IMG/VR virus record: IMGVR_UViG_3300044729_004265
Location: 1-34,667 of that record
Source of the DNA: a virus
Reading direction: 5' to 3' (one strand)
DNA length: 34,667 nucleotides
Of this stretch, positions 1 to 34,667 are shown one piece after another; within the stretch, counting starts at the first letter, position 1; each line of letters starts with the position of its first letter. Position numbers and translations under genes: made by a program. The notes beneath the pieces were generated by a model that saw only the letters and a list, made by a program, of their open reading frames with translations, searched no databases and was not told where the DNA came from.

Positions 1-146
1 ATCAAGTCATTGGCAATCAGCCCCTGTTCGGAGCCGAGGGTGGTGGAAACGAAAGGCAGCTTCCAGTAGTCGCCCACTGGGTTGCTGCCGTAGGTGGTTT
101 CGAACGCGGCCAAGAGGCTGGCGTTCGCGCCGTAGGCACGGGCCAT
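1..146 (-). CDS. Phage tail tube protein, N-terminal part (gpV-like)
   Basis: The first 48 codons of a gene that runs off the left edge. The ATG at 146-144 follows a strong AAGGAG Shine-Dalgarno sequence seven bases upstream. The protein opens MARAYGANASLLAAFETTYG and goes on with a WKLPF segment, which resembles the start of siphophage tail tube subunits. These polymerise into the hollow tube through which DNA leaves the capsid. Position supports the call, because it directly follows the gpZ-like and gpU-like genes, where lambda has gene V. The family is inferred from a short N-terminus plus gene order, so the assignment is moderate. The 68 bases to the upstream gene hold only the ribosome binding site. 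Confidence 0.6.
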   Translation of the reverse strand, partial: MARAYGANASLLAAFETTYGSNPVGDYWKLPFVSTTLGSEQGLIANDL

Positions 147-214
147 GATGACTCCTTGCAAGAATGGATGTAAATAGGTGTCGAAATGGACTTAGACGGA
201 TCAGTTCAGCGGCG

Positions 215-658
215 TCAGTGCAAAGGTCCTGGGCTGCTGTAATGCAAGACCACGGGCAGCAGACAGGCCTTGATGCCACTGGTCCCATCGGGGGCCAATT
301 CATCGAATTTGGGAGGGCCGATTTCGGCGTACTCGATGACGCCACCAAGCGTCCGGTCCAGCTCGATCAGGATTGCCAGCTCGACCAGCAGGCTGTCCAT
401 GCGGGCATCGCGCGCGCTGGCATCTGGGTCGGCCACGAAGAGTTCGATGGCCAACTCGTGCTGCCAGTGGTAGGTCAAGGGGGATAGCGACACCTCGGGC
501 TCGCCCATCTCGCCGTCACGCAGGATGGCCATGGCGTGGTCCGACACCCGTTCGGGCAAGGTGGCGTTGCGTTTGACGGTGGTGCCTAGGGATAGCTGAC
601 CGAGCACGGCGAACAGTGCGCCGATGGCGCTCTCACGTTGACTGGGTCGTTGGCTCAT
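215..658 (-). CDS. Tail terminator-like protein (gpU position)
   Basis: A 147-residue protein whose ATG overlaps the end of the gpZ-like gene by four bases, indicating translational coupling. In lambda-type phages the gene between Z and V encodes gpU, which caps the finished tail tube and joins it to the head. Length and position fit that role. The sequence shows an N-terminal helix (residues 8-22) and alternating short strands with a central ELAIEL strand, compatible with the alpha/beta fold of tail terminators. No motif is diagnostic, so the function rests mainly on gene order. Confidence 0.5.
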   Translation of the reverse strand: MSQRPSQRESAIGALFAVLGQLSLGTTVKRNATLPERVSDHAMAILRDGEMGEPEVSLSPLTYHWQHELAIELFVADPDASARDARMDSLLVELAILIELDRTLGGVIEYAEIGPPKFDELAPDGTSGIKACLLPVVLHYSSPGPLH

Positions 659-1317
659 GCGCTGACTCCTCGGCGTTCCGCTTCATCGAAGCGACTTGCG
701 ATCCGGTTGGCCACGGTGCTCACCCAGCGGCGCGAAGCGCTGTCGATGTCGAATTTTTTCTTCAGGGTGACTTGCGGCACCAGCAGGAACATAGGTACCG
801 TGACCAGGCCTCGACCGGTCGCTTGAGCCTTCTGCGAGGCAGCGGAGAAGCCACCGCGCTGGCCCTGGCGGGCACGCTGGTTTTCGGCCACGAGGAGAGA
901 GGGTTTGCCCCGGCGGTAGACGAAGCGCAGGCGTTGGCCGCGCAGCCTTTCCCAAAGGCCGGGGGTCATGCGTTTGCCACGTGGGCCTTTGCCAGCAGCG
1001 GGTAGCGGGATCGCCAGCCAGAAGCCGTCTTTGGAACGGATGGTTGGGCCCTGGGCGTGGGCGCCGACCACTTCGGGGGCTCGGCTGTAGACAAAGCCTG
1101 CCGCCTTGATGCTCATCTGGCCCTTGGGGTAGACCTCACCGCGCCAGGTGTTGGCCAGGCGCTGGCCCAGGCCTGCGCCGGTGATCTGGTTGCGCAGCTC
1201 GGTCTTGAGACCTTCGGTGGCTTCGCGGATGGAGTGCGTCACCGCCTGCTCGGCAATGCGCACTTCATCGGCCAGCATCTGGTCCAAGTCGCCGGACAAA
1301 GCTGCCATCAGCCTCAT
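655..1317 (-). CDS. Minor tail / tail completion protein (gpZ-like)
   Basis: A 220-residue basic protein starting four bases inside the preceding gene (ATGA overlap at 1314-1317). The N-terminal third is a predicted helix with many charged residues. The middle is rich in Gly, Arg and Lys, and the C-terminus carries several Arg-rich helices. This matches the general form of the gpZ / minor tail protein Z family, needed to complete the tail so that it can join a filled head. A second Met at residue 4 is a possible start but has no better ribosome site. The call combines gene order with a weak family resemblance. Confidence 0.5.
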   Translation of the reverse strand: MRLMAALSGDLDQMLADEVRIAEQAVTHSIREATEGLKTELRNQITGAGLGQRLANTWRGEVYPKGQMSIKAAGFVYSRAPEVVGAHAQGPTIRSKDGFWLAIPLPAAGKGPRGKRMTPGLWERLRGQRLRFVYRRGKPSLLVAENQRARQGQRGGFSAASQKAQATGRGLVTVPMFLLVPQVTLKKKFDIDSASRRWVSTVANRIASRFDEAERRGVSA

Positions 1318-1622
1318 AGCGGCGCTCCGGTCAGGGTCCAGATCAGGCGATCGCGATCGGACAGTGGCTCACCCACCACCTGATAGTTCTGACTAGCAAC
1401 AGTGAAGCGTTCCCCCTCGCGGGGAGACATCACGTCGCGGGCCATCACATCAAAGCGGTGGGTGGCCAGCGCCAAGCGCGTGTCACCGAAGGACTCGACG
1501 ACATCGCCCTGCTTGGCGATGAACCGGGTGGTGATTTCTCGGCCATCGGCCAGTCGGTAGGTGCCAGGCACTCCCAACCGGACGAACAGGCGCACCACTG
1601 CTCGCTCAAAGGCTGCTTGCAT
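1314..1622 (-). CDS. Head-tail joining protein (gpFII-like)
   Basis: A 102-residue protein starting three bases after the capsid gene ends. It has an N-terminal amphipathic helix (MQAAFERAVVRLFVRLG) followed by a beta-rich region with a DGREITTRFI strand and an LIWTLTGAPL C-terminus. Size, the small beta-barrel appearance and position after the major capsid gene match gpFII-type proteins. Those bind the portal/gpW complex and form the tail docking surface. No gpFI counterpart lies between it and the capsid gene. Assignment is by architecture and gene order. Confidence 0.55.
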   Translation of the reverse strand: MQAAFERAVVRLFVRLGVPGTYRLADGREITTRFIAKQGDVVESFGDTRLALATHRFDVMARDVMSPREGERFTVASQNYQVVGEPLSDRDRLIWTLTGAPL

Positions 1623-1625
1623 GAA

Positions 1626-2627
1626 TCAAGCCGTCAGCTTGATCAGCACACCCGGACGGTGGCACATGGGCAGAGGGTTGCTCTGGGTGTGCAGGTCGGT
1701 TCCCCGGTCAAACTGGCGCGGTGCCTGCTTGGCGTAGACCGGCTGTCCCAGGGTATTGACCGTCTCGTTGAAGTCGGCTGGCGCGAAGTAGGTGCCAAAG
1801 GTGTCGACCGTACCGACGGGGAAGCAATGCGCTTCGCCGTCCGCGATGAACTTGCGCACCGTGCCGTCGGCCGAGCTGGCCTGGCCCCGGTACTCCTCGA
1901 AGGTAATACCACCGTAGGTGAAGCCGGTGCGCACGTCTTCGCGCAGCCAGGCACCTTCCTGGAACCGGGAATAGGACTCCACCACATTGGCGTGGCTGGT
2001 CAGGGTCTCGAAGAAGGATGGGGAACACAGGCAGCGCACGCCGGTCATGAATTCGCCCTGCAGGGCTTTTTCCATTTCGCCAAGGACCTTGACGCACTTG
2101 TTGCGCACATTGGTCTTGGCATCCGCCAGACCCAGCGATAGGGTGGTCGCGTCGATGCCGAACTCGTCGTAGAGGTTGTAGATGGTCGAACCATCGGCAT
2201 CCAGGATCTCGCCCTTCAAGGCGCCCATGCGCAGGTGCTCCAGCGTGATGGCGTGCTTGTTGCGCATGGTCTCCAGATGTCGGGCCAGCACACCGGCCAG
2301 GGTTTCGATCTCTGTCTCCGAGCCAAAGGCACGGATGCCCTGGACTTCTTCGGGCAGCACCACATCGTCGTGCGGGATGTGGGGGATGACGAAGGAGCGA
2401 ACCTTGCGCTTGCCACGCGTGCCCACAGTGCCAGGCGAGCCCGGCGGCATGGTGGGCAGCAGATTGAGCACGCCGTTGCGCTCTTCGATGATGATTTGCC
2501 GAAAGCGCGTGGGCTTGGCCGGAAACAGGTTCAAGTCTTCGAGACGGCCATAGCGGTTGGGCACCAGGTTGATGGCGGCCGTGAGGTTGGCCATGCTGAA
2601 GGCCGGGTTGGCAAAGAGGTTCTGCAT
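1626..2627 (-). CDS. Major capsid protein (lambda gpE family)
   Basis: A 333-residue protein recognisable as the gpE-type major head subunit, which assembles the icosahedral shell around the scaffold. The N-terminus (MQNLFANPAFSMANLTAAIN) with NRYGRLEDLNLF and the C-terminal ending in GVLIKLTA are typical of this family, as is the length near 340. The ATG at 2627 is chosen because GGAG lies six bases upstream; the in-frame TTG at 2639 overlaps that site. It lies downstream of gpD, separated by an 85-base gap with a hairpin, and is followed closely by the head-tail joining gene. Confidence 0.9.
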   Translation of the reverse strand: MQNLFANPAFSMANLTAAINLVPNRYGRLEDLNLFPAKPTRFRQIIIEERNGVLNLLPTMPPGSPGTVGTRGKRKVRSFVIPHIPHDDVVLPEEVQGIRAFGSETEIETLAGVLARHLETMRNKHAITLEHLRMGALKGEILDADGSTIYNLYDEFGIDATTLSLGLADAKTNVRNKCVKVLGEMEKALQGEFMTGVRCLCSPSFFETLTSHANVVESYSRFQEGAWLREDVRTGFTYGGITFEEYRGQASSADGTVRKFIADGEAHCFPVGTVDTFGTYFAPADFNETVNTLGQPVYAKQAPRQFDRGTDLHTQSNPLPMCHRPGVLIKLTA

Positions 2628-2637
2628 GTGGGGCTCC

Positions 2638-2680
2638 AAAAATGACGAAACCCGCGCAAGCCAGACGGCCAGGCGGGTTT
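2638..2680 (-). terminator. Hairpin between gpD and gpE genes
   Basis: Arms AAACCCGC (2648-2655) and GCGGGTTT (2673-2680) form a perfect 8 bp stem. On the minus strand a run of five T follows, five bases after the stem. The gap weakens it as an intrinsic terminator. It could be a partial terminator, or an mRNA-stabilising or processing element that sets the ratio of decoration protein to capsid protein. The structure is visible; the role is inferred. Confidence 0.45.
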
Positions 2681-2724
2681 GGAGGGATGAAGGAAATGGG
2701 TGGCTGGCTAATCAGACGCGTTGT

Positions 2725-3102
2725 TTACGCACTTTCACGCACGAGCACGCCACGCTCGGCCAGTTGCTGCTCGTAGGCGGCGCGCTGCGCACCGGTGAGC
2801 GCAATCGGCCAGACCAGGGCAGTCTTGGCGACGATGGCGTGCCGGGCGATCAGGATGGCGTCCGACCGGTCGGCATTGGTCGCATCAATGGCGTTGGCCA
2901 GAACACCAATGGCGGATTCGGTGCCGTCGGTGGCAGCGGGGTCGATGGCGTAGTGCTTGCCATCGCTGGTGTTGCGACCGAGCACCGTGCCCAGGGGCAG
3001 GTTCTGGCCAGCGGCGATGGTGGCGACGTCGCGCGAGTAGCGGTTGGGAGCTTCGTACTTCAAGAGGTCGCCGAGGTTGTTCTGTTCGGTGATGGCGGGC
3101 AT
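2725..3102 (-). CDS. Head decoration protein (lambda gpD family)
   Basis: A 125-residue protein in the position of lambda gene D, between the protease/scaffold gene and the capsid gene. gpD-type trimers bind the three-fold axes of the expanded capsid and stabilise it during packaging. The family pattern is visible: an early segment with LLKYEAPNRYSRD, a PLGTVLGR motif near residue 37, and a C-terminal hydrophobic AIVAKTALVWP region. The ATG at 3102 follows AAAGGA at a good distance. It sits 14 bases after the S49 gene stop. Confidence 0.85.
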   Translation of the reverse strand: MPAITEQNNLGDLLKYEAPNRYSRDVATIAAGQNLPLGTVLGRNTSDGKHYAIDPAATDGTESAIGVLANAIDATNADRSDAILIARHAIVAKTALVWPIALTGAQRAAYEQQLAERGVLVRESA

Positions 3103-3116
3103 GGCGGATTCCTTTC

Positions 3117-3443
3117 TCAGGCTTGGGCGGTGAGTTTCTTGACGGCAGCCACGATGGGCGAGGTCTCAGGGCGATCCAGCGACTTAGTGCCAGCATCCAC
3201 GGTGATCGTGGATCGGATGTCGGCAGCGTCGGACTGCGCAGCATGAGCATCAATTAGCACGCGACGCACATCGGCTTGGGATTTCCCGGCAGCGATGAAC
3301 TCGGCGGCGCGGTCGGGGCAACCGGCCAGCAGGCACAGCTCGGCAATCGCCTGAGCAGTTTGGGTGACTTCGCGGCGGGCTTCGGCCACCAGCGCAGCTG
3401 CTTCATCGACACCGATAGTCTCCAGCACTTTGTGTTCGTTCAT
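3117..3443 (-). CDS. Nested in-frame scaffold protein (Nu3-like)
   Basis: An internal start inside the S49 protease gene in the same frame. The ATG at 3443-3441 begins MNEHKVLETIG and is preceded by GAAGGA six bases upstream; another ATG two codons earlier is a weaker candidate. The product would be 108 residues, helical and Ala/Glu-rich, as expected for an assembly scaffold. In lambda the scaffold Nu3 is made in exactly this way from the 3' end of gene C, so protease and scaffold share a C-terminus. The arrangement is seen directly in sequence; expression from the internal start is inferred. Confidence 0.65.
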   Translation of the reverse strand: MNEHKVLETIGVDEAAALVAEARREVTQTAQAIAELCLLAGCPDRAAEFIAAGKSQADVRRVLIDAHAAQSDAADIRSTITVDAGTKSLDRPETSPIVAAVKKLTAQA

Positions 3444-4355
3444 GGTCATTTCCTTCTTTGGGAGTGCCGTCTCAGCACGGATGACGCCCCGCACCTGAGA
3501 CGGCGAATGGGTAAGGGCGTTTTGACGGGCGTTAAGGAACTGGTGGAGTTGGCTGAGGGTGGCGTCCAGCGTCTGGACGCCATCGGCAAGACCATGGGCC
3601 ACGGCGTTGCTGCCGAAGAACAACCCTGCCTCGGTGGCGCGCACGGTCTCCATACCCAGCCCGCGCATGCCGGCCACGTGCTCGGTGAAGATGGCGTAGA
3701 GCCGATCGACCTCACCCTGCAGTTCGGTCTTGGCCGCATCCGACAACGGCTCGTGCGGTGAGTAGTCGTTCTTGTGGGCGCCGGCTGTGATGGCGGTGTA
3801 GTGGTAGCCGTCTTTGGCATCCTTGACCGACTGATCGACATGCAGGGCAATCACACCGATGGAGCCGACGCCGCCGGTTTCCGTCACGAACAAACGTTGA
3901 GCGCTGGCCGCGATGGCATAGGCGGCCGAGTACGCCGCATCATTGGCCACCGCCCAGACGGGTTTCTGGGCGGCCACTTCGCGCACACGGCGGGCCAACT
4001 CGAAACTGCCCGAGGCCTCGCCACCGGGCGAGTCGATGTCCAGCAGGATGCCCCTGACCTGCGGGTCGGCCAGGGCGGCATCGAGCATGGCAGCAATGTC
4101 GCCGTAGGAGGTCAGACCTGACGCGGCCTCCATACCCAGCGAGCGTTTGACCAGCGAGCCGTGGATGGGGATTACCGCGATGCCCTCAGGCGCAGCGGCC
4201 AGCGGGGGCCGTTGGAACGCGGCCATGTCCATCATGGGCATCGCAGGCACATCGGCCATGCCGATGCGCTGGCCGACGACTGACAAGATCACGTCCAGCT
4301 TGGGTCGGTGGATGAGTAAGGGCGTCCCGAACAATCGGGAGGCAAGGTAAGTCAT
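3117..4355 (-). CDS. Capsid maturation protease, S49 family (gpC-like)
   Basis: A 412-residue serine peptidase of the SppA/ClpP-fold S49 family, the counterpart of lambda gpC, which cleaves scaffold and portal proteins during prohead maturation. Visible features are the DIDSPGG motif (residues 106-112), the likely nucleophile Ser143 in DAAYSAAYA, the GGVGSIGV strand near 161-168, and the likely general base Lys195 in AGAHKNDYSP. The spacing of about 52 residues fits the Ser-Lys dyad of the family. The C-terminal 108 residues form a separate Ala-rich helical part that is also expressed from its own start (see the scaffold entry). The ATG overlaps the portal stop (ATGA). Confidence 0.9.
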   Translation of the reverse strand: MTYLASRLFGTPLLIHRPKLDVILSVVGQRIGMADVPAMPMMDMAAFQRPPLAAAPEGIAVIPIHGSLVKRSLGMEAASGLTSYGDIAAMLDAALADPQVRGILLDIDSPGGEASGSFELARRVREVAAQKPVWAVANDAAYSAAYAIAASAQRLFVTETGGVGSIGVIALHVDQSVKDAKDGYHYTAITAGAHKNDYSPHEPLSDAAKTELQGEVDRLYAIFTEHVAGMRGLGMETVRATEAGLFFGSNAVAHGLADGVQTLDATLSQLHQFLNARQNALTHSPSQVRGVIRAETALPKKEMTMNEHKVLETIGVDEAAALVAEARREVTQTAQAIAELCLLAGCPDRAAEFIAAGKSQADVRRVLIDAHAAQSDAADIRSTITVDAGTKSLDRPETSPIVAAVKKLTAQA

Positions 4356-5893
4356 GGTTGGGGGTCCTGGTTGTTGGGTGGAGCATCTCCAGACTCAGCG
4401 GTCTCTGGATCGTTGTTCTGTTCGTCGCTTGCCTCTGCCGGCACAGCAGTCGGCGCCTGGTCATGCCGGGCATCGGAATCAAAGACCAATCCCAGTGCAT
4501 CGGCCCGGGCGTTGTCCGCAGCAATCTCGCGGTCCACGTCTTCGGCGTCGTAGCCATTGCCGGAGATGGCCTCGGATCGGCTCATGAGGCCCGCCCGGAT
4601 GGCGAGCTTCATGGCGTTGAATTCCTTTTGCGGGTCGACCCAGCTCCAGCCCTGCGGGATCCACTTGGCGGCCTGGTAGGTGCGCCGGTCTTTTCGGTAG
4701 CCCGGCAAGTCAATGGCACCCTCCAGCACTGCCTGATCCATCCAGGCGCGCCAGATCGGGCGGCACAGCTGGTGCACGATCACCCCGTGCTGCAAGGCTT
4801 CGCAGCGGCGGCGGAATTCCAAGAGACCCGCTCGAATGGAGGAGTAGTTCACCTGCGTCAGGTCCCCGGTGAGCATCTCGTAGGTAATGCCCATGGCAGC
4901 GGCTACCGCCCGGAACTGCTGGCGCATGAATTCACCGTAAAAACTGCCAACATCAGCTGGAGCCGAGAACTTGATGTCTTCACCCGGCTCCAGGATCTGC
5001 AGCGTGCCGGGTTCCATACCAGCCAGTGCCACGCCATTCGCATCGGCCGCCGACTCACCCATCAGGTTGTCTTCTGGGGCCATGCGGGTGATGAAGCCTG
5101 CGAACATGGCGGCCGTCTTCTTGCGCACCAGTTCGGCGTCGTCGTACTGGTCGAGTTCATTGAGCTTGACCAGTGCCCGCGTCAGCCATGGTTCGCCTCG
5201 GATCTGGCCAGGACGCAAGGGGCGGAACAGATGGATCACCTCACTGGCGTCCACCCGCACGGTGTCTATCCCACCCTGGCTGGACATCGGCGCCAACAAA
5301 CCGTCGTTCGGGTGCGAGCGGTACAGGTGGTAGGCCACCCGGCGCCCAAGTCGGTCGAACTCGATGCCGGCACGGATCACATTGCCACCGGACAGATCAC
5401 GGTTCATGGTGGTCGGCAGGTGTTCAGCTTCCAGCACCTGGATCTGCAGCGCTACCGGCAAGCCATCCTCGACACGTCGATAACGCAGTCGGATCAGGGC
5501 TTCGCCACCCTCGAGCATCGCCCGGGTGGCCAGTGCCTGCAGACCGTAGAAGTCGGTCAGACCTGCGGCATCGGCCTGCTCGCACCAGTCCCACCACAGG
5601 CTGTGGATCGCTTCCCGGGTGGCCTGGTCCTGCACCATGCTTTGCGGCTTGATGCCGGTGCCGATGGCATTGGCCACGAAGGCCTCAATCCCAGCAGCAG
5701 CCCAAGCATTGCGCCGCACCAGATCCCGGCTCTTGGCACGCAGTTCGTCCTGGGCCAACGACAAGGCGGCCACAGCACCTGGGTTGCCCGGCATCCAGGC
5801 CAAGGCCCGGCGACCACCGCCGACACCGTCATAGACAGGCACGCTGCCGAACATGCGACGGCTGATCCGGGACATGGTTTTGAGCCAGGCCAT
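4352..5893 (-). CDS. Portal protein (lambda gpB family)
   Basis: A 513-residue portal protein, the dodecameric ring at the capsid vertex through which DNA is pumped in and ejected. Typical features are the N-terminal SRDLVRRNAWAAAGIEAFVANAIGTG segment (broken here for description, roughly residues 54-80), the EVIHLFRPLRPGQIRGEPWL motif near 215, and GITYEMLTGDLTQVNYSSIRA near 340-360, a hallmark of the lambda portal family. The C-terminus is acidic and disordered (DEQNNDPETAESGD). The start overlaps the gpW stop as TGATG and the end overlaps the S49 gene by four bases. Confidence 0.92.
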   Translation of the reverse strand: MAWLKTMSRISRRMFGSVPVYDGVGGGRRALAWMPGNPGAVAALSLAQDELRAKSRDLVRRNAWAAAGIEAFVANAIGTGIKPQSMVQDQATREAIHSLWWDWCEQADAAGLTDFYGLQALATRAMLEGGEALIRLRYRRVEDGLPVALQIQVLEAEHLPTTMNRDLSGGNVIRAGIEFDRLGRRVAYHLYRSHPNDGLLAPMSSQGGIDTVRVDASEVIHLFRPLRPGQIRGEPWLTRALVKLNELDQYDDAELVRKKTAAMFAGFITRMAPEDNLMGESAADANGVALAGMEPGTLQILEPGEDIKFSAPADVGSFYGEFMRQQFRAVAAAMGITYEMLTGDLTQVNYSSIRAGLLEFRRRCEALQHGVIVHQLCRPIWRAWMDQAVLEGAIDLPGYRKDRRTYQAAKWIPQGWSWVDPQKEFNAMKLAIRAGLMSRSEAISGNGYDAEDVDREIAADNARADALGLVFDSDARHDQAPTAVPAEASDEQNNDPETAESGDAPPNNQDPQP

Positions 5894-6102
5894 CAGAGCG
5901 CCTTGCTGGTGGTCATCCGGATCTGGCGTGACTTCGGTGCGCCGGATTCACGCGCCATGGTGGCCTCGACCTCGGCAATCGCTGCCTTGAGATCGGCCAC
6001 GCTGCGATATTCGATGCTCTTGCCCTCGTAGGTGACGCGGTGCTCGCCGCTGGCCAGTGCCTCACGCAAGGCCTGCAGATGTTCAGGGGTGTAAGTGCTC
6101 AT
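5893..6102 (-). CDS. Head-tail connector gpW
   Basis: A 69-residue protein almost the same length as lambda gpW (68 residues). It has the family pattern of an N-terminal helix (YTPEHLQALREALASGE), a short beta hairpin (HRVTYEGKSIEYRSV) and a second helix (ADLKAAIAEVEATM). gpW binds the portal after packaging and plugs the head before FII and tail joining. The ATG at 6102 is preferred over one at 6114 because it forms a TGATG junction with the large terminase stop, the coupling used throughout this operon. Confidence 0.88.
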   Translation of the reverse strand: MSTYTPEHLQALREALASGEHRVTYEGKSIEYRSVADLKAAIAEVEATMARESGAPKSRQIRMTTSKAL

Positions 6103-8090
6103 CAGGTCATCCATCGGCTGCGCACCACTCGGCGAGAAGCTGGTGCTGTGCTGCCAGAAGTGCCGAGGCCACCGTCGAACTTCTGCTCTTGGGTGGCCTC
6201 GGGTGTTGTGATTTGTTGGGCGTTGAGCGGAGGGCCAACGCCGAGTTGTTTTTCCAATTCGAGCCAGTGACGGTCCTCAAAACGATCCAGTCCTGCGGCG
6301 GCCGCCGCCGCCCGGGCATAGACATAGCAGTCCAGCGCCTCGTTGCGCTCGCGCATCTTTTGCCACTCGCGATGGGCAAAGCCGTTGCGGTCGCGCCGGG
6401 TGATCAGCTGCTCGGCACAGAGCTGCTGCAGGTATTCGGCGTCAACCTTGGGTAAGTGCACGTAGCCCGCCGGGTAGATGGTCGTCACGCCGTCGTCCGC
6501 CACCTCCGCGCTCTTGCGCAGGTTGTTGTAGAACTCCAGCTTGGCAATGCCGCCGGCCACCGGGAACACCTTGATGCCCCGGCGCAGCTTCTTGCCACTG
6601 GCAGTCGCATCCACCGCCGTGGGTGTGCCAATCAGTGCGGAGCCGCCGGCAATCCCCTTGATGGGCATGAGCCGGACATCGCGCACGCTGCGCACAAAGG
6701 CATAGGCCTCCTGGGTGGCGTAGCCGGTATCCAGGGCTATGCGTGCCAGGCTCAGCTGACAGCCGCTACTGTGGGTCCAGGTTTCGCCCATCAGTTGGGC
6801 CAAGGCAGACCAGACCTCGGTGCGCGCGGTGTCGCCCATCAGCACCCGGTGCTCGACCAGCCACGATGCCTTGCCCCGCCCGAAGGCCCAGACCGAGACT
6901 TCGATGCGGTCCTTCTGAACGTCAGCACCGGCGGTGAGCAGCAAGCCACCCGCGGCCACGGTGCCGACACGGTAATCCTCGCGCCGCTCCAGCAGGCGCT
7001 GCCAATCGGGCGCTTCGCCTTCCTCGACCCAGGTCTCACCGAGTTCGGTGTTCTTGAAGGTCTTGATCGCCGAGGCGGATCGGGAATCCGACATGGCCGC
7101 CGACTCCCAGGCCCGGGCGATCTCGATCCAGCTGCGCCAACCCACCGGGCTGTACAGGCTGGAGAGGTGGAATCCGGCGGTGCGCCCAGCATTCTCCGGC
7201 GCGCAGGCCTGCCACTGGCCGTTCTCCAGCATCCAGGTCTTGTGGTGCTCGGCGATGCTCTCGCCACAACCTTCGCAGATGTAGACCGCCGTCTCGGGCT
7301 GTCCGCGCTCCCATCTCAACTGCTCAAAGCGCAGCCACTGACGGTGTGCGCAGTGCGGGCACGGCACGAAGTATCGGCGCTGGTCCGAGGCTTCGAACTC
7401 TCGGTCCACGGCGCTGGCCTCAGCAATCGTCGGCGTCGAGACAATCAGGATCTTGCGTCGGGCAAATGTGCGGGTGCGGGCCTCAGCCAGTGAAATCGCA
7501 TCGCCTTCGCCCTCGACGTCCAGCGGGTAGCCGTCGACCTCATCCAGGAACAGGTAGCGCACCGGCATCGAGCGCAGGCCCACCGCGCTGTTGGCGCCGG
7601 TCATCACCAAAACCCCGCCGTGGAACTCCTTGGCCAGAATGGTGTTGCCCGAGTCACGACTGCGCGCAGGCGCGATCCGTTCCTGAATGGCAGGGCTTTC
7701 TTCAATCAATGCGTCGATACGCTGCTTGGAGGCCCGCTTGGCCATCTCCACCGTAGGCCAGACAGCCATCATGGGCCCGGGAGCATGGTGGATCACATAG
7801 CCGACCCAGTTCAAGCCCAGTTCCGTGCCGCCGACCTGGGCGCCCTTCATGAACACCACCCGCTCGATCGGTGACATGGGCGACAAGCAATCCATGATCT
7901 CGCGCAGGTAAGGCGTGCGGCTGGTGCGCCAGCGCCCCGGCTCGGAAGCCGCCTTGCTGGAAAGCACCCGGTGCTTGTCGGCCCATTCGGACACCGTGAG
8001 CAGCGGATCGGGCGTCAGACCCTCGCGCCAGGCGCGCTCGATCGCGTCCCAGCCTTCATAAAACGACTCATCCATGATCAGTCCACCCAT
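6102..8090 (-). CDS. Terminase large subunit (gpA family)
   Basis: A 662-residue DNA packaging motor of the lambda gpA/GpA family, an ATPase that drives DNA into the prohead and a nuclease that cuts the concatemer. Visible features are the GpA-type Walker A region MKGAQVGGTELGL (about residue 80), the Walker B RYLFLDEVDGYP (about 180), a zinc-binding-like pair CPHC and CEGCGE near 244-277, and the nuclease-domain acidic motifs GADVQKDRIEV and ALDTGY. The first ATG overlaps the small terminase stop (TGATG); an ATG five codons later is an alternative. It belongs to the cos-type packaging lineage. Confidence 0.93.
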   Translation of the reverse strand: MGGLIMDESFYEGWDAIERAWREGLTPDPLLTVSEWADKHRVLSSKAASEPGRWRTSRTPYLREIMDCLSPMSPIERVVFMKGAQVGGTELGLNWVGYVIHHAPGPMMAVWPTVEMAKRASKQRIDALIEESPAIQERIAPARSRDSGNTILAKEFHGGVLVMTGANSAVGLRSMPVRYLFLDEVDGYPLDVEGEGDAISLAEARTRTFARRKILIVSTPTIAEASAVDREFEASDQRRYFVPCPHCAHRQWLRFEQLRWERGQPETAVYICEGCGESIAEHHKTWMLENGQWQACAPENAGRTAGFHLSSLYSPVGWRSWIEIARAWESAAMSDSRSASAIKTFKNTELGETWVEEGEAPDWQRLLERREDYRVGTVAAGGLLLTAGADVQKDRIEVSVWAFGRGKASWLVEHRVLMGDTARTEVWSALAQLMGETWTHSSGCQLSLARIALDTGYATQEAYAFVRSVRDVRLMPIKGIAGGSALIGTPTAVDATASGKKLRRGIKVFPVAGGIAKLEFYNNLRKSAEVADDGVTTIYPAGYVHLPKVDAEYLQQLCAEQLITRRDRNGFAHREWQKMRERNEALDCYVYARAAAAAAGLDRFEDRHWLELEKQLGVGPPLNAQQITTPEATQEQKFDGGLGTSGSTAPASRRVVRSRWMT

Positions 8091-8680
8091 CAGTCGACCT
8101 TCGGCTGAAGATCGCCCAGGTCTTGCAGCTGTTGGCGCACGGCGGCGTCCAGGGCGACGTGCAGCACATGGGGATCGACGTTCAGGCCAGCGGCCATCTG
8201 CGCCGAGATCCGTGCCGGCCAGTTGAGCCAGGCATCGCGCTCGGCACGGGCCAGCTTGAACACGTGCGCTACCGCCTGCGAACGGTCGACCAGTTCGCCC
8301 TTGAGACGGGCCAGGCGGACCTTGTTGGTCTGCGCCTTGACCACCTCGTTGACGGTGCGCGCCTGCAGCAGCGAGGTGCCACCGGTGGAGAGCGACGGCG
8401 TCGGCGGTTCAGCGACCTCACGCTGCAGACGGGTGCTGGCAGATGCGGACGCTTGCGGAATCGTGCGGGCTGCTGCTGCGGCAGGCTGCGGCGCCTCTTG
8501 AGGCTCGGCCGCTACTGACCTCCGGGTCGGTGTGGTGTTGGCCGCCCACTGAGCATCGGCCGCCACCGGATCAATCGTGCCATCCGGCAAAGGCGTGATG
8601 CGCCCGGTGTCGATGGCCTTCTTGACGGCCACGTGCGACACGCCTCGGTGGCGCGCGTAGGCGCGAATGGACAGTCCCAT
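8090..8680 (-). CDS. Terminase small subunit (Nu1-like)
   Basis: A 196-residue protein just upstream of, and coupled to, the large terminase. Residues 1-40 form a winged-helix-like DNA-binding start (MGLSIRAYARHRGVSHVAVK) seen in Nu1-type and external-origin-element small terminases. A low-complexity Ala/Pro linker (about 50-95) leads to a helical oligomerisation region (about 110-195). Its job is to recognise the packaging site and hand DNA to the large subunit. Upstream is a 159-base gap shared with the divergent plus-strand island. A cos site would be expected close by but cannot be identified from sequence alone. Confidence 0.75.
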   Translation of the reverse strand: MGLSIRAYARHRGVSHVAVKKAIDTGRITPLPDGTIDPVAADAQWAANTTPTRRSVAAEPQEAPQPAAAAARTIPQASASASTRLQREVAEPPTPSLSTGGTSLLQARTVNEVVKAQTNKVRLARLKGELVDRSQAVAHVFKLARAERDAWLNWPARISAQMAAGLNVDPHVLHVALDAAVRQQLQDLGDLQPKVD

Positions 8681-8839
8681 GGTGAAGATCTACTCAGTGC
8701 AAGTGGGTGGCCTCCTGGAGGTATGGTTCAGGCAAAGGCGAGTGAATCACCCGGGATAAGAAAGAGCTTGGCTTCTGTGGCGCACAGCGCGTGAATGCGG
8801 ATGTCGATTGACAAGCAACCCGTCACCAAGGAGCCCCCA

Positions 8840-9115
8840 ATGGCCAAGAAAACGTCCCCCACCGCACTGTCCCCCGATGAGATCGAACTGTTGTTCGAAT
8901 CGATTGCCCTGGACCACCTGTTCATCGAAACCCTGCAAACCCGCCACCGCGACAGCCTGGATTTCCACGACGTCAGCGTCTGGGGCGTGAAGAGCGCCTT
9001 GCAAGCCGCGTTTGACGCTGGCCTGCGGGCGGCCGGAGGTGCCCCCAAGCAGCCGGTGCACCGCAACCGGAAGACGCAACCCACCAACGGCAGTGCCGCC
9101 GCCCTGCAAGCGTGA
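8840..9115 (+). CDS. DUF6900-like small protein
   Basis: A 91-residue acidic protein, first gene of a plus-strand block running against the late operon. The ATG at 8840 is used because AAGGAG sits six bases upstream; an in-frame ATG at 8795 has no ribosome site. The core ETLQTRHRDSLDFHDVSVWGVKSALQAAFDAG matches what I recall of the DUF6900 family, found in phages and plasmids with no known function. The C-terminus is basic and probably disordered. The next gene begins eight bases after the stop. Confidence 0.6.
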   Translation: MAKKTSPTALSPDEIELLFESIALDHLFIETLQTRHRDSLDFHDVSVWGVKSALQAAFDAGLRAAGGAPKQPVHRNRKTQPTNGSAAALQA

Positions 9116-9122
9116 GGCAGCC

Positions 9123-9671
9123 ATGGCCACCACACTCAACCCCAATCAGCAGGCCATCCTGGAGCGCGCCGTGCAGGACAGCGCCGGCAAGATCGCCTGG
9201 TTCCCCGAGCACATCAAGGGCGGCGCCCGCGCCAAGGTGCTCGAAGGCCTGTTCAAACGCGCCCTGATCACGCCCGACCGCGATGACTGGGTGGTCGCTG
9301 CCGAGGGCTACGACGCCCTGGGCCTGCCCCGACCGGTAGTCTTGCCACCGACCATCATGCTGGACGATCCGGAGCTGGAAGCCGATGTCACCAAGGCCGA
9401 GGCCAGTTGGCAGACACCCAGCCAGCACAAACCGGTTCGCACGCGGGCTGACAGCAAGCAAGCGCTGGTGATTGGTCTGCTGCAGCGCCCTGAGGGCGCC
9501 ACGATCGCGCAGATCATGGAGGCCACCGGCTGGCAACAGCACACGGTACGCGGCACCCTCGCGGGCACCCTCAAGAAGCGCCTGGGACTGACCATCAACT
9601 CCAGCAAAGAGGCAGGCGGCCAGCGGGTGTACCGCATTGATCCCGCCTCCACCGGTGGGGAGGTCGCATGA
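9123..9671 (+). CDS. DUF3489 domain protein
   Basis: A 182-residue protein with a recognisable C-terminal DUF3489 domain at about residues 108-175. The SKQALVIGLLQRPEGATIAQ and TGWQQHTVRGTLAGTLKK segments are characteristic. The domain looks like a winged helix, so DNA binding is likely although the function is unknown. Residues 1-75 contain a second helix-turn-helix-like stretch (about 25-70) that resembles a degenerate copy of the same type. The ATG follows GAGGCAGCC from the end of the previous gene. The end overlaps the next gene by four bases (ATGA), so at least these two are coupled. Confidence 0.75.
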   Translation: MATTLNPNQQAILERAVQDSAGKIAWFPEHIKGGARAKVLEGLFKRALITPDRDDWVVAAEGYDALGLPRPVVLPPTIMLDDPELEADVTKAEASWQTPSQHKPVRTRADSKQALVIGLLQRPEGATIAQIMEATGWQQHTVRGTLAGTLKKRLGLTINSSKEAGGQRVYRIDPASTGGEVA

Positions 9672-10012
9672 ACGCCCGGCCCAACTTCCAACGCATCGAT
9701 GCACTGGGGCAACGCCTGGACGACCAGGCGTTTCGCACCCTGATCAGCCTCTGCCCCGAAATCAAAACCGCCAGCCCGGCGCGCCAGGAGGCGGTGTGTG
9801 CCGCGATGCGCGCCAAGGTGGCACCTGCTATCGACAGCCTGCTCGAAGACGCCCGGCTGGCGCCCTGTTTGGCCGAGGCGGCGTTCCACAACGCTGTGCT
9901 CACCCTGGCTCTGGCCGGGGTGGAAGCCTTGCAGGCCACCGCAAAGCACCCCAAGTACAGCACTTCAAAAACCAGAAAGGATCACCATGCCCAGCATGTC
10001 CATCACCATTGA
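9668..10012 (+). CDS. Hypothetical protein in plus-strand island
   Basis: A 114-residue protein that I do not recognise. The start overlaps the DUF3489 stop (ATGA at 9668-9671), which supports it being a real coupled gene. It is mostly helical and Ala-rich with a hydrophobic stretch (LAEAAFHNAVLTLALAGVEAL, about 68-88) that is amphipathic rather than clearly membrane-spanning. The C-terminus is very basic with a His-rich end (HHAQHVHHH). It overlaps the following gene by 26 bases. Confidence 0.6.
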   Translation: MNARPNFQRIDALGQRLDDQAFRTLISLCPEIKTASPARQEAVCAAMRAKVAPAIDSLLEDARLAPCLAEAAFHNAVLTLALAGVEALQATAKHPKYSTSKTRKDHHAQHVHHH

Positions 10013-10346
10013 ACGCACGCCCCTGACCCTGCAGTGGGAGGGACAGGAAATTCAGGTCGAACAACTCGGCATCAGGCTGCCGTTTGCACGCAAGCCAGCG
10101 GACTTGACGGACATGAGCGCCAGCGGCGACTACGTGGTCTACGTCACCGAGACCCGCACCATGACGCCCGAAGAGTTCGACGTCTTCGCCGCCAACTTGC
10201 TGGCCTCGCGCGACTGGCTGGCCGGCAAGGGCGGGTATGTTGATCAGGGGCGCCTGTGCGTGGAAGTCCACGCCCCCGGTCGCCCTTGTCTGTATGTCGA
10301 CCCGTCCGGCGGGGACTATGCGCGCTACGCCGCCCGTTTGGGGTAG
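9987..10346 (+). CDS. Hypothetical protein in plus-strand island
   Basis: A 119-residue unrecognised protein. The start at 9987 follows GAAAGG six bases upstream; the frame is open further upstream only because it lies inside the previous genes. The N-terminal half is beta-rich (MSITIERTPLTLQWEGQEIQ); the middle has a helix with WLAGKGGY; the C-terminus reads GRPCLYVDPSGGDYARYAARLG. It contains no transmembrane segment or signal peptide. Codon usage agrees with the neighbours. About 100 bases without features follow. Confidence 0.6.
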   Translation: MPSMSITIERTPLTLQWEGQEIQVEQLGIRLPFARKPADLTDMSASGDYVVYVTETRTMTPEEFDVFAANLLASRDWLAGKGGYVDQGRLCVEVHAPGRPCLYVDPSGGDYARYAARLG

Positions 10347-10449
10347 TGGCTCTGCCGCCACGCTGTGCATCTTCTTCGGTCGAAGCCTTGGCTTCTCAAT
10401 CGAACAGCGCGTCAATGGGGTCATCGCCAACACAGACACGGAGCCAACA

Positions 10450-10815
10450 ATGACCACCACAAACATACCCGCGACACAGAATGAAGCCTGGGGCTTTTGG
10501 GGATCGATGAATGAACGGGCCGAAGCCGCATGGCCTATCGCGATGACCGCGATCTCCGACGCCACCTACCAGCCGCTTGAGTCGGTCCGCACCTTCCTCG
10601 ACAGCCGCCACGGTCGCCACTTTGCCGACGACGTCCTGAACGAACTGCACTCCGACGCCAACCTGCACGACGCGATCCACGCTGCCACCCAACGCTGGAT
10701 GGGCTGGACCATAGGTCGCCAGACCAGCAAGCAATGCGGCATCCCCAAGGGTCTGCCTTTCCTCACCGGATTCGTGATTCACTGCGAAATCGTCGAAGAG
10801 GCCATGGCCAACTGA
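10450..10815 (+). CDS. Hypothetical protein in plus-strand island
   Basis: A 121-residue unrecognised soluble protein. The start is set at 10450, where CGGAG lies upstream; the longer frame to 10237 runs back into the preceding gene. The sequence is helical with repeated aromatic and charged residues (AWGFWGSMNERAEAAWP near the start) and a TQRWMGWTIGRQT motif near residue 82. It ends in a hydrophobic helix FLTGFVIHCEIVEEAMAN. No function is proposed. The toxin-antitoxin pair begins 64 bases downstream. Confidence 0.6.
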   Translation: MTTTNIPATQNEAWGFWGSMNERAEAAWPIAMTAISDATYQPLESVRTFLDSRHGRHFADDVLNELHSDANLHDAIHAATQRWMGWTIGRQTSKQCGIPKGLPFLTGFVIHCEIVEEAMAN

Positions 10816-10850
10816 GACAATCAGAGGTTCCTTTTTGGTCCTTTATGGGC

Positions 10851-10873
10851 TATCATGGATCCATTCAAAGGAG
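10851..10873 (+). promoter_or_regulatory. Putative toxin-antitoxin operator and ribosome site
   Basis: Ahead of the antitoxin gene a perfect 10 bp palindrome ATGGATCCAT (10855-10864) overlaps a possible -10 element TATCAT (10851-10856). It is followed by the strong ribosome site AAAGGAG (10867-10873). Antitoxins commonly repress their own promoters at such palindromes. No convincing -35 element is visible, so the promoter is tentative. Confidence 0.3.
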
Positions 10874-10879
10874 ATTGAT

Positions 10880-11089
10880 ATGGCCGTCAACGTCAAACTG
10901 CCCGAAGCCTTGGTGGAGACCGCCAAGCACTACGGCAACATCGAGCACCGTTCGGTGCCCAAGCAGATCGAGTACTGGTCTCAAATTGGCAAGATCGCCG
11001 CAGAAAATCCTGACCTGCCCTTTAGCGTCATCCGCGACATCCTGATCGCTGACCAGGAAGAACCGGTGGGTGAATACCAGTTCGGCTGA
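10880..11089 (+). CDS. Antitoxin, ParD-like family
   Basis: A 69-residue protein starting behind a strong AAAGGAG. The opening MAVNVKLPEALVETAKHYG followed by RSVPKQIEYWSQIGKIAAENPDLP (split here, residues 24-47) is typical of ParD-like ribbon-helix-helix antitoxins. These bind and neutralise the toxin and usually repress the operon. The gene overlaps the toxin by one base (TGATG), the usual arrangement that makes antitoxin first. It lies at the end of the plus-strand island and may help keep the prophage in the lysogen. Confidence 0.75.
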   Translation: MAVNVKLPEALVETAKHYGNIEHRSVPKQIEYWSQIGKIAAENPDLPFSVIRDILIADQEEPVGEYQFG

Positions 11090-11367
11090 TGCGCATCCTT
11101 GTCACCCCGACCTTCGAGCGCGCGGTTAAAAAGCTGCACAAGCAGCAAAAAGCCGCGCTTGACGAAGCGGTGCGAGCCGTCGCCAGCCAGCCCGACGTCG
11201 GTGAAATCAAGGTCGGTGATCTGGCCGGCGTGCAGGTCTATAAGTTCCGCATGGGCACCCTGCTGTGCCTGCTCGCCTACCGCGTCCTGGATGAGAACAC
11301 GCTGAAGTTGTTGATGGTCGGTCCGCACGAGAATTTCTACCGCGACCTCAAACGCACCGAGCATTGA
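11089..11367 (+). CDS. RelE/ParE-superfamily toxin
   Basis: A 92-residue basic protein translationally coupled to the antitoxin. It has the RelE-like plan: MRILVTPTFERAVKKLHKQQKAAL (an N-terminal strand and long helix, shown here as residues 1-24 in outline), a GDLAGVQVYKFRMG strand pair, then LCLLAYRV and a C-terminal VGPHENFYRDLKR helix. RelE toxins cleave mRNA at the ribosome and ParE toxins inhibit gyrase. The HENFYRDLKR end is common in RelE/HigB-type proteins, but the subfamily cannot be settled by eye. It ends eight bases before the convergent nuclease gene. Confidence 0.75.
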   Translation: MRILVTPTFERAVKKLHKQQKAALDEAVRAVASQPDVGEIKVGDLAGVQVYKFRMGTLLCLLAYRVLDENTLKLLMVGPHENFYRDLKRTEH

Positions 11368-11370
11368 CAT

Positions 11371-11401
11371 GGGCTCAGGAGGCGAACAATGCCTCCTGCC
11401 C
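11371..11401. terminator. Hairpin between convergent genes
   Basis: CAGGAGGC (11376-11383) and GCCTCCTG (11391-11398) make a perfect 8 bp stem with a 7-base loop, with possible extra G-C pairs outside. It lies just past the toxin stop and inside the last codons of the opposing nuclease gene. No U tract follows on either side, so it may slow or punctuate transcription from both directions rather than act as a classical terminator. Confidence 0.4.
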
Positions 11402-11944
11402 TTGGCGTTGCAAAACGCTGTCCAGCGCGAACTCGAATTTCGCATCCTCAAAGTAGCGGCATTTCACGCCGCCCTCGCCATAGCGAACCCCTGGCACTCG
11501 GATCGCAATGCAGTCATTGCGTGAATCCGCCAAGGCATAGTAGGCAATCAGCCGGCGATCCAGGGCGACCAATGCCAGCACATCAAAGTCATCGTTACCG
11601 TACCGCCGTCGCCCGCCCTTGCCAGCTCGACGGGTATGAAACACATACAGCGGCGAGCCGCGATTGAGTGAGTCGGGCGTCTTGGGCATCTTGGTGGATT
11701 TCACCTGAACACGGATCACCCGCTGGCCGATATCGACCGCAATGTCATACGGAACGCCTTGTGAGGTCGGATACGCCACCCAGCCATTGAGCAGCAAGTC
11801 GGCCATCACCAAATACTCACCCGCTCGGCCAACCTCCATCTCGGCGCTGACCCGCAGGCTGTGGTGCCGAACCTCCGAACGTTCAGCGCTCCAGACATCT
11901 TTTTCGGGCTCAGCCACATCCAGAAAGCTGAGCTGCCTGATCAC
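11375..11944 (-). CDS. PD-(D/E)XK endonuclease-like protein
   Basis: A 189-residue protein with a nuclease core resembling the group I intron-associated PD-(D/E)XK family: MEVGRAGEYLVMADLLLNG, then VAYPTSQGVPYDIAVDIG and RVIRVQVKSTK. The Asp in PYDIAVD and the Q-V-K pair would be the metal and catalytic residues. A GTG start at 11944 is chosen because it overlaps the methyltransferase stop as GTGA; the frame further upstream lies inside that gene. Tight coupling to a DNA methyltransferase suggests modification and cleavage may be linked, but cleavage specificity is unknown. Confidence 0.65.
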   Translation of the reverse strand: MIRQLSFLDVAEPEKDVWSAERSEVRHHSLRVSAEMEVGRAGEYLVMADLLLNGWVAYPTSQGVPYDIAVDIGQRVIRVQVKSTKMPKTPDSLNRGSPLYVFHTRRAGKGGRRRYGNDDFDVLALVALDRRLIAYYALADSRNDCIAIRVPGVRYGEGGVKCRYFEDAKFEFALDSVLQRQGQEALFAS

Positions 11945-13203
11945 GCCGGAGCCTCTTGAATCGTCACCTCGTCGAAGACGCGCTGGCCATCCTCGGAGAT
12001 GGCCTTGCCACCGCTGAATTCCTGCCAACGGCGAACAATGACGTCGCAGTACTTCGGGTCCAACTCCATCATGAAGCAGCGCCGCCCGGCCTTCTCTGCA
12101 GCGATCAAGGTGCTGCCCGAACCCCCGAAGCAGTCCAGCACCACGTCACCCGGACGACTCGAATTGCGGATTGAACGTTCCATGAGTTCGACCGGCTTCA
12201 TCGTGGGATGCAGATCGTTGCGGGCAGGCTTCTTGATATTCCAGACATCCCCTTGATCGCGATCACCACACCAATGCCGACTGCCGCCCTCCGGCCAGCC
12301 ATACAGGATCGGTTCGTATTGGCGTTGGTAGTCCGCTCTGCCCAGGGTGAAGGTGTGCTTGGCCCAGATGATGAACGTCGACCACTTGCCACCAGCGGCG
12401 CGAAATGCGGCCTGCAGCGTGTCAAGTTCGCTGGAAGACATCGCGATGTAGACCGCGCCATCGCAGTGGGGCAGCATCAGCGAGAGCGCATCGAAGACGA
12501 AGTCGTAAAAGCCTTCGCCCAGGTTGTCGTTCAGAATCGGGCGGTGTTTTCCACGCAGCTTGTCTTTCGCGCTATTGGCATAGTTGACGTTGTAGGGCAA
12601 GTCGCTCCAGATCATCTGCACCCGTTCCCCGGCGAGCAACTGCCCGTAGCTGGATGCCTGCGTGGCATCACCGCAAACCAGTCGGTGTTCGCCGAGGATC
12701 CACACGTCACCGGGTCGGCTTATGGGTGTCTCGCTCAGTTCTGGAACCGCGTCCTCGTCCGTGTTGCCATCGACCGTGGTCTCCTCGCCGGCCATGATCT
12801 CGGCCAGGGCATCTGCATCGAAGCCGGTGATGTCCAGGTTGAAGCCATCCTCTTGCAACGACTGCAATTCGATGCGCAGCATGGCGTCGTCCCAGCCGGC
12901 GCTCTCCGCAATGCGGTTGTCCGCGATGATGAGAGCCCGGCGCTGCGTCGGGGTCAGGTGATCGAGGACGACCACGGGCACCGTGTCCAGGCCCAGCTTC
13001 TGGGCAGCAGCCAGGCGACCGTGACCGGCGACGATCACGCCATCCGAGCCGGCCAGGATCGGGTTGGTGAAACCGAACTCGACGATGGAGGCGGCGATCT
13101 GCGCCACCTGCTCCTCGGGGTGGGTGCGTGCGTTGCGGGCGTAGGGCACCAGCTTGTCTGTCGGCCAGCGCTCGATATGGGTGGAGAGCCAAGGTTCAGA
13201 CAT
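11941..13203 (-). CDS. ParB-domain / DNA methyltransferase fusion (DLPY type)
   Basis: A 420-residue two-domain protein. Residues 10-120 are a ParB/Srx-type domain with VPYARNARTHPEEQ and the GVIVAGHGRLAAAQKL motif. Residues 155-400 are a beta-class amino-methyltransferase domain with the catalytic SDLPY motif (about 200-204) and the AdoMet-binding FGGSGST motif (about 359-365), preceded by HPTMKPVELMER. It probably methylates N4-cytosine or N6-adenine, perhaps to protect phage DNA from restriction. The ATG at 13203 is preferred for alignment with the sister protein; one at 13221 is possible. It overlaps the peptidase gene by eight bases. Confidence 0.85.
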   Translation of the reverse strand: MSEPWLSTHIERWPTDKLVPYARNARTHPEEQVAQIAASIVEFGFTNPILAGSDGVIVAGHGRLAAAQKLGLDTVPVVVLDHLTPTQRRALIIADNRIAESAGWDDAMLRIELQSLQEDGFNLDITGFDADALAEIMAGEETTVDGNTDEDAVPELSETPISRPGDVWILGEHRLVCGDATQASSYGQLLAGERVQMIWSDLPYNVNYANSAKDKLRGKHRPILNDNLGEGFYDFVFDALSLMLPHCDGAVYIAMSSSELDTLQAAFRAAGGKWSTFIIWAKHTFTLGRADYQRQYEPILYGWPEGGSRHWCGDRDQGDVWNIKKPARNDLHPTMKPVELMERSIRNSSRPGDVVLDCFGGSGSTLIAAEKAGRRCFMMELDPKYCDVIVRRWQEFSGGKAISEDGQRVFDEVTIQEAPA

Positions 13204-13645
13204 GGACCAACCCCGGCTCATAGACCGTCTTGCCCTGGGCCAGCTTGGCGGTCAGGAATTGGGGGCGTTCGTTCGGCAAGGCCACTGCCAGGTGCGCCCA
13301 GCGCCCGAACTCGTGAATGATCTGGACGCAGGGCAGCTTCATTTGCTGCGCGGTTTGGCAAACCGCCAACGGCGACAGACCCGGCACGATGAGATCTGCG
13401 GCGCGACCCTGCATGTGGTGGCTGTTCTTGCTGCCACCGACGGCACGGTTGAGCGCCGGCGAACGGTACCCAGACGTGATGACCACCGGGCGAGCGAGCT
13501 TCACGCGCAAGGGTTCCAGCACGGACTGACACAGCCGACGCAGGTTTTCGATGACCTCGGGCGTGGTTTCGTTGGCGATGCCACGGCGCGCCGCCGTCTC
13601 CGAGACCAGAAACTCGGCCAGTTCGAAATGTTCAGACAGTTGCAT
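13196..13645 (-). CDS. M15-family peptidase (possible endolysin)
   Basis: A 149-residue zinc peptidase of the M15 (VanY/D-Ala-D-Ala carboxypeptidase-like) fold. Residues ITSGYRSPALNRAVGG (56-71) and SHHMQGRAADL (75-85) give the H-x6-D zinc pair His77 and Asp84, and RWAHLAV supplies His118. Proteins of this kind cut peptidoglycan cross-links and often act as phage endolysins. There is no signal peptide or membrane segment, so a holin would be needed; none is seen here. Its place between two methyltransferases is odd for a lysis gene. Start at 13645, overlapping the upstream methyltransferase by 14 bases. Confidence 0.8.
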   Translation of the reverse strand: MQLSEHFELAEFLVSETAARRGIANETTPEVIENLRRLCQSVLEPLRVKLARPVVITSGYRSPALNRAVGGSKNSHHMQGRAADLIVPGLSPLAVCQTAQQMKLPCVQIIHEFGRWAHLAVALPNERPQFLTAKLAQGKTVYEPGLVHV

Positions 13646-15056
13646 GTTCGCTCTCTTGCCGGCGCTCGGCTTTGCGTTGCTGGGCGACGACCTCAAAGGG
13701 TTCACCGGTGGCGGCCAGGGTGACCAGCACACCGGGGAAGTTCTGTTGGAAACGGATCAGCGCCACATCGACGTACTCGGGGGCGATCTCGACAGCCCGA
13801 CCGATTCGGCCGGTGCGCTGGGCGGCCATCAGCGTGGTACCGCTGCCGCCAAAGGGTTCGAAGACAATCTCGCCTTCCCGCGTGTAGGCCTCGATGACCT
13901 CCACTGGCAGCGTCACGGGAAAGACGGCAGGGTGATCGATGCCCTGGCCGATCTTTCCTTTGTGGCGCATGACCCGGATCACCGAGTCGGGGATGCGGTG
14001 GTCCTGCGTGGGTTGCCCCGCGGCTGTCCATCCGTTGACCTGGCCGTCCTTGCCGCGCATGGCGGTGGATGAACCGTCGGCGCGCAGATGGGTTTCCTGG
14101 CCAGCGAACTTGCAGGGGACCGTCTTGTTCGGTTTGCGAGTCTGGCGATTGAAATGGAAGATGAATTCGAAGCTGGGGGCTAGACGACCCCGCCAGTCGC
14201 CGGGCATCCCTGGACCCTGATCCCAGACGTACCAGGCGAAGCGCCGCCAGCCTTGGGTGCGCATCCAGGCGAGCCACTGGTCCCAATACGGGATGAACTC
14301 GTTCTCACGGTGAATCAGGCCGAGATTGACCAGCACCTGACCATCGGCCGCCATGGGCACCTGCGCGAACACGCCACGCATCAGTCCATCCCAGTCGGCG
14401 ATGCCACCGGAGGTGTAGTCGCGCTGGTTGCCGTAGGGTGGCGAGGTGAAACACAGGCTCGCCTGCTCGCCCTGCATCAAGGCGGCAATGGTGACTTGAT
14501 CGGACGCGTCGCCACAGATCAAGCGGTGTGGTCCAAGCTGCCAGACATCGCCGGGACGGCTGATCGGTTGATTGGGTGGATCAGGGACATCGTCGTCCTC
14601 TTCGCAGGCCGGATCCTCATCCGAGGCTTCTCCATCCGGGTCACTGAGATCGGCTAGCATCTGCGCCAGCTCGTCATCGTCGAATCCAGTGAGCAGCAGG
14701 TCGTATCCAGCCTCGGACAGCTCCGCCAGTTCCAGCGCCAGCAATTCATCGTCCCATCCGGCGTCGAGAGCCAGGCGGTTGTCGGCGATCACGTAGGCGC
14801 GCTTTTGCGCCAGACTCAGATGGCCCAGCTCGATGACTGGGACTTCGACCAGTTCCAGCTTGCGTGCTGCAGCCAGACGTCCATGGCCTGCGATGATGCC
14901 GTTGTCGCCATCGACCAGGATGGGCTGTGTCCAGCCAAACTCCACGATGCTGGCCGCGATCTTAGCGATCTGCGCCGGCGAATGCGTGCGCGGATTGCGC
15001 GCGTAAGGCAGCAGCGCATCGATCGGGCGGTATTCGATCTGCAGGTTTGGGGGCAT
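13632..15056 (-). CDS. ParB-domain / DNA methyltransferase fusion (SPPY type)
   Basis: A 474-residue paralogue of the downstream methyltransferase. The ParB-like domain (about 5-120) has LLPYARNPRTHSP and GIIAGHGRLAAARKL. An acidic linker (about 140-165) leads to the shared QPISRPGDVW motif. The methylase domain has catalytic TSPPYGNQRDY (about 212-222) and FGGSGTT (about 414-420). The SPPY motif suggests N4-cytosine or N6-adenine methylation with a specificity different from the DLPY sister. It is the first gene of the late block; its ATG has no clear Shine-Dalgarno sequence because a terminator-like hairpin occupies the leader. Confidence 0.85.
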   Translation of the reverse strand: MPPNLQIEYRPIDALLPYARNPRTHSPAQIAKIAASIVEFGWTQPILVDGDNGIIAGHGRLAAARKLELVEVPVIELGHLSLAQKRAYVIADNRLALDAGWDDELLALELAELSEAGYDLLLTGFDDDELAQMLADLSDPDGEASDEDPACEEDDDVPDPPNQPISRPGDVWQLGPHRLICGDASDQVTIAALMQGEQASLCFTSPPYGNQRDYTSGGIADWDGLMRGVFAQVPMAADGQVLVNLGLIHRENEFIPYWDQWLAWMRTQGWRRFAWYVWDQGPGMPGDWRGRLAPSFEFIFHFNRQTRKPNKTVPCKFAGQETHLRADGSSTAMRGKDGQVNGWTAAGQPTQDHRIPDSVIRVMRHKGKIGQGIDHPAVFPVTLPVEVIEAYTREGEIVFEPFGGSGTTLMAAQRTGRIGRAVEIAPEYVDVALIRFQQNFPGVLVTLAATGEPFEVVAQQRKAERRQESEHATV

Positions 15057-15063
15057 GGAATTG

Positions 15064-15096
15064 AAAAACCCGCCGAGCGTTGCCGCCGGGCGGGTT
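15064..15096 (-). terminator. Terminator-like hairpin in the late-operon leader
   Basis: AACCCGCC (15067-15074) and GGCGGGTT (15089-15096) form a perfect 8 bp stem. On the minus strand it runs into a T-rich tract (TTTTTC). It lies only eight bases before the ATG of the first methyltransferase, so transcripts coming from the right would tend to stop just before the late genes. This is where antitermination could act. Confidence 0.6.
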
Positions 15097-15485
15097 GGAA
15101 ATATTCAGGGGGTGGTAACTGTCAGGGGCGGTGGTAACCACAGGCCGGTAACCTGGCCGGGTGGTAACCTGTTTTTCAGCTCAGTCGCTATCGAAATCTC
15201 GCGCTGTTGCCCCCCGCATACCCTCATGGGCAGGAAGGACCCATCAACTTTCCTCAGGGCTCCTCAATAGCCCTCTATGCATCAGCCATCAGCTGTACGC
15301 ATCGATCTGCATCTGTTGCCATGACCATCGGCGATCAAATGATCTGCTCGTTGCTCACGCCGCTGTCCTGACCGTAGCTGAAAATGTACCCTCGAATAGG
15401 GCAAAACGCGACAGGGGGTGTTTTGGCGTTTGCTATCAACAGTCCTCACCGTCCCGCAGTTACCCCTAACTTGCCCCAACTTCTA
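15097..15485. other. Gene-free control region before the late genes
   Basis: About 390 bases with no credible gene in either direction; short open frames here lack ribosome sites and family features. It holds the GGTAACC repeats on its left side and an inverted CAAAAC / GTTTTG pair (15402-15407 and 15420-15425). The minus strand has TTGATA near 15441-15436, a possible -35 element, but no good -10 element follows. A late promoter is expected here from position, not from a convincing sequence. Confidence 0.4.
15112..15169. repeat. Four GTGGTAACC-type repeats
   Basis: Copies begin at 15112 (GTGGTAACT), 15131 (GTGGTAACC), 15145 (CCGGTAACC) and 15161 (GTGGTAACC), in the same orientation and 14-19 bases apart. 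The cluster lies 56-113 bases upstream of the late operon's first codon. The spacing suggests binding sites for a regulatory or replication protein. No known consensus is recognised. Confidence 0.5.
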
Positions 15486-15878
15486 TCAATGCCCCTTGTT
15501 CAGATGCAGGGTGACGAGATGGATGGCTGCGTCATAGCGCCGCTGCGCTGTACGAGCCGCACAAGCAAAGCGCCGACCAATCTGCTCCCATCGATACCGA
15601 TTCGATCGCATCCACACCAGGTGGCGCTGCTCCACCTCAAGCCATAGCACCCAGCGGGAGACTTCCAACATGCGCTGCACCGCCTGTGGACTGGGTGGCA
15701 TCGGGCGGTACAGCCGTTCAGGGTCAGGGTAACGCTCAGGCACCTGCATGGCCAGCGTCATCCACGGGTTGAAGTAGCCGCCCGGGCGGACACGGGGGAG
15801 CTTGTGCGCGGTCTCGGCAGCTTCTGCAAAGCGGGCTGCCACGTCGTCAACAGTCCATTCGGCTCGGGTCTCAGTCAT
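15486..15878 (-). CDS. DUF6362-like phage protein
   Basis: A 130-residue protein, last gene of the replication operon. The start at 15878 is chosen because GGAGG lies eight bases upstream. The sequence EWTVDDVAARFAEAAETAHKLP, then GYFNPWMTLA, YRPMPPSPQAVQRM and a RWEQIGRRFACAARTAQRRYDAA segment (described in parts, about residues 90-115) resemble DUF6362 as I remember it. The C-terminal part looks like a sigma-region-4 helix-turn-helix. A late transcription regulator role is therefore possible, given its place directly before the control region, but this is inference. Confidence 0.55.
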   Translation of the reverse strand: MTETRAEWTVDDVAARFAEAAETAHKLPRVRPGGYFNPWMTLAMQVPERYPDPERLYRPMPPSPQAVQRMLEVSRWVLWLEVEQRHLVWMRSNRYRWEQIGRRFACAARTAQRRYDAAIHLVTLHLNKGH

Positions 15879-16080
15879 GGCGCTTGCCTCCATCCCCGTA
15901 GAGACGTTCACCCAGCCTGCGTACGAATTGCTTTTCCACCCAGTCCAGCCGTTCATCGTGTTCAGACACCACCAAAATATGATCGGTGCGCCAGCCTTCG
16001 CGCTTGATGGCGTCCAAGTCCGGCGTGGTCGGCTGCAGATTGCCCAGGGGGCAGCGGTAGCGGTATTGCGGCACTTTCAT
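15871..16080 (-). CDS. Small hypothetical protein
   Basis: A 69-residue basic protein, MKVPQYRYRCPLGNLQPTTP at the start. It begins two bases after the resolvase stop and overlaps the next gene by eight bases, so it fits the tightly packed operon. It contains a DHILVVSEHDERLDWVEKQF strand-helix unit near the middle and a basic C-terminus. I do not recognise a family. The longer open frame extending to 16224 lies inside the resolvase gene and is not used. Confidence 0.55.
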   Translation of the reverse strand: MKVPQYRYRCPLGNLQPTTPDLDAIKREGWRTDHILVVSEHDERLDWVEKQFVRRLGERLYGDGGKRHD

Positions 16081-16081
16081 G

Positions 16082-16552
16082 TCACACCCCCTCTGCGGCC
16101 ATCTCACGGGCCAGGTACAGCAACGCAATGGCATCGGCCTCGTTGTCGTCTGCCGGGCTGTGACCACGGGTACGGACGGATGCCACCATCTCGTCCTTGC
16201 TGGCGTTGCCTTTACCGGTCGCATGCTTCTTGATCGTGCCGACCGGAATGCCCTGGTACGGGATCTGGTGGTGCTCGCACCAGGCGGTCAGCTGGCCCAT
16301 AAAGCCGCCGTAGGCGTGCGCAGCGTCGACACCGACGTGGCGGCGGACCTCTTCGAAGACCACCTGATCAATCCCGTCGTTGAACTGCTTGATGTCGGTG
16401 AGCCAGCGCTTGAAGCGCAGGAAGCGCATGCCGCCGCCTTCGAAGCGTTGGGGTTTGAAGGATTGGCTGCCACTGGTGATGCTGCCGTCGCGGCTTGCCA
16501 GTGCCCAGCCCGTTGAGGTGCCCAGATCGAGGGCGAGGATGGTCGTGTTCAT
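16082..16552 (-). CDS. RuvC-like Holliday junction resolvase
   Basis: A 156-residue RNase H-fold nuclease of the RuvC type. Acidic catalytic residues are visible in order: Asp9 in ILALDLGTSTGWA, Glu67/68 in VVFEEV, and Asp136 and Asp140 in DDNEADAIAL. A TIKKHATGKGNASKDEM stretch matches the basic DNA-contacting region of RuvC-like phage enzymes. It would cut branched DNA made by phage replication and recombination before packaging. The ATG at 16552 follows AAGGA eight bases upstream and overlaps the stop of a small upstream reading frame. Confidence 0.85.
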   Translation of the reverse strand: MNTTILALDLGTSTGWALASRDGSITSGSQSFKPQRFEGGGMRFLRFKRWLTDIKQFNDGIDQVVFEEVRRHVGVDAAHAYGGFMGQLTAWCEHHQIPYQGIPVGTIKKHATGKGNASKDEMVASVRTRGHSPADDNEADAIALLYLAREMAAEGV

Positions 16553-16686
16553 GTTGTCAGTCCTTGTTTGGGTTCGGTCTGACAGATACGACGAGCCATG
16601 TCGTAACTCTCTACACACGCGCGTGACGCGCGGGATATAGTGGTTTCGATAAGACCCGTCCAACCTGTCAGATGGGGTGTTGTCAT
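16549..16686 (-). CDS. Possible 45-residue protein between primase and resolvase
   Basis: An open frame beginning five bases after the primase stop and ending with an ATGA overlap on the resolvase start. That is exactly the junction style of the surrounding genes. The product begins MTTPHLTGWTGLIETTIS and ends RRICQTEPKQGLTT. No family is recognised and the ribosome site is weak. The fit at both ends is the main support. The same bases also hold a promoter candidate, so the stretch could be regulatory instead. Confidence 0.35.
   Translation of the reverse strand: MTTPHLTGWTGLIETTISRASRACVESYDMARRICQTEPKQGLTT
16634..16663 (-). promoter_or_regulatory. Candidate sigma-70 promoter before the resolvase
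   Basis: On the minus strand TTGGAC (16663-16658) and TATATC (16639-16634) are spaced by 18 bases, a fair match to -35 and -10 elements. Just downstream is a GC-rich inverted repeat of CGCGCGT and ACGCGCG near 16617-16632. It would add transcription of the resolvase and two following genes. It competes with the small reading frame drawn over the same bases. Confidence 0.3.
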
Positions 16687-16691
16687 AGCGA

Positions 16692-19037
16692 TCAGTTATC
16701 CGTATACGGGGTGTAGGCAGGCGTCGGTTGCACCTTGAGGCCGATGCCACGAAAGCCGCGAAGGCCAACGCCATTGCGCCATTTCTCCAGCCCGCGGGTG
16801 AGTAGCAAGTCAGCGAAGCGTTTTTGCGAGCCGACGAACTCCCCTGCGGCCTCCGCCCATTGCTTCCAATCCGAGAAGAGCTCTGCCGTCAATGACTTGG
16901 CATTGGGTTCGCGCACACAACGCTCGTCTAGCCATCGGCCAAGAGCATCCTCGCCTTCGAAGTACTCATCCGTGGCATCCAAGACCTGCTGCGGCGGATC
17001 GAGCCGGCCCAGCCGTTGCCAGGCCAAGCAGCCCTCCAGCGCCCAGGCCAGAATCCCGTCGCGTTCAGCGAGCAGCTTTTGCTGCAGGTGCTTGTCACGT
17101 TTTTCGGGTGGCACGGTGATCGTGAACGGAATCAGGTGCAGCCGCCGCTTCATGGCTTCGTCGATGTTGCGGATGGCTGGCTTGTGGTTGCCAGCCACGA
17201 AGAGCTTGAACTGCGGAAAGAACTCAAAGAAGTCCTGGCGCATGAAACGCGCGGAAATCTTGTCGCCGCCGGTCAGGCTCTTGACCTTGGATTCCGCCCA
17301 GCGACGCCCCTGTTCGGTCTCAATGGCCGCCACAAAGCGCGCGCCGCGCAGCCCAGCCATATCCGTGGGATGCCGGTCGGTTCGCGTCTCCATGAAGGTG
17401 TCCATGGGCGCATTGGTCGCGTAGTCACCCAGGATGTCGGCCAGGGTGTTGACGAACACCGACTTGCCGTTGGCCCCGGTGCCGTAGAGGAAGAACAAGG
17501 CGTGTTCGCGGGTCGAGCCAGTCAAGGCGTAGCCCACCATGCGCTGCAGGTAGTCCTGCAGGTTTTGGTCACCGCCTGTCACGTCGTTGAGGAACGCCCG
17601 CCACTGAGGGCACTCGCCTCGGGGTGTGGCCGTGGTGATCTTGGTCATCCGGTCGGCACGCTCGTGCGGGCGCAGACGGCCACTGCGCAGATCGATCACG
17701 CCGCCAGGGGTGTTGAGCAGCCACGGATCGGCGTCCCACTCCTCGGTAGTAGCGGCATGCCTGCGGTCAGCTCGTGCCAGGCGCTCGACACCGCCCACCG
17801 TGCTGGACGCCGCCAGCTTGGAGGCGATGCGCGGGTTGCGGGTGTTGAGTGAGGCGTGCCGACACACGTGACGGATCAGGTCAGTGGCGGCGAGCGTGTC
17901 TTCTGAACGCCAGCGCTGCCCGTCCCAGACCAGCCATTTGCCCCAGCCAGCCACATAGCGCCAGTCCTTGTGGTACCGGCGGGTGAAGGACAGCGCCAGC
18001 GAATCCTCCGTGCCCCAGACCGCCTCCTCAGGTCCGACCGCGTTGGCCAGGGTGTCCGGGTCGTCATCGACCAGGTGCATTTGCATGCGTGGACCGTGGG
18101 CGATGAAACCAGCGACGTCAAAGCCTTCTGCGCGGGCGTCTGCGGCATCCCAGCCCTCGGGGGCGTCCTCCGGCGGGTACAGGATGTGGCAGGTGCGAGC
18201 CCCGGCCATCAGGATGGCTTGCGAGGCACGGTCGGCGTATTCCCAGCCCGGCTTGTCCTTGTCCGGCCAGATCAGTACGACCTTGCCGGCCAGCGGCGAC
18301 CAGTCGGTTTTCTCGATCGGCGCGTTGGCCCCATGCATGGCCGTTGTGGCGCAGATGCCGGTGTCGATCAGGGCCTGGGCTGATTTTTCACCTTCGACCA
18401 GGACGACGGTATCCACCGCCCGCATGCCAGGCTGGTTGTACAGCGGCCGAGGCTCGGGTGGCGCCATCTTGCGTCGCTTGGCGTCCCAAGGCCGGAACTC
18501 CTTCTTGCCGCCGGGCGGGTCGTAGCGGTAGACGACGGCGATCAGCTTGCCTTCGCCATCGAGGTAGTCCCATTTGGCGGTGGCAGGGCCCAGTTCATCG
18601 ACGGGCACGTCTTTTATGGACTTGCGCGCTGTTGCTGGAGCGCGTCCGATGATGTCGGCGCAGCGGGCGAGTACGGCACTGAAATCACCATGGACGTCGA
18701 TGCCAAAGTGGCCGCCGATCAGGTCGAAGATGTCACCACCAGAGTCATCGGCGCGGTCGGTCCACAGACCCGCCTTCTCGCCAGTGAGCACCACTTCCAG
18801 GCTGTCGCCCGGGCTGCCCAAGATGTCGCCGATCAGGAACTTGCCACGCTTGACCTTGCCAGCGGGGAAAAGGCCCATCAGCACCGATTCGAGTCGGCCG
18901 AGCAAAGCGGCACGGACCTCAGCCCGGTCGGATGGCTGGTGTGTGGACACCGGCTGCTGCGCAACCGGTGCATCGTCATTGAAGTCCAGACCCGGTGGTC
19001 CGGCAGGAGGGTGGATGTGTTCTTCTTCTGTGTTCAT
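16692..19037 (-). CDS. P4-type primase-helicase
   Basis: A 781-residue replication protein. The N-terminal part (about 40-130) resembles a CHC2-like or primase-polymerase entry region. A TOPRIM-like core follows with VVLVEGEKSAQALI (about 215) and VVLIWPDKDKPG (about 250). The C-terminal half is the phage/plasmid P4-type superfamily 3 helicase with Walker A GTGANGKS (519-526) and a following Walker B region around FVAAIETEQ. It would prime and unwind DNA at the phage origin. The ATG at 19037 overlaps the nuclease stop (ATGA). The C-terminus carries the peptide VQPTPAY, also present in the SSB-like protein. Confidence 0.88.
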   Translation of the reverse strand: MNTEEEHIHPPAGPPGLDFNDDAPVAQQPVSTHQPSDRAEVRAALLGRLESVLMGLFPAGKVKRGKFLIGDILGSPGDSLEVVLTGEKAGLWTDRADDSGGDIFDLIGGHFGIDVHGDFSAVLARCADIIGRAPATARKSIKDVPVDELGPATAKWDYLDGEGKLIAVVYRYDPPGGKKEFRPWDAKRRKMAPPEPRPLYNQPGMRAVDTVVLVEGEKSAQALIDTGICATTAMHGANAPIEKTDWSPLAGKVVLIWPDKDKPGWEYADRASQAILMAGARTCHILYPPEDAPEGWDAADARAEGFDVAGFIAHGPRMQMHLVDDDPDTLANAVGPEEAVWGTEDSLALSFTRRYHKDWRYVAGWGKWLVWDGQRWRSEDTLAATDLIRHVCRHASLNTRNPRIASKLAASSTVGGVERLARADRRHAATTEEWDADPWLLNTPGGVIDLRSGRLRPHERADRMTKITTATPRGECPQWRAFLNDVTGGDQNLQDYLQRMVGYALTGSTREHALFFLYGTGANGKSVFVNTLADILGDYATNAPMDTFMETRTDRHPTDMAGLRGARFVAAIETEQGRRWAESKVKSLTGGDKISARFMRQDFFEFFPQFKLFVAGNHKPAIRNIDEAMKRRLHLIPFTITVPPEKRDKHLQQKLLAERDGILAWALEGCLAWQRLGRLDPPQQVLDATDEYFEGEDALGRWLDERCVREPNAKSLTAELFSDWKQWAEAAGEFVGSQKRFADLLLTRGLEKWRNGVGLRGFRGIGLKVQPTPAYTPYTDN

Positions 19038-19771
19038 CGATTCGTGTTCCAGCAACGCTCTGCCCACGCGCAGAACTTGCATTCAAAGTGGTTGGACTCG
19101 GCAAAGCTACGTGGCAGCAGCTCGCCTGCTTCGGTGGCCTGGATGACCTTGACGGCTCGGTCGGACATGCGCTGGGCCAGTCCTGCATCGAAGGGAACCA
19201 GCTCGGCATAGATCTCCATCGTGTCGGCGTTGACCGCCGTGAAGAGCGCGGGATGCTCGTGCAGGGTCAGGTAGCTCTGGTAGACGGCGATCTGGGCGGC
19301 GTAGACGGGCTTGGCCACGGCCAGCTTGTGTTTCTGCAACTCGCGCCAGGACTTGGCGCCCAGGCACTTGTTTTCCCAGAGCGCCGGATAGGCAAAGCCC
19401 TCCGGGCCGCCCACCAGCACGCCATCAACGTGTCCACGCAGACGGCCCTGGGCCACGCTGAAGCCGAACTGCCGACCATCGGCATCCTCGGTTTTGAGGA
19501 TGAAGCCGGCCATGCGCAGCCAGCGGATGACCATGGCTTCGGTCTGGTGTCCGCGCTCGAAGATGCGCAGTAACCGGCCCGAGAACCCCTTGCCGGGGTC
19601 CACCGGTGCCTGCGCATACTCGAACTGCAACTGCCGCTCGCACGACACACCCAAGCGGGAGCCGCCCAGGTATTGGCGCGGCGGCGTGGCATCACGCTCT
19701 TGCTCCAGGGCAAGGTCCACCAGCGCCTCGATCTGGCCGGAGAGACTGGCCGATGCGTTGAAGTCCAGCAT
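19034..19771 (-). CDS. PD-(D/E)XK exonuclease with Fe-S-like cysteines
   Basis: A 245-residue RecB/Cas4-type nuclease. The catalytic signature is spread over GHVDGVLVG and ALWENKCLGAKSW, giving the acidic residues and Lys of the fold, and an AAQIAVYQSYL helix matches the QxxxY motif of RecB-like nucleases. Cysteines in SCERQ near residue 43 and the C-terminal CKFCAWAERCW set resemble the 4Fe-4S cluster of Cas4/AddB proteins. It probably resects DNA ends for single-strand annealing with the neighbouring ATPase. Start ATG 19771 forms TGATG with the upstream gene and follows GGGAG. Confidence 0.78.
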   Translation of the reverse strand: MLDFNASASLSGQIEALVDLALEQERDATPPRQYLGGSRLGVSCERQLQFEYAQAPVDPGKGFSGRLLRIFERGHQTEAMVIRWLRMAGFILKTEDADGRQFGFSVAQGRLRGHVDGVLVGGPEGFAYPALWENKCLGAKSWRELQKHKLAVAKPVYAAQIAVYQSYLTLHEHPALFTAVNADTMEIYAELVPFDAGLAQRMSDRAVKVIQATEAGELLPRSFAESNHFECKFCAWAERCWNTNR

Positions 19772-20232
19772 CAAGACGTCTCCCAAGGCAGATCGCTTTC
19801 CAAATCGGCGAAGGGATCGTCGACCGTGGGTTTCAGGCCGCGCACCGGTGGGTACTTGACCTCAGCGTGGTGGGCCACCATGGCTTCGGTGTAGCGGGTG
19901 ACGATCGCATCAATCACCTGTAGGGCCTCCTTCTCGGAGTAGGCACCCAGCGGCTTGTCGAATCCGATGTCACCAGCCGCCTCACCGAAGGCGCGCAGGC
20001 AGGAACGCATGGCCGAGCGTTCAATGTCTGTGGCATCAATCATCTCGACCTCCTGGTTGAACCGTTGTGCATCGACCCAGTTGCCGTACATCCGATGAAA
20101 GACGTCTTGGCACTGCCGGCTGCAAAACACCCAGTCCAGCGGGTAGCGCTTGGCATTCCCAATCGGGTGTCGGTTGTCGGTGTGTCCAAGCCCGCGCGCT
20201 TGGCGCGAGCACACCCAGCATTTGCCTCGCAT
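19771..20232 (-). CDS. DUF6511-like zinc-binding protein
   Basis: A 153-residue protein with an N-terminal zinc-finger-like region: CWVCSRQARGLGH followed by a VFCSRQCQDVFH motif (about 5-50). The cysteine pairs and FCSRQCQ are typical of treble-clef fingers, and the protein fits DUF6511 as I recall it. The rest is helical with an acidic end (DDPFADLESDLPWETS). The ATG at 20232 has GGGAGG eight bases upstream; an in-frame GTG at 20250 overlapping the previous stop is the alternative. It sits in the recombination/replication block, suggesting a DNA-related accessory role. Confidence 0.6.
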   Translation of the reverse strand: MRGKCWVCSRQARGLGHTDNRHPIGNAKRYPLDWVFCSRQCQDVFHRMYGNWVDAQRFNQEVEMIDATDIERSAMRSCLRAFGEAAGDIGFDKPLGAYSEKEALQVIDAIVTRYTEAMVAHHAEVKYPPVRGLKPTVDDPFADLESDLPWETS

Positions 20233-20246
20233 GCATGGCGCCTCCC

Positions 20247-20927
20247 TCACTGAGCCCAGGCGGGCTTGCCGGTGGTCACCACAGGGCGCGCCTGTGGGGC
20301 GGGCTGCGCATAGGCAGGGGTAGGTTGCACTGGCGCGCCAGAGTGGCCACCACCGCCCCTGTGGCCGCCGCCTGCGGGGGACATGCCTGTCAGGGGGACG
20401 TAGTCCTTGTGGTCTGGCTCGATAGCGACCTTGACGACGTTGCGGTCCTCGCCTTTGCCATCCTTTTCGACATCGACGCGGGCCAGGAACTCGATGCCGT
20501 CTAGATCGGCAAAGCTGTTGATGCGGCGGGCGGCTGCCGCCTGGGGCGAGTTATCCTGCGGCTGGACGTTGCGCGCGCTGTTGAGCACTGCGCGGATGAA
20601 GCTGCGCCCCATCTGGCCCCAGGTTGGGCCCTTGGGCGAGTGCAGACCGACGTTCGACCACATCTTGCGTTTGGCAAAGGGGCCATCGGTGACGACGAAC
20701 TCGCAGGCAAGGTAGACCGCCCCGGTGTCGAATGACTGGGTGGCATAGCCGCCGGTCCAGCCTTGGGTGTGGTCATCATAGCCACCGGGCTTGATAGTCA
20801 TGCGCACGGGCACGGAGATGCCGCGCGGGATCAGGTCAAAGCCACCTTGCTGGGTTTCGGCGTCGTTGAAATCGTTCCAATTGTTCGAAAGTGCGGCAGG
20901 AGCCGTGGCGTGGTCATAGGTGTTCAT
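20247..20927 (-). CDS. SSB-like protein (DUF669-type)
   Basis: A 226-residue protein next to a Sak4-like ATPase, the usual partner of phage single-strand binding proteins. Residues 40-160 show a beta-rich pattern with VYLACEFVVTDGPFAKRKMW and SNVGLHSPKGPTWGQMGRSF, like the OB-fold DUF669 proteins. The tail (about 175-226) is Gly/Pro/Gln-rich and disordered (GGGHRGGGGHSG), as in SSBs, but ends GKPAWAQ rather than in an acidic tip. ATG at 20927 follows AAAGGA. Role in coating single-stranded DNA is inferred from fold pattern and context. Confidence 0.6.
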   Translation of the reverse strand: MNTYDHATAPAALSNNWNDFNDAETQQGGFDLIPRGISVPVRMTIKPGGYDDHTQGWTGGYATQSFDTGAVYLACEFVVTDGPFAKRKMWSNVGLHSPKGPTWGQMGRSFIRAVLNSARNVQPQDNSPQAAAARRINSFADLDGIEFLARVDVEKDGKGEDRNVVKVAIEPDHKDYVPLTGMSPAGGGHRGGGGHSGAPVQPTPAYAQPAPQARPVVTTGKPAWAQ

Positions 20928-20938
20928 GGGATGTCCTT

Positions 20939-21766
20939 TCAATTCGTGTGTTCGGTGTTGGGATTGGCGGTGGGTGTCTGGCCGAGGCACTTGGCGATGA
21001 GCCGACCCAGATGGGGTTCTTCGATGGGGTCCAGGCGGCCACTGCGGTCTTTGCTGGGGAAGCCAAAGCTGTTGTCCGCCCCCGTCACAAAGCCCCTGTA
21101 GGTCGAGCCGTCGTCGGCTTTGAGCACGGCCAGCGTCACCACTTCATCGAGCACGCCGGGCAGTTCCAGCGCGGTCTTGCTGCCTTCGAGCTGCAGCTGG
21201 TAGTAGCGGCGGTTGAAGTCGTCGGTCTTCTCTTCCAGGATCGCGACGTAGATGACGTGCTTGTCCCGCACGTGCTGCAGGTGCGTGAGCGCCGTGATCA
21301 TTTCCTGACCCAGCAGGCCGTACGCTCCCCGGTTGTCAGGCTTGCCGGTCTTCTCGCTGAAAGCCTGTGGCTGGGTTTTGCACCAGGCCAGGCACAGACG
21401 TGAGAGGACAGTCAGGCTGTCCACAAAGTAGGTGTCGTACTTAGCCAGTTGTGCGGGATCGCCGTAGGTGGCGCAGACATGGTCGTAATGCGCTTTGCTG
21501 AAGGCCTGGTCAGCCGATGCGGTCGGCATGGGCCCTGCGAGGAAGACCACAAGGTCACGGAACTCCTGCCAAGTGCGCGGGCGCACCGTGTCACCCGGCC
21601 AGTCCTTGACCGAGAGGTCGCCGGCTTCGAGATCCACGAACAAAGTGGACTTGGGCGGCAGGGTTCGCAACTGCGTGGTCTTGCCCACGCCAGGAAACCC
21701 CACCAGGCCAACCTTGGCGCTGTGCCGTTCTTTGAGCCGTTCTTCGGCGGAGATGATGGGCAACAT
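20939..21766 (-). CDS. Sak4-like RecA-type ATPase
   Basis: A 275-residue nucleotide-binding protein (AAA_24/Sak4 type). Walker A is GFPGVGKTT (residues 23-31). The strand TLFVDLEAGDL follows, and the Walker B-like strand is KYDTYFVDSLTVLSR. A later GAYGLLGQEMITALTHLQ helix and HVIYVAILEE strand complete the RecA core. Sak4 proteins stimulate annealing of single strands during phage recombination, with SSB as partner. ATG at 21766 shares its A with the upstream stop; the GTG one codon earlier is the alternative. The gene ends 11 bases before the SSB-like gene. Confidence 0.8.
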   Translation of the reverse strand: MLPIISAEERLKERHSAKVGLVGFPGVGKTTQLRTLPPKSTLFVDLEAGDLSVKDWPGDTVRPRTWQEFRDLVVFLAGPMPTASADQAFSKAHYDHVCATYGDPAQLAKYDTYFVDSLTVLSRLCLAWCKTQPQAFSEKTGKPDNRGAYGLLGQEMITALTHLQHVRDKHVIYVAILEEKTDDFNRRYYQLQLEGSKTALELPGVLDEVVTLAVLKADDGSTYRGFVTGADNSFGFPSKDRSGRLDPIEEPHLGRLIAKCLGQTPTANPNTEHTN

Positions 21767-22311
21767 CACTGTGCTCCTTCACCGGCCGATGGCTTGCGCA
21801 AGGTGAACTTTGCTGCCTTGGGCTTGACCGTGCGCGCGGCCATGAAGGGCTGGCGAAACATCTCGGGCCAGGCCTTGAAGCGGGATTCGCTGACGCTGTA
21901 CTTGGCAGAGATGAATTCGGTAGGATCCTGGCCGGCTGCGACCATGCGGCTCCAGATGGCTTGCAGCTCCTTCTGATCCCAGGACACGTCTTTGCTGACC
22001 TCGACGGTGACATCGAAGTCGCCATCGATGACGTGGGTGGTACCGGTGTCCTTGTTGTCCGCGAGCAGCTGGGCCTTAGCCTGTTCGCCGTAGCGCATGT
22101 CCAGACCCACCTGGATCATGTTGGACAGCGCTGCCAGTTCGGACTTCGCCGCTGCCTCGAAACGCTTGAGATCAGCCACATGGGTGAGCGGCAGTTCACG
22201 AATGACCGTGGCCGATAACTCCATAAATGGGACGGGCAGTGAAATGCCGCTGCGCTGAAAGGCCGCCTCGAGCGCCGAGGATTCGGCGGTGGTTGTGGTG
22301 TGCGTGCTCAT
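21766..22311 (-). CDS. Hypothetical protein of the recombination operon
   Basis: A 181-residue protein that I do not recognise. An N-terminal Ser/Thr/Ala-rich lead is followed by helices with a regular heptad look (HVADLKRFEAAAKSELAALSN), which may form a coiled coil, then a beta-like DGDFDVTVEVSKDVSWD segment. The C-terminus is basic. It starts with an ATGA overlap and ends one base into the Sak4-like gene. Its place just ahead of Sak4 and SSB suggests a recombination accessory role. Confidence 0.6.
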   Translation of the reverse strand: MSTHTTTTAESSALEAAFQRSGISLPVPFMELSATVIRELPLTHVADLKRFEAAAKSELAALSNMIQVGLDMRYGEQAKAQLLADNKDTGTTHVIDGDFDVTVEVSKDVSWDQKELQAIWSRMVAAGQDPTEFISAKYSVSESRFKAWPEMFRQPFMAARTVKPKAAKFTLRKPSAGEGAQ

Positions 22312-22520
22312 GCGGCCACCGCCTTGCTGGTGCTGGCACGCATGCTGTCTTCCTCAAAAGCACGGATGTCTTCGAGGCGATAGCGGACCTGGCCGCGAAG
22401 TTTCAGAAAGATGGGGCCAATGCCCTCAGCACGCCACCGCTCGATGGTGGATTCACTGAGTTGCCAACGCTCTGCCAGCTGACTCTGTGAGATGTGTGTA
22501 ACGGTTTCGGACGCTTGCAC
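22308..22520 (-). CDS. Small HTH protein (excisionase / MerR-like)
   Basis: A 70-residue protein with a winged helix-turn-helix: SQSQLAERWQLSESTIERWRAEG then GPIFLKLRGQVRYRLEDIRAFEE (in outline, residues 10-55). This is the HTH_17/AlpA-excisionase pattern. A GTG start at 22520 is used because AAGGAG lies six bases upstream; an ATG at 22562 has no such site. As first gene of the early operon it could be an activator, a replication regulator or the phage excisionase. With serine integrases excision needs a directionality factor, so that role is worth testing. Confidence 0.65.
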   Translation of the reverse strand: MQASETVTHISQSQLAERWQLSESTIERWRAEGIGPIFLKLRGQVRYRLEDIRAFEEDSMRASTSKAVAA

Positions 22521-22614
22521 GTGAATCTCCTTGATGGTTAATGGGCCCTGGTTTGAGGCCACTTGGGAGCGGCGCTAACCAGTGCTGGCATTGCATCAAT
22601 CGAGATTCCACAAA

Positions 22615-22715
22615 ACGTTCTGCAGATTCTGCAGAAACGTTCTGCAAAACCGTTTCGTGCTGCATAAACGCTCTGCAAGACGTTCTGCAAGTGCTATTTG
22701 GGTTGTGCAGAACGC
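22615..22715. repeat. Iteron-like array of ACGTTCTGCA
   Basis: Copies of ACGTTCTGCA occur at 22615-22624, 22637-22646, 22668-22677 (one T to C change) and 22680-22689. Partial copies lie near 22626-22634 and 22656-22664, and an inverted copy at 22706-22715. The array lies between the repressor operon's terminator and the early operon's first gene. Candidates are operators for the early promoter or an origin with iterons. The GTTC within it matches half of the repressor operator at 25634-25645. Confidence 0.65.
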
Positions 22716-22750
22716 AAAAAAAACCCGGCCTGCGTTGTGCGGGGCCGGGT
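22716..22750 (-). terminator. Intrinsic terminator of the repressor operon
   Basis: ACCCGGCC (22723-22730) and GGCCGGGT (22743-22750) form a perfect 8 bp GC-rich stem with a 12-base loop. On the minus strand it is followed by eight T. It lies 39 bases after the stop of the last gene in the repressor operon, so it ends that transcript before the repeat array and the early genes. Confidence 0.85.
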
Positions 22751-22788
22751 CATCTGAAGGGGTAAAAGGTGTGCGGCTTGGGGGCGGA

Positions 22789-23766
22789 TCAGTGCAACCA
22801 GTCACGATCGCCTTCGGGGATGATCAGCGCATATTCCTTGTCGCCAAAGATGTACCTGATGAAGGTTTTGTAGACCAGCGGATTGCGCCCGAAGAATTTG
22901 ATCGGGGCAAATCGCTCGGCATCCGAGCCACAGGCATCGCGCAGCGCGCCACCCTCCATCCGGTGGTCAAAGTCGTCGATCAGCGCCAGCAGAATGTTGG
23001 CCTGCATCGCCTCCAACGGATAAGCCACGCCGTTGATGTAGGCATTGCGCTCGGAGCGGATATACCGCAGCGTCGTACCCCGATCCGTCGCCGAATCATG
23101 CACTTGGTACACCGCCGTCGGCTCCATAACCCGATTGGCAAAGAACTCGAAGCGGTTTTGCGAGACGCGCATCAGATCGGCCAGATGCACCACCTCGTAC
23201 TGCGCCACCGGAGAACTGGCGGGCAGTGGCACCGGACTGCTGGTCAAGATGCGCGCACTGCGCTCGGCACGGTGGCCGCTCAAATGGATCAGCAGCTTTT
23301 GAGCTGTGGTGTCACGGTTGAGGTGGCGCGCGAAATACAAGGTGACCGGCTTTCCGCGCCGCTCCTCGATCAAGCCCATGCGCCAGGCCAGGTCGGGCAC
23401 CAGGCACTCGACCTGATGCCGGTTCAGATCCAGCCCCGTGGCCAGATGACCAACCACTCGCTCGACGTTGACCACCGTGGTTTGGCGCACGCTGCGTGGC
23501 GCCTCGAAGTCTTCACAGTCACCGCCGCACAGCAGGAGCACCTTGTCATCGGGCAGCTCACGCACCACGCGTGCCATGTCATCACGGCACTCTGGGCATT
23601 GCAACCAGTTGAGTGGCTCACCAAAACCCACCAGGTGTTCACGCCTCAGTTGCGCCAGAGCGTCCTGATTGCCCGGGTCAGACAACAGCGGCCCTGAGAT
23701 TTCCTTGGCGGTACTCTCCAGCATCCGGCACAGCAAGGCTGTGGCCTCGATCTGCGTCTGGCTCAT
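22789..23766 (-). CDS. Unknown protein with zinc ribbon, third gene of the repressor operon
   Basis: A 325-residue protein of unknown function. A zinc-ribbon-like set is clear: Cys57, Cys60 (LQCPECRDD), Cys80 and Cys84 (LLLCGGDCEDFE). The rest is mixed alpha/beta, with a HLADLMRVSQNRFEFFANRV helix and an IRSERNAYINGVAYP strand pair. There is no signal peptide or membrane segment. It overlaps the second gene by four bases and is followed by a strong terminator. Being made together with the prophage repressor, it should be expressed in the lysogen. An immunity, exclusion or regulatory role is possible but unproven. Confidence 0.7.
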   Translation of the reverse strand: MSQTQIEATALLCRMLESTAKEISGPLLSDPGNQDALAQLRREHLVGFGEPLNWLQCPECRDDMARVVRELPDDKVLLLCGGDCEDFEAPRSVRQTTVVNVERVVGHLATGLDLNRHQVECLVPDLAWRMGLIEERRGKPVTLYFARHLNRDTTAQKLLIHLSGHRAERSARILTSSPVPLPASSPVAQYEVVHLADLMRVSQNRFEFFANRVMEPTAVYQVHDSATDRGTTLRYIRSERNAYINGVAYPLEAMQANILLALIDDFDHRMEGGALRDACGSDAERFAPIKFFGRNPLVYKTFIRYIFGDKEYALIIPEGDRDWLH

Positions 23767-25007
23767 GCCGCCGCACCGGTCGACTCGACGATGCCCAGGC
23801 TGCGCATCACACACTGCGCCAGTTGCTGATTGCGGTACGACAGGTTTTTGATGGTGGTCGAGCCGCTGGCGTAGACGTCGAAACTGAAGTGGCCCTCACG
23901 GCTGCTTTCCTGGTCACGGGTGTAGACCATGAGCGTGGCCCGGTCCATTTCGAATTCGCTGTCGAAAGAGTGCGCCACTTTCAGTTTGTCGCGGGCTACA
24001 CAAATAGCGTCTTCGCGATTGGCTTCGGGGCTGGCTTCGATCTGGATGGCACTGCTGCGTTGGTCGGCTGGCGTGAACTTGGCCCGGCGCAGTCGAACCT
24101 TCTGGATGCCTTGGGTGGACCAGTCTTCCTTCGGCGCCAGCAGTCCGTCGTTCAATACGCTGAGTTTGAACCGACTGGGCGTGATCGCCTCGGGCTTCAA
24201 TTCGGTCTTGGCCAGATGCTTGGCAAACAGGGTGAGGACAGCGGCGTGGTTTTTGGCACCACCCTTGACCACGGTTTCCACCACGCCCGATTTGGGGTGG
24301 TAGACCAGTGCGTTTTCCAGGGCGACGCGGGTAGCGATGCGCTTGAAGTCGTGTTTGCGAAACTGAGCAATGGCTGTGATCGGCCCCTCGACGTACAGCG
24401 TGAACTGGATGCTGCCATCGGTGCCGTAGCGACTGACCTCGATGTGTGAGCCGATCCCGCCGCCGGATTTCTGATACAGCGCGGCCACGTCCCGCTTGAA
24501 CGCCTCAAGGGACTCCTGATCCAGGTGCGGCACGAGGTTGGGAAGGATCTGGCTGGGTTTCCATGACCGGCCATGGGTCTTGGCCCGAAACGCCAACCGC
24601 AGTTCGATGTCCCGAAAGACCTGTTCGTGGTGGGCAAGCATCCACAACGCTTGCTCGCGTGGATCCATACCGTGGAGATGTTCCAGTGCGCCGGCGTCAT
24701 GGGCCAGTACCAGCGCAAACTCCCGGGCACCGGTCTCCGTGCCGGTGATGTGGGCGCGTCGCAGGTCTTCGTTCCACCGGAACAGGTTTTCCTCGAGGGT
24801 GACTTTTTCAGCCGTGGTCAAGGCGACGTCTTCGAGCAGTTGGGCCTGCAGGTCTTCGACGGCGTCGATGAGTGCATGGGCCAACTTCGCTTCTGGCAAC
24901 GCCCAGTCGACTGCCAGGTGCACACCCAAGGGATGGGCTTGCACAAAGTCCTGCAGGACGGTCGACGCGATGTGGCGCAAAAAGTGGCGGGGATTGAAGA
25001 TTTTCAT
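23763..25007 (-). CDS. Unknown 414-residue protein, second gene of the repressor operon
   Basis: A large soluble protein that I cannot place in a family. It begins MKIFNPRHFLRHIASTVLQD behind a strong GGAGGAG site, 23 bases after the repressor stop. The N-terminal 170 residues are helix-rich with LHGMDPREQALWMLAHHE. The middle (about 195-290) shows beta strands such as SIQFTLYVEG and a conserved-looking KGGAKNHAAVLTLFAKH. The C-terminal third alternates charged strands and helices (EFEMDRATLMVYTRDQE). Shared transcription with the repressor and zinc-ribbon protein suggests the three form one functional unit in the lysogen. Confidence 0.7.
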   Translation of the reverse strand: MKIFNPRHFLRHIASTVLQDFVQAHPLGVHLAVDWALPEAKLAHALIDAVEDLQAQLLEDVALTTAEKVTLEENLFRWNEDLRRAHITGTETGAREFALVLAHDAGALEHLHGMDPREQALWMLAHHEQVFRDIELRLAFRAKTHGRSWKPSQILPNLVPHLDQESLEAFKRDVAALYQKSGGGIGSHIEVSRYGTDGSIQFTLYVEGPITAIAQFRKHDFKRIATRVALENALVYHPKSGVVETVVKGGAKNHAAVLTLFAKHLAKTELKPEAITPSRFKLSVLNDGLLAPKEDWSTQGIQKVRLRRAKFTPADQRSSAIQIEASPEANREDAICVARDKLKVAHSFDSEFEMDRATLMVYTRDQESSREGHFSFDVYASGSTTIKNLSYRNQQLAQCVMRSLGIVESTGAAA

Positions 25008-25030
25008 TGTTGGGCTCCTCCAGGGCTGGG

Positions 25031-25615
25031 TTACGTGTATCGCCGCACCAGACCCACCACCACTCCGAAGATCTCCAGCTTGCCGTTGGGACGTATGACG
25101 GGGTACTCCGGGTTGGCCGGGATGAGGTGGTAGCCCTCCTGATCCCGACCGAGGGTCTTGAGGGTGAACTGGTCGTCGACCACGGCCACGACTTGTTCGC
25201 CCACGTTGGCGTTCTTGCGGCGCTCCACCACGGCCAGATCGCCGTTGTGGATGCCTGCGTTGATCATGGAGTCGCCCTTGACCCGGATGAGCACGGTCTC
25301 GCCGGGATCCTGGATCAGGAATCGGTCGATCGTCATCTGCTCGACCCCGTCATCCAAGGTGGTAACAGGCATGCCGGCCGGCACGGGTTCGTTGGCCACC
25401 ACTCGTTCGAAGAACCGCTCGGTGGGCGCCCAGTCTCCGTCGGGGGTGCGCTCCAGCATACCGGCGGTCTCCAGACGCTCGAGCACCTTCTTGACAGCCG
25501 ACTTGGACGCATAGCCCAGGATTTCCATCAGCCGGGCGTAGGACGGCAGCACTCGGTGCTGGGCGTAGTAGCGCTGCAGGGTCGCCAGATGTTCGTGATC
25601 GTGGAGGGCTTTCAT
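25031..25615 (-). CDS. LexA/CI-like S24 prophage repressor
   Basis: A 194-residue self-cleaving repressor. The N-terminal 65 residues form a winged helix with LPSYARLMEILGYASKSAVKK (about 23-43). The C-terminal S24 peptidase domain has the Ala80-Gly81 cleavage site (PVPAGMPV), nucleophile Ser116 (VKGDSMINAG) and Lys153 (TLKTLG). The 37-residue Ser-Lys spacing equals that of E. coli LexA. It should hold the prophage silent until RecA-stimulated self-cleavage after DNA damage. ATG 25615 is chosen because the longer frame to 25654 runs back through the promoter. Two unknown genes follow in the same operon. Confidence 0.9.
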   Translation of the reverse strand: MKALHDHEHLATLQRYYAQHRVLPSYARLMEILGYASKSAVKKVLERLETAGMLERTPDGDWAPTERFFERVVANEPVPAGMPVTTLDDGVEQMTIDRFLIQDPGETVLIRVKGDSMINAGIHNGDLAVVERRKNANVGEQVVAVVDDQFTLKTLGRDQEGYHLIPANPEYPVIRPNGKLEIFGVVVGLVRRYT

Positions 25616-25625
25616 GATGAGCTTG

Positions 25626-25654
25626 ATTATAGAGAACGTACGTTCACTATGCAA
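25626..25654 (-). promoter_or_regulatory. Repressor promoter with internal palindromic operator
   Basis: On the minus strand TTGCAT (25654-25649) and TATAAT (25631-25626) are spaced by exactly 17 bases, a strong sigma-70 promoter. Inside the spacer is the perfect palindrome GAACGTACGTTC (25634-25645), of the form GAAC-N4-GTTC. This is the core of the LexA box of Gram-positive bacteria. The -10 element lies ten bases before the ATG, so the mRNA would have almost no leader, like lambda cI from PRM. The repressor very likely controls itself here and may also control the divergent plus-strand genes. Confidence 0.75.
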
Positions 25655-25820
25655 GCAATTGTCAAAACCCGAAACAACCCCTGAGCGGACGAAAAAAATT
25701 CTGCGTTTTTTTCGCAGCCTTCCTCATCTGTACTCAGCCTTCCCCAACTCCCTTCTGGTGTTGCCATGGGCTCTTCCTGAGAATTTGCGTATGCAGTTTT
25801 TCTTTCAGGAGCCCCTACCA

Positions 25821-26027
25821 ATGAACGATGTCAACCAGACCCCGCCCGACAAGATGCGTACCGATGAACGCCTCGACGAAGTGGCCCAGTTGCTGGCCAG
25901 AGGCCTGCAGCGCCTGCGTGCGGCACATGCCCACGGCAGTGACGAAAAGAGCGCGTTAGGACTTGGCTTTTCTGGCACCCAGCGCCTTCATACGGACACG
26001 TTCAACGAAGTCACGGAGTCCCATTGA
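25821..26027 (+). CDS. Small protein before the DUF2924-recombinase unit
   Basis: A 68-residue hydrophilic protein, MNDVNQTPPDKMRTDERLDE at the start, with a helix DEVAQLLARGLQRLRAAHAHG. The ATG follows CAGGAG. The next gene's ATG shares its A with this stop, so the two are coupled. The short size, a single helix and context suggest an accessory to the recombinase; I do not recognise a family. Upstream, 25655-25820 has no gene; it contains a CTGCG-T7-CGCAG hairpin near 25700 but no clear plus-strand promoter. Confidence 0.6.
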   Translation: MNDVNQTPPDKMRTDERLDEVAQLLARGLQRLRAAHAHGSDEKSALGLGFSGTQRLHTDTFNEVTESH

Positions 26028-26521
26028 TGAGCCCCTCGTCCCCCTACGCCACGCCACCGTCGGTGCTGGCCCAAATCACCGCGCTGCCAGACCTATCCAT
26101 GGCGGACATCAAAGCGCTCTGGCAGGAATTGTTTGAAGAGCACACACCCACCCACAACCGCCAGTTCCTGGAGCGGCGGATTGCTTACCGGTTGCAGGAA
26201 ATCGCCTTCTGCAAGGTGGACCGGCATCTGATGGACCGCAACAAGCGCCGAATCCAAGCCATCCTGGAGACTGGGCGCAACACACAGGACAACCGCGACG
26301 CGCCGCTGATGGCCGGCACCGTGCTTGTTCGCGAGCACCAAGAAAGGGAACACCGCGTGATGGTGTTACCGGATGGCCAATTCGAATACGAAGGGCGGCC
26401 GTACCGCAGCCTGTCGCGCATCGCACGTGAAATCACGGGCACCGCATGGTCAGGACCGGTCTTTTTTGGGTTCAAAATCCAAGCGAAAGCCAAAGACAAG
26501 AAGAAGGGAGCGCGCGTATGA
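26027..26521 (+). CDS. DUF2924 protein
   Basis: A 164-residue protein with a clear DUF2924 pattern: DIKALWQELFEEHTPTHNRQFLE and RRIAYRLQEIAF in the first half, then GTVLVREHQEREHRVMVLPDG and FEYEGRPYRSLSRIAREITG, ending with SGPVFFGFK (given in parts). DUF2924 genes are regularly found beside large serine recombinases in proteobacterial prophages, and may assist recombination as a directionality or accessory factor. The function is not established. Start at ATG 26027 inside TTGATGA; the end overlaps the recombinase by four bases. Confidence 0.8.
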   Translation: MSPSSPYATPPSVLAQITALPDLSMADIKALWQELFEEHTPTHNRQFLERRIAYRLQEIAFCKVDRHLMDRNKRRIQAILETGRNTQDNRDAPLMAGTVLVREHQEREHRVMVLPDGQFEYEGRPYRSLSRIAREITGTAWSGPVFFGFKIQAKAKDKKKGARV

Positions 26522-27876
26522 GCGATGCATTCAAACGCCGGCAGCGCTGCGCCGTGTATTGCCGCGTATCCAGCGACGAGCGCCTGGACCAGGCTTTCAA
26601 TTCGATCGATGCCCAAAAGGAAGCAGGTCACGCTTATGTGGCCAGCCAGCGCAGCGAGGGCTGGATTCCGGTGGCCGATGACTATGACGACGGCGGTTTC
26701 TCTGGCGGCAACATGGAGCGTCCTGGACTGCGCCGTCTGATGCTAGATATTGAGGCTGGCAAAGTCGACATCGTGGTGGTTTACAAAATCGACCGTCTAA
26801 CCCGCAGCCTGGCGGATTTCTCGAAGATGGTCGAGGTGTTCGAGCGCGCTGGTGTGTCCTTCGTGTCCGTGACCCAGCAGTTCAACACCACCACGTCCAT
26901 GGGCCGGTTGATGCTCAACGTCTTGCTGTCATTTGCACAGTTCGAACGCGAGGTCACCGGCGAGCGGATCCGAGACAAGATTGCGGCCTCCAAGCGCAAG
27001 GGCATGTGGATGGGTGGCGTGCCGCCCTTGGGCTACGACGTCGAAAATCGCCGCCTGATCCCCAACGAACGGGAAGCCAAAATCGTCCGGCACATTTTCA
27101 AGCGGTTTGTGGAGCTGGGCTCCGGGACCAAGCTGGTGAAGGAGTTGCAGCTGGACGGTCTGACATCCAAGTCGTGGACCACCCAGGACGGCAAGCAACG
27201 CGAGGGCAAGCTGATCGACAAAAGCTTGATTTACAAGGTCCTGAGCAACCGCACCTACCTGGGCGAGTTGCGGCACAAAGATGCGTGGTTCAAGGCCGAA
27301 CATCAACCCTTGATCGAGCTGAGCACATGGGAAGCCGTTCAGTCGGTCTTGCAGGTGAGCCCACGCGTGCGCGCCAACAACACCCGTGCCGCCATCCCTT
27401 TCCTGCTCAAGGGCATTGTCGAGGGTGCCGACGGTCGGGCTCTGACAGTGGCCTGGACACGCAAGGGATCCGGGCGGCTGTACCGCTATTACATGCACAC
27501 CCGCGAAAACAAGGAATATGCTGGCGCATCCGGACTGCCCCGGCTGCCGGCCATCGAACTGGAGGGCAATGTCATTGACCAAGTGCGGCAGATTCTGCGC
27601 GCTCCGGATCTCAAAACCAGGGTGGCCAAGGTCATGCATGCACTGGACCCAAGCATTGACGAAGCGCAGGTGTGCGTGGCCATGCTGCAGATCGACAAGA
27701 TCTGGGATCAACTTTTCCCGGCGGAGCAGGAACGCATCGTGCGCCTGTTGATCAAGAAGGTGATCGTCACGCCGCACACCATTGAGGTCCAATTCCGGTC
27801 GAACGGGATCGAAATCCTAGCGACCGAGATGTTGGTCAAGGAACGCAAGACCCAGGCGCAGGAGGTGGCAGCATGA
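26518..27876 (+). CDS. Large serine recombinase (first copy)
   Basis: A 452-residue resolvase/invertase-type recombinase. The catalytic domain (about 10-155) has CAVYCRVSSDE with nucleophile Ser18, and VVYKIDRLTRSLADF. The recombinase domain (about 175-290) includes PPLGYDVENRRL and SNRTYLGELRHKDAW. A long C-terminal part with an IWDQLFPAEQERIVRLLI helix and a late coiled-coil follows. It would integrate or excise the element between short att sites. ATG overlaps the DUF2924 stop (ATGA) and follows GGGAG, and the end overlaps the HTH gene by four bases. Four genes thus make one integration module next to the repressor. Confidence 0.9.
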   Translation: MSDAFKRRQRCAVYCRVSSDERLDQAFNSIDAQKEAGHAYVASQRSEGWIPVADDYDDGGFSGGNMERPGLRRLMLDIEAGKVDIVVVYKIDRLTRSLADFSKMVEVFERAGVSFVSVTQQFNTTTSMGRLMLNVLLSFAQFEREVTGERIRDKIAASKRKGMWMGGVPPLGYDVENRRLIPNEREAKIVRHIFKRFVELGSGTKLVKELQLDGLTSKSWTTQDGKQREGKLIDKSLIYKVLSNRTYLGELRHKDAWFKAEHQPLIELSTWEAVQSVLQVSPRVRANNTRAAIPFLLKGIVEGADGRALTVAWTRKGSGRLYRYYMHTRENKEYAGASGLPRLPAIELEGNVIDQVRQILRAPDLKTRVAKVMHALDPSIDEAQVCVAMLQIDKIWDQLFPAEQERIVRLLIKKVIVTPHTIEVQFRSNGIEILATEMLVKERKTQAQEVAA

Positions 27877-28304
27877 CGGGGGTCAATATCAAGCCCATCG
27901 GCGATGCCGATATTGCTACGGCCAGCAACGGCAGCTACCACGTGACCATCCCGATCAAGATCACACGGCGTGGTCGGCGCAAGGCGGTCACGCTACCGGA
28001 CGGCACCGCCTTTAAGCCACGCGCCTGGGACCGGGACCCCACGCCCATCCAACTAGCGCTGGCCAGGGGGTATCAGTGGCTGGGGTTGCTGGAATCAGGC
28101 AAGGCGAAAAATCTGTCGGAGGTTGCCGAGCGAGTCGGCATGGACCGAGCCTATGTCAGCAGGATGGTGAATCTGACCACGCTGGCGCCAGACATCGTAG
28201 CGGCCATCCTGGACGAGTCACTGCCCAACCACGTGACGCTGTTTGATCTGGCGTCGGGCACGCCGCTGCTGTGGGATGAGCAACGGAAGCTGCTGGTCTT
28301 ATGA
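27873..28304 (+). CDS. HTH protein of the recombinase module
   Basis: A 143-residue protein coupled to the recombinase by an ATGA overlap. The first half is beta-like and basic (HVTIPIKITRRGRRKAVTLP). The second half has a helix-turn-helix with KAKNLSEVAERVGMDRAYVS followed by RMVNLTTLAPDIVAAILDES, similar to the ParB/KorB recognition region. DNA binding is therefore likely. Genes of this shape commonly follow DUF2924-associated recombinases. It may direct recombination or regulate the module. The Thoeris genes converge on it only 72 bases beyond. Confidence 0.7.
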   Translation: MTGVNIKPIGDADIATASNGSYHVTIPIKITRRGRRKAVTLPDGTAFKPRAWDRDPTPIQLALARGYQWLGLLESGKAKNLSEVAERVGMDRAYVSRMVNLTTLAPDIVAAILDESLPNHVTLFDLASGTPLLWDEQRKLLVL

Positions 28305-28471
28305 TTTTCAAAGCCCAGCACAACGGGTTTTTGGAGTGCTTGATTGCCCGTATCTCACAGCTTAGTAAGCCAAAGTCTAGTACCCCGCCTGGGTTGCTGC
28401 GGCTTCGATCCACCCCTCAATCTTCTCGTGCGCGTTGTTTGTCCAGCTATGAATTGAGAAAAACTCGCTGA
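28301..28471 (+). pseudogene. Possible truncated gene at the Thoeris junction
   Basis: An ATG at 28301 overlaps the HTH stop (ATGA), the junction style of this module. It opens MIFKAQHNGFLECLIARISQ and then runs antisense into thsB until a stop at 28471. The first 25 codons lie outside thsB. This may be the remaining 5' end of a fourth module gene cut when the defence genes arrived. No family is recognised and chance is a real alternative. Confidence 0.25.
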
Positions 28472-28976
28472 GGGCGGTACAGCCGACTGGTGGTAGATTG
28501 TTTGTGTACGGCCAATCTTCCAATTCCAGCTTGCCAAAGTCGGACGTATAGGTCCACTTGTCGTCCACCGACTTGCGCTCGACCACCTGGAGCACGTCAT
28601 CTTTGCGGTAGACCCCGAGAAGGTTGAAAGGGTTATCCCCAGCTGCTGCCGTCTTCCCATCGAAATCGGCAATCGAGTGAACCCTGACACCTACAAGGCC
28701 GCGACCATCGCACAACGCCTGCAAAACTTCAAATCGCACCCACCGCCGTGAAGCCGTTTCAGCACCCACCAGGACACAGACCACGCTGGTACCCTGCATT
28801 TCCTTTCGCAAGAAACGCTTCAGTGCAGCGGGATCGTCTTTCTTTGCTTTCTCGAACGCAGAGGCATCGTAGAACCCAGCCTCTCCATGATCTTTGAAAA
28901 ACTGTGATTTACGTACTACCTGTGCGCGCTGAACATCAGGCTTGTAGTGAAAGCTAAAAAATGTTTTTCTCGCCAT
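28377..28976 (-). CDS. thsB: Thoeris ThsB, TIR-domain sensor
   Basis: A 199-residue protein of the TIR-like DUF1863 family. The start RKTFFSFHYKPDVQRAQVV, the middle TSVVCVLVGAETASRRWVRF with the likely catalytic Glu83 (RFEVLQAL), and GRGLVGVRVHSI / DNPFNLLG are the family's hallmarks. In Thoeris, ThsB senses phage infection and converts NAD into a cyclic ADP-ribose isomer that activates ThsA. It lies 36 bases downstream of thsA in the same direction. No good Shine-Dalgarno sequence is seen. Base composition is visibly more AT-rich than the phage genes, suggesting separate acquisition. Confidence 0.9.
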   Translation of the reverse strand: MARKTFFSFHYKPDVQRAQVVRKSQFFKDHGEAGFYDASAFEKAKKDDPAALKRFLRKEMQGTSVVCVLVGAETASRRWVRFEVLQALCDGRGLVGVRVHSIADFDGKTAAAGDNPFNLLGVYRKDDVLQVVERKSVDDKWTYTSDFGKLELEDWPYTNNLPPVGCTALSEFFSIHSWTNNAHEKIEGWIEAAATQAGY

Positions 28977-29012
28977 GTCAATTAGTGTGTGTGTGCGTGT
29001 GATGCCTGATAC

Positions 29013-30443
29013 TCACCTGCTGAGGCGTTGGACAATGTTAATAACGTGTTTTACCAATTCATCCGACTTGAGGTCCTTGCGCCCCAATTGCTTGATGATC
29101 GGCACGATCCAGTCTTCTATACCTGGGTAGTATCTGACAGGGTCCTTAAGCACCTCTTCCCACAACTCCCTGGCCGCGTAGCCAGTCGCGCCGATAGGAA
29201 TGGGCACCAGTTCGTGTTCGATAGCGATTTGAAATTCGCGGTGAACACCGTTAGCTGGAACCACATTGCGCGCATCGTCAAGCTTGTTGCCAAACACGAA
29301 GATCGCGACACCTGCGAGGGAAATCATTCGCTGACGATACTGTTCCCACAACTCCTTCAGATTGTCGCCGTGCTGTGGGAACGGCCTCACGATCAGTTGA
29401 TCTTCAGAAAATTTCTGCGGGTTTCCGTAGATGGCATCGAGAGCTCCGTTGATGACGGCACTACCAACCCCCCAGCCGAACCCATTAACCACCCGGCTGT
29501 TGAGATTCACGCATCCCTTCGACAGGTTGTGTACGAGGTCGAGGGCTGTCTGACGATCCCAGTCACCGTACTCTTCGGCACTCCCCGAGAAGAATACCGT
29601 CCTTTTCCTGAACCTGCTCTCAATGAGCTTCATGATGCGGGGGATATCACCGTAGTCTGCGACTAGCAGCGTCTGAATTCCGAAGCGTTTCAAATCATTA
29701 ACTCTAAGCTCCTGGCGACGCTCCTCGAGAGCTTGGTCCTCCGGATTTTCAGCGACGACAGCTTTCATGATGCAGTAGTGCGTACGCTTAGCCTTGCCGT
29801 AGATGTGCAGGCGACTTAGGACATAGTCTAGGTTGGGATCACTGAAGCTAAAGCCGATAAACAGGAAGGTCTTCGAAACGAGGTCTCCTAGCAATGCGGT
29901 GACAAACGGTGCCCGCTCAACGTGGTAACGCTCGTATTGCTCCTTGTACAGCACTGCTGAGGTCGAATCCGATACGTCCCCGTGCATCTTGTAGACCACC
30001 GCATCTCGTTTGGGCTTGGTGCTTGTGAGCTGCTGAATATTGTGCTTCACGTCAGCAACGCGAAACGCTTTGCGCAATGCGTCCTCGATGAGCGTGTCGT
30101 AGTTGGTCGTCCAGTAAGTGCCTACAGGGAGACGTGCAATGACCTCGTGAACTTCCGATGGCTCTGCATGCTCGCTGAACTCTTGGAGGATTTTCTTGGC
30201 AAGTCCGTCCGAATTGCCGCCTCGCTGGTTGACGTGATACTGAGCCACTGCGATTAGGTCGTGTTCTAGCTTAATATCCAAACCCAGTTCTTGCGCAATG
30301 TCGGCCAAAAGCTCGCGCCAATCCACATAGCCAACGGCTTTGGACATGCCTGCACCTGCAAAAATAGCAGCAGTGTCGCCCTGTAACTCGAGCACGTACG
30401 CTTTAATAAAGGCATCGATTTCGCGGTCAGGTGTAATAAGCAT
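29013..30443 (-). CDS. thsA: Thoeris ThsA, SIR2-SLOG NADase effector
   Basis: A 476-residue protein, the same length as the studied Bacillus cereus ThsA. Residues 1-280 are a SIR2 domain with FAGAGMS (28-34), TTNYD with catalytic Asn114, and VYKMHGD with catalytic His154. Residues 281-476 are a SLOG/STALD sensor with RTVFFSGSAEEYGDW, a GFGWGVGSAVI loop, IFVFGNK (Lys387) and EFQIAIEHE (Glu403), near the known ligand-binding positions. When the ThsB product binds SLOG, SIR2 destroys NAD and the infected cell stops supporting phage. It is the first gene of the two-gene system. Its ATG has only a weak ribosome site. Confidence 0.92.
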   Translation of the reverse strand: MLITPDREIDAFIKAYVLELQGDTAAIFAGAGMSKAVGYVDWRELLADIAQELGLDIKLEHDLIAVAQYHVNQRGGNSDGLAKKILQEFSEHAEPSEVHEVIARLPVGTYWTTNYDTLIEDALRKAFRVADVKHNIQQLTSTKPKRDAVVYKMHGDVSDSTSAVLYKEQYERYHVERAPFVTALLGDLVSKTFLFIGFSFSDPNLDYVLSRLHIYGKAKRTHYCIMKAVVAENPEDQALEERRQELRVNDLKRFGIQTLLVADYGDIPRIMKLIESRFRKRTVFFSGSAEEYGDWDRQTALDLVHNLSKGCVNLNSRVVNGFGWGVGSAVINGALDAIYGNPQKFSEDQLIVRPFPQHGDNLKELWEQYRQRMISLAGVAIFVFGNKLDDARNVVPANGVHREFQIAIEHELVPIPIGATGYAARELWEEVLKDPVRYYPGIEDWIVPIIKQLGRKDLKSDELVKHVINIVQRLSR

Positions 30444-30539
30444 AAGCGAGGGGCTCGGGAATGGGGTTTAGCCGCATTTTGAAGCAAAAAGTTAGTCAAA
30501 ATCTATTTGTTACGCCGGTTGTGATTCCCGTTTCCCCAA

Positions 30540-30567
30540 TGTTGAAACAAAACCACTCGTTTCAACA
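30540..30567. repeat. Perfect 9 bp inverted repeat
   Basis: TGTTGAAAC (30540-30548) and GTTTCAACA (30559-30567) are separated by 10 bases. The T-poor surroundings exclude a terminator. It could be an operator for thsA, 100 bases away, or half of a recombinase site. No function can be chosen from sequence. Confidence 0.35.
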
Positions 30568-30777
30568 ACTCGTAAGTCGTTGATTTTGTTGGCCTCGCAG
30601 ATCGTGCCTTTTGGCCTATTGTGGACTTCGGCACCACCCTGAACTAAGGACACGCCGAGAATAGGTGGCAAATCTGAGGAGATAGGGGGCAAGGACGTCC
30701 AGAGCCGGCCTGATGTGCAGTCCGCAAGAACACTCACGAACCCGCAACAACCACTGGCAATACCCGCCAATGGTCGT

Positions 30778-30809
30778 AAAAAAACCCCAACTCAGAAGAG
30801 CTGGGGTTT
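30778..30809 (-). terminator. Intrinsic terminator after the HigBA-type operon
   Basis: AAACCCCAACTC (30782-30793) and GAGCTGGGGTTT (30798-30809) pair over 12 positions with one mismatch and an AGAA loop. On the minus strand seven T follow. It lies 114 bases after the antitoxin stop and would end the toxin-antitoxin transcript. The hairpin may also partly stop transcription on the other strand. Confidence 0.75.
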
Positions 30810-30815
30810 ATGAAT

Positions 30816-30862
30816 TGGTGGCAACCAGGAATATGAGGAAAGCTGCTAACTCATTGCCACCA
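30816..30862. repeat. 9 bp inverted repeat beside the terminator
   Basis: TGGTGGCAA (30816-30824) and TTGCCACCA (30854-30862) flank 29 bases. Read on the minus strand the right arm ends GCCACCA, followed closely by a terminator, which resembles the 3' end of a tRNA gene. The enclosed length is too short for a tRNA. It may be a scar of integration at a tRNA, or simply a stable 3' hairpin. Confidence 0.3.
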
Positions 30863-30923
30863 TTGAAGATTTCTGGATACAGCTAATGCCCGGTTGGGGT
30901 TGCAGCGTGCTCTACAAGACCCG

Positions 30924-31280
30924 TTAAGCGGCCGCACGTGCTCGGCGCGGGCTGGCAATGGATTTCTTGCGCGCCACCGGCTCAGTCCCAAGATGCTCGA
31001 TCACGACAGGCGGACGGTTGGGGAACTGCGCCACCAGGTTGAGCTCGCCCCCCATGCTCTCTACATAGTGACGCAGCGTCGACAGCAGCATGTCACTTCG
31101 CTTTTCCAACCTGGAAATGGTGTCCTGTCCGACACCCAACGTTGCTGCCAGTTGCTCCTGCGTTTGCTGCGCAGCTTGGCGCAAGTCCTTCAGGGTGGCC
31201 AACTCCATGGTGCGAGCTTCAATACGCTCACGCCGCGCCTTGGGCAAGGCAGCCATCACTTCATCGAGTTTTCTTGCCAT
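30924..31280 (-). CDS. XRE-family antitoxin (HigA-like)
   Basis: A 118-residue helix-turn-helix antitoxin. The HTH is TLKDLRQAAQQTQEQLAATL then GVGQDTISRLEKRSDMLLST (residues 28-67). The pattern LRHYVESMGGELNLVAQFP is typical of HigA-like proteins. The C-terminus is basic (RKKSIASPRRARAAA). It would bind the toxin and repress the operon at the palindrome in the promoter. ATG at 31280 follows GGAG and overlaps the toxin gene by 20 bases. Toxin-first order is normal for HigBA systems. Confidence 0.85.
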   Translation of the reverse strand: MARKLDEVMAALPKARRERIEARTMELATLKDLRQAAQQTQEQLAATLGVGQDTISRLEKRSDMLLSTLRHYVESMGGELNLVAQFPNRPPVVIEHLGTEPVARKKSIASPRRARAAA

Positions 31281-31641
31281 GCTTTGACTCCTTCTTCAAC
31301 GTTGCCAGGTACTTGTCGTACCTGTCATCGGCAATTGCGATCAACCGTTTGTAGAACCGGCGCTGATCAGCACCACCCTTGTCCCCTCCCGCCAGCAGAA
31401 TGGCTTGCCGCTTGGGATCGAAGGCAAAGGCTACGCGCCAGACCTCCCCATTCCAGTCAAACCGCAACTCTTTCATGTTGGCGTGGCGTGAGCCCTTGAG
31501 AGTGTCCGCCGCCGGCCGCCCCAGGTTGGGACCAAACTGCGCCAGCAGGTTGGCGTGAGCCAGAACTTCGTCCTGCAAGTCCTCTGCCAACAAGGCCAGC
31601 TCGTCGTCAAAGTCATCGTGAAGGATTACGGTCCAGCGCAT
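31261..31641 (-). CDS. HigB/RelE-type toxin
   Basis: A 126-residue toxin of the phage-derived Gp49/HigB branch. It has MRWTVILHDDFDDELALL, a GPNLGRPAADTLKGS segment, the core KELRFDWNGEVWRVAFAFDPKR and GGDKGGADQRRFYKRLI (in parts), all common in this family. It would cleave mRNA or otherwise block translation when the antitoxin decays. The gene starts at the predicted transcription start, so its mRNA may be leaderless. It lies between Thoeris and the second recombinase and may stabilise this cargo region. Confidence 0.85.
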   Translation of the reverse strand: MRWTVILHDDFDDELALLAEDLQDEVLAHANLLAQFGPNLGRPAADTLKGSRHANMKELRFDWNGEVWRVAFAFDPKRQAILLAGGDKGGADQRRFYKRLIAIADDRYDKYLATLKKESKHGKKTR

Positions 31642-31647
31642 GCGTAG

Positions 31648-31676
31648 ATTATGGCTTTAATGCCATATGTAGTCAA
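31648..31676 (-). promoter_or_regulatory. Promoter and operator of the HigBA-type operon
   Basis: On the minus strand TTGACT (31676-31671) and CATAAT (31653-31648) are 17 bases apart, each one change from consensus. The inverted repeat TATGGC / GCCATA occupies 31650-31667, within the spacer and -10 element, a natural operator for the antitoxin. The toxin ATG lies seven bases after the -10, so transcription probably begins on or next to it. Confidence 0.7.
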
Positions 31677-31740
31677 GACCATGTCAGCTTCCAGCCGCCA
31701 AGCGAGCTTCATGAAGCACTGGATCTGAGATCATTCAGTG

Positions 31741-33144
31741 ATGTCCGATACGCACGAGTACGCAACACCCCCTGCCAGAAAGCGCTGTGCGGTGTACACG
31801 CGCGTCTCCGTCGACGACGGCAATTACGGTGAGATCGGCTCCACCGATGTGCAGTTCATGGCCTGCCATGAGCTGATCGCCTCGCAACGGGGCCAGGGCT
31901 GGCAGGCGTGCGACCGGCTCTACGAGGACAAAGGGGTCTCTGGCAGTCATCTGGAAAGACCGGGCCTGCAAAAACTGCTGGCCGATGTTTGTGATCGCCG
32001 CGTTGATGTGGTCGTTGTGCACCGGCTCGATCGTTTGACCCGCCATCTGGGTGACCTACAAAAGCTCATGGAACTGTTCGAGCAGCACGGTGTGGCACTG
32101 GTCTCGGTCACACAGTCCCTCGACACCACGGATTTGCATGGGCGGCTGGCGCTGAACCTGCTGACGTCGTTTGCGCAGTTCGAGCGTGAACTCATTGGCG
32201 AGCGTAGCCGTGAAAAGCGCGCAGCGACGCGCCGCCAGGGGGTTTGGTACGGAAATGCACCGCCCCTGGGCTACACCCTTGTGCGTCAACGCCTAGTGGT
32301 CGACCCGAAGGAGGCCGAGGTGGTGCGCGGCATCTTCAAGGGTTTTGTGGATCAGGATGCAGTCACTGCCTTGATCAAAGACCTGGCCGATCGCGGCATC
32401 AAAACCAAACGCTGGAAAACCCAAGCTGGGCAGTCGCGCGGCGGGCGGCCATTTGATCGCAACGCCCTGTACAAAGTGCTCAACAACCGCGTGTACATCG
32501 GCGAGATGTTTTACGACGATGCTTGGCACACCGGCGACCACGAAGCCATCGTACCGGCAGAGCTGTGGGCCAAGGTCCACGCCCTGATGAAGTCACGCGC
32601 CCGGCGCACCGGCGTCAGCAACACCCCTACCCCCGACAGCGCCTTCATGCTCAAGGGCCTGATCGTGGACGCCAGTGGTCGGGCGATGTCGCCCTGCCTG
32701 TCTTCCGCCTACAAGAACCAGCACTACACGTACTACGTGTCACAAAACGATATTGCCGTGGGCGCTGGCACATCGGGCGTTCCGCGAATTGCCACCCGCA
32801 AAATCCACGCAGCGGTCTGGTCTTACATTCGCGAAGGCCTTCGCGATCCGCAGCCCTGGTTTGACGCACTGCCACCCGCGTTGACCTCACACCCAAGCTT
32901 TGATCGGCAGATCATGGCGGGGCGTTTGCGCAAGGTAGAGGCCGCGATCGACAAGTTGTTCCCTGCGAATCAAACGGCACTGCTTCGCCAGCTGGTGGAA
33001 CAAGTCGTGGTGGACAAAAAGCACATCACGGTTCGGCTGAGCGCCAAGGGCATTTTTGGGTTGATGCTGGAGTTGCTGGATGAGTCCTACCTCAGGCAGG
33101 TGAAAAAGCGCTTGGCTGACACCGCGAATGAGAGTGGTGCGTGA
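31741..33144 (+). CDS. Large serine recombinase (second copy)
   Basis: A 467-residue recombinase of the same type as the one at 26518 but clearly diverged. The catalytic domain has CAVYTRVSVDDGN with nucleophile Ser23 and VVVHRLDRLTRHLGDL. The recombinase domain has PPLGYTLVRQRL and NNRVYIGEMFYDDAW. A C-terminal AIDKLFPANQTALLRQLVE helix mirrors the first copy. ATG at 31741 is preferred over the GTG just before it; neither has a strong ribosome site. It is the last element gene before tRNA-Phe, so it may be the true integrase for this boundary or belong to a second element. Confidence 0.88.
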   Translation: MSDTHEYATPPARKRCAVYTRVSVDDGNYGEIGSTDVQFMACHELIASQRGQGWQACDRLYEDKGVSGSHLERPGLQKLLADVCDRRVDVVVVHRLDRLTRHLGDLQKLMELFEQHGVALVSVTQSLDTTDLHGRLALNLLTSFAQFERELIGERSREKRAATRRQGVWYGNAPPLGYTLVRQRLVVDPKEAEVVRGIFKGFVDQDAVTALIKDLADRGIKTKRWKTQAGQSRGGRPFDRNALYKVLNNRVYIGEMFYDDAWHTGDHEAIVPAELWAKVHALMKSRARRTGVSNTPTPDSAFMLKGLIVDASGRAMSPCLSSAYKNQHYTYYVSQNDIAVGAGTSGVPRIATRKIHAAVWSYIREGLRDPQPWFDALPPALTSHPSFDRQIMAGRLRKVEAAIDKLFPANQTALLRQLVEQVVVDKKHITVRLSAKGIFGLMLELLDESYLRQVKKRLADTANESGA

Positions 33145-33440
33145 CTTTTTCATATTTTTTCTGCTCTCTGCGCTGGGTTAGCAAAACCCGGCGGGTGCCA
33201 AAGCAGTTCCAAAACAGGCTCCAGCAGACAACCCGTAACCTGTTGATTTATATAGACGTCAAGCCCGAGAAAAAGCGGCAGCCTGCGGACTTCGCCCAAT
33301 TTCTCTGTTTCGATATCTCGAGAGAAAGTGGCCAGGGTGCTCGCGATATTGGCCGATAAGCCGAAACTGCAATCACCCGTGAAGTCCTCAAGAGCCATAA
33401 ACTTTCTCAAACTCTACGCGGACTTACCTGCGTTTAGGCG
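33145..33440. other. Gene-free stretch at the likely element boundary
   Basis: About 300 bases between the second recombinase and the tRNA terminator. The first part is T-rich (CTTTTTCATATTTTTT), followed by a weak hairpin CTGGGTT / AACCCGG at 33174-33192 and an inverted repeat TTCTCT / AGAGAA near 33300-33330. No gene is supported. The attachment site for the right end may be in this stretch or in the tRNA; I cannot locate it without the other end. Confidence 0.4.
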
Positions 33441-33474
33441 AAAAAAAACCTCCACCTGAGAGGAGGTGGAGGTT
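33441..33474 (-). terminator. Intrinsic terminator of tRNA-Phe
   Basis: AACCTCCACCT (33447-33457) and AGGTGGAGGTT (33464-33474) form a perfect 11 bp stem with a 6-base loop. Eight T follow on the minus strand. It lies five bases after the tRNA 3' end and clearly ends the tRNA transcript. Confidence 0.92.
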
Positions 33475-33479
33475 GTGTA

Positions 33480-33555
<76 letters not shown>

Positions 33556-33588
33556 GTGGGAGGCAGACTATACCACTGCCGCCTCGGC

Positions 33589-33780
33589 TCACTCGGGGCT
33601 GGGTTTGAGTTTGTCCCGCTCTTGCTTGAACTTGTCGTAGTCGGGCAGGCGCTGGTTGTCGGGTGGGCTGGGCTCGCGGCGGATTTGCTGCTGCTGGCGG
33701 ATGCCTTCGTACACGCCTTGCTCGGTCACCACACCACAGGCGGTCTGCGTCAACAACATCAGGGCGAAGAGGCTTCTCAT
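33589..33780 (-). CDS. Small lipoprotein
   Basis: A 63-residue protein with a lipoprotein signal: MRSLFALMLLTQTACG, where the lipobox ends at Cys15. The mature part is hydrophilic with EGIRQQQQIRREPSPPDNQR and a charged KFKQERDKLKPSPE end. It would be anchored in the inner or outer membrane. The longer open frame to 34044 lies antisense to the ABC gene and is not used. The gene is upstream of tRNA-Phe on the same strand, probably host DNA. Its function is unknown. Confidence 0.75.
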   Translation of the reverse strand: MRSLFALMLLTQTACGVVTEQGVYEGIRQQQQIRREPSPPDNQRLPDYDKFKQERDKLKPSPE

Positions 33781-33831
33781 GGCGATCACTGTAATGCAAC
33801 AAGGCACAATGCGGGCTCTAGCGAGCGACCC

Positions 33832-34667
33832 ATGAACGAACCTCAACTCCGTTGCACCCACCTGACCAAGCGCTTTGGCGACAACCTGGTGGTGGACGAC
33901 CTGTCTTTTGAACTGCAGCCCGGCGAATGCCTGGGCGTCATCGGCCCCAACGGCGCGGGCAAAACCACCACCTTCCGCATGTGTCTGGGGCTGACCGCGC
34001 CCGACAGCGGCAGTGTGAATGTGTTTGGCTTGTCCATGCCCCAAGATGCCTTGGCCATCAAAGAACGCTTAGGTGTCGTGAGCCAATTCGACACCTTGGA
34101 CCCGGATTTCTCTTGCGCCGAAAACCTGATGGTCTACGGCCGTTATTTCGGTATGCGCCGCTCCGACATCCAAAGCCGCATTCCGTCGTTGCTTGAATTT
34201 GCCGCTTTGAGCCACAAGGCCAACGCCAAGCCTGGCGAGTTGTCTGGCGGCATGAAGCGCCGCCTGAGCTTGGCCCGTTCGCTGATCAACAACCCGTCGT
34301 TGCTGTTGCTGGACGAACCGACCACCGGCCTGGACCCGCAAGCGCGGCACCTGATGTGGGAACGCTTGCAACAACTTTTGCAACAAGGCAAATCGATTTT
34401 GCTGACCACGCATTTCATGGACGAGGCCGAGCGCCTGTGTGACCGCTTGTTGGTGGTGGACCATGGCCGCAAGATTGCCGAGGGCAAACCACGTGATTTG
34501 ATTGCCCAGCACCTGGAGCCCGATGTGGTCGAGGTGTATGGCGGCGACACGCAAGCGTTGTCGCAAGGCGACTTGCGGGCCCATGCCCAGCGCATCGAGG
34601 TGAGCGGCGACACGGTGTTTTTCTACACCCAAACTGCGCAGCCTTTGTTGCAAGCTTTGTTGGCCTA
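33832..34667 (+). CDS. ABC transporter ATPase, NodI-like (partial)
   Basis: The first 278 codons of an ABC ATPase cut by the right edge. Walker A is GPNGAGKTT (39-47), the Q-loop follows in GVVSQFDTLDPDF, the signature is LSGGMKRRLSLAR (about 139-151), Walker B is LLLLDEPTTGLDP, and the H-loop is LLTTHFMDEAERLCD. The DFSCAENLMVYGRYFG segment and overall plan match the NodI/DrrA-type exporters, which pair with an ABC-2 membrane protein usually encoded next. Substrate is unknown. It is divergent from the lipoprotein gene and looks like ordinary chromosome, marking the host side of the boundary. Confidence 0.9.
   Translation, partial: MNEPQLRCTHLTKRFGDNLVVDDLSFELQPGECLGVIGPNGAGKTTTFRMCLGLTAPDSGSVNVFGLSMPQDALAIKERLGVVSQFDTLDPDFSCAENLMVYGRYFGMRRSDIQSRIPSLLEFAALSHKANAKPGELSGGMKRRLSLARSLINNPSLLLLDEPTTGLDPQARHLMWERLQQLLQQGKSILLTTHFMDEAERLCDRLLVVDHGRKIAEGKPRDLIAQHLEPDVVEVYGGDTQALSQGDLRAHAQRIEVSGDTVFFYTQTAQPLLQALLA

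What the first reader, a model, noticed from the sequence alone, without database searches (positions are those of the whole stretch)
22716..25615. Two unknown genes locked into the repressor operon
A 414-residue and a 325-residue protein, neither recognisable, are transcribed with an S24 repressor from one promoter and closed by a strong terminator. The smaller has a Cys57/60/80/84 zinc-ribbon pattern. Genes expressed with the repressor act in the lysogen, as with lambda rexAB. This could be a superinfection exclusion or abortive infection unit, or a phage arbitration system. It is the best candidate here for something undescribed.
Basis: partly seen in the sequence, partly recalled or inferred. 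Interest (0 to 1): 0.68.

Follow-up and report, generated by a model that had tools for sequence, protein, structure and literature searches.

The report
Prophage's damage-triggered exit relay
A virus hidden in bacterial DNA appears to carry a DNA-damage-sensitive off switch that controls two previously unnamed DNA-binding proteins, and one of these very probably reads a set of repeats in front of the genes the virus needs to leave the chromosome, so this looks like a relay that tells the virus when to escape rather than a weapon against other viruses.

Summary
In detail: a LexA/S24 repressor, a 414-aa protein (A) and a 325-aa protein (B, C57/60/80/84) form one operon with one promoter and a strong terminator. 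The trio is conserved. The exclusion reading is not favoured.

Three findings point to a regulatory relay. (1) The promoter is self-repressed: a palindrome GAACGNNCGTTC lies in its 17-bp spacer, conserved in relatives, one operator per element. (2) A is predicted to have the RdgC / CENP-L / CENP-N fold, published as shared with lambda RexA; B a zinc ribbon plus OmpR-type winged helix. (3) Four repeats (TGnnGAA, starts 13/9/12 bp apart) lie in front of the excisionase-like/recombination/replication operon and change in concert between relatives. One residue in B's predicted recognition helix (293: G, D/E, L) determines the repeat class, with four coordinated changes on a tree.

A-B pairs persist when the repressor is XRE+ImmA, and A-B fusions exist (AcaML1 gp6). 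Best reading: DNA damage inactivates the repressor, A and B accumulate, and B (with A) switches on the exit operon: SetR-SetCD logic from unrelated proteins. Whether B activates or represses, and what A does, are inferred.

The parts
25649..25654 (-). -35 element TTGCAT of the operon promoter
   Evidence: sequence; a TTGnAN-like hexamer 17 bp upstream of the -10 is seen in most relatives
25634..25645 (-). operator of the repressor, perfect palindrome GAACGTACGTTC, inside the promoter spacer
   Evidence: only site with 0-1 mismatch in the window
25626..25631 (-). -10 element TATAAT
   Evidence: sequence; TATAAT or TACAAT in most relatives
25031..25615 (-). LexA-like S24 repressor (194 aa), cleavage site A80-G81, Ser116, Lys153
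   Evidence: motifs read from the sequence
23763..25007 (-). protein A, 414 aa, predicted RdgC/CENP-L/CENP-N fold (two TBP-like domains after a helical N-terminal part)
22789..23766 (-). protein B, 325 aa, predicted zinc ribbon (C57, C60, C80, C84) plus C-terminal OmpR-type winged helix (about 230-317); start overlaps the stop of A
22716..22750 (-). intrinsic terminator of the operon
22605..22646 (-). four repeats TGCAGAAC, TGCAGAAT, TGCAGAAC, TGTGGAAT, starts 13/9/12 bp apart; proposed binding sites of B
22308..22562 (-). excisionase-like HTH_17 protein (84 aa), first gene of the proposed target operon
16082..22311 (-). rest of the proposed target operon: phrog_2480, Sak4-like annealing protein, unknowns, primase-helicase, RuvC-like resolvase
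26024..28304 (+). divergent integration operon: DUF2924, serine integrase, ParB/SopB-HTH-like protein; the constant neighbour of A-B

Best explanation
A two-tier, DNA-damage-controlled exit switch of a temperate phage. Tier 1: a LexA-like autocleaving repressor binds one operator inside its own promoter and keeps the repressor-A-B operon low. Tier 2: when RecA triggers repressor cleavage, A and B are made; B binds four repeats in front of the excisionase-like/recombination/replication operon through its winged helix, and with A (an RdgC/RexA-fold DNA clamp) turns that operon on. Shown by computation: the conserved operon, the single operator in the spacer, the predicted folds, the constant A-B pairing and its fusions. 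Strongly supported by covariation: B reads the repeats. Inferred: the direction (activation), RecA-dependent cleavage, and the role of A.
For: A palindromic operator before all 21 repressor homologues, in the window inside the promoter spacer; one perfect operator per element and none before the exit operon. B's C-terminus matches OmpR/ToxR/CadC-type DNA-binding domains: VIA Z 6.4-7.4, mostly 82-91 residues; Foldseek CadC prob 0.99. Four repeats at exactly 13/9/12 bp in all 26 LexA-type entries examined and nowhere else in the window; score 42.0 against 28.5-31.5 in shuffles. The repeats change in concert (TGCAGAA, TGAGGAA, TGTGGAC, TGAGTAA). B293 determines the repeat class; it is the only such column among the variable columns of A and B, and of 1,132 in six proteins the other two have 7 and 9 states. 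0 of 20,000 label shuffles do this, and all four changes coincide on a tree built without the winged helix. Loci left out of the fit agree: L002 D293 with TGTGGACT, L062 G293 with TGCAGAAC. A-B stay together with several kinds of repressor layout and are fused in some elements.
Against: No expression or binding data. No good -10 is recognisable after the repeats, so the promoter is assumed. B could repress rather than activate. In XRE-type prophages A-B point away from the exit operon and lie next to the element's end. The deepest B relatives lack the cysteines. XRE-type repeats are arranged differently (one forward, two reverse). The tested loci are related and the four coordinated changes are few.
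Confidence: 0.64

Rival explanations
1. Rex-like superinfection exclusion or abortive infection: A senses foreign phage DNA and B is the effector; both act in the lysogen.
For: Repressor - RexA-fold protein - second protein is the same order as lambda cI-rexA-rexB; RexA has the RdgC/IML3/CHL4 fold and binds DNA (PMC11077077); a RexAB-type defence pair lies downstream of a CI-like repressor in P. putida (PMC12894663).
Against: B has no membrane segment (max KD19 1.06 against 2.39 for RexB) and is a predicted DNA-binding protein that covaries with a phage operator. No PADLOC match. No profile similarity of A to RexA. A-B is tied to one lysogeny module and was not seen in plasmids.
Confidence: 0.1
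2. B, with or without A, is a second repressor that holds the exit operon off in the lysogen, and induction removes it.
For: The repeats lie close to where a promoter should be; in some elements a fused A-B is the only recognisable regulator between integrase and excisionase-like gene (L187; also L184).
Against: A and B rise together with loss of the LexA-like repressor, which would then shut the exit operon on damage. The repeats lie upstream of a TTG hexamer, as activator sites do.
Confidence: 0.13
3. The four repeats are origin or partition iterons: B is an iteron-binding initiator or adaptor and A a DNA clamp, acting on replication or segregation of the excised phage rather than on transcription.
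For: Repeats in front of the primase/recombination operon; A's fold is shared with DNA-encircling RdgC and centromere-binding CENP-L/N; two ParB-type proteins are encoded nearby.
Against: The repeats precede a gene start at a nearly fixed distance in every relative that keeps them, and the phage has its own primase-helicase.
Confidence: 0.08
4. A is a RdgC-like inhibitor of RecA that damps SOS and so limits repressor cleavage (negative feedback).
For: RdgC reduces RecA activity and RecA-dependent LexA cleavage (Drees 2006, cited in PMC11077077); A is co-made with an autocleaving repressor.
Against: Explains neither B nor its repeats; no profile similarity to RdgC; the hosts tested already carry rdgC; A-B also occur without an S24 repressor.
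Confidence: 0.05

Closest known systems
SetR-SetCD of SXT/R391 elements (PMC4344509)
   Same: A CI-like repressor thought to be cleaved by RecA* holds back a two-protein factor that activates xis and int; the activator boxes lie at or just upstream of weak -35 elements.
   Different: SetC/SetD are compared with FlhC/FlhD; A and B match neither family in Pfam. Here repressor and factor share one self-repressed operon.
lambda cI-rexA-rexB and relatives (PMC11077077, PMC12894663)
   Same: RexA-fold DNA-binding protein encoded with an S24-type repressor; RexA biases the lambda switch to the lytic state.
   Different: No sequence-profile similarity; A is 414 aa with an extra helical part; B is a soluble zinc-ribbon/winged-helix protein, not a membrane channel; one operator with self-repression.
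RdgC (E. coli 2OWL) and CENP-L/CENP-N, Iml3/Chl4
   Same: Predicted fold: Foldseek E 2.2e-5 prob 1.0; VIA Z 9.9, rmsd 5.6 over 221 residues for RdgC; Z about 8-9.6 for CENP-L/N.
   Different: Sequence identity about 10%; the hosts tested carry their own rdgC.
LexA-regulated operons
   Same: Autocleaving repressor that represses its own operon through an operator within the promoter.
   Different: Operator GAACGNNCGTTC, not the CTGTN8ACAG box usual in these bacteria (own knowledge); LexA equivalog cut-off not reached (98 of 111 bits).
Acidithiobacillus phage AcaML1 gp6
   Same: The 748-aa relative in L192 is an A-B fusion; gp6 is 71.5% identical over 97% of it and lies near the recombinase genes.
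   Different: Annotated only as hypothetical; no S24 repressor annotated beside it.

Membership tests
S24/LexA autocleaving repressors | Peptidase_S24 domain with Ala-Gly site, Ser and Lys | tested here: met
   (E 2.7e-25); A80-G81, S116, K153 read from the sequence
S24/LexA autocleaving repressors | RecA-dependent self-cleavage | not testable with these tools
   needs an assay
RexAB exclusion systems | sequence similarity of A to RexA (PF15969) | tested here: not met
   no Pfam match; hhalign prob 1.1% against four RexA sequences
RexAB exclusion systems | RexA fold | tested here: inconclusive
   A has the RdgC/IML3/CHL4 fold that RexA shares by publication; RexA itself was not among the rows shown
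RexAB exclusion systems | membrane-protein partner RexB | tested here: not met
   B max KD19 1.06 against 2.39 for RexB; no PF15968 match
RexAB exclusion systems | excludes other phages | not testable with these tools
   needs plating
RdgC family (PF04381) | fold | tested here: met
   Foldseek prob 1.0; VIA Z 9.9 over 221 aa
RdgC family (PF04381) | sequence family membership | tested here: not met
   no PF04381 match; hhalign prob 0.15%
OmpR-type winged-helix regulators | C-terminal winged helix in B | tested here: met
   predicted; weak profile hits to response-regulator domains
OmpR-type winged-helix regulators | sequence-specific binding to tandem repeats | tested here: inconclusive
   covariation of B293 with four repeats; no binding assay
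SetCD / FlhCD activators | FlhC/FlhD family domains | tested here: not met
   no Pfam match to FlhC or FlhD in A or B or their homologues as listed
SetCD / FlhCD activators | repressor-controlled pair acting upstream of xis | tested here: inconclusive
   operon and operator shown; action on the xis-like promoter inferred from covariation

The most novel reading that the evidence does not exclude
A-B is an undescribed family of two-protein phage switch factors: a RdgC/RexA/CENP-L-N-fold DNA clamp loaded at specific repeats by a zinc-ribbon/winged-helix partner, used with interchangeable repressors (LexA-like, XRE+ImmA, or none) across a large group of serine-integrase prophages. It would give the RexA/RdgC fold a general role in deciding lysogeny exit, and offers a phage relative of the fold used at the eukaryotic inner kinetochore.
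Probability: 0.45. Interest if true: 0.8.

Novelty: new variant of a known kind. Interest (0 to 1): 0.66.

Why it matters
It would put two unnamed protein families into a working circuit and give the operator and a specificity residue with which to test it. It ties a RexA/RdgC-fold protein to control of excision and suggests that the long-debated lambda Rex proteins belong to a wider class of switch proteins. The same relay logic as SetR-SetCD, built from unrelated parts, would be a case of convergent design in mobile elements.

Tried and rejected
Sequence searches for A and B in Pfam, NCBIfam, PADLOC and PDB gave nothing usable. tblastn of A and B against phages and plasmids gave nothing; only the fused form of a distant relative hit AcaML1. 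A viral structure search with B gave no significant match. hhalign of A against RdgC and RexA gave nothing, nor did RdgC against RexA, so only the fold connects them. I first took the repeats for 11-bp tandem repeats; the real spacing is 13/9/12. I considered that the repeat block is a coding frame; by eye, substitutions do not favour third positions and relatives lack a matching start codon. I considered the repressor as reader of the repeats: its operator stays GAACGNNCGTTC while the repeats change. Copies of A 52-70 kb apart in one genome, where followed up (G226, G243), looked like neighbouring prophages or a duplication. A viral scan with the DUF2924 protein found nothing, so genomes were used. 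B's middle domain (about 100-215) remains without a confident fold match; its faint EndoMS hit (E 0.024) was not pursued because no nuclease motif was seen. No family seen in the structure lists is excluded by its absence there.

Full report
What is there. On the minus strand a LexA-like S24 repressor (25031-25615), a 414-aa protein A (23763-25007) and a 325-aa protein B (22789-23766) follow each other; the ATG of B overlaps the stop of A. The repressor has Peptidase_S24 (E 2.7e-25) and a LexA-type DNA-binding domain, with Ala80-Gly81, Ser116 and Lys153 in the expected places (read from the sequence). The operon ends in a strong terminator at 22750-22716 (-20.2 kcal/mol, z -2.7). A and B match no named family; A matches phrog_37634, of unknown function.

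The surroundings are those of a temperate phage: capsid, portal, protease and terminase genes, two ParB-methyltransferase genes, RuvC-like resolvase, primase-helicase, a Sak4-like protein and an excisionase-like gene on the minus strand, and a DUF2924-serine integrase operon diverging from the repressor. The window is a virus record. Related genomes are beta-proteobacteria: Limnohabitans, Gallionella, Ferriphaselus, Nitrosospira.

The promoter is self-repressed. A palindrome of the form GAACN4GTTC, nearly always GAACGNNCGTTC, precedes the repressor gene in all 21 repressor homologues in viral contigs, with TATAAT or TACAAT a few bases downstream in most of them; in the window TTGCAT-17-TATAAT encloses it. 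It is the only site with at most one mismatch in the window. In 80 kb holding two related prophages, exactly two perfect sites occur, one per repressor promoter; five one-mismatch sites also occur, by my estimate near chance. A longer promoter pattern finds only one or two sites in each of three whole genomes and none in a fourth. So the repressor appears to control little besides its own operon; any effect on the phage's exit would pass through A, B or the divergent operon. This is inference from operator counts. It weakens the argument that genes made with the repressor act in the quiet lysogen.

The families are broad and paired. Iterated profiles collect 112 A and 111 B reading frames from the loci in hand. 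In a draw of 399 genomes of the order, 32 carry A; 14 of 369 in the class do. By my own count, 34 of 50 full-length DUF2924 places have A within about 12 kb. The repressor next to A-B varies: LexA-like in the same operon; XRE plus ImmA/IrrE (Peptidase_M78) divergent from A-B; XRE-ImmA-A-B-xis on one strand (L188). In several elements A and B are one protein: L192, 748 aa, A profile 1e-19 at 40-408 and B profile 1e-8 at 498-704; a 71.5% identical protein is gp6 of Acidithiobacillus phage AcaML1. A-B is therefore the more constant core, and the repressor is exchangeable.

Predicted folds. A (pLDDT 85) has E. coli RdgC as best match (Foldseek E 2.2e-5, prob 1.0; VIA Z 9.9, rmsd 5.6 over 221 residues) followed by CENP-L, CENP-N/Chl4 and Iml3 (Z about 8-9.6). 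The published RexA crystal structure shares this fold with RdgC, IML3 and CHL4, and RexA binds DNA and biases the lambda switch to lysis (PMC11077077). There is no sequence-profile similarity of A to RexA or RdgC, so A is filed in neither family. B (pLDDT 85) has an N-terminal zinc ribbon (C57, C60, C80, C84 nearly invariant in 45 sequences), an unassigned middle domain, and a C-terminal OmpR/ToxR/CadC-type winged helix (Z 6.4-7.4 in the top rows). The Z values for B are middling, but nearly all top rows are the same domain type and weak sequence-profile hits agree. B has no membrane segment and is not RexB.

B very probably reads repeats in front of the exit operon. Between the terminator and the excisionase-like gene lie four octamers whose starts are spaced 13, 9 and 12 bp (22646-22605). 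The same spacing is found in all 26 LexA-type entries examined, some of them near-identical; the window has no second such block, and its score (42.0) is far above shuffles (28.5-31.5). Between relatives the copies change together: TGCAGAAC, TGAGGAAT, TGTGGACT (L016), TGAGTAAT (L020), while the repressor operator stays constant. I asked which protein follows these changes. Of 1,132 variable columns in A, B, repressor, excisionase-like protein, integrase and ParB-HTH protein, three determine the repeat class; two of these have 7 and 9 states and are uninformative, the third is B293 with G, D, E or L. It lies in the segment KFFGRN / KEFDRI / KQFDRN / KEFLRN of the predicted recognition helix. 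On a tree built from A and B(1-225), repeat class and B293 each change four times and the joint label also changes four times, so the changes coincide; 0 of 20,000 label shuffles reproduce the association. L016 is sister to the window (A 93%, B 87% identical) but has D293 and GG-type repeats; the L055 group is distant (B 43%) but has G293 and CAGAA-type repeats. Loci not used in the fit agree (L002 with D293 and TGTGGACT; L062 with G293 and TGCAGAAC), though they are close to loci that were used. L003 and L016 have integrase and ParB-HTH proteins equally far from the window's, yet different repeats, which speaks against those as readers. XRE-type prophages have other repeats at the same place (TGGCGAAC / GTTCGCCA), and a third group has TTGCCCACC; these were not analysed statistically.

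Mechanism. Damage-induced loss of the repressor frees the operon; B, with A, occupies the repeats and switches on excision, recombination and replication. The block sits next to a TTG hexamer with no good -10 after it, as expected of an activator-dependent promoter, but this promoter is assumed. Repression by B, an origin/partition function, and RecA inhibition by A remain possible and are listed with their tests. The closest known logic is SetR-SetCD of SXT, where a CI-like SOS-sensitive repressor holds back a two-protein activator that binds upstream of xis (PMC4344509). A and B match neither FlhC nor FlhD, so the likeness is of logic, not of family.

Verdict. The favoured function is control of lysogeny exit rather than exclusion. 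I rate it a new variant of a known kind, with undescribed protein families in the working parts.

Noticed in passing
L192:3435-5681, L184:8456-10678, L187:4776-7337: Natural A-B fusion proteins of 740-853 aa beside serine recombinase genes; in L187 no S24 or XRE-ImmA repressor is seen nearby.
   Followed up: partly
L188:8534-12443, L193, L195: One-strand order XRE - ImmA - A - B (followed by the excisionase-like gene in L188); B of L188 lacks the zinc cysteines.
   Followed up: partly
L123, L143, L145, L147, L152 (upstream of the excisionase-like gene): XRE-type prophages carry TGGCGAAC / GTTCGCCA repeats, and L146 carries TTGCCCACC repeats, at the same place as the four repeats of the window.
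   Followed up: partly
L016:12228-12900, L020:12204-12900, G226:C1:1252383-1253500: Extra DNA, probably cargo genes, is inserted between B and the repeat block in some relatives, leaving the repeat block and excisionase-like gene intact.
   Followed up: no
window 31738-33144 (+) and tRNA-Phe 33480-33555 (-): A second serine integrase, matching the same integrase family as the first, lies next to a tRNA-Phe gene: possibly a second element or an attachment site.
   Followed up: no
window 28377-30443 (-): Two unknown genes (199 and 476 aa; phrog_6988 and phrog_2695) between the two integrases.
   Followed up: no
window 11941-13221 and 13632-15056 (-): Two adjacent ParB-methyltransferase fusion genes.
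   Followed up: no
G243:C1:1238000-1249905 and 1305431-1317336: 11.9 kb identical at 67 kb distance: tandem prophage or assembly artefact.
   Followed up: partly
window 27873-28304 (+): Small protein after the integrase with weak SopB/ParB HTH matches; AcaML1 has a gene annotated 'site specific recombinase small subunit' in the same position.
   Followed up: no
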